DNA of 64,000 nucleotides from Candidatus Nitronereus thalassa (lineage in GTDB: Bacteria; Nitrospirota; Nitrospiria; Nitrospirales; UBA8639): contig NZ_JAQOUE010000001.1 of assembly GCF_032191465.1 (NCBI RefSeq), positions 496,001 through 560,000 on the forward strand, in the 5' to 3' direction. The notes under the pieces are model-generated. The model searched no databases and had not been told where the DNA came from. It saw only the letters and a list, made by a program, of their open reading frames with translations. Each line of letters starts with the position of its first letter. Positions within the stretch are counted from its first letter, which is position 1. The position numbers and the translations under genes were made by a program. Shown piece after piece: positions 1 to 64,000 of the stretch.

Positions 1-1068
1 AGAGGCCCCTGGGCCTGTTGGTGCAGTAACCAAACACGTCCGAGAACCTCCGGCATCCTCAAAAATTTCTCCCCTGATGTGCACTCCCCACTGATCCGTG
101 AATTCATGAAGGGCATAGGCTGCCACTCCATTCCATCGTGCAGTCCCTCCACCTGGACCTACCGCTTCCTGGTTGGCATAGTAACCTTCCAAAGCAAAAG
201 ACGTTTGATCAGTGGCCTGGAAGGTTGCTATTCCGCCTGCAAGAATTAAATCGCCTTTCGGCCCAACCGTCGCAGGGGCCACCCCTGGAAGTTCTGGTCC
301 CCAAAATAAGAAACCCGTCAAACCGACTTTGTCATTTGGATTTATAAAAAGGGCCGTCTCAACGGATTTTCCTCTATTGAAGTCCCCAGGACCCTGAGTA
401 AAAGAATCAATACCTCCAATCGCAAAGGCCACATATTCATTAAATGCATATGAAGCCCGAATTCCTGTCGTCGTGAAAGGCTCACCAAAACTAAACATGA
501 AAGAGCGAGAAAAATTAGGATTTAAAGGGCTTTCAATGACTTCATACCCGATCAGCGTATTTTGTCGGCCAAACTTTAAGTCCACCCCTTTTCCCAAAGG
601 CGCAATGTATTGGACATACACCTCCTGGAAATCAAACTCATCACCAAAATCATCCCCTCCTGTGAATTGGGAGTCTTCACCAAAATTTAACTTTACGTGA
701 AACCCTGCACGGTCAGTCATACTCCCATCGTGTTTTCCTTCTCGTTCCAACACTAATTGCGCAAGATTTACTCGAAAAGACTGAGCATCAGTATCAAACG
801 CGCGCAATTGATTGACCTGATTTCCAGGATTATTAAAATTATGCGTGTACGACACATCCACAAAACCATAAAAAGAAATATCCAATTTGTTAGCTAGAGA
901 ATGTTTTTCCACATCCTCGCGCTGAACTTTTTCCAATTGTTTCAAGACATCCGAAGGGTCACCCTGGGCTAAGACCTTGGAAATTCCTCCAGGTAAAAAC
1001 AGCGCACAACACAAAATAAGGTTAAGGGTCATTATCATCCGAGAACAAAAAACTTTTAAATTCTTCAT
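1..1068 (-). CDS. Outer-membrane beta-barrel porin, partial (C-terminus off the window)
   Basis: The open frame runs from an ATG at 1068 to the window edge with no stop, giving 356 codons. A ribosome site (AAAGGAG) lies just upstream. The N-terminus is a clear signal peptide ending near VLA-QG. A short helical stretch (VLKQLEKVQREDVEKH) is followed by alternating-residue barrel strands typical of putative OmpL-like porins (beta-barrel porin-2 type): ISFYGFVDVSYTHN, VNLAQLVLERE, VDLKFGRQNTLIGYEVI and similar. The family is expected to form diffusion channels in the outer membrane; the substrate cannot be told. A candidate small RNA or leader with its own terminator sits 216 bp upstream. Confidence 0.75.
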   Translation of the reverse strand, partial: MKNLKVFCSRMIMTLNLILCCALFLPGGISKVLAQGDPSDVLKQLEKVQREDVEKHSLANKLDISFYGFVDVSYTHNFNNPGNQVNQLRAFDTDAQSFRVNLAQLVLEREGKHDGSMTDRAGFHVKLNFGEDSQFTGGDDFGDEFDFQEVYVQYIAPLGKGVDLKFGRQNTLIGYEVIESPLNPNFSRSFMFSFGEPFTTTGIRASYAFNEYVAFAIGGIDSFTQGPGDFNRGKSVETALFINPNDKVGLTGFLFWGPELPGVAPATVGPKGDLILAGGIATFQATDQTSFALEGYYANQEAVGPGGGTARWNGVAAYALHEFTDQWGVHIRGEIFEDAGGSRTCLVTAPTGPGAS

Positions 1069-1283
1069 TTTTTCTCCTTTACTTTTTAAGCAGATGGAGC
1101 GAAAGCGGACGATTTCTCAGCATGCCGACATTGGCCAGGTATGTCATCGTGGGTTTATCCGTTAGGCGATACAAGAAATACATAATCGTGAATATTTGGG
1201 TTCGGGTTGAAAGCTAGCTATGAACAACAGACCATCCTTGATGATTTTTGTCACGCATTAAACCTAAATGGACCAATTCAAGC

Positions 1284-1321
1284 AAAAAAAAAGCCCCCAA
1301 CCTAGTTATGACAGGCTGAGG
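1284..1321 (-). terminator. Intrinsic terminator of the small RNA
   Basis: The stem is CCTCAGCC (1314-1321) pairing with GGTTGGGG (1295-1302), including two G-U pairs, with an 11-nt loop. Nine U follow at 1284-1292. It is on the minus strand. Confidence 0.6.
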
Positions 1322-1381
1322 ACTACATTGTCCTAGTATTATATTTTCCACCCCCACTGAAACCTCGCTGTCCCAATGGTG
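1284..1381 (-). ncRNA. Candidate small RNA or 5' leader with intrinsic terminator
   Basis: A roughly 98-nt transcript would start after the promoter at 1388-1417. It contains a 7-bp stem (1379-1385 with 1351-1357), a small AGGAC/GUCCU hairpin, and ends in an 8-bp terminator stem followed by nine U. It does not match a riboswitch consensus that I can recognise. It could be a free small RNA, or an attenuating leader of the porin gene that starts 216 bp further on. Confidence 0.45.
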
Positions 1382-1387
1382 GGAGTA

Positions 1388-1417
1388 TTTATAATCGGCA
1401 ACTAGGCAGAAAGTCAA
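1388..1417 (-). promoter_or_regulatory. Sigma-70-like promoter of the small RNA
   Basis: On the minus strand TTGACT (1412-1417) and TATAAA (1388-1393) are separated by 18 bp, close to the consensus for a housekeeping promoter. Transcription would start near 1381 and enter the structured region described next. Confidence 0.55.
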
Positions 1418-1645
1418 GAAAAATTTTTATTTTTTGAAAAGCACGACAAAATAAAACTTAACATTAATACTTTCCACATTTGAATGGGGCCACACCTCGC
1501 CCTATTTACAGGCTCTTCAATATGGTACAAATACCTTTCCCTAGATCTTTCGAATGCCAATCTTAGTTATAAGATTACTTGATGAAGTATCGCTCATCAC
1601 CTTGCAACCTAGTTTTCTTTTCTAGTTGAAAATCATGCTAAAACT

Positions 1646-2482
1646 ATGAGTTCCATTCCCCCGTCAAATCCTGATGAAATAGATCCTTCCGCAAGTGTTT
1701 CGGAAATTCCCAAAAATCCATTGGGTGGGCAAACACTTATTGTGGATCAATCGGATTCGAACTCGTATCCTCGCCCAAGTGCGGCCATCAAAGATGCTGG
1801 ACCACAAGACCTCATTTATATTCGTGCGGGCCAATATGAAGATCGTCTATTCATTGCTGAAAAGCCTATTCATATCGTTGGTGCAGGGCGCGACCAGGTA
1901 GAAATTTTTAGCCGGCGAAGTGGACCGCTCTATCTCCAAAAAGTTCCCAGCGGTCATATATCCGGGATCACATTTCGATATGTGGGCAGTGATCAGCATT
2001 CTGCCATCAATATTCTTGATTCCACTTGCACAATTTCTCAATGTCGCGCCATGGAAGGAATTTTGTCCGGCATTGTCATTTATGGACCAGAGTGCCGGCC
2101 GACTCTCAGTGACAATGAGGTGTGCAGCAATCGGGAATCAGGCATTTTCACCTTTGCGGGAGCTCGCCCCTACCTTACGATGAATGACTGTTTTCATAAC
2201 CATCACTTTGGCCTTGCAGTTCGAGATGATGGAAGCAGTCCTGATCTGACCAAAAATCTCTGTCATCACAATATGCTGAGCGGTATCTTATTATTTCACG
2301 GAGCCAAAGCCTTGGTATTGGAAAATACCTGTGAGCACAATTTTCATTGGGGAGTGGTGATGACCCCGGATAGCCACACCTCTCCGGAGCAGGAACAACT
2401 CCTTCAGGCGAACACCCTCACCAATAACCCACGGGGTGCTCTTATTATTACGCATGAGCCCCTCAGTGAAATTGGCAGGTAA
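1646..2482 (+). CDS. Right-handed parallel beta-helix repeat protein
   Basis: The 278-residue protein opens with a segment that can start a beta-helix (TLIVDQ, then AAIKDAGPQDLIYIRAGQYEDRLFI) and continues with short turns containing C/S/N-rich steps such as CTISQCRAMEGI, CRPTLSDNEVCSN and ARPYLTMNDCFHN. This is the pattern of the pectate-lyase-like NosD/F-box-type beta-helix family. No signal peptide is visible, so it is probably cytoplasmic. The family's usual role is binding carbohydrate or protein partners; the ligand here is unknown. It is convergent with the DUF423 gene. The start codon has only a weak ribosome site. Confidence 0.7.
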   Translation: MSSIPPSNPDEIDPSASVSEIPKNPLGGQTLIVDQSDSNSYPRPSAAIKDAGPQDLIYIRAGQYEDRLFIAEKPIHIVGAGRDQVEIFSRRSGPLYLQKVPSGHISGITFRYVGSDQHSAINILDSTCTISQCRAMEGILSGIVIYGPECRPTLSDNEVCSNRESGIFTFAGARPYLTMNDCFHNHHFGLAVRDDGSSPDLTKNLCHHNMLSGILLFHGAKALVLENTCEHNFHWGVVMTPDSHTSPEQEQLLQANTLTNNPRGALIITHEPLSEIGR

Positions 2483-2525
2483 ATGGATGAAGAAAAAAGA
2501 AGAAAGAGAATGTGGAATCCGAATG

Positions 2526-2903
2526 TTAAGTTCGACGAAAAAACCCAAAAGCTAAACACCCCCAGCCTATAAGAAAACACAGGCCACCGAGGGGTGTCAG
2601 TGCGCCAAGCCATCGCATATCAGCAATGGCCAAACAATATAGGCTTCCCGAAAAAATGAGAATGCCAACAAAAAAAGCCCAAGCAGCTTTTTGAAATACT
2701 TTGGATTCAAATTGCGTCAAGGCCCATCCAGAAAATAACAGGGCCAGCGCATGAAACATGTGATACCGAACCCCTGTTTCAAAGACCTCCATCATTCGTT
2801 CCGAGAGGCGTGGCTTAAGCATATGTGCACCGAAAGCACCGATGGCCACGGCAATTCCCGCCAATACTGCTCCCAACCCTAAAATCTGTCGTCCATTCAT
2901 CAT
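2526..2903 (-). CDS. DUF423 (YgdD-type) inner-membrane protein
   Basis: The 125-residue protein has four hydrophobic helices and the characteristic DUF423 opening LGAVLAGIAVAIGAFGAHML, then the VRYHMFHALALLF segment. The length matches the family. Its function is not known; family members are small integral membrane proteins. It lies last in a probable three-gene unit with the DUF2061 gene (18 bp upstream) and the Rrf2 regulator. Confidence 0.85.
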   Translation of the reverse strand: MMNGRQILGLGAVLAGIAVAIGAFGAHMLKPRLSERMMEVFETGVRYHMFHALALLFSGWALTQFESKVFQKAAWAFFVGILIFSGSLYCLAIADMRWLGALTPLGGLCFLIGWGCLAFGFFRRT

Positions 2904-2921
2904 GAAGTCCCTTGATTTTGA

Positions 2922-3143
2922 CTAAGGAGAACTGACGGTAGGAATAATTCTGCCCCATTGAATATGTTGCCAGATTCGCTCATGGCCCCAATACAAACCA
3001 ATTTTGGCCAACGCATCAACGGACCCCACAATAGCCGCGGCCGCTAATTCTCCCGAATAGATAAATACGACGATGGTGGTCACTAGGGTAGCAATAACTC
3101 TCCAACTGATGCCCTTTACTACACTCCGAAGATGCGTTTCCAT
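2922..3143 (-). CDS. DUF2061 membrane protein
   Basis: This 73-residue protein matches the DUF2061 pattern: R-S-V-V-K-G-I-S-W-R near the start, a TLVTTIVVFIYSG helix, a second helix, and the YWGHERIWQHI tail. Members are small inner-membrane proteins of unknown function, often found near sulfur or cysteine metabolism. It sits between the Rrf2 regulator (35 bp upstream) and the DUF423 gene. Confidence 0.8.
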   Translation of the reverse strand: METHLRSVVKGISWRVIATLVTTIVVFIYSGELAAAAIVGSVDALAKIGLYWGHERIWQHIQWGRIIPTVSSP

Positions 3144-3178
3144 GACAAGCTCCTAATTTTCAAATAAACCAAAGCCAT

Positions 3179-3658
3179 TTAGGCACTGACCGGCAATGGT
3201 CTCTTTGGCTTCTTAGATCGTGTCGTCTTAGCTGTAAGTTGCTGAGCGAAATCCTTCAACGTGTAATGATCAAGCACACCAGCAATGGCATTTCGTACCT
3301 CTTGCATGGGGGTTTTTATCGGACATTGCAGAGCATCTGCATACGGACAATCCTCACATGTTTGATACGCCGTCTGGCTCACACACGGAATGGGTGCCAG
3401 CGGTCCATCTAAAGCACGAATGATTGTGCCAAGGGAAATTTGTTCAGGTTTTTTAATGAGCCTGAACCCGCCATCCACTCCTGGGCGGCTTCCCAAAATC
3501 CCGGCATGTTTCAACTGAAGCAGAATCGCCTCTAGGAATCCCAAGGGGATATTTTGTCGCTCCGCGATATCTGAACGACGCACCGGCCGTTGGCCATAGG
3601 CTTCCGTCAATTCCAACAATGCCCGCAAGGCATATTCGCTTTTTTTAGATAAACGCAT
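3179..3658 (-). CDS. Rrf2-family transcriptional regulator
   Basis: The 159-residue protein has the N-terminal winged helix of Rrf2 proteins (MRLSKKSEYALRALLELTEAYG, then IPLGFLEAILLQLKHAGILGSRPGVDGGF). It also has a cysteine cluster at about residues 90-115 (P-C, then C-x-x-C-P, then C-P-I). That spacing resembles members that bind an iron-sulfur cluster or sense cysteine supply. I infer DNA binding with redox or sulfur sensing. It heads a unit with two small membrane proteins. Its mRNA may be leaderless (see promoter). Confidence 0.85.
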   Translation of the reverse strand: MRLSKKSEYALRALLELTEAYGQRPVRRSDIAERQNIPLGFLEAILLQLKHAGILGSRPGVDGGFRLIKKPEQISLGTIIRALDGPLAPIPCVSQTAYQTCEDCPYADALQCPIKTPMQEVRNAIAGVLDHYTLKDFAQQLTAKTTRSKKPKRPLPVSA

Positions 3659-3663
3659 GATTC

Positions 3664-3692
3664 ATTATAAAGTTAACTAAATTGATAAACAA
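3664..3692 (-). promoter_or_regulatory. Promoter of the Rrf2 unit, possibly leaderless and autoregulated
   Basis: TTGTTT (3687-3692) and a perfect TATAAT (3664-3669) are 17 bp apart on the minus strand. Only five bases separate the -10 from the ATG at 3658, so transcription would begin at or next to the start codon. No ribosome site is visible. A palindrome AGTTAACT (3671-3678) fills the spacer and could be an operator. Confidence 0.5.
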
Positions 3693-4216
3693 TTAGAAAT
3701 TAATTTTGCAACTATTGAGGTACGATATCCAAACATTCATTGAAATTAAGGAAAAAGCTGGGGATGAATTAAGATATTTTTCAGGTCAGTCTGTTTTTAC
3801 CAAATCTATGACTGTGGGCCTTCAACCATTTTAGGGTTCCCAGTCCAAGTTGTAGGAAGATTGGTGGACGCCGATGGAGAAACTTCGAACTAGTTGTTTC
3901 AAATATTGGAGGAGTGGAACCTGACCCTACAAGACGTTTCGATCAACTTGCCCTCCGCTTTTTAACTCTTACGCCTTACGAATTGGGAATCAGACAACAC
4001 GTAAAGTCGCGATTATAACAGAATGGGTATTCAGTAATATTTTTCCTTCACTCTTGTTTCGCTTATTCTATTTTTGCTTTGGCAAATATCAAAAAATTAA
4101 AGTTTTTTGCCCTCCCTTTGCCTTAGAGGTATACCTTAAAGAAGTATATCGCTCTCCGTTTTGATCTAAGGATCTGGTACTGAGTATTCTGTGGCTGCAG
4201 CAATCAGGAGGTAGCC
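3693..4216. other. Intergenic region without recognisable genes
   Basis: No credible open frame is visible on either strand. The right part (from about 4140) is probably the left flank of the decayed insertion sequence, ending in a good ribosome site (AGGAGG) before 4217. Confidence 0.4.
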
Positions 4217-5219
4217 ATGAAACAACAGCAGTGGAATTCCGAAACCAAGCCGATGATGGTCCTAGAAGGGCTGAAAGGGCGACCGGTCGCTGAATTGGGC
4301 AATGCCCATCAGATTAGTCAGGCCCAGTATTATCAAGGGTGCGACCAATTTCTAGCGAATGCCGATCGTGCCTTTGAGAGACTCAGCCCGTGATTAGCGG
4401 ACGAACCACTTGCAGCGGGAAAATACCCATCTGAAAGGCGTAATTGGGGATTTGGCAGTGGAATTAAAAAAACGACGAGGGCTGAGGATGAGGCGGGAAC
4501 CGTACGCCAAAGTGGGTGAACGAAACCACAAGCTTGTGGCACACATCCGTTACATCAAAGCGGACCATCCCTTTTGATGCTATCGTCGCGTCTGGGCCTA
4601 TCTGCGGTATGTGGAGCAACAGCCGATCACAGCGAAACGCGTCTATCGGCTGCTGAAATTGCATGCCCTCCTGGTGCCCCGTCTAACCTACGGCTCAAAG
4701 CCAGCTGGGTAGCGCATCGCCGGAAACCGAAGCCCACGGCGCCCAATCAGTGGTGGGGCGTCGATATGACCAAAGTGTTAATCGATGGCTTTGGATGGGT
4801 CTATGTGGTCCTCGTCTTAGATTGGTACACTAAGAAGGTCGTGGGCGACTATACCGGGCTTCAAGCCAAGACCTGGCATTGGTTGGTAGCGTTAAACACG
4901 GCCGTCCATCAGCAATTTCCAGACGGGGCGAAGAACCACGCATTATCCTTAGATAGCGGATAATGGGTGTCAGCCCACGGCTGTGGCCTTGATGCAGGCC
5001 TGCAGGGCCTGCAGGTATCATGCAAGCGTTCACCAGCTACAACAATTCGAAAGGCAATGCGGACCCTGAAGAACTGGTCTGGATTTGGGAGTGGAAGGGG
5101 CCGGTGGGATTCATCGAAACCCTGGAAAAGTTGATCAAGAAGTACAACAGGTAATATTTCCATTCGGTGTTGCGCTACCAAACGCCGATGGCATTTGAAT
5201 AACAACACGAGGCACGCCA
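4217..5219 (+). pseudogene. Decayed IS3-family insertion sequence (OrfA/OrfB remnants)
   Basis: The first part (4217-4393) encodes an OrfA-like helix-turn-helix beginning MKQQQWNSETKPMMVLEGLKG and stops early at TGA. A second frame continues with the OrfA/OrfB junction (THLKGVIGDLAVELKKRR). A third (4574-4963) holds the rve integrase core, including WWGVDMTKV with the first catalytic Asp and LVLDWYTKKVVG, before a stop at 4961. Further C-terminal pieces (GPVGFIETLEKLIKKYN and YHSVLRYQTPMAF-like) follow to about 5200. Several stops and frame changes show it is inactive. No certain terminal inverted repeats were found. Confidence 0.75.
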
Positions 5220-5415
5220 CATAACTCTGTTACAAACCGCTTTATAAATGAGGGGCATTACAGGAGAGAGATGAAAATCGGCAAGAAAAATCAAAAAACA
5301 CTTATGAATATTGGAGATTTTTTTAAAGGGCCCCATCTAAGGAAGTTTTTTAGGTCAAAACCAGCTATAATACAGGATTGTTATGAAATAAATTTCTGCT
5401 CAAAGGAGGAAAACT

Positions 5416-5805
5416 ATGTATTGGATTAAGGTTCTTGTGACAAGTGTTGTTCTAATAAGTCTCGTAGGGTTGGGGCAAGCAAAGATATTTCCCACAGACC
5501 ATCCCCCTCACATCTCCAATGAATTGGCTGCAGAGGAGCATTGGGAAACTTCTGAACTTTATGAAGAGGAGCTCGTACGATTGGAAGTAAAGGTGGGTCA
5601 TCTGGAAAAACGGATTGAGCGGTTCACTAAGAAACCGTATCTCGATATCAAAGGATTCAAGAGAGAAAGCGCGAAATTATTAATTGAAGCATACAATTCG
5701 GAAATTGCTGACCTCCGTATGCATATTACTTGGCATAATACTCAGGCTAAACGGCTTAGCGAAATGTCCTCATCTGATGAAAAGAAAGCATTAAGAGATA
5801 GCTAA
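5416..5805 (+). CDS. Small secreted coiled-coil protein, unknown function
   Basis: The 129-residue protein starts with a signal peptide (MYWIKVLVTSVVLISLVGLGQA) after a strong ribosome site (AAAGGAGG). The mature part is charged and mostly helical, with coiled-coil potential at about residues 45-75 (EEELVRLEVKVGHLEKRIERF) and 85-115. A TATAAT-like box lies about 50 bp upstream. I do not recognise a family. It is predicted to be periplasmic. Confidence 0.6.
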   Translation: MYWIKVLVTSVVLISLVGLGQAKIFPTDHPPHISNELAAEEHWETSELYEEELVRLEVKVGHLEKRIERFTKKPYLDIKGFKRESAKLLIEAYNSEIADLRMHITWHNTQAKRLSEMSSSDEKKALRDS

Positions 5806-6543
5806 TATCATCAAGAAAATCCTTTGCCTGTAAGAAATGATGTTCCTCGGGCAAGGTGGTAGCATTTTGTAAGAGGCGCAGGCACATTTCTCCAAGCGAT
5901 CCAAGCTATGCCAGTATAATGATGCCGCGATCGGACGTGTATTATCCTGTGAGGAAACTATTTTGACATGAGAGGTCGCTCGTTGTTTCATCATAAATGG
6001 GAATTTTCAAATTTTTGTTTTTAAGAAAACAAAAAAATAAAAACCACACTATTTCAACGTTTTACAGAAGGCATTTCTCACCCTATTTGTGCTTTTATGA
6101 ACAAGGTAAAAAAGTACAAATTGAAAAAAGGCTCGGGAAAGGTAAAACAGTCGGACATTTAATGTCCAAAAACAGAATAGGGTGTTCAGTCACATTGAAA
6201 CGGCATCTTAGCAGTGTAGATAAGATGCTTCCCCCAATTCCAGCAATTCGATGTGGCAACCCCAGATTTTCTTGGCATGACCGGCACATAGCTCATGGGA
6301 ACGAATTCCAGCCAAGCATTTTTCACCCGTATTAATGAGGAAACTCCACGCTACTCAAGAAAGAAGACGCTCCAAGAGTTCGCGAAATTTGGGCATGATA
6401 CCCTATTACGGAACCTGCAGGATTCGAACCGCCACAGCTTCGTTCCCTATCATGCCTTGAAGCAATTTTCATGGTTTAGAGTCTAATTAGGCTAACCTAG
6501 GAAAAAACAGATTTTCGCTTGAAATATCAATGGCTTACAGGTG
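5806..6543. other. Intergenic region left of the putative island end
   Basis: Short open frames here (for example 5997-6335) lack ribosome sites and coding character. A stretch at about 6412-6440 resembles a tRNA T-arm on the minus strand but does not fold into a full tRNA. I see no gene. Confidence 0.4.
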
Positions 6544-6556
6544 GTGGTGGAGGGCA
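6544..6556 (+). repeat. Putative left attachment site (13-bp copy of the tRNA-Ala 3' end)
   Basis: The sequence GTGGTGGAGGGCA is identical and in the same orientation as 54893-54905. It lies in a gene-free region at the edge of the accessory block. Confidence 0.5.
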
Positions 6557-6918
6557 AGCATTCCACCCGTCGTTGACACTCCTCCACATTGAAATTCAAG
6601 GAGTTGCACTAGCACCTAGAAATACCATTGGATCAAATTTAACTCTTTATTGACATACATTGAACATAAAAATTCTGCGTTTTTGTAGGGATATCCTGTG
6701 CGCTGGGTTGAGCGCCATTTGTACATCTTAAGATAGTCCTGGCGCCACATTAGAAGACACCGGTTTTCTAAACCGACACTTTAAGAAAATAAAGTACATT
6801 CTTGAACAGCATGTCAACCCATAGTTCTTATGGCATACAAAACAACCGGGTCCTCACATTGTTCGCAAAGACCCGGCTGATCTAAATTGTAATTGATCAA
6901 AAACCTAATGGGCTACAA
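6557..6918. other. Intergenic region at the left island end
   Basis: No gene is visible. The region contains the terminator of the giant gene at 6846-6876. Confidence 0.4.
6846..6876 (-). terminator. Terminator after the giant secreted-protein gene
   Basis: A 7-bp perfect stem CCGGGTC/GACCCGG encloses a 17-nt loop. On the minus strand it is followed by the U-rich UUGUUUUG. It lies about 40 bp past the stop codon. Confidence 0.65.
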
Positions 6919-9900
6919 TCAGGGTACTACCGTTACGACATCCGTGCCTTTGATGCGTTGCCCTGTGGTGGTTTGCCCTTCAAGCGTGGCACTCGTCGCC
7001 TCACCTGTGAGCTGCAACCCTTCGGTTTCTATATGTACCACCAAGTCCGTGCGTCCATCCCCATTGACATCTTCCTCCGACGCTTGGGCCGTGCCATTGC
7101 CTTTTACTCGCACTTGAGCATCTGCCAAGGTGACGGTCAACGAATCGACTGTAGTTGCATCAAACGTTGCACTACTCAAGATGGCAACGGGAATCTTGCC
7201 ATTGGAGCCGAGGTTAATTGGGTTGTCCTCACTCCCGGGTTTAATATCAATCTCAACGAATTTGGCATTCTCTCCCGCTACCACCGTCACGGGCTTCCCG
7301 CCAACAACAACGACCACCGGGGACGGATTTGTGGAAGGTGTTGTGAAAGTGCCTTCACTGGGATCCGCGGTCAGTTCATTCCCCGCCCCCAATTCCACGG
7401 TCGCAGGTTCGCCATTAACCTCAAAGGCCACCATGACAGGTGCAATGTTCGTCGACGGGGCGGTAATCGTGCCCGTCTCTGGATCCACCACTGCTCGGCT
7501 GCCTTGCGTCACAGTCAGCGTGGCAGAATCCCCGGTAAGCTGAATATCGGCAGTCACATTACCGGTAAACACTTCGAGATCCACACTGCCACAGCGCACC
7601 GTCACTTCGGTATCGCGCTCCAGACGCAAAACCGATTCATCAAGATTGTTGGGCATGCACACGGAAACCCTGGCTTCCTGCCCACCCCCCGACGGATCGG
7701 TAAATAACCGAATACCTGTGGGGCCAGGATCGGCACTGATCATCAACTGTTGATTGCCCTCGGTGAGTACTTCACCAAATGTGCTACCGCCAAGGACTGG
7801 GCCATCGCTAAACGTTTTAGATTTGTCGTTTGGTTCCAAATCGACTCCATCGGCAAGGCCATCGTTATCACTATCTTGTAGGCACGCTGAAAACTCCGAG
7901 GTACTGCCATCCGGGGCCGTGGCTGTGGCAGTCATGGCGATCCCCGACGGATCAGCCCCACTCACCTGGGCAACAAACTTTGCTTCCCCCTGTCCGTTCG
8001 TTTCGATGACTTGGGAGCCGAGGAAAATTCCTCCTTCGCCCAAACCAGCCGGATCACATGATTCGGTCCCAAAAAACTCGATCGTATACGTGGTTAAGGG
8101 GAAACTTGATAGGGTGCCACGGACAGTGGCTTGACCTTGGCCCCCAGAGGAGAAACTGAGCACAGGGAAATTTTGCCGTTGATTGGGTCCGACATCAACA
8201 TCATCGTCGTCATTCAGCGTGACCCCATCAAAGCCCACATCAATCCCGAGATCACCATTGCTATGCATCCGATTCTGGGTGATAGTATTGCCTACACCCG
8301 CATTGGCTGTCAGCGCCACGCCGTCCGTGCCATTAAACGCAATCAGGTTATCGGGCCCGATCATGTTTTCACTTGCCCCATCCAGAAGGATCACGCCTCC
8401 CGCGGCATTGGGGACGGCACTATTGCCACTGATAGTCGTGCCAATATAATTCCCCATCACCAGATTCATGGAGGCTCCTTTGGTAATGGTGATTCCTGAT
8501 GCATTCCCGGATATGACATTCCCTGCCCCCTCGGTAGTCCCTCCAATGATCATGCCGTTGGCTTGGACCAGGATGCCGTTGGAGGTATTGCCAATGGCTG
8601 AGGTTCCGGTGAAATCGGTCCCAATTAAGTTACCTTCCACGCGGTTGTTGGGCCCAGCCGATGCCTGGAACTCGATCCCCCTATCCCCATTGCCGGAGAT
8701 CACGTTGCCGGCACCAGGAATGGTGCCACCGATAAGATTGCCGTTGGCACTCCCGACGAAGACAATGCCGTCACCCGTATTCCCGAGTGCGCCGGTGCCA
8801 TCTTTATCGGTGCCAATGAAATTGCCCTGCACCACATTGCCGGTATTGACCGCGCCGCTAAACCGAATGCCCGTAGAATTTCCAGAGATCACGTTGCGGG
8901 CTGCAGGCGTATTTCCACCAATGATGTTATTCGAGGCGAGGGCAAGATTCATTCCGAATACCGTATTCCCTAACGCCACCGTGCCCGTAACATCAGTACC
9001 AATATAATTGCCCTGAATAATATTGCCTGTCGCTTCCACTTGAGAAATTTCAATGCCGCTGGCTCCGTTCCCTGAAATGAGGTTGCCGTCATTGGGTCCA
9101 GTCCCACCAATAACGTTCTGCTGCGCCTTAAAAATGCGAACCCCATTTTGACCGTTGGGCACGGCACTTGTGCCTGTGGCATTTGTGCCAATCAAATTAC
9201 CCAACAGCGCATTGACGGAGGCAACCCCATTCAGTTCTACTCCATGCTGGATATTGCCGGAAATGACGTTGCCCCCGTTTCGAACGAAACTCCCAATCGT
9301 ATTACCACTACCGTTGTTCACGCGAATCCCACTTCCCGTATTACCTAAGGACCTATTTCCTGTCACATCGGTCCCAATGAAATTTCCGAGCACAGTATTA
9401 TTGGTGGCGACTGTCCCTTCAATCCGAATCCCGTCCTGTCCATTACCGGAAATGAGATTACGCTCATTCGCTGAAGGCCCGCCGACAATAGTTTCAGCCA
9501 CGTTACGTAGCTCAATGCCATCATTCCCATTCGCAACAGCAGTTAATCCATCAATGTCAGTCCCGATGAAATTTCCAACAATTTGAGTCCCCTTGTTTTC
9601 TGATCCAGTAAGTAAAATTCCATCGAGCGTATTCCCTGATATGACGTTCCTCTCGCCGTTCAAAACTCCGCCCACCACATTGTTTGCAGCATTACTGATA
9701 AATAGACCATAAGTGCCATTGGATAGCGCGACCTTTCCTTGAGCGGCGGTCCCAATGTAATTGCCTACAATGCGATTGGCGTCGCTCCCTGCCAACGTAA
9801 TAAGAACACCTTCTGCCGTATTCCCAGAAATGACATTCTGCTCTCCAGTGGCAGTACCACCTATTAGGTTTTGGTTTGCCCCTAATGTCAGGACTACACC

Positions 9901-12900
9901 GGATTGATTCGGCACCGCACTAGTTCCTAGAGCATTGGTGCCAATGTAATTGCCACGCACCATATTCCCAGTTGCCCCGGCTTGAATCAGGCGAACCCCC
10001 GCCCCACCATTGCCGGATAACACATTCCCCAAACCCGTCGCCGTGCTGCCAATTGAGTTATTTGGCGAATTATTGACGAGCACCCCGTGTAAGCCATTCC
10101 CTGCTGAGGTCCCGCCTGTGACGGTGGTCCCAATGTAATTGCCTTCGATCTTGTTGTTACCGCCAACGGCACCAATCAAAATTCCAGATTGGTCGAACCG
10201 GTTAATCACCAACCCCCGCACTGTACTATCACTCGTGCTCAGCGTCAGGCCCGAACTGCTCACCCCAGCATTGGAGCCGTCCAATTCAATCACCGGGACG
10301 TCTGCATAGCCCGCCTGCGTCGTACCGTCAATGATGACTGGATCGGTCAAACTCGGCAGAGCCGCCGTCGGCTGAATCGTATGAGGGCCCTCTCCATCGA
10401 GATCAAACGCAATCAGATCTTGGTCGGCTCTTGCGTTTGCGGCTATGATCGCTTCGCGTAAACTGCAATGCGTCAGGTTACACACCCCATCATTGCTATC
10501 GTCTGTTGCATTCACAGTGAAGAGCCCGGCAGAAAAGGGATCAGCATTAATTAAGAGCACCGAGGTCCCACGACCCGAAACGAAACCATCCAACAAGGGA
10601 TCAAAATCCACCGTGCCTTCCAGAACCACTTCAAAGTTGAAGTCCGTGCCCACATCCGGTTGGTATGTATAGATGCCTGGAATAAGTTGAAGCGAATGCT
10701 GGATTTCTGCAGCCACCTCCCCGTTCGTGCCACCGAAAACCGTGAAACTGGCTGCGCCAGATTGACGAATGTCAATCTCCAGAGGGAAGCCACTCACTAC
10801 CAGGGTATCCGTGCCACGACCGCTGACAAAACCATCCAAGGCTGGGTCAAAATCCACCAGGCCGTTGACATCAACCCTGAAGTTCAATGAGGCCGCCGCC
10901 GCATCGGAAATCACCAGGGTATAGTCTTGGTCCGGAATCAAGTTGACTCGATTCACGAGGCTCGTCCCAAATGAGCCCGTCTTGGTTGACACTTCAAACG
11001 TAGGACTTGTCAGGGCCGTCGCATCGATATGAATGGAGGAAGGTAGCGGTCCTGAAGGACGCCAGCCGGTGGTAACGCCATACGCCACTGGCCCAACGGA
11101 ACGGAAGGTGATCCATCCGATATTTTCTCCCCATGCTCGACCGCTCAATTCCCCTGTGACGGGATCAATGATTACGTGATAATTTGCCGTGGCACAACTA
11201 TCAGTATTTCGACACGACATACTGATCCACCCGACGTTTTCCGCCCAGGCGTAACCGTGCAGATGTCCAGTGCCATCATTCATAACGCCGCTGCCATTGC
11301 TCGGATGAAGATTAATCCATCCGATATTCTCCGCATAGGCGAAGCCTTCCACCGTTGTATCGGTGACGGCCACGCCGGGTCCAAAGATCGGTTGAAAATT
11401 AATCCAACCAATATTTTCACCATACGCGAATTGCTCCCCTGCTTCATCAGGATCGATATTGGAAGAAGGCGGCACAACCGGCACAACGCCTCGACCAGTC
11501 AGATTAATCGAAACCAACGGTTCATCGACATCATCACTGGCAATTTCCAGAACATCACCGTGACTACTTTCAGATGAAGGCGTGAACCTAACCTCGACAT
11601 CAGTACTGGCACCAGGCGTGAGCAGAAAGGGAGTGGTTGGAGTAAGGGTAAGCGCAAGGTCTCCAGTCCCACCAGACTCGAGGGACACAGACTCCAACGT
11701 AAGATTACTCGTTGGACCCACATTCGATATGGTCACAGTGGCAGACTGACTCGTGGCAAGCTCCACGTCACCAAAGTCGATGACGGTCGGCACGACCTGA
11801 ATGTCCGACTGAGAGACAGGAGGCGCAAAGGACATCGTGATAACGGAAATGTCCATACGGTCAACTTGACTTCCTGCGTTGGCAATAAACGCAACCTGAT
11901 TCCCGAAGACATCATTCAAACGCTGATCATCCGGTAGATTCGTGACTTGAAAGATCTCGCCCGTGGAGATCCGGTACACAAAAATCTCAAAATTCCCTGT
12001 GACGTTTGACTCCCAGGTGACCAAGTCTCCGTCGATGGTTGGCGCATACGTTACAAAACCCTCTAATTGCACGGCAGTCCGTCGTTCACTCGTGTCAACG
12101 TTCAAAAGCTCGATTGACCATGTCTTAGATGTACCCTCAGGAGGAAAATCAGAGGATTCCCACACAATCCATGCACCGCTGGTGTGCGGATACCGTTCGG
12201 ACAAATTTGCATCGTTGGCAATGTCTATAATCTGTCCGGTCGTCAGATCATAAGCCTTAATATTATGCTGTCCCTGATTGGGATTGGTGGATGAGTCAAA
12301 CTCTTCCCAGACAACCAATCGCTGGCCAATTTCGACGGACGTGGCAGCATGGGGACCGGATAGTGTAATTCGAGCAGGGCCAGAACTCCCAGAAAAATCC
12401 AGCAGTTGAATCGTGGACGCTCCAACGGGTCCTTCAACCCAAGCGATAGAATCGCCATGAATGCGAGCCTCCCGGACCAAGGCCGAATTCCGAAGCACGG
12501 TAATATTACCCGTAGATATTTGGTAAAGACGGATTTGCCCCAAAGTTGATGCATCTGATTCAAACGCTGTGTAGACGACGAAATCACCCTCTGCATCGTT
12601 TAATTGTTCACTTAAAACATCGTCCGAAGCAACCGCGACAGGCAGACCAATCACGCCGTTATCATTGATACGTTGCAGGAAAATGTCACCTGGTCCAAAT
12701 CCTGTTGAAATACGCTCCACTTGTGTAAACACCACATAGCGACCAGCAGAGTCTTCGCCTAACACGGGAGTTGTTGCAAACAAGGAGGACGGAGAAACGG
12801 TGACGTCAAACGAAGTCTGGCTGGGAGGAACCGGAAAGACAACATCGGTCAATTCCACCACCGAGTTATTAGCGGTGTCGAGTTCCGGCACGGAGTTGGT

Positions 12901-15900
12901 GACCGCAGCCGTAAAGGTGGTTTGACCCAACTCGGATGGCGTGACATCCAATATGATCTGCGTACTGGTATTGACTGACAGCGTGCCCAACTCGCACGTC
13001 ACGCCCGAGGACCCCGAGCAGAAGCCACCAGGGAAGGTGGCGCTATTGACGGTCATGCTGCTAGGTACCGTTGCGGTCAGCAGGGTATCCAAGGCCACGT
13101 CAGGACCGGGATTGGACACTTCCAAGACATAGACCAATGATTGTCCAATAAAGGCAGGATCCGGCGAATCTATGGCGGTCAAGGCAAGGTCCACCTGCGG
13201 ATTGCTCGTTTGCACGGTAATGTCTTGCCCATAAAACACAAAGATTTGGCCGGAGGCGGAGTTAGCATTGGGAGCGCCAACGATGACATCTATTAGACCG
13301 TCATTGTTGAGATCGCCCGCTGAGGACACGGCATACCCAAATTGACTATCTGGTTCGGTTCCTTCAAATACCAAATCTTGGTTCGGATCGTTTTGGTCCA
13401 CTATTAACGTGGCTTTGCCGGGATCAAAGGTATTGTTGAGAAAGGGTGATCCGACAATCAGGTCAGATGCCCCATCCCCATTAAAGTCTCCCGCATTCGC
13501 CACATCCCAACCAAATTGTTCACCAGTTTCAGCTCTCGATCGGATGGTAAAACCAGTGCCGGCACCGCCTTGCGTTTGAATGGTTCCACCTGGAGAATCA
13601 GTGGTTATACCAGGACACCCCAAGACCGCGTTGCCAGTGACAGCAGGATTCCACAGCGCCACCGAAACTCCACAGCGGTCACTGTCAGACGCGAGTATTG
13701 AACTGTCATCACCTTGCGTCACCCAATCAATAACCGCATCGTCCTGCCCACCTAATACGACAGCCATTCTCCCATTCTCATTATTCGCTAAAGGACTAAA
13801 GGGGAATGGGCTCCCAATGATAACATCACTGATCCCATCATTCGGAATGACCGAGTTTCCAAAATCCCCTGAGCGAACAACCACACCAAATTGCGGATTC
13901 CCAGAAGACCCGAGAACAAGACTATTCGGCCCAATCGTCCAATCAGCTTGGGAGGCCAGCAGCGTCACCGGGGAACTGCCCGTGTCATGCCCGAAAAAGA
14001 GATACACCTTCTTTTCCTCAGGCGCCCCGACCACCACATCGTCAATGCCGTCGTTGTTAAAATCGCCAGCGGTATACACCGAAGTGCCAAAGGCACTGCC
14101 GACGATCTCTCCTTGCAAGATCACATCCGCCTCGAAATCCGCCTGGCCTCCATACGCAATGTAAGCCTTCCCTGTTCCGGCACTAAAGGGCGCCCCGATG
14201 ATCACATCGTCAATGCCATCGTGGTTGAAATCTCCGGCATACGCCACCGAAGTACCTAGTTGCTCACCGGAACTGCCTGCCAGCACCCCCGCCTCGGTCC
14301 CCGAAGGCCCCACCAACAGATGCGCGGTTCCCGCGTCGCTGTTCGAACCCGGAGCCCCTACGATGAGGTCCGGAACCCCATCATTGTTGAAATCTCCCGC
14401 ATGTGACACGGCATGCCCTAGCCGCCCTAAGACGTTGGAGGACGCTGAGGGCAAATCTGCAGGTAAAATTTCTAATGTTGGGGGCGGGGGTGGGATATCA
14501 CCCACCTCTAAGAGGGTCGTAATTTGCTGGACATTGTTCTTGTAATTGGGATCAAATTCTCCAACAGTGCGCACTTCAACAGAAGCCACGCTATTCCCGG
14601 GCAACATATTGCTTGTAACTAAAAAGATTCTCACTAATGGAGTCCCTCCTGAAACAACAGTCCCCACATCACAGGTCACCGTCTCGGAGGTCGCCGTACA
14701 GACCGCACCGCTCGCACTATCAAAACTAGTTCCTTCCGGCAGGGTGAGGATGACCTCCACCTGACTGGCATCATCAGGACCGTTGTTCGCAAGCTGAATG
14801 AAGTATTCCGCCGACGTGCCTTGAATAATCGGATCTGGCAAGACCGAGAGATCAGCAGAAAGGTCAGCCTCAGGTCCACAAATATTTGGGGTGAACAGTT
14901 CTGCGGTATTCAGCATCACCGTATTCACGCCATCAAATGAAGTAAATCCACCGACAACCAGCACTTGTCCGGTTCCCAACACAGTCGCGGTAGGAAATTC
15001 GCGTTGAGTGCTCATAGGCGGCATTTCGGTCCAGAGACCTGAAGTGGGTGTATACAATTCACCGGCAAAAGCATTTGTGGAACTCCCACCGGCCGCAAAC
15101 ACACGACCGTCCGCCAGCCGCACCATCCCGAATCCGCGGCGACTGATATTTAAATCATCCGTCAAAATCCAGGTCCCGGTATTCGGATCATAGATTTCAC
15201 TTGGCGCACCATCCGTAATTTGCGAGCCCGCTACCAAGACTCTGCCATCTGCAAGGCGCACGGCCTGACGCGCCGAATGTGGCACTTGCATGTCGCCGGT
15301 AAGCGACCAGGGATTCTCGACGGCCGGATCTACGGTGTAGTCAAAGAGCTCAGCAGAACGAAACACTTCTCGGTCAGGAGACGGCAGCGTGTTGCGTCCT
15401 CCTGCAAGAAGTACGTTGCCATTCGTCAATAGCGTCGCTGTTGCAAACACTCTAGGGGTCAACAAGTTCCCACGAGTTGTCCATGTGTTGGTGCGGGGGT
15501 CAAAGACTTCGGTCGTCGTATCGGTGTTGTGTCCGCCGGCCACGAGCACCTGCCCGTTAGGCAGCAGAGTTGCGGTATGCGCGAACCGTGCGACACTCAT
15601 GGACTGATTAGGTCCGGTCAGCTCTGTCCATTGGCCTGTCGCAACATCGTACAATTCTGTTGAGGTCAAGACTTCAAGGTCTGCTTCGGCATTGATGGTT
15701 TGACCACCAGTGATCATAACTTTCCCGTTCGGCAGGAGTGTCGCGGTGTGAAAATTCCTTGAAACGTGCATCGAGCCCGTGGGTGTCCAGGAATTCGTTA
15801 CCGGATCATAGAGTTCGGCAGAACTCAAAAACCCGGATTGCCCAGGGGCCGGCTGCCCGCCAGCAATAAGAACGCGCCCATCGGGCAGCAAGGTGGCTGT

Positions 15901-18390
15901 GTGGGAGGCTCGAGGCGAGGATAGGTTTAAAGATTGACTCCAGGTTCCCGGATCAGCTGGCACCGGCAAGTCGCGGCAGACCTTGGCCACAAAAGCATCG
16001 ATCCCCCCGTTATTGGTTGACTGAAGCGGACTGTTCAAAGTCCCAGGGAAACCAGACGCGGGCGTATCGGTCAGACCAGCAACATGCGGATTGCCGTTCA
16101 AGTCTACGTCGACGCTAAACCCTGCATCCGTCCCACTGCTCCCAAGATAGGTCGAGATACCAAGTGCCGATCCATCCCCCTTCATGACAGTGACAAAGGC
16201 ATCCGTACCACCCCCGTTGATCGATTGAATGGTACTGGCGGCCGTGCCAGGAAACCCCGACGCTGGGGTTGAAGTGAATCCGGTGACGTGAATATCTCCT
16301 GCCCGGTCCACAGCAATGTCTTCACCCCGATCGACCCCGTTCCCTCCCAGATATGTCGAAAAGAGAATGGCCGATCCGTCCGCCGCAATTTTTGTGACGA
16401 ACCCGTCGATCTGTCCGCCTCCATAGGTGGGTTGAATCAGACTGCTGGACGCTCCCGGGAAATCCGAGGCGGTCGCATTGGTGAGTCCAGTCACGACACT
16501 GTTGCCCATGGCATCGACAGTAATCGCGGATGCCTGGTCGGACCCCGTGGTGCCAAGATAGGTGGAAAAATCGATGTCTGACCCGTCGCCTTTCAACTTA
16601 ATGATGAAAGCATCAAAGGTTCCAGCATTGGTGGACTGAATCGCGCTATTAACGGTACCGGGAAATTCAGAATTCGGACTATCCGTGAGCCCCGTAACAT
16701 AAGCATTCCCCGCTGTGTCCAAGGCAATATCAAATGCCTGGTCACTTCCAGTACCCCCCAGATAGGTGGAAAAAGCCAAACCCGATCCACCCGGCATCAC
16801 CTTTGCCACAAAACCATCGGACCCGCCGCCATTGACAGCCTGAATGAGACTGCCGCTCGTTCCGGGAAATCCCGAACCCTGCGAGGACGTACTCCCGGAT
16901 ACATAGGCATACCCTGCCCCATCAACCGCGATCCCAAGACCTGCATCGCGCTCAATGCCACCCAGATACGTGGCATACCCGATGGACGTGCCATTATCCG
17001 TGAGTTGGAGCACGAAAGCATCTTGTGATCCACCTCCATAGGTGGACTGGATCAAACTTCCTGCTGTTCCCGGAAAGCCAGAGCCTGGCGTATCGGTGAT
17101 CCCGGTGACATAGACTGTTCCTGCTCCATCTACCGCAAGCCGGCGACCACGGTCCGTTCCGCTTCCGCCAAGGTACGTGGAAAAGACCAAGGCTTTGCCG
17201 TCAGCCGTGATCTTGCTGACGAACACATCCTGTGTCCCGTCAAGTGTCGAATCAAAGATCGAACAATCCGGCGTCAAACACGTATCCGTAAAATCAACAG
17301 AGAAAGTGCCTCCCGTCACGTACATAGCCCCATCCGGGCCCACAGAGAGAAAGGCCCCCGTCTCGTACGTAGTCACGCCACCTGCGTCTCCTGTGGAAAC
17401 ATCTTCATCGCCCGAGCCGCCAAGATAGGTGGAGAAGAATAGAATCGGATCAATGATCACAGGTCGGGACTGATCATACTCCGCAAGAACAATACGAACA
17501 TGCGGGTTCTGAGCGGATGCCTCACGAGAACGGCGCCCGGGCTCTTCAGCACCAGCGGGGACGTGCTGACGAACCACACTCGTCCCTGGCTCGAGCACAT
17601 AGTGTCCCGCGATACGATGTTTCAGACCATCATCATCATATTGATAGACTACCGGCTGTTTGAGGAAAAGAGTTCCCGAAGGCAAAGCGAGGCGTATATG
17701 ACCGTCGCCATCAACCTCAATTTGCTCCGCCCCCTCAAACGCAAGTTGAATGAGGGAGGGATCGGCACCGGGTGCCACCACCAGGTCATATTCAAGCTGG
17801 CCATCACGGCCATAGTAGACCACATCAATCCCTGGATAGAGATCGGCATATGCAACTTTTTGATAGGTCGGGATCCCAGTCCGCCATTGTCTGGGGTCAT
17901 CCCCCAAAAAGTAATTGACGATGCCCGGCAGTTGTTCGCTTCCGGTAATAGACTGGGGCGTATCTGCGCCTACAAACGACATGCGCAGCATTTGTACCAC
18001 GGTTGATGATTCATCCGTTTTTGCCGCTAATGAATCGGCTGTGGGATCCATCAATGAAGAAGAATCTTTTTGACGATCTTTACCAGAAGGGACAGGTAAG
18101 GCTAAAAAAGCATCGGTCTCGGACAGTAGGAGCGTATACCCTTGTCCTCGTGAGAGAAACTTAAAACGTGCATCAGCCTGACCAAGATTTTCCTCAAATG
18201 ACAAAGGTAATTTTCCCCAACGAGAGGTCAAAGAAGACTTCGCACTGACGAGTGGCGTTTTTATAAGGCCTGTGGTTCCTTCAGGAAAGTGTGGTTCTGT
18301 CAGCGTGCCCCACACGTGCGAAGAGCCGACCAGGAAGAAACTACACAGGGTCCAGACGCTTGCGAAGAGAAATATTTTGGGTTGCCTCAT
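6919..18390 (-). CDS. Giant secreted mosaic protein with multiple beta-propellers and a beta-helix
   Basis: The 3823-residue protein has a signal peptide (about 1-30) and a good ribosome site (GAGGGG). Domains in order: a domain that usually precedes SBBP repeats (about 60-290); seven SBBP repeats with FSTYLGG (about 320-810); seven Kelch-like repeats with TATLLPNG and VLVAGG (about 815-1165); DUF11 (about 1190-1290); seven FG-GAP blades with DFNNDGxxD calcium loops (about 1320-1730); DUF11 (about 1735-1845); TolB-like propeller (about 1855-2185); choice-of-anchor-D/ASPM-like domain (about 2200-2300); four GENIGWI repeats (about 2320-2425); a CSLREA motif (about 2640); a right-handed beta-helix of about ten NVISGN/IGTD repeats (about 2740-3300). 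The tail has a DxNGDGxxD loop. No cell-wall or PEP-CTERM sorting signal is visible. It probably acts as an adhesin or matrix scaffold. It lies in the site A operon. Confidence 0.85.
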   Translation of the reverse strand: MRQPKIFLFASVWTLCSFFLVGSSHVWGTLTEPHFPEGTTGLIKTPLVSAKSSLTSRWGKLPLSFEENLGQADARFKFLSRGQGYTLLLSETDAFLALPVPSGKDRQKDSSSLMDPTADSLAAKTDESSTVVQMLRMSFVGADTPQSITGSEQLPGIVNYFLGDDPRQWRTGIPTYQKVAYADLYPGIDVVYYGRDGQLEYDLVVAPGADPSLIQLAFEGAEQIEVDGDGHIRLALPSGTLFLKQPVVYQYDDDGLKHRIAGHYVLEPGTSVVRQHVPAGAEEPGRRSREASAQNPHVRIVLAEYDQSRPVIIDPILFFSTYLGGSGDEDVSTGDAGGVTTYETGAFLSVGPDGAMYVTGGTFSVDFTDTCLTPDCSIFDSTLDGTQDVFVSKITADGKALVFSTYLGGSGTDRGRRLAVDGAGTVYVTGITDTPGSGFPGTAGSLIQSTYGGGSQDAFVLQLTDNGTSIGYATYLGGIERDAGLGIAVDGAGYAYVSGSTSSQGSGFPGTSGSLIQAVNGGGSDGFVAKVMPGGSGLAFSTYLGGTGSDQAFDIALDTAGNAYVTGLTDSPNSEFPGTVNSAIQSTNAGTFDAFIIKLKGDGSDIDFSTYLGTTGSDQASAITVDAMGNSVVTGLTNATASDFPGASSSLIQPTYGGGQIDGFVTKIAADGSAILFSTYLGGNGVDRGEDIAVDRAGDIHVTGFTSTPASGFPGTAASTIQSINGGGTDAFVTVMKGDGSALGISTYLGSSGTDAGFSVDVDLNGNPHVAGLTDTPASGFPGTLNSPLQSTNNGGIDAFVAKVCRDLPVPADPGTWSQSLNLSSPRASHTATLLPDGRVLIAGGQPAPGQSGFLSSAELYDPVTNSWTPTGSMHVSRNFHTATLLPNGKVMITGGQTINAEADLEVLTSTELYDVATGQWTELTGPNQSMSVARFAHTATLLPNGQVLVAGGHNTDTTTEVFDPRTNTWTTRGNLLTPRVFATATLLTNGNVLLAGGRNTLPSPDREVFRSAELFDYTVDPAVENPWSLTGDMQVPHSARQAVRLADGRVLVAGSQITDGAPSEIYDPNTGTWILTDDLNISRRGFGMVRLADGRVFAAGGSSTNAFAGELYTPTSGLWTEMPPMSTQREFPTATVLGTGQVLVVGGFTSFDGVNTVMLNTAELFTPNICGPEADLSADLSVLPDPIIQGTSAEYFIQLANNGPDDASQVEVILTLPEGTSFDSASGAVCTATSETVTCDVGTVVSGGTPLVRIFLVTSNMLPGNSVASVEVRTVGEFDPNYKNNVQQITTLLEVGDIPPPPPTLEILPADLPSASSNVLGRLGHAVSHAGDFNNDGVPDLIVGAPGSNSDAGTAHLLVGPSGTEAGVLAGSSGEQLGTSVAYAGDFNHDGIDDVIIGAPFSAGTGKAYIAYGGQADFEADVILQGEIVGSAFGTSVYTAGDFNNDGIDDVVVGAPEEKKVYLFFGHDTGSSPVTLLASQADWTIGPNSLVLGSSGNPQFGVVVRSGDFGNSVIPNDGISDVIIGSPFPFSPLANNENGRMAVVLGGQDDAVIDWVTQGDDSSILASDSDRCGVSVALWNPAVTGNAVLGCPGITTDSPGGTIQTQGGAGTGFTIRSRAETGEQFGWDVANAGDFNGDGASDLIVGSPFLNNTFDPGKATLIVDQNDPNQDLVFEGTEPDSQFGYAVSSAGDLNNDGLIDVIVGAPNANSASGQIFVFYGQDITVQTSNPQVDLALTAIDSPDPAFIGQSLVYVLEVSNPGPDVALDTLLTATVPSSMTVNSATFPGGFCSGSSGVTCELGTLSVNTSTQIILDVTPSELGQTTFTAAVTNSVPELDTANNSVVELTDVVFPVPPSQTSFDVTVSPSSLFATTPVLGEDSAGRYVVFTQVERISTGFGPGDIFLQRINDNGVIGLPVAVASDDVLSEQLNDAEGDFVVYTAFESDASTLGQIRLYQISTGNITVLRNSALVREARIHGDSIAWVEGPVGASTIQLLDFSGSSGPARITLSGPHAATSVEIGQRLVVWEEFDSSTNPNQGQHNIKAYDLTTGQIIDIANDANLSERYPHTSGAWIVWESSDFPPEGTSKTWSIELLNVDTSERRTAVQLEGFVTYAPTIDGDLVTWESNVTGNFEIFVYRISTGEIFQVTNLPDDQRLNDVFGNQVAFIANAGSQVDRMDISVITMSFAPPVSQSDIQVVPTVIDFGDVELATSQSATVTISNVGPTSNLTLESVSLESGGTGDLALTLTPTTPFLLTPGASTDVEVRFTPSSESSHGDVLEIASDDVDEPLVSINLTGRGVVPVVPPSSNIDPDEAGEQFAYGENIGWINFQPIFGPGVAVTDTTVEGFAYAENIGWINLHPSNGSGVMNDGTGHLHGYAWAENVGWISMSCRNTDSCATANYHVIIDPVTGELSGRAWGENIGWITFRSVGPVAYGVTTGWRPSGPLPSSIHIDATALTSPTFEVSTKTGSFGTSLVNRVNLIPDQDYTLVISDAAAASLNFRVDVNGLVDFDPALDGFVSGRGTDTLVVSGFPLEIDIRQSGAASFTVFGGTNGEVAAEIQHSLQLIPGIYTYQPDVGTDFNFEVVLEGTVDFDPLLDGFVSGRGTSVLLINADPFSAGLFTVNATDDSNDGVCNLTHCSLREAIIAANARADQDLIAFDLDGEGPHTIQPTAALPSLTDPVIIDGTTQAGYADVPVIELDGSNAGVSSSGLTLSTSDSTVRGLVINRFDQSGILIGAVGGNNKIEGNYIGTTVTGGTSAGNGLHGVLVNNSPNNSIGSTATGLGNVLSGNGGAGVRLIQAGATGNMVRGNYIGTNALGTSAVPNQSGVVLTLGANQNLIGGTATGEQNVISGNTAEGVLITLAGSDANRIVGNYIGTAAQGKVALSNGTYGLFISNAANNVVGGVLNGERNVISGNTLDGILLTGSENKGTQIVGNFIGTDIDGLTAVANGNDGIELRNVAETIVGGPSANERNLISGNGQDGIRIEGTVATNNTVLGNFIGTDVTGNRSLGNTGSGIRVNNGSGNTIGSFVRNGGNVISGNIQHGVELNGVASVNALLGNLIGTNATGTSAVPNGQNGVRIFKAQQNVIGGTGPNDGNLISGNGASGIEISQVEATGNIIQGNYIGTDVTGTVALGNTVFGMNLALASNNIIGGNTPAARNVISGNSTGIRFSGAVNTGNVVQGNFIGTDKDGTGALGNTGDGIVFVGSANGNLIGGTIPGAGNVISGNGDRGIEFQASAGPNNRVEGNLIGTDFTGTSAIGNTSNGILVQANGMIIGGTTEGAGNVISGNASGITITKGASMNLVMGNYIGTTISGNSAVPNAAGGVILLDGASENMIGPDNLIAFNGTDGVALTANAGVGNTITQNRMHSNGDLGIDVGFDGVTLNDDDDVDVGPNQRQNFPVLSFSSGGQGQATVRGTLSSFPLTTYTIEFFGTESCDPAGLGEGGIFLGSQVIETNGQGEAKFVAQVSGADPSGIAMTATATAPDGSTSEFSACLQDSDNDGLADGVDLEPNDKSKTFSDGPVLGGSTFGEVLTEGNQQLMISADPGPTGIRLFTDPSGGGQEARVSVCMPNNLDESVLRLERDTEVTVRCGSVDLEVFTGNVTADIQLTGDSATLTVTQGSRAVVDPETGTITAPSTNIAPVMVAFEVNGEPATVELGAGNELTADPSEGTFTTPSTNPSPVVVVVGGKPVTVVAGENAKFVEIDIKPGSEDNPINLGSNGKIPVAILSSATFDATTVDSLTVTLADAQVRVKGNGTAQASEEDVNGDGRTDLVVHIETEGLQLTGEATSATLEGQTTTGQRIKGTDVVTVVP

Positions 18391-18405
18391 GAGTTTCCCC
18401 TCATC

Positions 18406-19038
18406 TTAGTATTCAGATAATGGCCCGCCACCTCGGACACACCAGACGAGGACATCATCACGCGATTTCGATAGCTTAGTTAGGACACCAGCACCCAGCA
18501 GTACGGCCCACGCTTGGGAAGAATCCTCGGTAAAGGAAGTCGCCGTCCAATACCAGAAAGACTGAATGTTGCTAAATGGATGATTTGGTGGAAGTTTTGG
18601 TGAAACAGCTGTTCTATCTATCAACGAAGCCAACTCATTGAATGAAGGGGCCCGCCATCCCTTTTTCTCAATTCCGTCATCTACTCTCACGAATTTGTTA
18701 GCACAAGTTTCCATTCCAGTAGCCCATGATGCACTTGGGAATGCGGAAGGTGACCGTTCCCAAACAATTCCGGTTTCGTTATCTCGCACAGCACTTCCGC
18801 CTAAGACACATGTAAACCGACTTGAGTTGCAGGGGTCGGAAGTATCGTCTGCTGGCAAAGCTCGATCCCAGATCTCAGAGACTTGCTCCAACGTCTTCAT
18901 TGTCGGGGCCGGCGGCGCGGAAGGCTCCAAGTTCCCAGCAAGAACCTGCAAACTTCCAAAGATCGAAAGCAAAATATAGATGAGCGGTGTTAGGAAAGCC
19001 GAAAAATGTCTTGCATGTGTACACTCATGTTTATTCAT
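18406..19038 (-). CDS. Secreted DUF1566 (Lcl C-terminal-like) protein
   Basis: The 210-residue protein has a signal peptide and a ribosome site (GGAGG). The C-terminal half carries DUF1566 hallmarks: NETGIVWERS, GWRAPSFNELASLID, FWYWTATSF, AWAVLLGAG and VLVWCVRGG. The family is a C-type-lectin-like fold found in surface proteins. It is a paralog of the gene at 19247; both share the segment TMKTLEQ then LPADDTxDPCNSSRFTCV. It sits 15 bp before the giant protein gene, suggesting co-transcription and a shared surface role. Confidence 0.75.
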   Translation of the reverse strand: MNKHECTHARHFSAFLTPLIYILLSIFGSLQVLAGNLEPSAPPAPTMKTLEQVSEIWDRALPADDTSDPCNSSRFTCVLGGSAVRDNETGIVWERSPSAFPSASWATGMETCANKFVRVDDGIEKKGWRAPSFNELASLIDRTAVSPKLPPNHPFSNIQSFWYWTATSFTEDSSQAWAVLLGAGVLTKLSKSRDDVLVWCVRGGGPLSEY

Positions 19039-19246
19039 TCTGTCATCCTCCGGAATTATTCAACATGGGACTTAGAATTATTAGTTCATCGCTAAGGAAA
19101 AGATCCTTTCATTCATAAAACCTTTTGTTTGCGAGGCATAATTTCGACTTATTGCAACCGCTTCGTAAATTCACCTTTGGAAAATGTATCAACGGAGATG
19201 TGGCAATTAGTACTGAGCCTGTTTCCAAAAGATTGCCTCAGCACGT

Positions 19247-19843
19247 CTAATACCGATCTCCATGATTTTGTCCTCCCCGCACGCACCAAATAAGACCGAA
19301 TGAGGTCTTGAGATGTGTTCCGACTTGGTTACCAAAAACAGCCCAAGCCCGAGCAGTGTCATCGGCCCGAGTTGTCGATGTCCAATAAATCCTGTCACTG
19401 AAAATATTGTTAAAAGGATGCCCCGATGGCAGCAGCACGGATCCCGTCATCAAACTTGCTAGTTCATGCACGGTTGGAAGTCGCCAGCCTCGGCGGTTAC
19501 CAGTTATTCGATTGGGGCATTGCAACTTTTGATGGAGCCAACCCGACGTAGAAAGATCCGGCGAACGTTCCCATACGAGCCCTGTTTCGTTATCTCGCAC
19601 GGCTTCACCATTCATCACGCACGTGAACCGGCTGGAGTTGCAGGGATCGCCGGTATCATCGGCGGGTAAGATTTGGTCCCACGCGCCGGTGGTTTGCTCC
19701 AACGTTTTCATGGTCGGCGCCGGCGGGGCTGGGGGCTCTAGACTTCCTCCATGAGAGTTCTCCGGACTGAAGGTGATAGTGCCACCCACTAGCAGACAGG
19801 AAACAATGATAATGTGAATGGGTACATGAATCTGCTCATTCAT
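19247..19843 (-). CDS. Secreted DUF1566 (Lcl C-terminal-like) protein, paralog
   Basis: The 198-residue protein has a signal-type hydrophobic segment (IIIVSCLLVGGTITF), the shared PPAPTMKTLEQ linker and the DUF1566 core (NETGLVWERS, GWRLPTVHELASLM, IYWTSTT, AWAVF, LIWCVRGG). Its ribosome site is GGAGGG. It is the first gene after promoter site A, 121 bp from the -10. The gap to the next gene is 208 bp, so an internal promoter for 18406-19038 cannot be excluded. Confidence 0.75.
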   Translation of the reverse strand: MNEQIHVPIHIIIVSCLLVGGTITFSPENSHGGSLEPPAPPAPTMKTLEQTTGAWDQILPADDTGDPCNSSRFTCVMNGEAVRDNETGLVWERSPDLSTSGWLHQKLQCPNRITGNRRGWRLPTVHELASLMTGSVLLPSGHPFNNIFSDRIYWTSTTRADDTARAWAVFGNQVGTHLKTSFGLIWCVRGGQNHGDRY

Positions 19844-19963
19844 TTGAGTGCCCTCCGATGTATGTTCATCCTGAAGATTTTGTGTTCATTTCGAGAGATT
19901 TCCGGTTAATATTTTTGGATTTTTGCTACAGCTCGCTCTGTCACGTTCTGAATGCTGGGGCTT

Positions 19964-20001
19964 CTTATAAAGAAAAAGAGGTTACAGATTGATTACCGAT
20001 T
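19964..20001 (-). promoter_or_regulatory. Site A: SARP-like box and -10
   Basis: On the minus strand two units AATCGGTAA (19993-20001) and AATCTGTAA (19982-19990) are separated by TC, giving an 11-bp period. After exactly 12 bp comes TATAAG (19964-19969). A T-rich tract and the sequence TTCCGCATC precede the box, as at site B. It faces the DUF1566/giant-protein genes. Confidence 0.7.
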
Positions 20002-20203
20002 GGAAAAAAAGATGCGGAATTAGACGTATATCCCAATTCAGGATGGGATAAATGAAAGAGTTAAAGGCTGGGCACGTGAGGCTGCGGATAGTGCCATGCC
20101 CCTGGAATGGCATCTCCGACCATGAAAATCATAACGAAGAAAAATACCGTGCAAAGGGTTCCTCGAAGAACCAATGCGTGAACCCAGCCCTCGATTAAAA
20201 CGG

Positions 20204-20419
20204 TTACAATGCGCGAACGGCCATGACTCTCGAGGAGGGTATGACCCCGGATGCCGCACCCTGTGACCGACGCCTGCGAACACGACGTATCGAGCATCGT
20301 GACAGAAGACACGAAAGCCGTCCGTCAGTCTTGTAAGCCTGTGGGGCTGGGCCAACGTGCCACAGCTCATCCGCAAGATTGAGAGCCACGGTATCTTGAT
20401 CTTGATAAAGTTTATCCAT
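20204..20419 (-). CDS. Small arginine-rich protein, paralog of 24141-24353
   Basis: The start at 20419 has a ribosome site AAAGGA seven bases upstream and gives 71 residues. The middle (LADELWHVG, then RRVRRRRSQGAAS) matches the 70-residue protein at 24141-24353, and both lie last in operons of the same regulon. It is strongly basic and has no signal peptide. I do not recognise the family; it could bind nucleic acid or be a precursor peptide. Confidence 0.45.
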   Translation of the reverse strand: MDKLYQDQDTVALNLADELWHVGPAPQAYKTDGRLSCLLSRCSIRRVRRRRSQGAASGVIPSSRVMAVRAL

Positions 20420-20436
20420 AAGTGTGTCCTTTATCG

Positions 20437-20703
20437 TCAAAGGTGATTACCCTGTGGAGCACTCATCGTAATCCAATGTTGTTCAAAAACCGGACTCGGC
20501 TCAACGCGTCCGGCTAAGAGATCGGCGACCACCCATTGTGCATCGGTATGCCATTGCGTCGAGACGTCTTCAACCGTTCGGAAACCGGTCACAAACGGTT
20601 CGCCCAGGCGGGAAATCGCCGAGAAGAAGCCGCGCACTTCCGGGAGTTCCATTTCAAAAGAGTTCTGGCATGACATGATCCAACCACAACCGCGAATGAG
20701 CAT
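20437..20703 (-). CDS. C-terminal part of the hotdog-methyltransferase gene in the +1 frame
   Basis: This frame continues the upstream methyltransferase after a one-base shift at about 20655. The segment from FEMELPEVRGFFSAISRLGEPFVTGF onward matches the fragment at 34231-34467, where the preceding methyltransferase motif WMDHV is in the same frame. It is therefore probably not an independent gene. It would be reached by +1 frameshifting at the UUU-UGA junction, or the break is a mutation or sequencing error in a T4 run. Confidence 0.5.
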   Translation of the reverse strand: MLIRGCGWIMSCQNSFEMELPEVRGFFSAISRLGEPFVTGFRTVEDVSTQWHTDAQWVVADLLAGRVEPSPVFEQHWITMSAPQGNHL

Positions 20704-21868
20704 TCAGACACAAACCATGCAACGTACGGAGCAAGCGCTCAAGTTCCTCGCGATGTAAATAGGGGCTGACCCCCTCCAGCACAAACAGCGTCGATGCGGA
20801 AGGCTGATAACCACGATCGTAGAGCCCCCGTTCCCACCCGTTGAGACGAAAATCCGTGGGGATCAATTGCAGCCCTTGCGCATCCCCCCCCCGCAGGTCA
20901 AACTGCTTTTTCCGAAGGGCCAGTGTCTGACGCAAATCCAATCCGTACCAGGTTTGACCGGGTTTCATGTAGTGCAACGGGTTCGTATCCATCCCGTGCC
21001 CCAAAATCACGACTTGGGCAAACCGATCACCCTGCGCCTGCAACAGCTTTTGAAGATGAAGCCCCCGGGCTTCGATCATGTGGGGAAGTTGTGGTGTCAC
21101 TTCCGCGAATCGAAGGGCGAGGGCTCGACCTTGGTCTCCGGCCACGGCTTGTGAGTCAGGATTGTTTCGCAGCCCGGCAATCATCAACGCAGAAAGTTTG
21201 GAATTTTCCGATTGAAACAGATCCGCTTTGCGATCCGGCACGCGCGGTTTGTCACAATAGACACCCAACACGACCTCGGCGGTCGCCAACAATTCATTCT
21301 CTTGATAGATGTCCACATGCGCAGGCACATCGCACCGACCCTTTTCAACCAACCGCTGGGACACCTGTTGGCGGACCGAATCCGCGAGAGTCGTCGTACC
21401 GCGGATAACGCCCGTACCGAGCCGCAAATGAGTCACCGTATTTTTCTTCAACCACAACTGGATCGGCTGGGCCGCACATCGATCATGTACGCCCACGGCA
21501 TAGGTGCCACTCAGAGAAGCCCAGGCGGCAATCCCCGCGGTATAATCCGCCAGCAGGTAAAACACCGACGCTTGATGCGTGCCGTTTTGATTCATGGTCG
21601 ACGCGAGTAAAGGCACAAGGCACGAAGTCGATGAATCAGAAACCGCCTCCACCTCAAATCCGACCACTCGCAATAACGGCACCATTTCACGCAAGCGTTC
21701 CGTAAGCAATGCCGGGCTGCGATTTCGCCGTGTGGTATCTTCGGCTGACAATGCCTGTTGCAGATCGAGTGGAACATAGAACGCATCAAGCGGAACGGAA
21801 AACGTGTTCGTTCGTGTTGCACAGTCATCGTGACCATCAGTGACGCGAGAGTACCATTCAGATTTCAT
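20654..21868 (-). CDS. Hotdog thioesterase-like / leucine carboxyl methyltransferase-like fusion
   Basis: I prefer the ATG at 21868, which has a GGGGA ribosome site, over the longer frame from 21973. The N-terminal 180 residues resemble a YiiD-C/DUF4442 hotdog fold (MVPLLRVVGFEVEAV, HQASVFYLLADYTAGIAAW, VTHLRLGTGVIRGTTT). The C-terminal half is a SAM-dependent methyltransferase of the leucine carboxyl methyltransferase/TcmP group (VVILGHGMDTNPLHY, GLDLRQTLALRKKQF, LFVLEGVSPYLHREEL). The frame ends at TGA right after LDHVMPELF, and the missing C-terminus follows in the +1 frame (20437-20703). A G9 tract lies in-frame at 20884-20892. I infer methyl-ester formation on an acyl or polyketide product. 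It is the second gene of the site B operon. Confidence 0.65.
   Translation of the reverse strand: MKSEWYSRVTDGHDDCATRTNTFSVPLDAFYVPLDLQQALSAEDTTRRNRSPALLTERLREMVPLLRVVGFEVEAVSDSSTSCLVPLLASTMNQNGTHQASVFYLLADYTAGIAAWASLSGTYAVGVHDRCAAQPIQLWLKKNTVTHLRLGTGVIRGTTTLADSVRQQVSQRLVEKGRCDVPAHVDIYQENELLATAEVVLGVYCDKPRVPDRKADLFQSENSKLSALMIAGLRNNPDSQAVAGDQGRALALRFAEVTPQLPHMIEARGLHLQKLLQAQGDRFAQVVILGHGMDTNPLHYMKPGQTWYGLDLRQTLALRKKQFDLRGGDAQGLQLIPTDFRLNGWERGLYDRGYQPSASTLFVLEGVSPYLHREELERLLRTLHGLCLNAHSRLWLDHVMPELF
20884..20892 (-). repeat. G9 homopolymer inside the methyltransferase gene
   Basis: Nine consecutive G on the coding strand encode R-G-G-D in frame. A one-base slip would break the gene. Confidence 0.8.
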
Positions 21869-21957
21869 AGCAGTTCCCCAACATGATCTGGTGCCTGCAC
21901 TTGATGAGCAGGCACCAGAATTTAACGGATGACAATAGGATAGCGGACTGTTTTCTC

Positions 21958-23808
21958 TTACAACGCCAAGCACCGAAGCGTGATTTGAAACTTTCCGGGA
22001 TCACTCGTGCCATTGTTTCGGACTTGAACAAAGAACCGATCAGTCTCCACACCGGGAGCGACGGTATCATTTGCCGTCTCTTGTTCCAGAATTTCTAAAT
22101 CAGCATCAGACGGCCCACCCTCAGGGAGTGGGGTGAGAATCACCGAACCCACCAACAGCACACTATCAGCCCGTCCGCCGTTGCTCGTCACACAATTGGC
22201 GTCGGTCGCTTGGGTCTCCAACGCATCCACGATTATTTCATCAGACGTGGCGGTAAACACCTCAACGTGCTTATTACTGCGAGCAAGTTCGCGCCAGAAT
22301 CCATTCCCATCACTGCGCAGGCTCAGGCTTTCGCCGTCTTCCAATTCGTAGAAAGACGAATTACTTTTCAGAATAATGTTCAACACGCCACAGGATCCGC
22401 CGGAGACACAATTGCCTACGTCAATCACTGGAGGCGCGCCTTGTTCAGCCACATACCGCAGATCGAGTACGGTCCCATCGACAGCCTGGGGGATAGCCGC
22501 CAGTCCTCCATGACCAGCGATAACTCCCGCGGACTGAGAATTTCTCAAAATGAGCGCACTGGAACTCAAGGTTGGCCCATTGTCAGGGACAAGCAATCCA
22601 TTCGCATCGACGCTTGCCGTCGCGGTTTTGATGATGAGCGATCCTTCAACATTGGTTTCCTGCTCCAACATGGCATCGCCCATGACCATGGCATCCTTCA
22701 TCATCATGGTGTCACCTTCGAGCAGGGCCTCACCCATGACCGTCGCTTGTCCCTCCATCATGGTATCGCCCTTGATCATGGCATCCTGCATCATCATGGT
22801 GTCGCCTTCGAGCAATGCTTCGCCCATCACGGTCGCCTGCCCTTCCATCATCGTATTGCCCATCACCATGGCATCGGACATGAGCATGGCATTGCCTTCG
22901 AGTTGGGTATCGCCCATCACCGTGGCCTTTTGCATCATCATGGCGTCACCTTCCAGCTCCGTGGTGCCCATCACCTTGGCATCTCCCATCAGCATCGCCT
23001 TCTTTTCGATCATGACCTCTTTATTCGCCCCGGCATCCAGCACCAAATTGCCGGTCGCCGCAATCGTGGCGTCGCCCGAAGGGGCAACAGAAATAAGATT
23101 TGTCAGCACATCGAGATTTTGAGAGACAGTCGTGAGTGCCGCATTCAAGGCATCAATCTGCGCTTGAAAATCCGGTCCCACGCTTCTCAACACCACTTCT
23201 AATTCCAGAGGGTGACTCGTTCCCAGGGTCTCTTTGCTGTCCCAATCGACCCGGATGGGATCATTCGAATCTGGCACCAGCGCAAGCCCATGGTTCTGGA
23301 CCGAACCATCCACCCAGTCCTCCACCACATTCGTGGGGATGTCCACGCTGATAAACTGCTTCTCTCCAGTGACAACGGGAACGGTAAGAAGGGTCGGGCC
23401 AAGAGCCGGAGCCGTATTGGCACTCAGACTCGACTCGACCCACGGTCCCAAAACCGTGTGCACGGTAAAGGCACCCGGATTCTGCACACGGTCTGTAAAT
23501 AATCGAAGTGTGACCTTCTCGATCGTGCTCGTCGCAGGAATCGGCGACAGATCAAACCGAACAAAGGCATGCCGCTCACCACCCCCCCCCACATTCCGCA
23601 CAGAGAGATTGACTCTATTCCCATTCGTCTGATTTGCCGCCTGGAGATTGATATGACTGTCGTCGGTGGCATGCAGCGTGATCGCCTCAACATCAGAGTT
23701 GCCGAACAATCCGACGACCAACAGCAACACCCCAAAAGGTATGGCCCGAAAAATGATTTCGCGATAAGAAAACTGAAAGTAAGTTCGAGGAGAGCGACTC
23801 TTCATCAT
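21958..23808 (-). CDS. Secreted DNRLRE-domain protein with methionine-rich hexapeptide repeats
   Basis: The 616-residue protein has a signal anchor or peptide (about 18-42) and an N-terminal DNRLRE-type beta-sandwich (about 45-210; DSHINLQAANQ, HAFVRFDLSPIP, VVEDWVDGS). A short helical segment is followed at about residues 270-390 by some twenty hexapeptides of the form [A/T]-x-x-[M/E]-G-[D/N/E/Q]. These contain about 27 Met in 112 residues. The C-terminal part includes an N-V/G-rich beta domain and a DUF11-like end (ILEQETANDTVAPGVETDRFFVQVRNNGT). A G9 tract lies in-frame at 23582-23590. It is the first gene after promoter site B. It could be a left-handed beta-helix fibre; metal binding by Met is possible but unproven. 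Confidence 0.75.
   Translation of the reverse strand: MMKSRSPRTYFQFSYREIIFRAIPFGVLLLVVGLFGNSDVEAITLHATDDSHINLQAANQTNGNRVNLSVRNVGGGGERHAFVRFDLSPIPATSTIEKVTLRLFTDRVQNPGAFTVHTVLGPWVESSLSANTAPALGPTLLTVPVVTGEKQFISVDIPTNVVEDWVDGSVQNHGLALVPDSNDPIRVDWDSKETLGTSHPLELEVVLRSVGPDFQAQIDALNAALTTVSQNLDVLTNLISVAPSGDATIAATGNLVLDAGANKEVMIEKKAMLMGDAKVMGTTELEGDAMMMQKATVMGDTQLEGNAMLMSDAMVMGNTMMEGQATVMGEALLEGDTMMMQDAMIKGDTMMEGQATVMGEALLEGDTMMMKDAMVMGDAMLEQETNVEGSLIIKTATASVDANGLLVPDNGPTLSSSALILRNSQSAGVIAGHGGLAAIPQAVDGTVLDLRYVAEQGAPPVIDVGNCVSGGSCGVLNIILKSNSSFYELEDGESLSLRSDGNGFWRELARSNKHVEVFTATSDEIIVDALETQATDANCVTSNGGRADSVLLVGSVILTPLPEGGPSDADLEILEQETANDTVAPGVETDRFFVQVRNNGTSDPGKFQITLRCLAL
23582..23590 (-). repeat. G9 homopolymer inside the Met-rich protein gene
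   Basis: Nine G on the coding strand encode part of V-G-G-G-G-E, in frame in this copy. Confidence 0.8.
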
Positions 23809-23911
23809 GATGTTTTCCTTTCTTGCTGATGCGTGGGTTGGCCAACAAACGCGCCTCTTTCATGACCACGACATGACTGGAATGACCCGTATTTCATACA
23901 TTGCGAACGCT

Positions 23912-23949
23912 GTTGTAGCGCACCAGGAGTTACAGATTGATTACCGATT
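23912..23949 (-). promoter_or_regulatory. Site B: SARP-like box and -10
   Basis: On the minus strand AATCGGTAA (23941-23949) and AATCTGTAA (23930-23938) are separated by TC. After 12 bp comes TACAAC (23912-23917). The box is identical to site A and is also preceded by TTCCGCATC and a T-run. It drives 21958-23808 and genes downstream of it. Confidence 0.7.
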
Positions 23950-24023
23950 CAAAAAAAAGATGCGGAAATAACCGTAGCGGGGAAAAAGCGAGAGAAAAAA
24001 CTTTCAGAATTCTCAAGGGTGAA

Positions 24024-24063
24024 CGAAAACAAAAAACAGCCTCGCTGCAGTGGCAACGAGGCT
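24024..24063 (-). terminator. Intrinsic terminator at the end of the site C operon
   Basis: A 7-bp stem AGCCTCG/CGAGGCT (24057-24063 with 24038-24044) has a 12-nt loop and is followed on the minus strand by GTTTTTTGTTTT. It separates the site C operon from promoter site B. Confidence 0.8.
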
Positions 24064-24140
24064 GCGAATACCTTGGAAACAGCAGAGATGCCGTACACCA
24101 ACCGTGCGGGTGCCCTCAGAGCTCCAACGGATGGTTGCTC

Positions 24141-24353
24141 TTATGTGGAAGGAGATAGACCAAATCGCAGGACAGCCATCACCATGGATGCCGCCCCCTG
24201 TGCCCGACGCATGCGAGCACGACGCACGGACAGTCGTGAGCGATCATGTATGCGACCAGGTTGATACACCCCGACATGCCACAGATCATCTGCAGCATCG
24301 CAGACCACGGTCTTGAGTCGATGAGAATGAGGGGGCCGTAATGCAACATTCAT
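24141..24353 (-). CDS. Small arginine-rich protein, paralog of 20204-20419
   Basis: The 70-residue frame has a ribosome site (AAAGGA) eight bases before its ATG. The core AADDLWHVG, then RRARMRRAQGAAS matches the small protein at 20204-20419. It lies last in the site C operon, just before its terminator. The family is unknown. Confidence 0.45.
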   Translation of the reverse strand: MNVALRPPHSHRLKTVVCDAADDLWHVGVYQPGRIHDRSRLSVRRARMRRAQGAASMVMAVLRFGLSPST

Positions 24354-24368
24354 GAGCGTAATCCTTTC

Positions 24369-25021
24369 TTATAAATCATCATGATCATCAGCGACCTGCA
24401 GCACAGGTGTGCTGCTTGGCATACCTTCGGTTGTCAATTCCGTCGAGGAGGGTTCTGGATTGAGACGCGGGACTGCGAGACCCAACCGTTGCATTTTTTT
24501 GGAAGCGAGCACCCGCGCATAAAGCGACTCGACGTGGTCATACCAGGCACGAAATCCAGACCGCAGCCAAATGGACTGGGCATAGGTTCGAATCTGACGA
24601 GCCCCGTGCTCCATGAGGGATGACGCACGCGCGTCATCGACCACCACCGGAATATACCCAGGCTGAAAATCGTCATAAACGGAAGACGCGGCATGCAGCA
24701 GGTGCAACATCACAGCCTGCTCATCGTCGGGCGCTAAACCGGGCCGGATCAGCAGATCACAGCGATTTTCAAGAAAACTAAAATTAAAACCCAGCGGCCC
24801 ACGATAGGCCACTACGGCTCCGACTGGTGTCGAGAAACCCTTCACCCTTGCCAACCACACGCGACGATACCGTCGTAATCCCAGACGTTGGTATTGGTGA
24901 TCGAGGACATCCAAGTGCAGATCGTGCGCAAAGCCTTCAGCCGCGGCATACACCGGCCCTCGTACCTGCGTTATCAGATCCATCAGGTCACGGTCATGTG
25001 GCACAGCGGAACACACAGTTA
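24369..25021 (-). CDS. C-terminal half of a frame-broken paralog of the 35461-36588 protein
   Basis: The segment aligns with the C-terminal half of the intact 375-residue paralog (QYQRLGLRRYRRVWLARV versus QYRMVGLRRYRQVLVLHD; YRGPLGFNFSFLENRCDLLI versus YRAPLGLNFSFLENRCDLLI). It follows the N-terminal half (24994-25530) but is one base out of frame, because the G10 tract at 25022-25031 would need nine G. A longer serine/proline-rich tail follows. The function of the family is unknown. Confidence 0.65.
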
Positions 25022-25530
25022 CCCCCCCCCCGCAAGGCCCCTAACCGCTCTAACGGCAGAGCCAGATACGACCACGTCGCCAGAGCGGCAACCCGGGAGC
25101 CAATGGTCTGCACGGCCGCACCAAACACACGCGAGGTGTATTTGTTCACGGGCCGAAACCAATTTTGACCGGAAGCTATGTCAGGCGTGTGAATCCACGA
25201 CGCTTGTTCGGCAAGCATGACCAGACAGGATAGCAAGGGCACGCCTGACGAGACCAAATGCTGAGAATGAAACCCGCCAGGCGTACTACGCCACGACATC
25301 ACCGTGGCCCACGCCGCATCCTTTTCCACGGTCAACACGCGAAATACATCGGCGGTACCCGTGAGCGCCTTCTGCCAATTCTCCAACACGACGTCCATGT
25401 AAGGAGCCAACGCGCGGCGCTTGTCCGGATATAAAAACCCGAAGGCTTCATACCGTTCAAACAATGCGGTGGCAGAGAACGCGTTCACGCGAACGCCATA
25501 CCGGTCGTACAGCTCGTTCAACCGCATCAC
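24994..25530 (-). CDS. N-terminal half of a frame-broken paralog of the 35461-36588 protein
   Basis: Residues 1-170 match the intact paralog (LFERYEAFGFLYPDKRRAL versus LFDRYRDLGFLYPEKMRLL; WRSTPGGFHSQHLVSS versus WRSTTQGWVFQHLVSN; NWFRPVNKYTSRVFGA versus VWFRPTNKYMSKVYGS). The frame then runs through the G10 tract into a short unrelated tail (CVFRCAT) and stops. With nine G the two halves would form one protein of about 385 residues. Confidence 0.65.
   Translation of the reverse strand: MMRLNELYDRYGVRVNAFSATALFERYEAFGFLYPDKRRALAPYMDVVLENWQKALTGTADVFRVLTVEKDAAWATVMSWRSTPGGFHSQHLVSSGVPLLSCLVMLAEQASWIHTPDIASGQNWFRPVNKYTSRVFGAAVQTIGSRVAALATWSYLALPLERLGALRGGGNCVFRCAT
25022..25031 (-). repeat. 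G10 homopolymer at a gene break (possible phase switch)
   Basis: Ten G on the coding strand put the two halves of the paralog out of frame. Nine G would restore an uninterrupted protein that aligns with the intact copy at 35461-36588. Confidence 0.8.
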
Positions 25531-25533
25531 GAC

Positions 25534-27288
25534 CTACTCGCAGCCGAGATCCGTGCGCAGGTCTTGAATGCGCGTGGCGAGTTCCGCGGCACTTTCGCCT
25601 TCCACAAAGTCCGGAGGCTTGGGCAACCCATCCGTCTTTTTATACGCCGACGCCAGTTGATCGCAGGCCTCCACGATCTGCCCTTGTTCAATCAGATCGC
25701 CAGCCGCCTCAATCATATTGATCAACGCATTCAAACGATTCTCCGCGGAGTTGCCATTACCGCTGCCTGCCAACGTGCCTTCCGAGACGGCCGTATCGAT
25801 GAACTCCAGAATGTTGGCAATCTGCTCTTCGGGTGGCACCTCGGTCACGATACCGGTGCCGCTTATCGCCACGCTCACCAACGACTCATCCGGATCATCA
25901 CTGGTGATGTCCAAGGAATCCGCGGCCGCGCCTTCGCTGGATGGCGTAAACGTCACTTCGACATCCGCACTGCCATTCGCGGGAATCACGAGCGGAGTAG
26001 CCGGCACCGTGGTCAGCGTAAAGTCGCCGGTGCCTCCGGAGGAGAGCGCAAAATCCGAGACCGTCAGGTCCGCATCGGGCACGACATTTTGAATGGTCAC
26101 GATGGCCGATTGACTGCTGAACAACTCGACATTCCCGAAGTTGAGCGACGGAGGGGCCACCTCGATATCCGGCTGTGCATCCGGCACAAAGGAAAAGGTT
26201 GTTGTGAAGACATCCCAATTATCAGTTGATATCTCAAGATAGACCACTTGGTTGCCGAAGACGTTGTTCAGCCGTTGATCATTGGAACGGTTAGTAACTT
26301 GAAATGTTTCTCTAGTAGAAATCCGATAAAGATAAATTTCATAGTTTCCCGTCACATTAGATTCCCAAGTTATGATGTCTTTATCTATAGTGGGAACAAA
26401 TGAAATGAACTCCTCTAATTGTAGTATGTTGTGGATTGTCCTCCGCTCACCGGTATCCACGTTCAGAATTTCAATCTTCCTATTTTGTGGTGTTCCTTCC
26501 TGATCCAGATCGTGGGCTTGCCACACAATCCATGGGCCACTGGTGCAAGGAAACCGTTCAGAGGCATTTGGATCAACTGCCACATCAAAATCCAACCCCG
26601 TGACCAAATCGTAAGCCCGAATATTGTGCTGTATGTGCTGGGGATCAACGGACGCATCAAATTCTTCCCACACCACAAACCGTGATCCGATTTCGGGAGA
26701 CGAAGCTACATGCGATCCTGAAATCGTAGTGGGACCCAATCCGGTGCCTAAAGTGCTGATGTCCAGTAATTGGATGGCAAGAGAATCGGCTGGCCCCTCG
26801 ACCCATACGACATAATTGCCATGAATACGCGCTTCGCGAAGGGTTGCCAATTCGCGCAATATGGTGGTCTCACCAGTGGATATTTGATGTAGCTTAATTC
26901 GACCAGACAAACCACCGACAGTTGGTTCCTCAAAAGCCGTATAAACAATAAAGTCGCCATCAGCATCAGGTAACTCTTCATCCAGAACCTCATCTGACGC
27001 GATGAGGATAGGGCTGCCTATGATGCCGCTATCATCAATCCGCTGCATAAGAATGTTCGCTGGGCCGAAACCTGTTGGAATTTGTTCAAATTGGGTATAC
27101 ACCACATAACCTCCAGTTGCGTCTTCCTCTATACTGGGGAGGGATTCAAAAAATGGATTCGGTGTAGTGGTCACCTGAAACTCCGTGGTCACTAACTGAT
27201 CCGCATGCACCGTCGCCCCCCAGAGGTACACAACCATCAATCCAACAATCAGACTTACAGCCTGCATGGGAAAGTCTTTCTTTCGCAT
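25534..27288 (-). CDS. Secreted TolB-like propeller / choice-of-anchor-D / FIMAH-like protein
   Basis: The 584-residue protein has a signal peptide (about 1-29) and a strong ribosome site (GGAGGAA). A TolB-like repeat region (about 30-345; motifs DGDFIVYTAFE, REARIHGNYVVWVEGP, ITWESNVTGNYEIYLYRISTRETFQVT) is followed by an ASPM/choice-of-anchor-D beta-sandwich (about 370-480; IEVAPPSLNFGNVELFSSQSAIVTI). It ends in a helical FIMAH-like domain (about 490-584; ENRLNALINMIEAAGDLIEQG). The first two modules also occur inside the giant protein at 6919-18390. It is probably a surface or matrix protein of unknown ligand. It is in the site C operon. Confidence 0.75.
   Translation of the reverse strand: MRKKDFPMQAVSLIVGLMVVYLWGATVHADQLVTTEFQVTTTPNPFFESLPSIEEDATGGYVVYTQFEQIPTGFGPANILMQRIDDSGIIGSPILIASDEVLDEELPDADGDFIVYTAFEEPTVGGLSGRIKLHQISTGETTILRELATLREARIHGNYVVWVEGPADSLAIQLLDISTLGTGLGPTTISGSHVASSPEIGSRFVVWEEFDASVDPQHIQHNIRAYDLVTGLDFDVAVDPNASERFPCTSGPWIVWQAHDLDQEGTPQNRKIEILNVDTGERRTIHNILQLEEFISFVPTIDKDIITWESNVTGNYEIYLYRISTRETFQVTNRSNDQRLNNVFGNQVVYLEISTDNWDVFTTTFSFVPDAQPDIEVAPPSLNFGNVELFSSQSAIVTIQNVVPDADLTVSDFALSSGGTGDFTLTTVPATPLVIPANGSADVEVTFTPSSEGAAADSLDITSDDPDESLVSVAISGTGIVTEVPPEEQIANILEFIDTAVSEGTLAGSGNGNSAENRLNALINMIEAAGDLIEQGQIVEACDQLASAYKKTDGLPKPPDFVEGESAAELATRIQDLRTDLGCE
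25563..26142 (-). repeat. 580-bp near-identical repeat, copy 1 (copy 2 at 27431-28010)
   Basis: The 3' portions of the two TolB-like genes are almost base-identical with an offset of 1868 bp; I saw about one difference. The upstream portions differ clearly. This indicates recent duplication or gene conversion. Confidence 0.85.
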
Positions 27289-27401
27289 AGAATTATTCCT
27301 CCAAAAATACTGAAGAACTCTTCATTTGTGCTCGATGCCGTAACTCGATAATGAATGACCGCCTATGGCGAAACCGTTCCACAGACGATCGTGTTAGGCC
27401 A

Positions 27402-29153
27402 TCACTCGCAGCCCAGATCATTACGCAGATCTTGAATGCGCGTGGCCAGTTCCGCGGCACTTTCGCCTTCCACAAAGTCCGGAGGCTTGGGCAACCCATC
27501 CGTCTTTTTATACGCCGACGCCAGTTGATCGCAGGCCTCCACGATCTGCCCTTGTTCAATCAGATCGCCAGCCGCCTCAATCATATTGATCAACGCATTC
27601 AAACGATTCTCCGCGGAGTTGCCATTACCGCTGCCTGCCAACGTGCCTTCCGAGACGGCCGTATCGATGAACTCCAGAATGTTGGCAATCTGCTCTTCGG
27701 GTGGCACCTCGGTCACGATACCGGTGCCGCTTATCGCCACGCTCACCAACGACTCATCCGGATCATCACTGGTGATGTCCAAGGAATCCGCGGCCGCGCC
27801 TTCGCTGGATGGCGTAAACGTCACTTCGACATCCGCACTGCCATTCGCGGGAATCACGAGCGGAGTAGCCGGCACCGTGGTCAGCGTAAAGTCGCCGGTG
27901 CCTCCGGAGGAGAGCGCAAAATCCGAGACCGTCAGGTCCGCATCGGGCACGACATTTTGAATGGTCACGATGGCCGATTGACTGCTGAACAACTCGACAT
28001 TCCCGAAGTTAACCGACGGGGGGGCTACCTCGATATCCGGCTGCGCATCCGGGACAAAGGAAAAGGTGCTTGCAAACACGTTAAAATTATCGAGATCGTT
28101 AAGATCTTCACCCCACACCACTTGGTTGCCGAAGACGTTATTCAAACGTTTCCCCTCTGGACGATTGGTAACCTGAAAGGTTTCCCCTGTGGAAATCCGG
28201 TAAAGAAAAATTTCAAAATTTCCCGTGACATTCGACTCCCATGCAACAAAGTCACCGTCGATGGTCGGCGCAAGTGTTGCAACGTTCTCTTCCTGGACAT
28301 TCACAATCGTCCGACGTTCTCCCGTGTCAACTTTGAATAATTCAATAGAGTAAGTCCTCAAGGTTCCCTCTGGCGGCAGGGTCATAGACTCCCAGACAAT
28401 CCACGAGCCGCTTGTGTAGGGACGCCGTTCATTCAGGTTCGAGTCGACCGCTACATCAAAATCCAACCCGGTGACCAAATCGTAAGCCCGAATATTGTGC
28501 TGTATGTGCTGGGGATTTGTGGACAAATCGATTTCTTCCCACACCACAAACCGGGAACCGATTTCTGGATCCGTTGCGGCATTCGTTCCTGAAATCGTAA
28601 TGGGCCCCAAGCCAGTACCTAAGGTGCTCAAATCCAAGAATTGTAGCGTCGTCGATCCCGGAGTGCCTTCGACCCACACGACATGATTGTCATGGATACG
28701 CGCCTCGCGAACCGTTGCCAACTCCCGCAACACGGTAGACTGCCCGGTGGAAATTTGATAGAGCATGATGCGTCCCAACGTACTCGTACTACTTTCAAAG
28801 GCCGTGTACACAATGAAGTCGCCATCTCCGTCTTGCATCTGTTCATCCAGTACATCATCTGGCGTAATGCGAACCGAAACTCCGACGAGACCGGTGTCGT
28901 TGATTCGTTGCAAGAAAATATCACCAGGTCCAAATCCGGTCTGACTGAATTCTTGACGGGTATACGTCACATAGCGTCCCGTCGCGTCTTCACCAAGGCG
29001 TGGTATTGATTCAAAGAGTGGACTCGGCGTAGTCGTCACCTGAAACTCCGTGGTCACCAACTGGTCAGCATGCACCGTTGCCCCCCAGAGCCAGACATTC
29101 ATCAATCCAACAACCACGCTCAATGAATAAGGAAGTGTTTTATTTCTAGTCAT
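27402..29153 (-). CDS. Secreted TolB-like propeller / choice-of-anchor-D / FIMAH-like protein, paralog
   Basis: I place the start at 29153 (MTRNKTLPY) because AAAGGAG lies upstream and a signal peptide follows. The longer frame to 29294 adds an unlikely 47 residues. The 583-residue product has the same layout as its neighbour: TolB-like repeats, choice-of-anchor-D domain, FIMAH-like end. The C-terminal 200 residues are nearly identical while the propeller is diverged. It lies in the site C operon. Confidence 0.75.
   Translation of the reverse strand: MTRNKTLPYSLSVVVGLMNVWLWGATVHADQLVTTEFQVTTTPSPLFESIPRLGEDATGRYVTYTRQEFSQTGFGPGDIFLQRINDTGLVGVSVRITPDDVLDEQMQDGDGDFIVYTAFESSTSTLGRIMLYQISTGQSTVLRELATVREARIHDNHVVWVEGTPGSTTLQFLDLSTLGTGLGPITISGTNAATDPEIGSRFVVWEEIDLSTNPQHIQHNIRAYDLVTGLDFDVAVDSNLNERRPYTSGSWIVWESMTLPPEGTLRTYSIELFKVDTGERRTIVNVQEENVATLAPTIDGDFVAWESNVTGNFEIFLYRISTGETFQVTNRPEGKRLNNVFGNQVVWGEDLNDLDNFNVFASTFSFVPDAQPDIEVAPPSVNFGNVELFSSQSAIVTIQNVVPDADLTVSDFALSSGGTGDFTLTTVPATPLVIPANGSADVEVTFTPSSEGAAADSLDITSDDPDESLVSVAISGTGIVTEVPPEEQIANILEFIDTAVSEGTLAGSGNGNSAENRLNALINMIEAAGDLIEQGQIVEACDQLASAYKKTDGLPKPPDFVEGESAAELATRIQDLRNDLGCE
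27431..28010 (-). repeat. 580-bp near-identical repeat, copy 2
   Basis: This is the counterpart of 25563-26142. Confidence 0.85.
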
Positions 29154-29293
29154 CCCATTGTCTCCTTTAATCGTCCTGTTTTCTGCGAGCCGATTCTGTT
29201 TGAAGGCTGCACAATGCCTGGACGGCGTATCCCTCAAAGCCTTAGCTAGACGGTCCGCGTTTCCTTCCAGTAAATGGTAAGTATCTTCCGTCA

Positions 29294-31309
29294 TTACTCA
29301 TTGATTAATCCGACATGGCGGACTCTGGTCTGTTCCGGGATGCGCGCGTGTAACCCTGCCGACAGCACCTGCACCTGCTGAAGCAATGATGCATTCTGCC
29401 GTTTGAGCGCCTCCAATTCTGCATCAATGGCGTGGACTTTCTTCTGGTACGTCTCAGACACCTGGTGCTGCTTTTGTAATTCATTAAGCAGCATGGCCGT
29501 GAGTTTGTAGTACTGCACGGTTTCGACTTGGCCATCCTCGCCGTACACCACGAGATCCGGATAGACCGCGGCGACTTCTTCGGCGATCAAGCCATATTGC
29601 ATGGGTTTTGCCCCATCGGCCGTTGGTTGGATATACCGAAACGTGACAGGCCGTAAGGCCAACAGCCCATCGCTCGTGTCACCCATGTCTTGAATGTCTT
29701 CTTTGAATCGGCGGGAAGATGACACCGTCCCCAGTTGGCCGTTGGAATCGATGACCACGCTCACGGCATCGGCAACCCCGGTGGTGACACCGCGGATACC
29801 CGCGATAAACGTCTGTGCCTGCCCGCTGCCTATTCGAATGGTCGAACTATCGGCGGATTGGCCAGAATGGCCGATATGAATGTTTGACGAACCATTTGAC
29901 ACATTTCCTCCTGCTGAGTTTCCAATTGCGATATTGCCCGAACCCACACCAATGGTTTCCAAAGCACGACTGCCTATCGCCGTGTTGCTATTTCCATTAT
30001 TAAACCGCAGGGCGAAATACCCGAGAGCCGTATTGTTGCTCTTGTTAACCCCACTATTTTGCAAAGCATCTGTCCCTATTGCCGTGTTAAAACTTCCCGT
30101 TGTGTTATCATTAAGAGCCATGAATCCCAGCCCAGTGTTTGAGATTCCAGATGTATTTGAACGAAGAGCAAATGCACCAAAGCTAGAATTTCCACCGCCT
30201 GTCGAAGTATTTTGAAGCGCATTAACCCCCATAGCTGTATTGCTGCTTCCAGTAGGACTGCTCGCCAGCGCATTAACGCCAACGGAGGTATTTGTTGTCC
30301 CTGTCAGGACATTAGGGTTTAGCGGACCTGCCGGACCTTGGGGCCCTGCTGGTCCGGCCACACCTTGCGGGCCTGGCGGTCCTGCTGGTCCAGGACCTCC
30401 TTGTGGGCCTTGGGGACCGGGAGCCCCATCCGCGCCTGCTGGTCCGGGATCACCCTGCGGCCCTTGCAGATTACCGGCCAAGGTCCATGTGGTCGCATCG
30501 ATCTTTTCGAAGTACTTGCCAGTCTCCGCATCAAGGTAGAAATCGCCAACCACGCCATCGCCAATCGCGGGCGCGCCATTGCCCGTGAGCCACTGCGACC
30601 CATCCGCTCCCAGGGCTCCATCCGCGCCGGCAGGACCGGGAGGCCCTTGTGTTCCAACAGGTCCGGCAACACCTTGTGGACCCTGTGGACCTGGAGCACC
30701 ATCCGCGCCGGCTGGTCCTGGATCACCCTGCGGACCTTGGGGGCCTGGAGGTCCGGCCACACCCTGCGGGCCGGGCGGCCCCGGGTCACCTTGCGGGCCC
30801 GCCGGGCCGTCATACAACACCCGTAACCCCACGACTTGCGCTTGGCTCGCAAACCGCACGCTGACATAACTCTGTCCCGGCACCAACAGCGTCGTCGGCA
30901 CTAATCCCGTGACATCAATCTCCGTCACTTCATCTTCGATGACCGCCTGCGTCAGATTCGTCTGCGTATTGGTAAACGCATCATGCGCATCGCCGACATC
31001 CGCCACTGAAATCTCCACATCATAGGTCAATGATTCTGTTTTCTTTGGGATCATCACAACCTTGGCACTGGTGAAGGCGTCGAGGTTGTCCGGTACCGCA
31101 AAACTAAAATGCGTCGCATTGCCCAGATTCGCTACCGCCCAATGCCCGACGGTCTTTCCTTCATCTTTCTTCGCGGGCTTGATCCATAATTCATTGGCCC
31201 ACCCTGGGTGCCCCATACCCAGAACCAGGATCACGCTTAAGATTGTGAGCCAAGACGTTGTGATGTGTATTCCCTTTGTCCTTGTGTTCACATCTCGAAA
31301 GTGTCGCAT
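29294..31309 (-). CDS. Secreted collagen-like fibre protein with YadA-type head and S74 chaperone domain
   Basis: The 671-residue protein has a ribosome site (AAAGGAG) and a signal peptide (about 1-40). A beta domain (40-175) leads to Gly-X-Y collagen repeats (about 175-330), interrupted by a folded insert containing [21 protein letters not shown]. YadA-like head repeats follow (about 335-500; [18 protein letters not shown]). A peptidase S74 intramolecular chaperone domain (about 525-600; [24 protein letters not shown]) and a terminal coiled coil complete it. S74 domains trimerise fibres and cut themselves off. I infer a trimeric surface or extracellular fibre. Confidence 0.85.
30364..30604 (-). 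repeat. 241-bp repeat shared with the neighbouring collagen-like gene, copy 1
   Basis: It is base-identical, as far as I could compare, to 31957-32197 (offset 1593). It covers the non-collagen insert plus flanking Gly-X-Y repeats. Confidence 0.8.
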
Positions 31310-31378
31310 CTGACTATCTCCTTTTACTTTTTGTTACCAACAAGGATGGCAACATTGAGTCTCGCTGATGATTATGAT

Positions 31379-32746
31379 TTAAAGTTTATCTCCGACAATC
31401 AAAAATGGGCCCGTTGAGCTTCCATCATCCGGTTCATAATCAAACGTATTGCCCAAGATGAATAAGGGATTAAATGCCTTACACGGTGGTGCCGGTTCCG
31501 TGTCGAGTAAAAACGTATTAATAGTAGCAGCATAGGCACCATCTCCATAAAACGGCCATGTGATGTGATGGAAAGTAAGAACATTAAGCGTATCTGGATC
31601 CACTGCATCTTGTTGAAACACGGTACACGCCATGAATTCTTGGATCTCAATCACTCGAGACCCCAAAAGGTCTGCAGATCGTGGAACAAAGATTTGAGTG
31701 GTTTGCAACTCGGGATGGTCGTCCACACTCGAAACCGTAAAGTTACCGGTCCCGTCATAAACTATCAGTGGAACGATTGTTCCCGGAGTACCGGGATCAG
31801 ACCCCGGGGGAGGTGGAATGCCTTCATTGCCGATGAATCCAAAGGCTACGACTTTGGTTGAGAAAGCAGAGTGGACTGCAGGACCTGGTGGTCCTTCTGG
31901 CCCCGGAATGCCCTGTGGTCCTTGAAGTCCAACAGGGCCGGGATCACCCTGCAACCCTTGCGGGCCTGGCGGTCCTGCTGGTCCAGGACCTCCTTGTGGG
32001 CCTTGGGGACCGGGAGCCCCATCCGCGCCTGCTGGTCCGGGATCACCCTGCGGCCCTTGCAGATTACCGGCCAAGGTCCATGTGGTCGCATCGATCTTTT
32101 CGAAGTACTTGCCAGTCTCCGCATCAAGGTAGAAATCGCCAACCACGCCATCGCCAATCGCGGGCGCGCCATTGCCCGTGAGCCACTGCGACCCATTCGC
32201 TCCCGGGGCACCATTTGCGCCGGCAGGACCAGGCGTTCCTTGTGGTCCAACAGGTCCGGCGACACCTTGTGGCCCTTGCGGCCCCTGTGGACCGGGAGCG
32301 CCATCCGCGCCGGCTGGTCCTGGATCACCCTGCGGACCTTGGGGCCCCACAGCACCAATGGTCAGATCGTATTCATCATGATGGCTCTGCCCGTTGCCCG
32401 TGGACACGCTGAGCAGGTAGTCGCCAGCTCCTAGCGCTGCCGACCAGGTCGCCACGATTTCCGTTGGCATGGCCGTGACGATGCTCAACTCGCCAAATTC
32501 GCCGAGCGTGACACTCAAGTCCGACAGGTTCACAAAATCAAAATCTTGCCCGGTGATGGTGAACGTGCTTTGCGGTGTGCTGTCATCCACCACGACCTCG
32601 ACTTCCTTGATCAACAAATGTGCTCCGGGGGCACTTGGATCAGGTTTCACCCCCAACGTCGCCGGGGGCCAACCAAGCTCCAGCAGCAAGACAAGGGTTA
32701 TAAGTCCGCACAGTGGATGGCGGGATAGATGTCGATACCGTTTCAT
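31379..32746 (-). CDS. Secreted collagen-like protein with IPT/TIG-like N-terminal domain
   Basis: I choose the ATG at 32746, eight bases after AAAGGAG; the frame begins at 32764. The 455-residue product has a signal peptide (about 1-30) and an IPT/TIG-like domain (about 40-130; [27 protein letters not shown]). Gly-X-Y repeats carry the same insert as the neighbouring gene, and a C-terminal globular domain (about 285-455) follows. It probably forms triple-helical secreted fibres. It lies in the site C operon. Confidence 0.75.
31957..32197 (-). repeat. 241-bp repeat shared with the neighbouring collagen-like gene, copy 2
   Basis: This is the counterpart of 30364-30604. Confidence 0.8.
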
Positions 32747-32912
32747 AATAAAATCTCCTTTCATCCGGGACGCGTCCGTGTCCCTCTTCTAAGAAGACGT
32801 TGGCTCGTGTGTGCGTCACTTGACAGACGACTCTCTCTTGCTCGTGCGCTCATGTCTTGAAAGTGACGCAGCTGCCTCTCTACTTTTGCTTTTTGTTTCG
32901 AAGGAAGAAGGA

Positions 32913-33066
32913 TGCAACATAGAGTCTCGCTGATGATTATGATTGTAGGTTTGTCACCGTCGACCGAGAATGGGATTGTGGAGTTTCCATCCGCCGGTTG
33001 ATAATCAACGTTCTCCATTTCTCCGATCCAACCAGAACAACGGCTGACTATGTCCATGTTTAGCAA
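32913..33066 (-). pseudogene. Remnant 3' end of a third collagen-like gene
   Basis: The translated segment NVDYQPADGNSTIPFSVDGDK resembles the end of the 31379-32746 product ([21 protein letters not shown]). The following untranslated sequence (AGTCTCGCTGATGATTATGATT region) is also repeated at about 31355-31378. No intact gene remains. Confidence 0.5.
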
Positions 33067-33100
33067 ACATAAGGTGCCTCATTTTTCCTTCTGAATTCTT

Positions 33101-33883
33101 TCACTTGGTTGAAGAATCGGCGCGGTCTGTCCCAAATGCTGCTGGGGCGTAGCCAACAGCCATTCCGGTTTCCAGCGCTAAATGATAGAGGTCCAAGCTT
33201 TTGAGAATGGCGCTCTTCACCTTTTGAATGTCTTTGGTATCTGGGTTATCTCCAAGAAGCGCATAAATAATATCCAAAGCCTCGATCGGGTGAAGATCAT
33301 CATAGGCCGCATGGGCTTGGATCCATTTCATGGCTTTTTTTTGTTGGTTTTCTGGGAAAAACGTTCGATAGTGCGGACTTCGCCATACCATCTCACACCA
33401 GTCTCCTGTGACGCCTTCAATGGCGAAGTTGGTGGCTGCCATGCCTTCGGCCAAGCCACCTGATTCGCAAATGTGCCAGCACCAGTCCGTAATAGCCGTC
33501 GATGCAGCCGGTCGATCGCCGCGATACAGTTTCTCTCGGGAAATCCCGGCACACTCGGCCCAATCTCGATACCACTCAGCATGTCGTTGTTCTATCCGTA
33601 AGTTTTTCACCAGCCAGCCACGAGCCCTATTCAAGGCCACATCTTCCCCGTAGACGCACTTTAAAAGGTTAAGAGCGAGGAATTGTGGAAAGCGCTCAAT
33701 TAGCGGCCAAAACCCGATCAATAAGGCATGATGTTTGTGTGATGGAATTGACGCGTCACTGAATTGATACCAGGCTTCGTGATGCGCCACTGCATGGGCA
33801 CGGTCACTGGTCTCATGCACAATGTCTTTCAACCATTGAGCATAACGGTCCGTTTGCAATGCGGCGTCTACTGAGGCGGGCAT
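33101..33883 (-). CDS. Heme-oxygenase-like diiron oxidase (HDO/TenA-PqqC superfamily)
   Basis: The 260-residue all-helical protein carries the metal-ligand pattern of heme-oxygenase-like diiron enzymes: E98-x-x-H101 (EQRHAEWY), E156 and H191-x3-D195-x2-H198 (HAAYDDLHPIEAL). Characterised relatives include CADD and UndA, which oxidise or decarboxylate small substrates including fatty acids. It is the first gene after promoter site C. In a regulon with a fatty-acid-like pathway I infer oxidative tailoring of an acyl product, but the substrate is not shown by the sequence. Confidence 0.65.
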   Translation of the reverse strand: MPASVDAALQTDRYAQWLKDIVHETSDRAHAVAHHEAWYQFSDASIPSHKHHALLIGFWPLIERFPQFLALNLLKCVYGEDVALNRARGWLVKNLRIEQRHAEWYRDWAECAGISREKLYRGDRPAASTAITDWCWHICESGGLAEGMAATNFAIEGVTGDWCEMVWRSPHYRTFFPENQQKKAMKWIQAHAAYDDLHPIEALDIIYALLGDNPDTKDIQKVKSAILKSLDLYHLALETGMAVGYAPAAFGTDRADSSTK

Positions 33884-34069
33884 GCCATCCTCCCTTCATA
33901 AGTAGGATTTTCCCACTGTTGCCGATGCTCGTAATGGCGAGCCACATCTCCCTCCATTTTTCATTCAACTTATGGAACAGCCGAGGTTGTATCCGTTGCC
34001 CGTAAACTTTGACGTTGGGGTACAGGCAACGCGGCCTTCACAATCAGCTCCTCATATTGAATGATGGCT

Positions 34070-34107
34070 CTTCTACCCCAGGAGAAGTTACCGATTGATT
34101 ACAGATT
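34070..34107 (-). promoter_or_regulatory. Site C: SARP-like box and -10
   Basis: On the minus strand AATCTGTAA (34099-34107) and AATCGGTAA (34088-34096) are separated by TC. After 12 bp comes TAGAAG (34070-34075). The first gene, the diiron oxidase, starts at 33883. Confidence 0.65.
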
Positions 34108-34230
34108 CGAGGAACACGAAACTTTTTTTATGAGGTGAGAGGACGACATCCCTCGGAAGAAGGGGGTGCCACGAGGGTGAATCAGAAAACAGAGGTTTGA
34201 GATGGGAAGCTGATCTGAAGGTTGAGAGGT

Positions 34231-34467
34231 TTAGTTCTTTGGAGAAAGCACGGAGAACCGATAGTGATGAAAAATCGGATGATCGCGTTTGGGTTCCTCC
34301 ACTAAGATGGCGGCTGGTTCCTGTGACAGCGTGCGCCATTCGGACGTGATCGCTTCGATACGATTAAAGCCCGTGACAAAGGGTTCGCCAAGCCGCAAGA
34401 TATTCTGAAGAAAGCCTTGAATTTCCGGTTCGTACCGATTGAAAAACTCGGTGGTGACATGGTCCAT
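34231..34467 (-). pseudogene. C-terminal fragment of a leucine carboxyl methyltransferase-like protein
   Basis: The fragment (MDHVTTEFF, then ILRLGEPFVTGFNRIEAI) matches the +1-frame tail of the methyltransferase at 20437-21868. Upstream codons (GSRVWMDHV) continue the similarity back to about 34510, where a stop interrupts it. There is no ribosome site. It is probably a decayed copy at the end of the site D operon. A free-standing small protein cannot be excluded. Confidence 0.5.
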
Positions 34468-34573
34468 CCATACTCGACTGCCGGGATGCTGGGTTACATC
34501 ACGGAGAGCAAGTTAAAAACGGGATAATTCGGGTGGAGCAATAGATCAACATCCATTCGTTGAATCCCAATGG

Positions 34574-35440
34574 TTAACACCGTTCGCAAAAAGCGCCATC
34601 GTTGTTCAGGCTGCTGCGTTGGGCATCACAGGACTTTCTTCCTGTCACCGTAAATAGCACGGAGTAGGTCAACGTATCCTCTCTTTTTAGATATGCGAGA
34701 AATCGATCCTGCACCTCGTGTGCCTTCTCCGTATTTCCCAGCGCTTGAACCATTTGAGGCAATGCAATGTCGAGTTTTAGTTTCCATAACTCATAATTTA
34801 CTGCATCGATCTCGCCAGCAATCAGGTGATAACTATCCACACGCACGGACACATCTTGAAGGGTTGCACGATGACAGAACGTAAACAATTTTCGTCCGAG
34901 AAATGGATCGAACCCTTTCGTCCTCAAATAGTTCACCACTTCATGGACCAGCGGCTCCAAATCTTCGTCTTCAGGAAAGTGCCACAGCAATTGGCCGTCG
35001 AGATCCTGGAGAATGATTCGCCCGTTTGGTCGACAGACCCGCACCATCTCTTCGATGGCTCGCAAAGGGCTCTCCAAATATTCCAGGAGAAACCGGCAAT
35101 AGACGACATCGAATCGACCGGAAGGAAAAGGCAATGCATAGGCATTGGCCGAAAGCACATGCGCCGTCGAACCCGTGTGCTGCTGATTGGATCGAAAAAA
35201 CTGTAGACGGTTCAGACTCATATCAATGCCAACGACTCTCGTGGGGGAAAAACTCTCCGCTACGGCCTGCAATAACGGCGCCGAACCGCACCCGACTTCC
35301 AACACGTTTCTGGCTCCTTCCATATATTCCGCAAAATATGTCTCAACCCACTGCGGACCATCAACCTTTCTGTATAATCGCGAGGCCTCGCGAGGATCGT
35401 CCATCACATAGGATGCCGTCGTAGTGTCGAGTTGACCCAT
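34574..35440 (-). CDS. Class I SAM-dependent methyltransferase
   Basis: The 288-residue protein has the Rossmann motif VLEVGCGSAPLL (about 45-56), motif II acidic residue VVGIDMS, and post-motifs AYALPFPSGRFDVVYCRFLLEYL and RVCRPNGRIILQDLD, as in Methyltransf_11/UbiE-like enzymes. A ribosome site (AGAGGG) precedes it. It follows the 35461-36588 gene by 20 bp in the site D operon. I infer methylation of the acyl or polyketide product; the acceptor atom is unknown. Confidence 0.8.
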   Translation of the reverse strand: MGQLDTTTASYVMDDPREASRLYRKVDGPQWVETYFAEYMEGARNVLEVGCGSAPLLQAVAESFSPTRVVGIDMSLNRLQFFRSNQQHTGSTAHVLSANAYALPFPSGRFDVVYCRFLLEYLESPLRAIEEMVRVCRPNGRIILQDLDGQLLWHFPEDEDLEPLVHEVVNYLRTKGFDPFLGRKLFTFCHRATLQDVSVRVDSYHLIAGEIDAVNYELWKLKLDIALPQMVQALGNTEKAHEVQDRFLAYLKREDTLTYSVLFTVTGRKSCDAQRSSLNNDGAFCERC

Positions 35441-35460
35441 GACTCACAACCCTCTTGTTC

Positions 35461-36588
35461 TCACGACGCGTCCATTTCCAACTCAGCCTGCACGATGGGT
35501 TCATAGCGTTGCGCCAGATGGTGGTAGAAACGGGTGAACGCCTCGCGAACGACAATGAATTGATTGTACTCTTGCACACGCAAAAGTTGCTCGGGTCGAA
35601 AGAGCTTGGCCTGCTTTGCGTCGACCGTCACCGGAAGAAACGCCAACTCGTCATCTGACAAACACTCCGCCACTCGTTGGAGCAAGGCGAGGCTGACCCT
35701 GTTGGATTCTACAACACCGAGATGGGGATCAATCAGCAAATCACAGCGGTTTTCCAAAAAACTGAAATTCAATCCAAGCGGGGCACGATACATCAGCGCC
35801 GCACCTTGAATGGCACTTCGCTTGTGATCGTGCAGGACAAGAACCTGTCGATATCGTCGGAGGCCAACCATTCGATACTGCGCATCGACTCTGTCGAGAA
35901 CGACATCATCGGCATCGAAAGCTTCCGCTTGCCAAAAGAGAGCCCCCCGCGTTTGATATACGAGGGCACGCAATAGTTCCTTGTCCGATTGGTCATAAAA
36001 ATTCACGTCATGACTTCGCCCATGGTCCCTCAACGAAGATATTGGCACCGCAAGAAGGGTATATGACGGCATGGCTGCGGTCTTGGGGTCTGCCGAAACA
36101 AACGATCCATAGACCTTGCTCATGTATTTATTCGTGGGGCGAAACCACACTTGAATGGAATGAATGTCTTCATCCCTCATCACATTCGCCAGGCCGTAGA
36201 GCCCCATACAACAGGAAGCCAGCGGGCTATTCGAGACCAAGTGTTGAAACACCCAGCCTTGGGTTGTGCTTCTCCAGGCGACGCCTGAGGCAAATCGCTG
36301 GCCTGAAGATTCATAGGTGCCGATACGAATGAGTCGTTCTCCTGCTTGTTGCAGGCGTTCCCAATTGTCAGCTACGCGGGAGATATGGGGTTGCAGTAAT
36401 CGCATTTTCTCTGGATACAGAAATCCTAAATCGCGATACCGGTCGAACAGATCAGACACTTGGATCGTATTCATCGAACAGCCATATGCCGTCAAGGGTT
36501 GGGGGTCACTCAGAAGACGCGACACCTGTTCCTCAGAAAGCGGTTCCGTCGGCATGTCAACGATGTTGTGTTGTTCAACCATGATCAC
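35461..36588 (-). CDS. Unknown two-part protein, intact member of a family duplicated in this island
   Basis: The 375-residue protein (or 373 from the ATG at 36582) has two halves. The first contains FDRYRDLGFLYPEKMRLLQP, VAWRSTTQGWVFQHLVSN and VWFRPTNKYMSKVYGSFV. The second contains VGLRRYRQVLVLHD and RAPLGLNFSFLENRCDLLIDP. There is no signal peptide or membrane segment. A tandem acyltransferase-like (GNAT-like) fold is conceivable but I see no decisive motif. A broken paralog lies at 24369-25530 in the site C operon. It overlaps the preceding gene by a few bases. Confidence 0.6.
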   Translation of the reverse strand: MIMVEQHNIVDMPTEPLSEEQVSRLLSDPQPLTAYGCSMNTIQVSDLFDRYRDLGFLYPEKMRLLQPHISRVADNWERLQQAGERLIRIGTYESSGQRFASGVAWRSTTQGWVFQHLVSNSPLASCCMGLYGLANVMRDEDIHSIQVWFRPTNKYMSKVYGSFVSADPKTAAMPSYTLLAVPISSLRDHGRSHDVNFYDQSDKELLRALVYQTRGALFWQAEAFDADDVVLDRVDAQYRMVGLRRYRQVLVLHDHKRSAIQGAALMYRAPLGLNFSFLENRCDLLIDPHLGVVESNRVSLALLQRVAECLSDDELAFLPVTVDAKQAKLFRPEQLLRVQEYNQFIVVREAFTRFYHHLAQRYEPIVQAELEMDAS

Positions 36589-37316
36589 TCGACCGTAAAC
36601 ACGTTCCCGTTCACAAAATCAGACTCGGGTGACAGCAGGAATACAGCAAGCTTCCCTGGTCCATCGAGCCACCGCCCTTCCATTCCAAGAGGATCCGAAA
36701 AGGGCTGATTCGCCGTGTCTTGGCTGCTCATCGTCGACTCCACCGAATTCGTCAGGATGGCATTACAGGCCACACCGCGCGCGCCATACTCTTTGGTGAT
36801 GCTCCGCACAAAGGAGTACAGTGCCGTATGATAGGTCGCGACCCCGATATTGGTCTTCTCTCCCTGAAACACGTACACCAGCTTTCCTCTTGTCTGATTG
36901 ACGACGAATTCTTCCACGACACGTTGGGCAATCAAAAACGCCTGGCGTAACGTTTGGCTTACGGTCCGTTCCCAGAGTTCCAAGGGCCAATCAGGCAACG
37001 AGGGAAAATTTTCAGTTGATGGCCACGATTGCTGAACGGGGAAATTGCCACAGACGTCGCTTCGCTGAACCATGTCATCAATCAAACTGCTGACACTTTT
37101 CTCCGTTTCAAAGTCGCCATTAACAAACCACGCGTGCCCCATCCCAGCGTTTGGGTCAACGGTTGATTCCCATTGCTCCCACCACGGACGGTCGGATGGT
37201 GGAACCCCACACATGACCTCATATCCTTGCTGCTTGAGGGCCGTTACCAGGTCCGCCCCCAGAGAATTTGCCTGGGGGAACAGCGCGACCGTCTGTCGTA
37301 AAAACTGCTTCATCAT
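36585..37316 (-). CDS. Degenerate short-chain dehydrogenase/reductase-like protein
   Basis: The 243-residue protein resembles SDR enzymes: YHTALYSFVRSITKEYGARGVACNAI matches the usual catalytic helix and the GVxVNAI strand, and it ends in GNVFTVE. The catalytic Lys of YxxxK is replaced by Leu (Y162, L166). The N-terminal glycine-rich NADP loop is also eroded (FPQANSLGADL). It is likely catalytically dead, or a non-redox partner as seen for pseudo-ketoreductase domains. It lies between the ketosynthase and the unknown two-part protein. Confidence 0.65.
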   Translation of the reverse strand: MMKQFLRQTVALFPQANSLGADLVTALKQQGYEVMCGVPPSDRPWWEQWESTVDPNAGMGHAWFVNGDFETEKSVSSLIDDMVQRSDVCGNFPVQQSWPSTENFPSLPDWPLELWERTVSQTLRQAFLIAQRVVEEFVVNQTRGKLVYVFQGEKTNIGVATYHTALYSFVRSITKEYGARGVACNAILTNSVESTMSSQDTANQPFSDPLGMEGRWLDGPGKLAVFLLSPESDFVNGNVFTVE

Positions 37317-37351
37317 TACACTTGGTTAGAGTTAAGCTTGTCTCTATTTTT

Positions 37352-38698
37352 CTATCCTTTCCGTATGGCTTTCACCACAATGGAAGAGTTAATTCCGCCG
37401 AACCCGAAGGAGTTGGACAGCGCCGCATCAATCTGGTACGGACGGGATTTGTTCGGCACGAAATCTAAATCCAATTCCGGATCCGGATATTCTTGATTTA
37501 ACGTGGGATGGACGAACCCTTCTTGCATTTGCAACAGAGTGGCCACACATTCCACCACGCCTGCAGCGCACAGCCCATGCCCGATCAGTGACTTGGTGGA
37601 ATTTACCGGCATGCGATAGGCGTGTGGACCCAACACCATTTTAATGGCCTGCACTTCAACCCGATCCCCTAACGGCGTGGATGGGGCATGGGCATTGATA
37701 TAGTTGATATCTTCCGGAGCCATGCCCGCATCATCCAAGGCCGTCTGCATCGCACGGACCTGACCTTCGATATGGGGCTGCGTTTTTCGAGATGCATCTG
37801 ACGCCCCCCCCCCACCGAGGATTTCTCCATACAAAAAGGCGCCTCGTTCTCTGGCGTTTTCGAGAGATTCCAACACCAACGCCGCCGCACAATGGCCAGG
37901 AACAAAGCCCGATCGTTTGGCGTCAAATGGCCGACTGGCTCGCTCTGGCTCATCGAGAAACTTGTCCGTCACAATGGCATCGATGAGACCCCATCCGGTC
38001 AGGATGACTGGATCCAAATCAATTAATCCCCCCGTAACCAAGACGGTATCCACACGGCCAGAGCGGATTAAATCCAGCCCGGCCATGATGGCCAGGTTCC
38101 CACTAGCACACGCAGCACCGATGGTAAAACTCGGTCCTTTGAGATGCAGCAGTTCTGAGATCACCGACAACACATCGGTGTCCAAGGTCAACAGCCCATA
38201 GCGCGGATCAATCAGATCTGGGTCCTGTTCGTGCTCAAGAGTATTCTGAAAAATATAATTCATATTGAGATTGTGTCCGCCCAACACGTGTCCAATGGTT
38301 TCATCTCCGGCGGTATCAATTTCCATGCGGCTATCGTTCATGGCCTCTAACGCCGCCAGTGCCGTCATCCTCCCGGCATAGGGGGTCGCACGTAGCAGCC
38401 GTGTGGTCTTCTTGATCATGGGTTCCGCATACATCGATCGGGTTTTCTCGAAATAGTCAGCCAATGCGCATTCAGGAATCGCTCCCCCAATCTGTGAGTA
38501 ACGATGGCCGGGATATTTCTGCCACCGTTGAATTCCCGAGCGCCCGGTTTGCAGTCCCTCCAACAAATCGTGCCGGGTCATTCCTAAGGGCGTCACGGCA
38601 CCCATGCCAGTCACGACCACGCGCGGAGCGTTCTTCTTATCTGGGAACCGATTGTTCATATCCTTATCACGCCATTCCTGATCACAAAGCTGGACCAT
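37352..38698 (-). CDS. Beta-ketoacyl-ACP synthase (FabF/KAS II-like)
   Basis: The 448-residue protein has all ketosynthase landmarks: VVVTGMGAVTPLG, nucleophile C197 (GAACASGN), H337 (NAHAPSTPLGD), K369 and H374 (STKSLIGHG). It should extend acyl-ACP chains by decarboxylative condensation with malonyl-ACP. A G10 tract lies in-frame at 37804-37813 within LGGGGAS. The ATG at 38659 is an alternative start. It follows the ACP gene in the site D operon. It is probably not the housekeeping copy, given its neighbours. Confidence 0.9.
   Translation of the reverse strand: MVQLCDQEWRDKDMNNRFPDKKNAPRVVVTGMGAVTPLGMTRHDLLEGLQTGRSGIQRWQKYPGHRYSQIGGAIPECALADYFEKTRSMYAEPMIKKTTRLLRATPYAGRMTALAALEAMNDSRMEIDTAGDETIGHVLGGHNLNMNYIFQNTLEHEQDPDLIDPRYGLLTLDTDVLSVISELLHLKGPSFTIGAACASGNLAIMAGLDLIRSGRVDTVLVTGGLIDLDPVILTGWGLIDAIVTDKFLDEPERASRPFDAKRSGFVPGHCAAALVLESLENARERGAFLYGEILGGGGASDASRKTQPHIEGQVRAMQTALDDAGMAPEDINYINAHAPSTPLGDRVEVQAIKMVLGPHAYRMPVNSTKSLIGHGLCAAGVVECVATLLQMQEGFVHPTLNQEYPDPELDLDFVPNKSRPYQIDAALSNSFGFGGINSSIVVKAIRKG
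37804..37813 (-). repeat. G10 homopolymer inside the ketosynthase gene
   Basis: Ten G on the coding strand encode the end of L-G-G-G-G-A in frame. A slip would inactivate the enzyme. Confidence 0.8.
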
Positions 38699-38739
38699 CC
38701 GGTGGTGGTCGTGTTGAAAAAACTCTTATGGGGTTTGGG

Positions 38740-38994
38740 TCATCCTGTTGATGCCAGCGTTGCTTTTTCAAACAAATCGACAAGTTCTTTGATATTTCGC
38801 GCATTCGTCAGCTCAGCCCGAGGCACGCGAATTTTCAATTCCTTCATCGAACGTGACACCACTTCCACCACTTCCAGGGAGTCCGCACCCAATTCTTCCA
38901 TGCTGTCGGTTTCGACCACCTCGCGATCGGCTAAGCCTTCAACAATTTCTTGGATATTCTTTTTCACGACCTCGAAAATTTCCGCACGACTCAT
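38740..38994 (-). CDS. Acyl carrier protein
   Basis: The 84-residue acidic protein has the phosphopantetheine site S39 in GADSLEVVEVV and a strong ribosome site (AAAGGAG). It would carry the growing chain for the discrete enzymes around it. A phosphopantetheinyl transferase is not encoded nearby and must come from elsewhere. Confidence 0.92.
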   Translation of the reverse strand: MSRAEIFEVVKKNIQEIVEGLADREVVETDSMEELGADSLEVVEVVSRSMKELKIRVPRAELTNARNIKELVDLFEKATLASTG

Positions 38995-39007
38995 ACGACT
39001 TCTCCTT

Positions 39008-39529
39008 TTAATGTGGGATCAGTAATGACACGGCCGCGGCAGAACAAATGGTCTGCCCCACCACGCACTGTCCGACCACGGTCGAAAACAATCCATCCTC
39101 TATGACTTTGACAAACACCCGAATGAGGCTGTTAGGACCAATCGATTGCATAAACCTCGCGTGGAGCAGGTGTGTCGCGTGAACACGAGGTTGACCGGTC
39201 TGTGGCCTGCCCATAAGAAATAAGAACGCGCCGGCTTGTCCAATCGATTCGACCTGCAACACCCCTGGCCATACCGGACAATCGGGGAAATGTCCCTGGA
39301 AAATTTCTGTTCGGTTGGTCACATCAAAATGCCCCGCTAATGTCCCGGCCTCCAAATCAAACCCATCGATAGAATCCAAAAAAAGAAATGGGTCCCGATG
39401 GGGAAGGATGGACTGAATGGCTTCCCGAGCGTAGTAGGGTTCTTGATTCTCCCACAGGCCTGTCACAAGCAAACGTTTCTGGGCATGAACCAACTGTTCC
39501 TGGACTTCGGGACTTACGGTTGACAGCAT
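39008..39529 (-). CDS. FabZ/FabA-like 3-hydroxyacyl-ACP dehydratase
   Basis: I choose the ATG at 39529 with GAAGGA upstream, giving 173 residues; the frame itself is open to 39610. The hotdog signature is clear: IQSILPHRDPFLFLDSI, and GHFPDCPVWPGVLQVESIGQAG with H80 and E94 at the FabZ spacing of 14. It should dehydrate 3-hydroxyacyl-ACP. It overlaps the enoyl reductase gene by 16 bp. Confidence 0.85.
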   Translation of the reverse strand: MLSTVSPEVQEQLVHAQKRLLVTGLWENQEPYYAREAIQSILPHRDPFLFLDSIDGFDLEAGTLAGHFDVTNRTEIFQGHFPDCPVWPGVLQVESIGQAGAFLFLMGRPQTGQPRVHATHLLHARFMQSIGPNSLIRVFVKVIEDGLFSTVVGQCVVGQTICSAAAVSLLIPH

Positions 39530-40347
39530 TCGTCTGTTTCCTTCTCGCGAGGAAATCCTTCGGTCACTCCAGCGCCTGTGACGAGGGAGAACGGACTGAA
39601 TAAGGACCACCCTTCATCCGCCACAATGACCTGGCCCGTGATGACATCCAGCAATCCCGAGCTCAACGCCACGCACACATTGGCCAGATCGGCGGGATCC
39701 ACCAACAACCCTTTGGCCTTGGCGAGTTCCATCAAGGCGTCACCAAATACCTCTCGTGCACTCGCAGAATCAAAATAGCCGGCACTGATGACATTAACCC
39801 GAACCCCCGCAGGTTTTAATCGTACCGCAAGATAGCGACACATCGATTCCAAGGCCGCTTTGCTGATGCCCACGAGATCGTAACCAGGCAATGATAGCGT
39901 CGCGCCGTCACTTGAAATCGCCGTCACATACCGAGGATAGCAACCCATGTGCCGGTGCACCATTTTTACCCACTCCACCACCGGAAAGACGGAATACTTC
40001 ATCGAAAGATGCAAAGAGTTCAGCTTATACCCATCGATAGATTGAATGGGTTTAGAAAATGCGACATTACTAATGAGCGCATGTACCTGTATCTGCTGCC
40101 GGGCGAGGTCTTGAATGGTCTGCTCGATCGACTCGGCATCGCTCACATCGCATTCCACGATCTTCGGTTCAATAAACCCGGCACAACGGAATTCTTCACG
40201 GACTTCCTCAGGGGGCACGCTTCCCCATCGGTAGGTCAGCACCACATTGGCACCAGCGTGAGCAAAGGCCATGCCGATGGCTTTGCCTAACCCACGGGTC
40301 CCGCCTGTCACCACGATCCATTTTCCCTGTAGAGATGAGTTGATCAT
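39514..40347 (-). CDS. FabL-like enoyl-ACP reductase (divergent SDR)
   Basis: The 277-residue protein has the NADP loop TGGTRGLG and the catalytic spacing Y156-x6-K163 (YDLVGISKAALES) typical of FabI/FabL enoyl-ACP reductases rather than YxxxK ketoreductases. The following RYLAVRLKPAGVRVNVISAG and GQVIVADEGWSL fit FabL. The start overlaps the stop of the preceding crotonase gene (ATGA) and has an AAAAGG ribosome site. It should reduce trans-2-enoyl-ACP with NAD(P)H. Confidence 0.75.
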   Translation of the reverse strand: MINSSLQGKWIVVTGGTRGLGKAIGMAFAHAGANVVLTYRWGSVPPEEVREEFRCAGFIEPKIVECDVSDAESIEQTIQDLARQQIQVHALISNVAFSKPIQSIDGYKLNSLHLSMKYSVFPVVEWVKMVHRHMGCYPRYVTAISSDGATLSLPGYDLVGISKAALESMCRYLAVRLKPAGVRVNVISAGYFDSASAREVFGDALMELAKAKGLLVDPADLANVCVALSSGLLDVITGQVIVADEGWSLFSPFSLVTGAGVTEGFPREKETDECCQP

Positions 40348-41141
40348 GTGCGATCCTTTTTGAAGTCATCTTTTTTAGACACCGGGTAATGACGCTCAAT
40401 ATGTGGGATGGTCTGCGGTTTGGAAAAAATCTGGTATTGCATGACACGCTCATCATCGAGGGCTTTTCGTAACAGCTGTTCTCGTTTTTTACGCAGAGCG
40501 TGCTTATACGTTTCCAACACATCCCTCGGAATGTCCTCAAGCGCGGCGAGGATCTGAGTGACCTGCGAATCCAAATCAGCTCGGGCACAGACGGTCGCAC
40601 TTAAAGGACCACCAGCCTTTTTGAATTCGCGCCCTTTGACCAAGGCGCCCGTCAGTAACAACCGGCGCGCGAAGGGGGCACCGATGGCTTCCTCCAAAAT
40701 AAAGGTCGAACCCATCCCGGGCGAAAAGCCCAGCGCCATGAAATTGACCCCGTAGAGACTTTCTTCCGCCATGAGCGGGATATCACACAGTAATCCCAGG
40801 ATAAATCCACCGCCGACCGCATGGCCTTTCATCACGGCGATCGTGGGAACAGGTGCGGCCATCAGCAGTTGGGGTACTTCTCCTGCGTAATGCAGAATGG
40901 AGGTATTCGGCCTGGATTTCAGAAGAGCCTGTCTGGATGCCCCGGCGGAAAAATATCGGCCCTCACCCTCCAGCACGATGGCTTTGAATTTTTTTTCCGC
41001 TTTTGTCAGTTCAATCACCAGCTTGAGGTTCTCAAAGCATTCACGGGTAAAATACGGAGATTTGGGTGTACCTACTTTCAGCGTGACCCATGGCCCTTGA
41101 AAAAGGATCGGCTGCTCGGATTGCAGTGACATTGACTTCAT
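40344..41141 (-). CDS. Crotonase-family enzyme resembling PksI-type ECH2
   Basis: The start at 41141 overlaps the previous stop (ATGA) and has TTGGAG upstream; the frame is open to 41270. The 265-residue protein has GRYFSAGAS, VMKGHAVGGGFILGLLCDIPLMAEES and NFMALGFSPGMGSTFI. The last motif, without the usual catalytic Glu of hydratases, matches my knowledge of PksI-like decarboxylating crotonases of polyketide beta-branching. The exact reaction is an inference. No HMG-CoA-synthase-like partner is encoded in the operon. Confidence 0.7.
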   Translation of the reverse strand: MKSMSLQSEQPILFQGPWVTLKVGTPKSPYFTRECFENLKLVIELTKAEKKFKAIVLEGEGRYFSAGASRQALLKSRPNTSILHYAGEVPQLLMAAPVPTIAVMKGHAVGGGFILGLLCDIPLMAEESLYGVNFMALGFSPGMGSTFILEEAIGAPFARRLLLTGALVKGREFKKAGGPLSATVCARADLDSQVTQILAALEDIPRDVLETYKHALRKKREQLLRKALDDERVMQYQIFSKPQTIPHIERHYPVSKKDDFKKDRT

Positions 41142-41923
41142 AGTGAAAACTCCAAGGCTCCGCCTGAGACATACACCGGATTGCGAGGCCAGGTACGCAA
41201 CGGAGCTCCAGCTAAAAACAAGACCGCGTTCGCAATTTCGTCTGGCGTACCCGCACGTTTTTCCGGACATGTTTCAATTAGCCCCTGTTGAATCGAGAAG
41301 GGTACGTCTTCTGTCAGCCTGGTCTTGACGTATCCACCAACCACCACATTTGCCCTGATGCCCTGGTGGCCATAGAGGTGGGTGACCGTACGCGTGAATC
41401 CCACCAGCCCGCCTTTGCTTGTGGCATAACTGATATTGGATGGAGCGCCTCCCTGGGTAATTGAGCCCAGCATGATCAACCGACCTACTCTACCTTCCCG
41501 AAGAAATGATCTTATGGCTTCACGCCCCATCAAAAATGCACTCGTCAAATTCGTGGTCATGACCTCATCCCATTGCGCCGTCGTCATTGTCACCACGCGC
41601 GCGGCTTGAGAAACCGCCGCGTTGTGGATCACGACGTCAGGCGGACCAAACCTTTGTGCGGTGTAATCGAACAAAACCTGGACATCGGATTCTTTGCCCA
41701 CATCAGCTTGCACGTGACACCCCAGGCCTTCAAAGCGCCGATCGATTTCAGCCAAGAGCGTCTCCACCTCCTCATCATGGCGGCGTGAACAAAACACCAC
41801 GCGTGCACCGCGTTCCAACGCCAGCCGAACAATTGCTCGCCCAATTCCCCGTGATCCCCCGGTGACGATCAGGACTGTGTTTCGGAGAGCCGTTGTTTCC
41901 GCTTCCGCCGGCATCACTCCCAT
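41138..41923 (-). CDS. FabG-like 3-oxoacyl-ACP reductase (SDR)
   Basis: The 261-residue SDR has TGGSRGIG and an intact triad S154, Y166, K170 (SITQGGAPSNISYATSK). The C-terminus reads NPVYVSGGALEF. It should reduce the 3-oxo group after condensation. It overlaps the upstream crotonase gene by 10 bp and the downstream one by 4 bp. Confidence 0.82.
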   Translation of the reverse strand: MGVMPAEAETTALRNTVLIVTGGSRGIGRAIVRLALERGARVVFCSRRHDEEVETLLAEIDRRFEGLGCHVQADVGKESDVQVLFDYTAQRFGPPDVVIHNAAVSQAARVVTMTTAQWDEVMTTNLTSAFLMGREAIRSFLREGRVGRLIMLGSITQGGAPSNISYATSKGGLVGFTRTVTHLYGHQGIRANVVVGGYVKTRLTEDVPFSIQQGLIETCPEKRAGTPDEIANAVLFLAGAPLRTWPRNPVYVSGGALEFSL

Positions 41924-42702
41924 GGCGCCACGCCTTCCCGAAAATTCTTCATACGCTGTTGGGTCGATGGACTTTTGATCAGCTCAACAAAACGCTGGTC
42001 GGCATCTGCATTGAATCCCTCGGGAATGGGCCAATGATCTTCCGTCAAGGCCTTCATCGCGTTCACCGTCCGTGAATCAACGCGAGCCCATCGCTTAAGA
42101 TAGCCTTGAAGGGTATGGTTGAGATCATCAACCACTTCATCGACCAGGCCCCAGGCACTAGCCTTAGCTGCCGTCAGCGAGACGCCGCCCATCCCGAACA
42201 GTTTCGCTCGCGCAACGCCCATCCGCCGGACCAGGTAGGGATAAATCTTCGCTGGTATGAGTCCTAACATGGTTTCCGGCGCGGAAAACCTTGCCTGTTC
42301 ATGCGCAATCACGACATCGGACACGCCCAGGAATCCCAACCCGGCACCGCTGGCATGTCCCGTGACGACACTGATGACCGGCTTCGGCCAACGCCGCAGC
42401 GTGTTGAGGATTGATTGAAACACTTCCATGATTTGAATCAACATGACGTCTGAGGCTTGAGTGCTCGACTCTCCCAAGGTTTCAGCCCATTCGAGGTCCA
42501 AACCATGGCAAAAGTCAGAAGCCGTTCCTTCGATCACAAGAGGTTGAGCACCACGAAGTCCATCTAACGACAACCGCAAAGCCCGCAGAAGATTCGGTGT
42601 GAGATGGGTGGCACCTCGTTCATTGATCAACGTGAATCGATGCACGCATTCTTCATTCTGGTGCAAATGCATATTCGGATCGTCAATGCCAACCCTTGCC
42701 AT
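41914..42702 (-). CDS. Crotonase-family enzyme resembling PksH-type ECH1
   Basis: The frame is open to 42810, but the site D promoter lies inside that extension. The ATG at 42702 has GGAGAG upstream and gives 262 residues, the normal family length. It has ASDFCHGLDLEW, VVTGHASGAGLGFLGVSDVVIAHEQARFS and ETMLGLIPAKIYPYLVRRMG, and ends REGVAPWE. These match the PksH-like dehydrating crotonases (ECH1) of polyketide clusters as I know them. It is the first gene of the site D operon. Confidence 0.72.
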   Translation of the reverse strand: MARVGIDDPNMHLHQNEECVHRFTLINERGATHLTPNLLRALRLSLDGLRGAQPLVIEGTASDFCHGLDLEWAETLGESSTQASDVMLIQIMEVFQSILNTLRRWPKPVISVVTGHASGAGLGFLGVSDVVIAHEQARFSAPETMLGLIPAKIYPYLVRRMGVARAKLFGMGGVSLTAAKASAWGLVDEVVDDLNHTLQGYLKRWARVDSRTVNAMKALTEDHWPIPEGFNADADQRFVELIKSPSTQQRMKNFREGVAPWE

Positions 42703-42793
42703 CGATCTCTCCATCTTTAGCACGACAAGTTTTTGTGTTTCATCTCCTGATCTGCCAAAAACTTTAGGCAAATCCGCATCATTTCCTATTGAG

Positions 42794-42831
42794 CTTATAC
42801 GTCCAACCACGTTACGGATTGATTACAGATT
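42794..42831 (-). promoter_or_regulatory. Site D: SARP-like box and -10
   Basis: On the minus strand AATCTGTAA (42823-42831) and AATCCGTAA (42812-42820) are separated by TC. After 12 bp comes TATAAG (42794-42799). A T-rich tract lies upstream. Transcription would start near 42787, ahead of the crotonase start at 42702. Confidence 0.7.
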
Positions 42832-43039
42832 GAAAAAAATTGGCTGGTTTATTGCGGGATGAGAGAAGGCAGGTTAGACAGGGGTAGGTACACAGCGAAC
42901 CGAGCCTGGTGAGCGACATCGGCGGCATGCTTAACAGAACAGTCCCCTAAACCTACTGGAGCAATTGAGCAGAAGCTCTTCTTTGGTAGGATTAGGACAT
43001 GATGAGGGGGGAAAAGAGGGGGATGAAGTGTTTCCCAAC

Positions 43040-43071
43040 CACCTCTATATAAATACCTCTATATAAATAAA
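43040..43071. repeat. Short tandem repeat downstream of the first regulator
   Basis: A 14-bp unit (CCTCTATATAAATA) occurs twice in tandem in the intergenic region between the regulator stop and site D. Confidence 0.6.
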
Positions 43072-43097
43072 TGAAAGGATTTCATGAAAAACGGCTT

Positions 43098-46000
43098 TTA
43101 AGGGACATCGTTTCTGACTCTCAGCCTCGCCAGCGCATGCCCATACTGCCGCCGCAGCTTCTCCCGCATGGCGGTCGTCCACGGTTCCGCCTCATCCTCT
43201 GGTAAAAAACTCCCTCTATACTGCTGCACGGCGCGGGTTAGCCATTGCTCTGCCGTCGCCGTCTCGCCACGCGCCGCCGCCTCGTCTGCTCGGACCAGTT
43301 GCTCTTTCATTGCCCAGCTATCCACCCAGACCCGCTGGGCATTGAACCCGATCTTGCCGTCCTGGATCACGATGGCTTGCTCATCACCTATCAACTTTCG
43401 CGCCCGATGAATCGTCGTCGTTAACGCATTGTAGGCATGATCCCCTTCCGACTCCGGCCATAGCCAATCCAGCACCGTCTCCAACGCCACCTCGCGCTGC
43501 GTCGCACACACGAGGGCCTTCAGAAAGGCCAACGTGCGTTTTTGCATCTTTCGGGGGAAGCTGACCCGTTGGCCCCGCACCTCGATGGCGAAGGTGCCCA
43601 AGGTGCTGATGCGCACCGGCCACGGCCAGTCCTCCAGGTGCACTGGCGGCGTCTCCGGCACCAGATCGCGTCGTTGGATCAGGTAGCGGACATATTCCAC
43701 TTCGATCCCCGCTTCTAGTGCATACACGCACAACCGCGCCATCCACCGGGGATGAAAGTAAGGAAACTCCACAAACGTGTACACCCGGCCCCACTCCATG
43801 GCTTGCGCCAAAGCTTCGCGGCCTCCAGCTTCATCCTTCCGCGTATACGCAATCGCCGCCGCCACCAGATGCCCCATAAACAGTAACAGTGGGCTCTGCA
43901 TGTATTGGGCATGCGGCATCCCTTTGGCCAGATGCTCTGCAGCCTGGTCCAACAACCTCAGTTCCTGGTGAACTATCGATGCGCACAGATGATTTAGAGC
44001 AATTTCGAAAACGCCGCATAACTCGTAGGCACTGGCTAAGGCGATTTCGATTTCGCCCTTTGCGCGGAAGGTGTCACCTTGCAGCCAGGCCACCCAGCCG
44101 ACTTGAAAATGATGATACCCTCGAATCGTACTTGGAGCGTGAGTGAGAATCCGATCGTTTTCCTCCAACACCACTTGGGCTAACTCATAATCCTTTATGA
44201 GAATGGCTCCGTAAACCTTTGTGGATCGATTTTGTTGGAGCTGTCCACCCACAACCCCATTCTCTTTTACGATCTGATCGACTTCCTCCACTTCTCGCAA
44301 AACCTTATGCCCCTCGCCTTTCTGCCAGAAGTAAAAACTCCTCATTAAAGCCATTATTCCCAGACAATATGGAGTCACCACTTTTTGATCGATCTTGTTC
44401 TCAACGTATTCAATCAGATCAAAATTCGATTTGTATGTTCCTTGCCGTAAGTTGTATACGTTCAGCGCAAATAGTTGATTCGCCATTTGATTCGGCACAC
44501 GCTCTTTGTGAAAAATTTTTACACATCGTTTCCACAAATCCACCATTTTCTGATAGTCCGGCTGAACCCAAAGACCCGCGTGAAACTGCGCAAAGGTCAC
44601 CCGATTGCAAACCAGCAGGTCATTAAACTCATATCCCACAGGAAAACATTCATCATAGAGGGCAATAAGCGCGTTCAACTGCGCTAAATTCATGTATTGC
44701 ATTGATATAGCATCCACCCACCCGGACCACGCTAATCCCATGCCCTCGTAGTGTCCTGTTTTCCGAAACGCATGAAATGCTATTTCAAACCGGGACACGG
44801 CCTCCTGCACATTCGTGCCTAATGCGCATGTCGCCTTCCAATACAGCAACCAGGGATCGCTGTTTTTTTTCTCATCTGGCAATCGCTCAACCCACTGATC
44901 TATCGTCTGGTTCCGCCCTTGCTCCATGAGTTTCGGCGCTTCTTGACAGATGAGTCGAATTTGATCCTCCTCGCGCGCTGCGAGGAAATATTGCTCCAAC
45001 GCCGACTCAGGTTGCCCCGCCTCTTCTAGGAGTTGTCCGGCCTTTGTATTCAGGAAACACCACTCCTGAGATGACATACGTTCGCGCGCGAGCAAGCGCA
45101 AAAAATCGTGAAACATCGGATGATATTGGTACACCACATGATAGGACGGATGCGTTTGGCGTTCCATAAAATACCGTTCTCGATAGAGATGTTCGAGCAT
45201 GGCCGGTGCCCTCTCCACGCCACTGAGCTCCAGCGCCATAGCTGGTGTGATCTGCGGAACCACGCTGGTTTTCAATAACACGGCTTGCATGAGAGACGGC
45301 AGAGTTCGAAACACTTCGTTGGATAAATAATTAAACACCAGTTGCGTAGGCGATCCAGCCGCTTTCTTCTGCTGCCGAATCTCCTGATTTTGCTCCCGCG
45401 CGTGCAAGGTAAGGACTACCCCTGCCATCCACCCCTCCATCTGTTGATGTAAGGCATGAATGCCTGGTTTCGATAGGGGCACTGCCCCTTTCCGCTGAAT
45501 TAACGCCACAACGGCCTGCGTCTCTGCCAGCGTGAGGCGCAAGGCCTCTTGATCGAGCCGTGCAATCTTCCTCGTCTGTGGCCATGTGGCAAAGTTCTCC
45601 GGCGGGGCTTCTCGACTAATCACGAGAACATGAATCCCGTGTGGCAATGCCATGCAGGCACCCTCCACGACTTGGTGAAACGTTCGACCTGTCGCCGCTT
45701 CTTGGTAATTATCTAGAACGAAAATCGTAGGCGATTTCAGTCGTTGATACAGCTGTTCAAAAAAGGGTTGAGCAAAGGAGGCTAACGCATGCAAGGCTTC
45801 AGGAGTGAATTGGGGCAAAGGGCGGCGCATCCGTGGAGCCAGTTGTTGGCCCGCTAAGGTGAGGTAATGAAAGAACGTCCCGACGTCGACATCTCCGGCA
45901 TCGACTTGATACCACAACGGACGAAGCTTTTTGTGCTTAAGATAACTGGTGACGAGTGTGGTTTTTCCGCTTCCCGGCGGGCCATGGATCCACAGAATGG

Positions 46001-46112
46001 GATGGTGCTTCAGCGACTTATCCAAAAACCGGAATAATCGCATTCGCGGCACCACTTTTGGCAATCGTGGTACATTAAGTTTGGCTGTCCAAAATACATT
46101 GCGTTTTTTCAT
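43098..46112 (-). CDS. Giant STAND ATPase regulator with C-terminal SARP (winged helix + BTAD) domain, shortened
   Basis: I choose the ATG at 46112 (GAGGAAA upstream), which aligns with the paralog; the frame is open to 46142. Order: MalT-like NTPase with Walker A GPPGSGKTT (44-52), a DUF-like linker, TPR-type helices (about 380-820), then an OmpR-type winged helix (VRISTLGTFAIEV to WLWPESEGDHAYNALTTTIHRARKL, about 835-925) and a BTAD segment. SARP proteins activate biosynthetic clusters by binding direct repeats next to -10. Compared with the paralog it lacks about 85 C-terminal residues after GHALARL. It lies just upstream, in map terms, of the site D operon. Confidence 0.82.
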   Translation of the reverse strand: MKKRNVFWTAKLNVPRLPKVVPRMRLFRFLDKSLKHHPILWIHGPPGSGKTTLVTSYLKHKKLRPLWYQVDAGDVDVGTFFHYLTLAGQQLAPRMRRPLPQFTPEALHALASFAQPFFEQLYQRLKSPTIFVLDNYQEAATGRTFHQVVEGACMALPHGIHVLVISREAPPENFATWPQTRKIARLDQEALRLTLAETQAVVALIQRKGAVPLSKPGIHALHQQMEGWMAGVVLTLHAREQNQEIRQQKKAAGSPTQLVFNYLSNEVFRTLPSLMQAVLLKTSVVPQITPAMALELSGVERAPAMLEHLYRERYFMERQTHPSYHVVYQYHPMFHDFLRLLARERMSSQEWCFLNTKAGQLLEEAGQPESALEQYFLAAREEDQIRLICQEAPKLMEQGRNQTIDQWVERLPDEKKNSDPWLLYWKATCALGTNVQEAVSRFEIAFHAFRKTGHYEGMGLAWSGWVDAISMQYMNLAQLNALIALYDECFPVGYEFNDLLVCNRVTFAQFHAGLWVQPDYQKMVDLWKRCVKIFHKERVPNQMANQLFALNVYNLRQGTYKSNFDLIEYVENKIDQKVVTPYCLGIMALMRSFYFWQKGEGHKVLREVEEVDQIVKENGVVGGQLQQNRSTKVYGAILIKDYELAQVVLEENDRILTHAPSTIRGYHHFQVGWVAWLQGDTFRAKGEIEIALASAYELCGVFEIALNHLCASIVHQELRLLDQAAEHLAKGMPHAQYMQSPLLLFMGHLVAAAIAYTRKDEAGGREALAQAMEWGRVYTFVEFPYFHPRWMARLCVYALEAGIEVEYVRYLIQRRDLVPETPPVHLEDWPWPVRISTLGTFAIEVRGQRVSFPRKMQKRTLAFLKALVCATQREVALETVLDWLWPESEGDHAYNALTTTIHRARKLIGDEQAIVIQDGKIGFNAQRVWVDSWAMKEQLVRADEAAARGETATAEQWLTRAVQQYRGSFLPEDEAEPWTTAMREKLRRQYGHALARLRVRNDVP
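43141..43955 (-). repeat. About 815-bp near-identical repeat between the two regulators, copy 1
   Basis: It is identical or nearly so to 46499-47313 (offset 3358) and encodes the winged-helix/BTAD region and adjoining TPRs. Flanking coding sequence is clearly diverged. A second smaller block (about 44122-44197) is also shared. Confidence 0.85.
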
Positions 46113-46221
46113 GTCAGCGGTTTTCCTCACTATGACAAGCAACCATCAATAAACCATGGCAGCTCATCACGCCGGCACTCAAAAAAAATGGGAACTCGAT
46201 CCTCCAAATTGAAGATGTGCG

Positions 46222-49200
46222 TTACTGGGTTTGGCTGGATCCCTTGACCCAGCGATCTCTAAGAGTTGTCGTATCAAGTGAGGGACTACGGTGATCGGTA
46301 TGCGCCAAAGTTTGACCACATTGTTCGTAGACGCGCTGCACCTCATCACTTCGCCCGAGCTCGCCTAGCATCCGCATCAGGTCCTGATACCAGCGCTCTT
46401 CTCCGGGCTCCTGCTCGATGGCCCGCTCTAACAGCCGCACCGCCTCCTCCGGCTTTCCATCACGCGCCCATTCTTGCGTCAGCTTGGCCAACGCCTGTCC
46501 ATACTGCCGCCGCAGCTTCTCCCGCATGGCGGTCGTCCACGGTTCCGCCTCATCCTCTGGTAAAAAACTCCCTCTATACTGCTGCACGGCGCGGGTTAGC
46601 CATTGCTCTGCCGTCGCCGTCTCGCCACGCGCCGCCGCCTCGTCTGCTCGGACCAGTTGCTCTTTCATTGCCCAGCTATCCACCCAGACCCGCTGGGCAT
46701 TGAACCCGATCTTGCCGTCCTGGATCACGATGGCTTGCTCATCACCTATCAACTTTCGCGCCCGATGAATCGTCGTCGTTAACGCATTGTAGGCATGATC
46801 CCCTTCCGACTCCGGCCATAGCCAATCCAGCACCGTCTCCAACGCCACCTCGCGCTGCGTCGCACACACGAGGGCCTTCAGAAAGGCCAACGTGCGTTTT
46901 TGCATCTTTCGGGGGAAGCTGACCCGTTGGCCCCGCACCTCGATGGCGAAGGTGCCCAAGGTGCTGATGCGCACCGGCCACGGCCAGTCCTCCAGGTGCA
47001 CTGGCGGCGTCTCCGGCACCAGATCGCGTCGTTGGATCAGGTAGCGGACATATTCCACTTCGATCCCCGCTTCTAGTGCATACACGCACAACCGCGCCAT
47101 CCACCGGGGATGAAAGTAAGGAAACTCCACAAACGTGTACACCCGGCCCCACTCCATGGCTTGCGCCAAAGCTTCGCGGCCTCCAGCTTCATCCTTCCGC
47201 GTATACGCAATCGCCGCCGCCACCAGATGCCCCATAAACAGTAACAGTGGGCTCTGCATGTATTGGGCATGCGGCATCCCTTTGGCCAGATGCTCTGCAG
47301 CTTGGTCCAACAGTTGTAAATCGTCATACACCATGGCCGCGCACAGGTGGTTCAATCCAATAGGAAATACCCCTCCCAATTCGTAGGCAGAGGCCAGCGC
47401 CAGTTCGACTTCTTCCTTCGCGCGGAACGTATCCCCCTGAAGCCAGGCAACCCAGCCGACTTGATGATGGTGATATCCGCGTATCGTACTTGGAGCGTGT
47501 GTGAGAATCCGATCGTTTTCCTCCAACACCACTTGGGCTAACTCATAATCCTTCATAAGAATTGCCGCATGCACTTTGATGGATCGGTTCTGCTGCAATT
47601 GGCCGCCCACAATTCCCGCCTCTCTGATAATCTGGTCTACTGTTTCGGCTTCATGGAACATCTGTTTCGTATCCGCTTCAAACCAAAAATATTGAGCCTT
47701 CATCAGCGCAATCATGCCCCGGCAATAGGGCGTCATCGCTCGTGAATCCACTTCTTGATGGACGTGTTCGACCAAGTCAAGAATCAATCGGTGAGTCCCT
47801 TTCCACATATAATACACACCTAAGATAAATAGCTGATTGGCCAGATTATTGGGATTCCGCTCAAGATGGAAGACGCTCAGACATTGTGTTACCAATTTCT
47901 TTAATTCGTGATGGTCCGGTTGTTGCCATAACCGGGCATGAAGGCGGGCAAACGTGACGCGATTTCTCACGGTTTCATCTTGAAAGACGTGAGCCGCCGG
48001 AATCACTTCATCGTATAAACCTACAAGGCTATCGAGACGCTTCAGGTCCATCCATTGCATGGCAATGGAGTCCACCCACCCTGACCAGGCCATCGCCATG
48101 CCATTGTAGTCGCCAGTTTTACGGAACTCCTGAAACGCGGTTTCGTACCGAGACACGGCATCCCTCATATTGACGCCGAAGGCACTTTGCGCCCACCAGA
48201 ATTGGACCCAGGGATTGCTATGCTTTTGGTCTTCTGGCAGACGCGCAATCCAGCGATCCAAAGTCTGAATCCGTCCCTGTTCCATGAGTTTCGGGGCTTC
48301 CTGGCATATGAGACGAATTTCAGCTTCATGACATTCGCCTATTTGAAATCGGTCGATGGCCATGACCGTTTCACCTGCCGATTCCAACAGTTCACCCGCG
48401 CGTTGGTGCAGTTTTCGCCATTCGCCCGTTGACAATCGTTGGCGCCCCACTTTGCGTAAAAACTCACGAAACATCGGATGATATTGATACACGTACTCTC
48501 CAGACTCCCCGCGTCGTTCAATGAAGTAACGATTACGGCACAAATGATCCAAATCCGCAATCGCGGTTTGGGACTGGGCGAACGTTTGGGCTACAGGCAC
48601 AGAAAACGTTTCAAAAATCGCGGTTCTCAATAATAGCGTCTGAAGGTGTGGTGCAAAGTTGCGAAAGATTTCGTTGGCAAACAATTCAAAGACCAGCTGA
48701 GGTGACGACTCTTGAGTCATGTCTGGCTGACTTACGCTCGCATTCCGCATCCGTGTTTGGAGCGTGAGGATCACTCCAGCCACCCAGCCCCCTACCCGCT
48801 GATACAATTCCTGAATGTCACGTGTCGATAATGGCGCAAACCCTTTCTTTTTGAAGAGGGCCACGATCTCTTTGGTCTCTCCGAGCGTCAACCGTAACGC
48901 TTCTTCATCCATTTGGGTCAGTTCCTGCATTAACTGCAACCGCGCAAAGGTATTGGGAGGTTCTTGTCGACTGATGATAATCACACTCATACCAGGAGGA
49001 ACTTCTCTGAAGGCAATTTCCATGAGTTGATGAAACGGCAGATGAGAACCCGCCTCCTGGTAATTATCCAACACCATGACCGCGGGCGATTTCAGACTTT
49101 GAAAGAGCTGTTCGAAAAAGGTGCGGGCAAATACTAATAACCCAGGAAGGAATTCGGGCGTAAATTTGGGCAAAGGACGCCGGGAACGCGGCGCCAGCTT

Positions 49201-49464
49201 TTGATACGCCAACGTGAGGTAATGAAACAAGGTCCCGACATCGGTATCTCCGGCATCGACTTGATACCACAGGGCACGTATTTTTTTATGCTTGAGATAA
49301 CTGGCAACGAGCGTGGTTTTCCCTACCCCGGGAGGGCCATTAATCCACACAACGGTATGGTTCTTCAGCGCCTGATCCAGCCATCGATACAGACGCGTCC
49401 TCTGCACGATCTTTGGCAGTCGGGGAACCGTCAGCTTTATTATACGGGATTGCCGGCCTCTCAT
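46222..49464 (-). CDS. Giant STAND ATPase regulator with C-terminal SARP (winged helix + BTAD) domain, full length
   Basis: The 1080-residue form starts at ATG 49464 (GAAGGG upstream), aligning with the paralog; the frame is open to 49515. It has a MalT-like NTPase with Walker A GPPGVGKTT (43-51), sensor-type LKSPAVMVLDNYQEA, helical repeats, the OmpR-type winged helix identical to the neighbour's, BTAD and an extra TPR tail (EEAVRLLERAIEQEPGEERWYQDLMRML). Its domain order is the reverse of actinobacterial AfsR, where the SARP is N-terminal. I infer it is the ATP- and ligand-controlled activator of the five boxes. Confidence 0.85.
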   Translation of the reverse strand: MRGRQSRIIKLTVPRLPKIVQRTRLYRWLDQALKNHTVVWINGPPGVGKTTLVASYLKHKKIRALWYQVDAGDTDVGTLFHYLTLAYQKLAPRSRRPLPKFTPEFLPGLLVFARTFFEQLFQSLKSPAVMVLDNYQEAGSHLPFHQLMEIAFREVPPGMSVIIISRQEPPNTFARLQLMQELTQMDEEALRLTLGETKEIVALFKKKGFAPLSTRDIQELYQRVGGWVAGVILTLQTRMRNASVSQPDMTQESSPQLVFELFANEIFRNFAPHLQTLLLRTAIFETFSVPVAQTFAQSQTAIADLDHLCRNRYFIERRGESGEYVYQYHPMFREFLRKVGRQRLSTGEWRKLHQRAGELLESAGETVMAIDRFQIGECHEAEIRLICQEAPKLMEQGRIQTLDRWIARLPEDQKHSNPWVQFWWAQSAFGVNMRDAVSRYETAFQEFRKTGDYNGMAMAWSGWVDSIAMQWMDLKRLDSLVGLYDEVIPAAHVFQDETVRNRVTFARLHARLWQQPDHHELKKLVTQCLSVFHLERNPNNLANQLFILGVYYMWKGTHRLILDLVEHVHQEVDSRAMTPYCRGMIALMKAQYFWFEADTKQMFHEAETVDQIIREAGIVGGQLQQNRSIKVHAAILMKDYELAQVVLEENDRILTHAPSTIRGYHHHQVGWVAWLQGDTFRAKEEVELALASAYELGGVFPIGLNHLCAAMVYDDLQLLDQAAEHLAKGMPHAQYMQSPLLLFMGHLVAAAIAYTRKDEAGGREALAQAMEWGRVYTFVEFPYFHPRWMARLCVYALEAGIEVEYVRYLIQRRDLVPETPPVHLEDWPWPVRISTLGTFAIEVRGQRVSFPRKMQKRTLAFLKALVCATQREVALETVLDWLWPESEGDHAYNALTTTIHRARKLIGDEQAIVIQDGKIGFNAQRVWVDSWAMKEQLVRADEAAARGETATAEQWLTRAVQQYRGSFLPEDEAEPWTTAMREKLRRQYGQALAKLTQEWARDGKPEEAVRLLERAIEQEPGEERWYQDLMRMLGELGRSDEVQRVYEQCGQTLAHTDHRSPSLDTTTLRDRWVKGSSQTQ
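46499..47313 (-). repeat. About 815-bp near-identical repeat between the two regulators, copy 2
   Basis: This is the counterpart of 43141-43955. Confidence 0.85.
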
Positions 49465-49894
49465 AATCCCTTCAGTGTTAGAAAGCCACTCGTGATGAGG
49501 AATTTTTAATCTCACATTGCATCGTCTTACTTCACATTGAAACTCTCCTTCATTGCTTTACTCATTTGAAACAAATGGAACAAAAATTTGTCCTAGCGTG
49601 AACCGTGTGGGTCACTTGGTCAAGAATTTTATTATATCCGCTCTCCGTGTTGTCAATAGGATCGAGAAGTGTTTCTCATGGTTTTGCATGTCTTCTCTGC
49701 TCATTGGGAATAGCTTGCCATGTAATTTTGAATGCCATGTCAGCAAGAACAGCAGGCATCTCTTTCCGTCAGTCCTGTCAACAGACACGATTGTGGTCTG
49801 CATCACTCAAGCTGAAACCACTTCCGTATCATTAGCTTCATAGGTTCCAAACTCCTTGACCTCTTGGGTATAGCCTCAGAATTTTTTTACGGTT
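49465..49894. other. Intergenic region between divergent regulator and FadL-like gene
   Basis: No convincing gene is visible; short frames here lack ribosome sites. The right end is occupied by promoter site E. Confidence 0.4.
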
Positions 49895-49932
49895 CATCGG
49901 TAATCAATCGGTAACCTGCCCGGTAGTAGGGT
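49895..49932 (+). promoter_or_regulatory. Site E: SARP-like box and -10
   Basis: On the plus strand CATCGGTAA (49895-49903) and AATCGGTAA (49906-49914) are separated by TC. After 12 bp comes TAGGGT (49927-49932). It is the only box on the plus strand and faces the FadL-like gene. Confidence 0.65.
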
Positions 49933-50079
49933 TCGTCATCAAGCATCGATTTTTTCCAATCATGAAAGGGCATTGACATGGGGAGGGTATTTTCAATATT
50001 TTCATCGGCTACGGGAATTCATTCGTTGTATCTCCCATTCCAGGGAAGGAAACACTATCGTAAGGGAGACCTATTGATT

Positions 50080-51501
50080 ATGGGTCGCCATTCTTTCTTT
50101 ACCCTTGGCCTCAGGCTCGCCTCTCTTTTTCACTCCAGAGCCACTTCACTCTTGTTGTTTTTTCTGTCAGTGTTGTCCTTTCACCCATTGGCGTGGGCCG
50201 ATGGCTTTCGGAATCCATTTCATGATGCCGCGGCTATTGGGCAGGGCAATGCCTTTCGCGCGCAGGCCGATAATCCTTCCGCATTGTTTTATAACCAAGC
50301 CGGCATGACGCAACTGCCGGGCATCCAACATTCCGTGGGCTTTCAGTTGGTGAGCCCCAACACCACCTTCACGGCACCCAGTGGCACGACGGTGGACAAC
50401 AAAATCGAGGGCGGACTCGTGGGATTTCCCCCGCCCGGTCAAGTGTTTTTCACTGCCCACCTTGGAGAATGGTTTCCTCGATACTTTGATCGCGTCTGGG
50501 CGGGACTTGGCATGTTGAACTTGTTTGGGTTTGCCAACCAGTATCCGAACAACAGTCCCTTTGCCAACGTGATCACCCGTGGTCAATTACCTTTAATCAG
50601 CATCACCCCAAGTGTGGCGGTGCGTTTGTCCGATTGGCTGGCAGTGGGCCTCGGTGCAAAAATTTTTACTTTCTGGTCGTTGTTAGGCGAGGGACACAAC
50701 GAAGCCCAATCCATTGCTCTCGGCAATATTTCTGGTACGACTGCCGGCGATAAATTGGAACTCAATGGCAAAGGCACCACGGCAGGATTCGATGTGAGCT
50801 TTTTGCTCACGCCGCTGCGGAATGATATGGGTCAGCCGCTGATGAATGTCGCGTTCATCTGGCGTAGCCAAGCCGTCCTTCCATTGAATGGGGCCCTACT
50901 CGATAATGGACGGAAGGTCGCCGATGTCAAAACGGCTTTGCGATTTCCAGAGGGCTATGAATGGGGATTGGCCTTCTGGCCCCTTCGAACCTCTGCCCAT
51001 GAACTGAAGTTGGAGGTGGATGTTACCTGGACGCGTTGGTCGTCGATTCGGGATTTTCACATCTTTCTTTCCAATGGCGGGGTCATTCTCCAACCTCAAT
51101 TCTGGGATGATGCTGTGACGGTAGATACGGGATTTGAATATAAATGGTTACATCCTCCGTCATCCCCGGATTGGGAGTATACCTTCCGTATGGGATACAA
51201 CCATTCCGAAGCGGCTATCGTCGACCAAAACTTCAATCCCTTAGCCCCTGACTCAAATGTTCATGGCCTGACGATTGGCTTCGGCGCTCTTTGTGAAGAC
51301 CGAGGGCTATTTTTGGGCATTTTTCAATGCGGAAAATCCGGTGAAGGCCTACTTGTTCGTCAGGCTTTGGGCATCGATCTATTTTATATGGTGTTGCTTT
51401 GGGAACCTCGAACGGTGACCGGACATCCTTTTCCTGGCGTGAACGGCACCTACAAGACTCGAACACATGTGGGCGGTCTTACTTTTCGCATTAATTTTTG
51501 A
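50080..51501 (+). CDS. FadL/TodX-family outer-membrane transport protein
   Basis: I choose the ATG at 50080 (AAGGGAG upstream, signal peptide following); the frame is open from 49978. The 473-residue product has the FadL N-terminal plug signature GFRNPFHDAAAIGQGNAFRAQADNPSALFYNQAGMTQLPG and long barrel strands ending in the aromatic GGLTFRINF. Family members move fatty acids and other hydrophobic molecules across the outer membrane. Control by site E links it to the acyl biosynthetic operon, so it may import a precursor or take part in handling the product. Confidence 0.85.
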   Translation: MGRHSFFTLGLRLASLFHSRATSLLLFFLSVLSFHPLAWADGFRNPFHDAAAIGQGNAFRAQADNPSALFYNQAGMTQLPGIQHSVGFQLVSPNTTFTAPSGTTVDNKIEGGLVGFPPPGQVFFTAHLGEWFPRYFDRVWAGLGMLNLFGFANQYPNNSPFANVITRGQLPLISITPSVAVRLSDWLAVGLGAKIFTFWSLLGEGHNEAQSIALGNISGTTAGDKLELNGKGTTAGFDVSFLLTPLRNDMGQPLMNVAFIWRSQAVLPLNGALLDNGRKVADVKTALRFPEGYEWGLAFWPLRTSAHELKLEVDVTWTRWSSIRDFHIFLSNGGVILQPQFWDDAVTVDTGFEYKWLHPPSSPDWEYTFRMGYNHSEAAIVDQNFNPLAPDSNVHGLTIGFGALCEDRGLFLGIFQCGKSGEGLLVRQALGIDLFYMVLLWEPRTVTGHPFPGVNGTYKTRTHVGGLTFRINF

Positions 51502-52035
51502 CATCGATTTATCTGATTCCACCTCTTGACCTGGCTAAATGGACAATTGACCTCTGACAACCATCACCAGAATCATAAATAAATGCCCGATCGCCTATCA
51601 GAATTTTCCTCGCTCGTACTACCACGATGTTACTGGTGAGATGAGCACCTTTCAGCTATTCCTTTCTATTAATCGAAAATGCTAGCTGAACTCTATTGTG
51701 TTAATTTCAAAGAAAGGAAGTGCAGGCTGCTCATGAACGTCGGGCGGGAATGCCTCAGAAGAAAAATAAATATAAAGTATATATAAAAAAATATTTATCT
51801 ACGGCAATCTTCTTTTTATTAATAATTTTTTATTATTTTGCTTTAGTCACTTCTTCTGACGTTATCCTTACTCACTTTTCTTACTGGTCAAAATTTTAAA
51901 ATGCCCTCATCGCATTCAGTCTAACTTTTACTAGTCTTTCTACGGTAATCCTAGTGAGTCTTCAACGCCCCCTTCAATCATCGTTTGCCTTCTGCAAGCA
52001 AGAGTGAGGTCATTCCTTTCCTTTAGAATTTCCGT
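51502..52035. other. AT-rich intergenic region
   Basis: No gene is visible. The middle (about 51765-51850) is very AT-rich. Confidence 0.4.
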
Positions 52036-52752
52036 TCAAGAGATATTCACTTTCGCGGGACATTCTGTTGGGTCCTCATATACCCAATTTTTTATTGCCT
52101 GATAGTAGACATTCACCCATTCCTGTTGATGCGGTTCAAGAGGGTTTACTGAGGTGACCTCGCGCTTTACTATGGTCGACCACTCTGTCGAAATGGTTTT
52201 GGACGATCTCGAAGGCTTCTCCCATCCTACAAGTTGCAAAAATTTGACAATAACCTTCCACGGTGGATGTCGATGCTCTAGTTCTCGAAAATAGCCAGTG
52301 AGAAAAAATATGACCTGTCGTTTTCCCCGTTGACGTTTGGGTCGGGGTGGATACCCCCAAATCACCATAGTCCCCACCTGGACCCACGGAACTATATTCA
52401 GATGGCGTTCGCACATTTCCAGTTGCTTAATTGTTTTTTCTACCTCATACACAGACGTTGGATGGACCCTACTTCTAGCAGGATAGAGACTTCGTCGAGC
52501 TTGCCGTAATAGTTTGCCTACCTCTTGGCTCTTATTGTCACGCGGAACCTTATTCCATTCCTCATCCGCCCATACAACAAAAATCAATAAAAAAATCAAA
52601 ACGTCCGCATCAGGTTTGACTACCCCTAAGGATGAAAACTCTCGGACTAACGCTTGAGCCTCCTTCGTCTTAAAGAACTGGGCAAGACGGGCACTCACTC
52701 CACAACGCTGGCCCCACTGTTTTATCGATCGATCAAAGTTTTCCATCATCAT
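52036..52752 (-). CDS. Hypothetical cytoplasmic protein
   Basis: The 238-residue protein has mixed helical character with basic patches (PPRPKRQRGKRQVIFF) and no signal peptide. Several Trp residues occur (VVWADEEWNKVP, WVQVGTMVIWGYPP). I do not recognise a family. It lies near the recombinase end of the island and may be an island-borne accessory gene. Confidence 0.5.
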   Translation of the reverse strand: MMMENFDRSIKQWGQRCGVSARLAQFFKTKEAQALVREFSSLGVVKPDADVLIFLLIFVVWADEEWNKVPRDNKSQEVGKLLRQARRSLYPARSRVHPTSVYEVEKTIKQLEMCERHLNIVPWVQVGTMVIWGYPPRPKRQRGKRQVIFFLTGYFRELEHRHPPWKVIVKFLQLVGWEKPSRSSKTISTEWSTIVKREVTSVNPLEPHQQEWVNVYYQAIKNWVYEDPTECPAKVNIS

Positions 52753-53002
52753 GATGATTTTTCCCGAGTTGGATGGAAATCCTTTTCCCGCCTTCCGCCA
52801 CTTTGAAGTATCCTTGAAGAATCAACATCGCGATGACGTTTCGAGAAGCAGTTTAACAAAACAACGCAATCTGAAAAAGACCAGAAGGATAAATTAGGGG
52901 CATGATACATCTTTGGTTCACGTTAATAAGAAAATGGTTTGACAACAGCTGGGGCACCATAATTAGACCGCTTTGACGTTTACCAAACAATAGGCAAGTT
53001 TT

Positions 53003-53230
53003 ATGACTCGACACTATAAATCGCCCCCCACTCCACCCCTCCACTTAACCAATGATTTGATTGATCTCTTAGCTGAAATTTTAGTGCAGGATTATCAACA
53101 CCATAGAAGAAATACGGTTGATTCCCCTCCCCTAACCAACCGTAAATTTCCGTTGACAAAAGCGGCTGAAGCTGAATATTTCAAGCAAGCACGTGTGATC
53201 AATCTACCAAACTTATCTGGAGGACAATGA
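53003..53230 (+). CDS. Small protein translationally coupled to the recombinase
   Basis: The 75-residue frame ends in the recombinase start (ATGA overlap at 53227-53230) and shares its strand. The sequence (LTNDLIDLLAEILVQDYQ, then LTKAAEAEYFKQARVINL) is helical. Similar small genes often precede large serine recombinases in mobile elements. No function can be assigned. Confidence 0.5.
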   Translation: MTRHYKSPPTPPLHLTNDLIDLLAEILVQDYQHHRRNTVDSPPLTNRKFPLTKAAEAEYFKQARVINLPNLSGGQ

Positions 53231-54915
53231 TGCTTGCTGCGATCTATGCTCGAAAGAGCACAGAACAAGTTGGAATTGGTGACGAGGAAAAGTCCGTCAC
53301 TCGACAAATTGAGCATGGAAGAGCATATGCGGGTCAAAAGGGTTGGTCCATCGCAGAAGAACACATTTATTGCGATGACGGTATCTCCGGGGCAGAGTTT
53401 GTTAAACGCCCTGCCTTTCTGCGACTTATGAATTGCCTCAAACCACGACCGCCTTTTCAAATTCTCATCATGAGTGAGGAGTCCCGATTAGGTCGTGAAG
53501 CAATCCAGGTGAGTTATGCATTTAAACAAATACTCGATGCTGGCGTTCGAGTGTTCTTCTACATGACAGATCAAGAACGCAAGCTCGACAACGCCATGGA
53601 TAAGATCATGCTCAGCTTGACCAACTTCTCGGCAGAAATGGAGAGAGAAAAAGCCAGCCAACGAACCTATGATGCCATGCTGCGCAAGGCCAAAAACCTG
53701 CATGTTGTCGGCAATAAAGTTTTTGGATACGACAACGTCCCTGTTTTTGGTAAAGACTCTAACTCAGATGGCACGCCAAGGAGACAGCATGTTATTAGAC
53801 GAATTAACCCCATCCAGGCAGAGACTGTGCGCAAGATCTTCGAGTTGTATGCATCAGGTTTTGGCTTGGCACGCATTGCCAAGGCCCTCAACGAGGAACG
53901 AATTGTACCACCACATGGAGGAAATTCTGGATGGTGCCCGACCGCCCTACGTGATATCTTGCAGCGTGATCTATACCGGGGGATCGTACTGTGGAACCGT
54001 ACACAAGTTGTTCAACGAAATGGGACTCGAAAGCAACGCAAAAGACCAGAGTCGGAATGGTTACGAATGGAGGCTCCTGAATTAAGGATCATTTCCGATG
54101 TATTGTGGGAGCAAGTTGAAGACCGCCGAGCCAAGAATAAACGCGCCTATCTTCGTAGTAATGACGGCCGACTACTATCACGCCCGACAGGCGAAGATCG
54201 ACGGTCAAACTATCTTCTCACCAGTATTTGTAAATGTGTAGTGTGTGGTGGATCCCTTGTGGCAATTAAACGTACAGCCAAACGCCGATATACCCGTACC
54301 GTTTACAGGTGTAGCTACCATCACAAGCGTGGCAACGCGATTTGCACCAACAGCGTTGAACTCCGTCAAGACATTCTTGATTCGGCCATCCTTCACGCCA
54401 TGAACGAGGCTGTAGATGAACGTGTCCTTGAAGCCTCGGTCATACAGGCCCTGGACCGAATCAAAAAAGACCAAAAAAAATTCCCAGATCGGCGCATAGC
54501 GATCAAACGGGAACTTTCCCTAATTGAGGCTCGGGCACGTTGTATGCTTGACCTGATAGGCGAAGGAAATGGAAATACGCTTATGGTGAAAGAGTTGGAT
54601 GACTTGTCAGAGCGACAGGAAACTTTGAAGCAAGAACTGATTAGACTCGATGAACTAGAGAATGTAACCGACCTTGATGCCAAACGACTAGCAAAGGACC
54701 TCAAAAGCCTGGTGGAAGACCTCCCTGCCCTTTTCTCCCGTCATGTCCCTTTAGCCCGTCAGATGCTACGAAAACTCCTTGATGGGCACATTCTTTGTGA
54801 ACCCATTATGGAAGACGGGAACCCAGGTTATCGTTTTACGGCCACTGGCACTTTTGACCGATTACTAACAGGGATGAAAGTGGTCAATCAAAGTGGTGGA
54901 GGGCAGGGGGATTGA
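53227..54915 (+). CDS. Large serine recombinase (integrase)
   Basis: The 562-residue protein has the resolvase catalytic domain (AAIYARKST with nucleophile S11; EESRLGRE; NFSAEMEREKASQRTYDAM), the recombinase DNA-binding domain (KIFELYASGFGLARIAKALNEERIVPP), a zinc-ribbon (CKCVVCGGSL, then RCSYHHKRGNAIC) and a C-terminal coiled coil. A GGAGG ribosome site precedes it. The last residues (GGGQGD) and stop lie inside the tRNA-Ala gene, so the reading frame crosses the putative attachment site. I infer it integrated the island. Confidence 0.9.
   Translation: MMLAAIYARKSTEQVGIGDEEKSVTRQIEHGRAYAGQKGWSIAEEHIYCDDGISGAEFVKRPAFLRLMNCLKPRPPFQILIMSEESRLGREAIQVSYAFKQILDAGVRVFFYMTDQERKLDNAMDKIMLSLTNFSAEMEREKASQRTYDAMLRKAKNLHVVGNKVFGYDNVPVFGKDSNSDGTPRRQHVIRRINPIQAETVRKIFELYASGFGLARIAKALNEERIVPPHGGNSGWCPTALRDILQRDLYRGIVLWNRTQVVQRNGTRKQRKRPESEWLRMEAPELRIISDVLWEQVEDRRAKNKRAYLRSNDGRLLSRPTGEDRRSNYLLTSICKCVVCGGSLVAIKRTAKRRYTRTVYRCSYHHKRGNAICTNSVELRQDILDSAILHAMNEAVDERVLEASVIQALDRIKKDQKKFPDRRIAIKRELSLIEARARCMLDLIGEGNGNTLMVKELDDLSERQETLKQELIRLDELENVTDLDAKRLAKDLKSLVEDLPALFSRHVPLARQMLRKLLDGHILCEPIMEDGNPGYRFTATGTFDRLLTGMKVVNQSGGGQGD
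54893..54905 (+). repeat. Putative right attachment site at the tRNA-Ala 3' end
   Basis: GTGGTGGAGGGCA equals the tRNA acceptor 3' strand plus CCA on the minus strand and is repeated at 6544-6556. Confidence 0.5.
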
Positions 54916-54969
54916 ACCCCTGACCTCGACGTTGCGAACGTCGCGCTCTCCCAACTGAGCTAGCCCCCC
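54894..54969 (-). tRNA. tRNA-Ala (anticodon CGC), CCA encoded
   Basis: The minus strand folds into a standard cloverleaf: acceptor GGGGGGC/GCCCTCC, D-arm GCTC/GAGC, anticodon arm CGACG-TTCGCAA-CGTCG with anticodon CGC, T-arm AGGGG-TTCAATC-CCCCT, discriminator A and CCA. The 3' end overlaps the last codons of the serine recombinase on the opposite strand. Confidence 0.95.
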
Positions 54970-55041
54970 ATGCTAATAGATCCAGGACCTTGTCGGTCGT
55001 TACCGATGGTCACTTTATCAAAAGCCCTATACCCTCGCAAT

Positions 55042-55671
55042 CTAAGAAGCCGGCTCAAGAATTTTTGTTTTTTGTCCCTCAACAGACAAGCGTCCGGCCG
55101 CAAAGAGAGCTACCGCTTGGGGATACAACCGGTGTTCTTGTTCAAGAATACGGGCGGAGAGGGAATCCACCGAATCTCCTTCGTGTACAGGCACGGCAGC
55201 TTGTAAAATAATGGGGCCCTCATCGACACCTTCTGTTACAAAATGCACGGTGCACCCTGAGATTTTTACTCCAGCGTCTAATGCCTGTTGTTGGCCATTC
55301 AATCCAGGAAATGACGGAAGAAGAGACGGATGAATATTCATCATGCGCCACTGGTACGCTTCAATAAGCACTGACGTGACAATTTTCATATATCCGGCCA
55401 GCAGTACCAATTGCACTTCATGCGCTTTCAACACTTCCAATATTTTTTGGTCGTAGGCCTTTCGAGGATCGGATTCTCCGATCACAGATTTTGGATTGAG
55501 ATACATCCCTTTTATGCCATGTTGCTGAGCTCGCTCCAGTGCTTGCGCATCACTTTTGTTACTCACGATGATCGTAATAGTCGCATCAAGCTTCTTGTTT
55601 TCGATTGAGTCGATAATCGCTTGAAGATTAGACCCTCGGCCAGAAGCCAGTACGCCAAGACGCAGGGGCAT
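55042..55671 (-). CDS. purN: Phosphoribosylglycinamide formyltransferase
   Basis: The 209-residue protein has the GART fold motifs LGVLASGRGSNLQAI, LLAGYMKIV, NIHPSLLPSFPGLNGQQQAL and HFVTEGVDEGPIILQAAV. It transfers a formyl group from 10-formyl-tetrahydrofolate to GAR in purine synthesis. It follows purM by three bases. Confidence 0.95.
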   Translation of the reverse strand: MPLRLGVLASGRGSNLQAIIDSIENKKLDATITIIVSNKSDAQALERAQQHGIKGMYLNPKSVIGESDPRKAYDQKILEVLKAHEVQLVLLAGYMKIVTSVLIEAYQWRMMNIHPSLLPSFPGLNGQQQALDAGVKISGCTVHFVTEGVDEGPIILQAAVPVHEGDSVDSLSARILEQEHRLYPQAVALFAAGRLSVEGQKTKILEPAS

Positions 55672-55674
55672 GAC

Positions 55675-56721
55675 CTATCCCCCCCCAGTGGAATAGGTTA
55701 CACAAGGCGTGCCTTGTGGGTTTTTGTCGATATGCCCAATTCGAAATGCTGTTTCTCCAAGATCTTTGGCACGTGCCATAACCTTCCCTGCCTGATCGGA
55801 CGGGACAATCACGACAAACCCAATTCCCATGTTGAAGACTCGAAACATTTCTTCCTCTTCTACCTGTCCTAAACTTTGAATTTGAGGAAAAATTTCAGGT
55901 ACCTCCCATGTTCCCCGATGAATGTGCGCGAGACATCCATGCGGCAACACACGAGGCACATTCCCGGTTAATCCACCACCTGTAATGTGGGCTAGCCCGT
56001 GGACAGAAAATTCCTTAATCAATTCCATCACGGGTTTAACATAAATTCTCGTTGGCTTGAGTAATATCTCCCCTACCGTCTCATTCATATTGGGCAGAGT
56101 ACTTTCAAGAGGTAACGCCCCTTGATCAAGCAACACGCGTCGTGCCAAGGAAAACCCGTTACTGTGCAACCCGGACGACGCCAAACCGATGACAGCATCG
56201 CCAGGCTGAATGTTTTCTCCGGAAAGTATGTTCGCTCGCTCCACGACCCCCACGGCAAATCCTGCGAGGTCATATTCGCCGGATTGATAAAACGAAGGTA
56301 GCTCTGCGGTCTCCCCGCCTATTAATGCACAGCCGGCTTGCCGACAGCCTTCGGCTATCCCTTTGACAATCGCCTCGCCTTTATCGACGACTAACTCCCC
56401 AACGGCAAGATAGTCTAAAAAAAATAGGGGTTCTGCTCCGCTGACAATAATGTCATTTACGCACATCGCGACAAGATCGATGCCGACGGTATCATGGCGA
56501 TCCATAAGGAATGCCACCTTGAGCTTCGTCCCTACCCCATCCGTACCAGAGACCAAGACGGGATCGACAAATCGTTCCGACCCAAGCCGAAACAACCCGC
56601 CAAAAGAACCGATATCCCCGAGCACCTCAGGACGAAATGTGGATTTTGCCAGGGGACGAATTCGCCGAACGACTTCATCCCCGGCTGCGATGTCCACTCC
56701 TGCTTGACGGTAAGTAGTCAT
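55675..56721 (-). CDS. purM: Phosphoribosylformylglycinamidine cyclo-ligase (AIR synthetase)
   Basis: The 348-residue product starts at [11 protein letters not shown] (56721); the frame is open to 56742. Family motifs are clear: [64 protein letters not shown] and [16 protein letters not shown]. It closes the imidazole ring of AIR with ATP. It is coupled to purN. Confidence 0.95.
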
Positions 56722-56744
56722 AGGGGGCCTGCTTAAAAGCACAG

Positions 56745-58079
56745 TTATTGGTGAGTAAATTCTACAAGGGTCTCAATATGCGCGGTCTGTGGAAACATAT
56801 CAAACAGTTGAACACGTCTCATTTGGTATTCTCCCGCGCACAAACGGTTGGCATCACGAGCCAAAGACGGGGCATCGCAAGACAAATAATAAATCCGCGA
56901 GACCTTGGTCATCAGCAATGACTCGACACACCTTTTGCTTAAGCCTGTCCTGGGCGGATCCACAAGAATAACATCATAGTCATTGGGTTCAACCTGTTGT
57001 AAAAAATCTTCAGCCGTGGACGGGCGAAATCGGCATCGCCCAATGTGATTCACCGACGCGGATTTTCTGGCATCAGCCACAGCGAAAGGATTTTCTTCGA
57101 CCACGGTAGCCATGGCGCCCTTCCTGGCCAATGACAATCCGAGACAACCAACGCCGGCAAATAACTCCAGGACTCGGACTCCAGCACAAGTTCCCAACCA
57201 TTCCTCCAGGGTTTGGTAAATCATGGCGTAGACGGCCCAGTTAGCTTGCATGAACGATCGATCACTGATGCGAAACGCCATGTCCTGAAATTGTTCAAAC
57301 AGATGATCTTCTCCACTCACCAAACGAACTGGTGCATGTTTTCGACCTGCAGGGGGCACCCCTGCGGTTACGACACATCCTGCCACGGCTGGAATATCTT
57401 GGAATGCCTTGAGAAGAGATTCGGCTTGGCCTTGAAACAGCTTAGGAGATTTCAAGATGACCAAATGGCTACCAAAGGCAGCGGAGGCACGCACTTCAAG
57501 GCTCGAGAGAAGGGCTGGTAGTCTGGCCATGGTCCCCAATCGATTTTTGATTTCCTCTACCACTGAACGAATAGATTCTGGAATCAGCAAACATCCGGAG
57601 GCTTCCACGGGCTTATGTGAACGTTCTTGCACAAATCCTAAATGAAAGGTCTTCTGGGCCTGAAACACAGAAAATCGAATCCATCGTCGATATTCGTAGG
57701 GAAATGGAGAAGGGACAGGAGGTAACGTCTCTTGGATCGTGATCTTCCCAATCCTGGCAAAGGCTTCTTCCAGCATTTGCTGTTTATAACGAAGCTGTGC
57801 GTCATACCGAATATGCTGGAATTGACAGCCTCCACATTGCTGGTATACCTGACAAGGTGCTTGAACCCGATTGGGGGAGAATTCTTGCACTTGATCCAAT
57901 GTGGCAAACTGATAGGCCTGACGGGAATCTTCTGGGGTAATCGTCACCAGTTCCTCTGGCAACACCCCCCGAACAAAGGTGACTTTGGACCCGACATGGG
58001 TCAGTCCCCATCCACCCTCCACAATTCGCTCAATTTTCAAAGAAGTATGAGTTTCCATCGGAAGGAGATTCGCTTGCAT
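56745..58079 (-). CDS. RlmD/TrmA-type RNA (uracil-5-)-methyltransferase
   Basis: The 444-residue protein has an N-terminal TRAM domain ([30 protein letters not shown]), an iron-sulfur motif [10 protein letters not shown] with a further Cys (ASGC), and the SAM methyltransferase core [22 protein letters not shown] with a catalytic-loop [12 protein letters not shown]. The family methylates uracil C5 in 23S rRNA or tRNA. It lies 24 bp upstream of purM, as in many compact housekeeping blocks. Confidence 0.88.
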
Positions 58080-58090
58080 CCGAGTGTCTG

Positions 58091-59464
58091 TTAGGCTTCA
58101 GGCCGAAGCTCGACATTCAGCAATTTAATTTTTCGATGTAAATGACTACGCTCTATCTGAAGATCGTCAGCGGTTTTCGATACATTCCATCCATTATCCC
58201 GAAGACGGTGGGTAATATATTCCCGTTCAAACGCATGTCGGGCATCTCGCAATGAATCATAGGTATCCAAGGCACTGACTCGATGGATCGCTCCATCTTG
58301 GCCTCCAGGCATAAAAGGAATGACATCCGCGGTTTCGATCACAGGTTTGGGGACCATAATCATGAGCCGTTCCACCTGATTGCGGAGCTCACGGATATTG
58401 CCAGGCCAGTCATGCCGAGCCAACACCTCCAACGCTCCATCTGTAATTTCTTTGAGTTTCATCCCCTGCTCTTCAGCATGGATACGCAAAAAATGTCGAA
58501 CTAGCGCAGGAATATCTTGGCATCGATTTCGAAGTGGCGGCACTTCGATGGGAAGCACATTGAGCCGATAAAATAAATCCTCTCGGAAGGTTCCCTTTTC
58601 AATTTCCTGCCGCAGATCCTTATTTGACGCGGCAATCACCCGTACATTGACTTTAATAAGTTTGCCTCCCCCGACGCGCGTGAACTGTTGCTCTTGAAGC
58701 ACCCGAAGGACTTTGGCCTGTGTGGCCACACTCATATCCGCGATTTCATCCAAGAAAAGGGTTCCGCCATCTGCAAGATCGAACTTTCCTCGACGCTGAG
58801 CCACTGCGCCGGTAAAGGCGCCACGTTCATGACCAAACAATTCGGTCTCAATAAGTGTTTCAGGAATCGCGGCGCAATTCACTTCCACAAACGATCGACT
58901 GCGTCTCGGGCTTTGAAGATGAATCGCCCGGGCCACAAGCTCTTTCCCCGTTCCATTTTCTCCGGAAATAAGCACACGACTATGGGTAGGCGCCGCAGCG
59001 GATATTTGCTGACGCAGAGTCTCCATGACAGGAGAATCGCCAACTAACTCGGAATGCCGTTCGACTTGAATACGGAGATTAAGATTTTCTTCTTCGAGCT
59101 TGCGCTGATGTAGCGCGTTGCGAACAAGAATAGTGACTTTTTCGAGATCAAGAGGTTTTTCAAGGTAATCATAAGCCCCAAGTTTAGTGGCTTTGACCGC
59201 AGTCTCTACCGACCCATGGCCCGACATCATGATCACCATGAGATTCGGAAATTGCTGACGAACACGCTTCAGAGTTTCCAGCCCGTCGATCTCTGGCATC
59301 CAAATATCAAGGATCACGAGATCGGGAGGTTCAGAGCGGATGAGCTTTAAAGCTTCCGCCCCACTCTTTGCCAGTGTTACCTGATGCCCCTCATCCTCGA
59401 GAATACTGCTGAGTGTATTCAAAATGGATGGTTCGTCATCAACGATACAGATGTTACCGGACAT
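58091..59464 (-). CDS. NtrX-like sigma-54-dependent response regulator
   Basis: The 457-residue protein has a receiver domain (VDDEPS, phospho-acceptor Asp in LVILDIWMPEIDG), a sigma-54 AAA+ domain (GENGTGKE, GAFTGA, GGTLFLDEIADM) and a Fis-type helix-turn-helix (DNGWNVSKTADDLQIERSHLHRKI). It should activate sigma-54 promoters when phosphorylated, probably by the kinase encoded just upstream. Ribosome site AAGGAAG. Confidence 0.92.
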   Translation of the reverse strand: MSGNICIVDDEPSILNTLSSILEDEGHQVTLAKSGAEALKLIRSEPPDLVILDIWMPEIDGLETLKRVRQQFPNLMVIMMSGHGSVETAVKATKLGAYDYLEKPLDLEKVTILVRNALHQRKLEEENLNLRIQVERHSELVGDSPVMETLRQQISAAAPTHSRVLISGENGTGKELVARAIHLQSPRRSRSFVEVNCAAIPETLIETELFGHERGAFTGAVAQRRGKFDLADGGTLFLDEIADMSVATQAKVLRVLQEQQFTRVGGGKLIKVNVRVIAASNKDLRQEIEKGTFREDLFYRLNVLPIEVPPLRNRCQDIPALVRHFLRIHAEEQGMKLKEITDGALEVLARHDWPGNIRELRNQVERLMIMVPKPVIETADVIPFMPGGQDGAIHRVSALDTYDSLRDARHAFEREYITHRLRDNGWNVSKTADDLQIERSHLHRKIKLLNVELRPEA

Positions 59465-59571
59465 TCTTAATTACTTCCTTACAATACACGGCGAATCGAC
59501 GGGATAGGATCTTGGGGCGCTTAAGAGATTGATCAAATACCGGCCTTACCCATCGTCTCTTATCTCAATTA

Positions 59572-61872
59572 TTATGCAATTGGCAATTCAATAGAGAAGA
59601 CCGCCCCCTGAGTTTGATGATTGGCCACTTGAATCGTGCCGTTATGGTCCGTCACGATGCGATGCACAATTGCTAACCCCAAGCCCGTGCCAGCGCTTCG
59701 TTTAGAAAAATATGGCAAAAATAATTTATCTTGATCCTCATGGCGAATCCCAGGGCCCTCGTCGATGACCTTGATCATCACCCGTTGCAGTTTCCAGTCC
59801 ATTTCCGTGGTGACCCACAGCCGCCCCTTTTGTTCCATGGCCTGGATAGCATTGTCAAATAGATTCACAAAGACCCGTCGCATTTGTTCCCGATCCATAT
59901 TGACCAGAGGTAAAGTCGGATCCAACGTCAGATGAAAGGTCACATCTCGGTGTCCTCCGGTATATAAGGCCACGACTTTTTCGATCACCTCATGTAACGA
60001 CTCGCGCACCATGTGAGGAGCCGGCATTCTGGCAAATTTTGAGAATTCATCGACCATGCGTTTAAGGCTTCCTACTTCATTCACAATGACACCCGTGGAT
60101 TGATCAAAAATATCTTCAAAGTCAGGAGCTTTATCGAAAAACTTCTTTCTCAAACGTTGCGCGGCAAGTTGAATCGGGGTCAATGGATTTTTAATTTCAT
60201 GGGCAATGCGCTGGGCCACTTCTTGCCAGGCTGCAGTTTTTTGGGCCTTGATCAACTCGGAACGATCTTCGAATACCAACACAAACCCCAAATCCTTGCC
60301 AGATTCATTTCTCATCCGCGACAGGCTGAGGCCAATCGTCAACAGTTTGCCCTGCACCTCCATTTGGCCTTCTAATGTTAAGGTGTCCCGACCATCAACT
60401 AAAATGCGATCATAAGCTTCCTGAAATAAACTAAAATTATTTTCTTTAAATACGTCGAACACGAGTCGACCACGGACGTCATCGGCCATGACGCCTAGAA
60501 TACGTTCTGCGGAATGATTGAACGTGGTAATCATCGCATGGACATCCAACGAGAGCACTCCAGAGGCAATGGTTTCAACGACCGCCTCCGTATAGGCGCG
60601 CCGGCGATCAGCTTCGATATTGGATTGCAAGAGAGATTGATTGGCTTGTTCAAGTTCGGCTTTGCCAGTAGAAAGATCTGTGGTCATCCGATTAAACGAA
60701 TCGACCAGCGTGCCAATTTCATCGGTCGCCTTGACGGCAATGCGCACGCTTAAATCCCCTCGGGCGACGGCCTCCGTCCCTTCCGCCAGCTTTTGAATAG
60801 GCACAGTAATGCCTCGGGCCACGTAGAATCCAAACCAGGTAGCACTAAACAACAGTAAGACCGTCACGACAGCCACAAACAGATAGGCACCGGCTTTGAT
60901 CGGATTTTCCATGGCTTTAATTTGCCGAAAATCCGTATACTGCCTGGCAATACCTTCCATTTTCGCGAGCAGAGACTCCGACACATAGGAACCCACGACC
61001 ACCACGCCTTCAATACCATTGGGATCCCGATTGGATGAAATTGGAACGGCTGCTCGGATCAGCCGTCCAATAGGCGCTTCCTGAACCGAGGTCAGTTCTT
61101 TTCCCGTATCCAAGACCTGTAATACTAACTGGCCGACGGGCAGACTTAACATTGTGGTCGGCACGTCCGGATCAACCATGCGAGCTAGGGTTTCTAGTTT
61201 CGAGGAAAAAACTTCAATTCCAGTTAAATTCAACTCCCCTCGTTTGCGAGCCATCGCGGCCATGAGAATTTCGCGATGTTCGGGGCGCAACATATCTTCA
61301 CGAAAGATTTCCTTGCTGATCGCCTGTGCGCTTTTTGTGGCCAACGCCGTGTGACCTTCATGATACATTCTGGCCATTTCTTCAGAATCTTTGAGCACCT
61401 GCTCAATTTGATCATTAAACCAAACCTTCATCACCTCACTGATTACGCCGCTGGCCACGAAGGCCAATAACACCGTAGGGACCAAGGAAAATCCGATAAA
61501 AGCAGCAATGAGCTTTGTTCGAAACCCAGATCCAAGCAATCGATGCCGTCGCTCAAAATAGGCCTTAATCAAATTCCGCGATAATAACAGGGTCAGCACT
61601 ACTAATCCGACTACATCCAAGTACACAAGGAACAACACCATGGCATAGCTGGCGCTGGGCAGGAGAGAGTCGGTCTTGAGCCCCCCGGTCATCCCGTAAC
61701 GAGCGTAGTACATCGTAAGGAGCAAACAGGGAATCAGGAGCAACAGAACGATCCAAACCGGTTTCAAATGTAGATGCTGCGCCTTGGGTCCCTGTTCGTC
61801 ATCACGAATGAACCGCTCACGCAATTTTTTGGAGGGCATGAGGCGTGGGGCTAATTTAGAAGGAGATGCCAT
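59572..61872 (-). CDS. NtrY-like sensor histidine kinase
   Basis: The protein of about 766 residues has several N-terminal membrane helices, an extracytoplasmic domain between helices (about 160-330), a HAMP domain (GITVPIQKLAEGTEAVARGD), PAS domain, HisKA (RIAHEIKNPLTPIQLAAQRLRKKF) and HATPase (RMVDEFSKFARMPAP, VIDEGPGIRHEDQDKLFLPYFS). The order matches NtrY. It pairs with the downstream response regulator. ATG at 61872 or GTG at 61878 may start it. Confidence 0.9.
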   Translation of the reverse strand: MASPSKLAPRLMPSKKLRERFIRDDEQGPKAQHLHLKPVWIVLLLLIPCLLLTMYYARYGMTGGLKTDSLLPSASYAMVLFLVYLDVVGLVVLTLLLSRNLIKAYFERRHRLLGSGFRTKLIAAFIGFSLVPTVLLAFVASGVISEVMKVWFNDQIEQVLKDSEEMARMYHEGHTALATKSAQAISKEIFREDMLRPEHREILMAAMARKRGELNLTGIEVFSSKLETLARMVDPDVPTTMLSLPVGQLVLQVLDTGKELTSVQEAPIGRLIRAAVPISSNRDPNGIEGVVVVGSYVSESLLAKMEGIARQYTDFRQIKAMENPIKAGAYLFVAVVTVLLLFSATWFGFYVARGITVPIQKLAEGTEAVARGDLSVRIAVKATDEIGTLVDSFNRMTTDLSTGKAELEQANQSLLQSNIEADRRRAYTEAVVETIASGVLSLDVHAMITTFNHSAERILGVMADDVRGRLVFDVFKENNFSLFQEAYDRILVDGRDTLTLEGQMEVQGKLLTIGLSLSRMRNESGKDLGFVLVFEDRSELIKAQKTAAWQEVAQRIAHEIKNPLTPIQLAAQRLRKKFFDKAPDFEDIFDQSTGVIVNEVGSLKRMVDEFSKFARMPAPHMVRESLHEVIEKVVALYTGGHRDVTFHLTLDPTLPLVNMDREQMRRVFVNLFDNAIQAMEQKGRLWVTTEMDWKLQRVMIKVIDEGPGIRHEDQDKLFLPYFSKRSAGTGLGLAIVHRIVTDHNGTIQVANHQTQGAVFSIELPIA

Positions 61873-62076
61873 GATCACCGATTCAGAAACTGTCTGCTAT
61901 TTTGATAACCTCGTGGATAATTCCTACGAATTTTGGCTCACCAGGAAAATCTTGGGAACCTAAAACTCAACCCAGGCTCGCTTGGCCTATTGTAAGCGGG
62001 ATGGTGAAGGATTGGAATGGCATTCATGCCAAAGGGACATGACACTGGAATTCATGGTGAAGAGATAATGTAGATA

Positions 62077-62475
62077 TTAAACCTTAGGTTTTTTTTCTGA
62101 TGTCGCCTCGACAAATTTCATTCGCAGCGTGTAGAGCATATCTTTTATCACGGCGGCTTCTTCAGTGGACAAATTCCCTTTGGTTTTTTCCTCAAGCATG
62201 GAAAGAATATCAATGATTTCCTTTGCTTGCGGTAAATTAACTGGAGCATTGGGCTGATCGGGACTTAACTTTTCTCCCATCAGCATGAGAGCGGAAGTAC
62301 CCAATGAAAAAATGAATGAAGAAAATGTCAGCGGCGGGGCATGTTCTTGAGATTTTTCCGAAGCTGCGTGAGAAGACGAGGAAGCTCCTGCCTCAGGCGC
62401 TGGAGTTGGGGATTCCTCACGAGCTTGCCCGCGTTTATCTCGAATGACAAACCCTTGTCCTTCTTCTTCAGCCAA
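62077..62475 (-). CDS. DUF1844 protein
   Basis: The 132-residue protein has a low-complexity acidic/serine-rich N-terminus and the DUF1844 core FSSFIFSLGTSALMLMGE, then LPQAKEIIDILSMLEEKTKGNLSTEEAAVIKDMLYTLRMKF. The function is unknown. Confidence 0.85.
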   Translation of the reverse strand: MAEEEGQGFVIRDKRGQAREESPTPAPEAGASSSSHAASEKSQEHAPPLTFSSFIFSLGTSALMLMGEKLSPDQPNAPVNLPQAKEIIDILSMLEEKTKGNLSTEEAAVIKDMLYTLRMKFVEATSEKKPKV

Positions 62476-62665
62476 GAATAAACTCCTTGATTATTCAGTG
62501 GTTAAAAATTATCACAATCAATACTTGCCTGCAAGGCAACGGGCATTGAAGAGCCCCTGGAAACAGGTATAATGGGGTCGGTTTAGCACTTGTTTCATTC
62601 TGTGGAAAAATTCGAAACAATCCACGCAACTATGAATCTTCCAACCAAAAGATCTCCGTCCATCC

Positions 62666-63553
62666 ATGCCAACTCCTTTTGACGACCTTGTTGCCCTAGT
62701 TGCCCAGCTGAGAGGCCCGAATGGTTGCCCATGGGATAGGAAACAAACCCATGAAACCCTCAAGCCCTATTTAGTTGAAGAAGCGTATGAAGTCTTGGAA
62801 GCCTTAGACAAAGGCGATTCTAGGCAACTTCGGGAGGAATTAGGCGATCTTCTACTGCAAGTCCTTCTGCATTCGGAATTGGAGGAAGAACAACACCGGT
62901 TTTCCATGAATGATGTCATCACCGCCTTGCACGAAAAACTTATCCGACGACATCCACATGTATTTGGGGCCCTTCAGAAATCAGAGACGTCCTTAAATGC
63001 GAACCAGGTAGTGAATCAATGGGAAAAAATTAAACAGTCGGAACGGTCTACGGATGGTCGTGACGATTCCATACTGGAAGGTGTTCCACCATCCCTTCCT
63101 GCCCTATTACGTGCCTATCAATTGCAAAAACGGGCTTCACGAGTAGGGTTTGACTGGGAAAAGCCAGAACATGTCCTCGATAAACTTAATGAAGAATTGC
63201 AAGAACTTCGCGAGGCGACCGACCACCACCGGACCTTAATGGCTGGGAGTCCATCAGACCAAGGGACTTCTTTGGCGCTCGAAGCTATTGAACAAGAGTT
63301 TGGAGACGTGCTATTCACCATTGCAAATTTATCCAGATATTTACATATCAATCCGGAAGAAGCCTTGCGGAAAACCTGTAATCGTTTCGAAGGACGATTT
63401 AAACATATGGAACAGCTGGCCTCGAAATCTGGCAAGGGTTTACAAGAGCTCACCTCCACAGAATGGGAATCTTATTGGTCCATGGCCAAACAGCAGGAAC
63501 AGGCATCCCTCAGCCAAGACCGCTCCTCTTGGGAACGAAATGAAAACGTATGA
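62666..63553 (+). CDS. mazG: Nucleoside triphosphate pyrophosphohydrolase
   Basis: The 295-residue protein has two MazG domains. The first is complete: LRGPNGCPWDRKQTHETLKPYLVEEAYEVLEAL, then EELGDLLLQVLLHS. The second begins KRASRVGFDWEKPEHVLDKLNEELQELREA and FGDVLFTIANLSRYLHINPEEAL. It hydrolyses (d)NTPs to monophosphates. The stop overlaps the start of the next gene (ATGA). Confidence 0.95.
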   Translation: MPTPFDDLVALVAQLRGPNGCPWDRKQTHETLKPYLVEEAYEVLEALDKGDSRQLREELGDLLLQVLLHSELEEEQHRFSMNDVITALHEKLIRRHPHVFGALQKSETSLNANQVVNQWEKIKQSERSTDGRDDSILEGVPPSLPALLRAYQLQKRASRVGFDWEKPEHVLDKLNEELQELREATDHHRTLMAGSPSDQGTSLALEAIEQEFGDVLFTIANLSRYLHINPEEALRKTCNRFEGRFKHMEQLASKSGKGLQELTSTEWESYWSMAKQQEQASLSQDRSSWERNENV

Positions 63554-64000
63554 GTGATCCGGAAAACCAAGAAGGAAAACGAATCGGCATTCATCCTCTG
63601 ATAGTCATTTTTGGTGTGATCATTGGTCTGTGGATTTTCATTCAAGCCATTATTCCCAAATCCAAAGACATTCAACCCCCCCAGGGCCATGAAACCCAAG
63701 CTGAAAAAACTGCGACAATTTTACAGGAAGCCAAAGAAACCAATGTCCCGACATTTAAAATGACCGCGGCAGTCCCATCCATGAATGCACTCAGCCTTCT
63801 TGTTCCAGGACAAACTACAGATAGCCAGGTCGTAGCTTTACTCCTGTATCTTCGTGATTCCCGCCGGGACGGGACCCTTTCATCTTTGCTCCCTGCCACC
63901 ACACCTGACAATGAGCTCGGTCAATTTTCTATTGCGAATATCTATATTTTTTCTGATCCCAATTTTGCTGTTAAGGAAGCGATTACCATTTTATCGGTGG
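63550..64000 (+). CDS. Membrane-anchored hypothetical protein, partial (C-terminus off the window)
   Basis: The frame starts at the ATG overlapping the mazG stop and stays open to the window end (about 150 codons). One N-terminal membrane helix (PLIVIFGVIIGLWIFIQAIIP) anchors a periplasmic part beginning KSKDIQPPQG. No family is recognised. Confidence 0.65.
   Translation, partial: MSDPENQEGKRIGIHPLIVIFGVIIGLWIFIQAIIPKSKDIQPPQGHETQAEKTATILQEAKETNVPTFKMTAAVPSMNALSLLVPGQTTDSQVVALLLYLRDSRRDGTLSSLLPATTPDNELGQFSIANIYIFSDPNFAVKEAITILSV

Follow-up and report, generated by a model that had tools for sequence, protein, structure and literature searches.

What does a run of methionine-rich hexapeptides do in the middle of a protein that appears to be exported? 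The question is raised by a 616-aa multidomain protein of Candidatus Nitronereus thalassa, which is encoded on the minus strand of the window (the whole stretch of 64,000 nucleotides that was analysed, C1:496001-560000). The explanation that we favour, with moderate confidence, is a beta-solenoid stalk or spacer in an exported, probably trimeric surface fibre, with a Met coat for packing or adhesion.

Gene and domain layout

The gene was divided into the following features.

21958..23808 (-): whole gene, apparently secreted multidomain protein of 616 aa, ATG start at 23808
23683..23808 (-): residues 1-42, predicted Sec-type signal peptide, with the predicted cut between VEA and ITLH
23218..23682 (-): residues 43-197, DNRLRE/CBM96 domain (Pfam PF24517, NCBIfam NF033679)
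23092..23157 (-): residues 218-239, short coiled coil (heptad a/d I218, L221, L225, V228, L232, L235, I239)
22999..23070 (-): residues 247-270, degenerate hexads before the array (sequence; AF2-model strands 16-19, 25-34)
22639..22998 (-): residues 271-390, 20 Met-rich hexapeptides, predicted beta-solenoid (pattern, profiles, AF2)
22783..22854 (-): residues 319-342, copy of the 5-hexad unit (TMMEGQ ATVMGE ALLEGD TMMMQD)
22693..22764 (-): residues 349-372, second copy, which differs by 11 synonymous changes and a single Q-to-K replacement
21961..22638 (-): residues 391-616, C-terminal domain(s), 226 residues, no relatives found in 235 genomes, the PDB or phages

The DNRLRE/CBM96 domain was identified with E values of 1.4e-16 for PF24517 (61.2 bits, curated cut-off 26) and 5.7e-23 for NF033679 (81.8 bits, curated cut-off 34). 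Judged by its family, it is a possible sugar binder; binding of the alginate or glycan type was demonstrated for the CBM96 founder TM6-N4, a different protein from the one described here (PMC9971899). The coiled-coil region contains a helix (214-235) in the AF2 model, and the C-terminal end of the protein has a weak CARDB-like match that lies under the Pfam cut-off. An earlier sequence-only reading of this DNA had called the protein secreted. This agrees with the predicted signal peptide, whose position is conserved in three paralogs (L002 in the same genome, L003 and L004 in the same genus): sequence comparison places the ITLHVTDD motif at the start of the mature part in each. Two antisense ORFs (22210-23202 and 22550-23122, +) were rejected as genes because differences between the array copies are almost all synonymous in the minus-strand frame.

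The hexapeptide array and its methionines

The array has exactly 20 hexads in a single register, covers 120 residues (271-390), and follows the pattern A/T-x-[VLMI]-[M/E]-G-[DNEQ]. Position 1 is only A or T and position 3 is only V, L, I, or M in 20/20 hexads. The sequence-only reading had placed the array at 22645-22995, right to within a few bases of the minus-strand interval 22639-22998, and its estimates of about 20 hexapeptides and 27 Met were confirmed by counting. The 27 Met among 120 array residues compare with 3 in the other 496 residues of the protein (Fisher P about 1e-17), and the largest count in 120 residues across 2,000 shuffles was 16. Hexad positions 2, 3, and 4 hold 11, 5, and 11 Met, and positions 1, 5, and 6 hold none. 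Neither His nor Cys occurs in the 20 hexads.

By beta-helix hexad geometry, 22 of the array Met would point outward and five inward. With three hexads per coil, hexads 1-9 have Glu (position 4) on one face and leave the remaining two to Met. Because the later duplicated units are five hexads long and a coil is three, each of them moves the pattern out of phase, and Glu and Met rotate over all three faces. Met would coat the outside of the solenoid and not a single side, and the earlier picture of Met lining one face was not borne out. Seven MxM pairs are present in the array, starting at residues 272, 290, 308, 314, 338, 368, and 374.

Fold of the array

A published beta-helix motif, [LIVMA]-X3-[ASCVTN]-X, has positions i and i+4 facing inward (PMC538250). 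The array agrees with the imperfect tandem form of this hexad motif, with inward V/L/I/M at i and A/T at i+4 in every hexad; the outward strand positions are i+1 and i+5. Against a profile made from 29 phage hexad proteins, the 616-aa protein scored 95.8 bits, and 300 shuffles of the array reached at most 6.9. When 120 orders of the hexad columns were scored with the phage profile, a swap of the two outward columns was the only one to outscore the native order. PHROG 7964 matched the array protein at E 8e-29, and the best phmmer match in the PDB was YdcK (1.5e-5), with gamma-carbonic anhydrase and bactofilin weaker. The score against the YdcK family model NF040481 was 29.6 bits, below the curated cut-off of 350, and no Pfam match to the bactofilin domain was found at E up to 1. 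The array also lacks the catalytic His and the CoA-binding loop insertions of hexapeptide acyltransferases.

Structure prediction had been suggested as a check, with disorder as the opposite outcome. Given an alignment that included 29 phage hexad-protein rows (i.e., hexad proteins throughout), AF2 modelled the array as a solenoid with a strand every 6 residues and pLDDT of 80-85 in most of its length. Single-sequence AF2 was poor, with a mean pLDDT of 39 for the whole protein and, within the array, 51-62 in about the first half and 37-50 in the remainder. AF2 over-predicts beta-solenoids for repeat sequences (PMC11795689). Foldseek searches with both AF2 models gave no significant match. Over 100 residues, the array model and bactofilin 6rib superposed at 1.4 A. 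In VIA-align, right-handed solenoids including bactofilin aligned at 1.4-3 A, and left-handed proteins (LpxD, YdcK) aligned with high Z yet at an rmsd of about 12 A. Read from these superpositions, the AF2 array model is apparently right-handed like bactofilin. YdcK, the nearest sequence relative of the array, is left-handed. Of the proposed "left-handed beta-helix or similar solenoid", the solenoid fold was supported, but its left-handedness is uncertain because YdcK and the model disagree and AF2 over-predicts repeat solenoids. The hexad pattern, the YdcK and phage profiles, and the AF2 model all point to a hexapeptide-type parallel beta-solenoid.

Repeat copies and selection

Tandem Repeats Finder identified periods of 54 bp (3 hexads) and 90 bp (5 hexads). 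The sub-repeats had been described as near-identical in DNA; however, the 90-bp array matches its own consensus at 79%, and the most alike 72-nt copies (residues 319-342 and 349-372) have 12 base differences, 11 synonymous and 1 replacement. Changes between these copies occupy 11 of 13.3 synonymous sites and 1 of 58.7 non-synonymous sites. So few replacements would arise by chance with P about 1e-7, calculated as a simple binomial without selection.

The 24-aa copies are old: their synonymous sites are saturated, and their amino acids have been kept. The 11-to-1 synonymous excess indicates constraint on the amino acids of the array, Met included; as only one codon specifies Met, every Met that was kept marks a codon in which no base change was accepted. 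Selection against long DNA repeats could raise synonymous divergence, yet it would not preserve amino acids. Recent expansion of the array was rejected on the synonymous saturation between copies, and nothing points to a recent change in length, contrary to the suggestion that the array can lengthen or shorten.

Met-rich relatives, paralogs, and neighbouring genes

We searched for similar arrays with a 36-base degenerate hexad pattern that needs Met at position 2 in two adjacent hexads, so sparser Met arrays could escape it. In 235 genomes of the same order, the pattern occurred only at the window's two sites. It had 3 matches in 84,980 genomes and 1 in viral contigs, none of them a clear relative: L015, L017, and L018 were rejected as short ORFs, and L016 as a Met-rich linker. 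L016 (4151-4714, Candidatus Kaiserbacteria) is a thioredoxin-like protein whose linker (MMEGDTMMEGDAMMQKSG) is hexad-like in sequence only. A protein-based search of genome contigs and viral contigs returned no relatives, and no orthologue of the 616-aa protein was found in the searched genomes. The search for Met-hexapeptide proteins that the sequence-only reading had recommended thus gave no Met-coated match in about 85,000 other genomes.

Paralogs L002-L004 share the signal peptide and the DNRLRE domain with the 616-aa protein. After this domain they have a collagen-like Gxx rod where the 616-aa protein has the coiled coil and solenoid, so a rod fills the same position in both forms. Their C-terminal domain differs from that of the 616-aa protein.

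The neighbouring genes code for two collagen-like proteins, of which one carries an S74 domain, two Lcl_C proteins, and choice-of-anchor/ASH proteins. Together they have the look of a surface-protein or matrix-protein gene set. The S74 domain is a fibre-trimer chaperone. The collagen-like pair (29294-31309 and 31379-32764, -), one member of which carries the Peptidase_S74 chaperone domain, has in common a near-identical collagen-like stretch and a non-collagen insert. A secreted choice-of-anchor-D protein is duplicated in tandem (25534-27288 and 27402-29294, -); the two copies are near-identical in their C-terminal parts and have diverged more in their propeller-like N-terminal parts. A 3823-aa protein (6919-18390, -) has partial GlxA (kelch-type), SBBP, DUF11-type, and CSLREA matches. 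Farther off, a run of genes (34574-42810, -) that includes ketoacyl synthase, SDR, enoyl-CoA hydratase, FabA-like, and methyltransferase genes may be a cluster of the polyketide or fatty-acid-like type.

No copper-resistance, MsrP, or MsrA genes were recognised among the neighbouring ORFs scanned. The only copper-named matches among these neighbours were a weak NosD beta-helix in ORF 1646-2482 and the partial GlxA in the 3823-aa protein. The genome contains seven PF00174 (MsrP-type fold) matches and two MsrA genes, all outside the window.

Proposed role and alternatives

We propose that the solenoid, with three hexads per coil and about 6.7 coils plus the degenerate lead-in hexads, would form a rigid stalk or spacer that links the N-terminal DNRLRE/CBM96-type domain to the C-terminal domain. 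The host structure would be an exported surface or matrix fibre. It is probably trimeric, as suggested by the collagen-like rods of the paralogs, since collagen implies trimers, and by the short coiled coil. Outward Met at i+1 and i+5 would coat the rod with thioethers and so make a hydrophobic, flexible surface that has acidic turns; its likeliest use is lateral subunit packing, fibre bundling, or adhesion.

A thioether-coated rod with an extracellular chemical role, either soft-metal binding or a renewable oxidant sink, is unlikely in our judgement, and we found no record of a hexapeptide solenoid used as a Met-tiled chemical rod. The sequence-only reading had raised both Cu(I) binding and an oxidant sink; an array without His or Cys, and scanned neighbouring ORFs without copper-resistance or Msr genes, leave these roles unsupported. 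A sacrificial sink would work like the one proposed for MrpX/BcrX, with exposed Met oxidised by hypochlorite or similar oxidants and then re-reduced by a Met-sulfoxide reductase that is itself exported. The Met are dense and would be exposed in a protein that looks exported, the amino acids including Met are kept between array copies, and the genome has its seven PF00174 matches and two MsrA genes. PF00174 spans many oxidoreductases, however, so this count is unspecific for MsrP, and the window contains neither PF00174 nor MsrA genes. The NCBIfam scan produced no Met-rich-peptide model, and the short MrpX/BcrX peptides beside msrPQ differ from the 616-aa protein, which is large, has several domains, and lies among fibre genes. 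All this makes a sink quite unlikely. Still less probable is a Cu(I)- or Ag(I)-binding rod whose thioether sites would be made by outward MxM pairs, both Met of a pair on the same strand, that stack from coil to coil. Both Met of all seven pairs would face outward by hexad geometry, but they are scattered on all three faces with no single stripe, the array is without His or Cys, and no copper-resistance gene was recognised among the scanned neighbours.

The array could instead be a disordered, Met-rich, low-complexity linker that owes its hexad look to tandem duplication alone. Similar words (...GAMMEGDTMMEGDAMMQKSG...) occur in L016 between an apparent membrane anchor and the thioredoxin-like domain, and the tendency of AF2 to over-predict solenoids also favours such a linker. 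We find it very doubtful given the conservation of positions 1 (A/T) and 3 (V/L/I/M) in all 20 hexads, the constraint seen in the 11-to-1 synonymous excess, and the specificity of the phage hexad profile over shuffled arrays (95.8 bits vs a maximum of 6.9). The solenoid stalk in a surface fibre remains our preferred reading.

Comparison with known systems

The hexapeptide beta-solenoid signature is known; what appears unusual is the predicted Met-covered exterior, unmatched in the genomes searched. The best sequence matches of the array in the PDB and PHROGs are the YdcK/GNAxVxG proteins (NF040481; PHROG 7964 and 5070; PDB 2f9c and 2pig), which have an A-x-V-x-G-[DN] hexad in the same register. 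Phage hexad proteins (80 loci) have mainly R, Q, W, K and Y, S, F at the outward positions, and Met at about 1% or less at every hexad position, a figure that is if anything inflated by the few loci whose reading frame was wrong. The phage hexad proteins seen are stand-alone, whereas the array is one part of a multidomain protein that has an apparent signal peptide. Outward residues in the hexapeptide relatives examined are polar or aromatic, and Met takes about half of the outward positions in the array. The placement of Met at these positions, together with amino acids held while synonymous sites were saturated, suggests that the Met surface is itself useful. A Met solenoid of this kind would present thioethers at regular intervals on a simple scaffold.

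Bactofilins (PDB 6rib and 2n3d) resemble the array model as solenoids that superpose at 1.4 A over 100 residues, but they are cytoskeletal proteins of about 110 aa, unlike the longer protein with its apparent signal peptide and additional domains. Bactofilin is a right-handed triangular solenoid (PMC12448750), and hydrophobic patches were proposed to drive BacM polymerisation (PMC4372379). MrpX/BcrX are short MXKDX-repeat peptides adjoining msrPQ, and in Brucella also an ECF sigma factor (PMC8315932). They are Met-rich and exported, as is predicted here, but the 20-hexad array has no MXKDX repeat and the window has no PF00174 gene. The DNRLRE/CBM96 collagen-rod proteins (L002-L004) are alike in signal peptide and N-terminal domain and differ in rod and C-terminal domain. 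Within one genus, related surface proteins thus have either a collagen-like rod or a putative beta-solenoid at the corresponding position.
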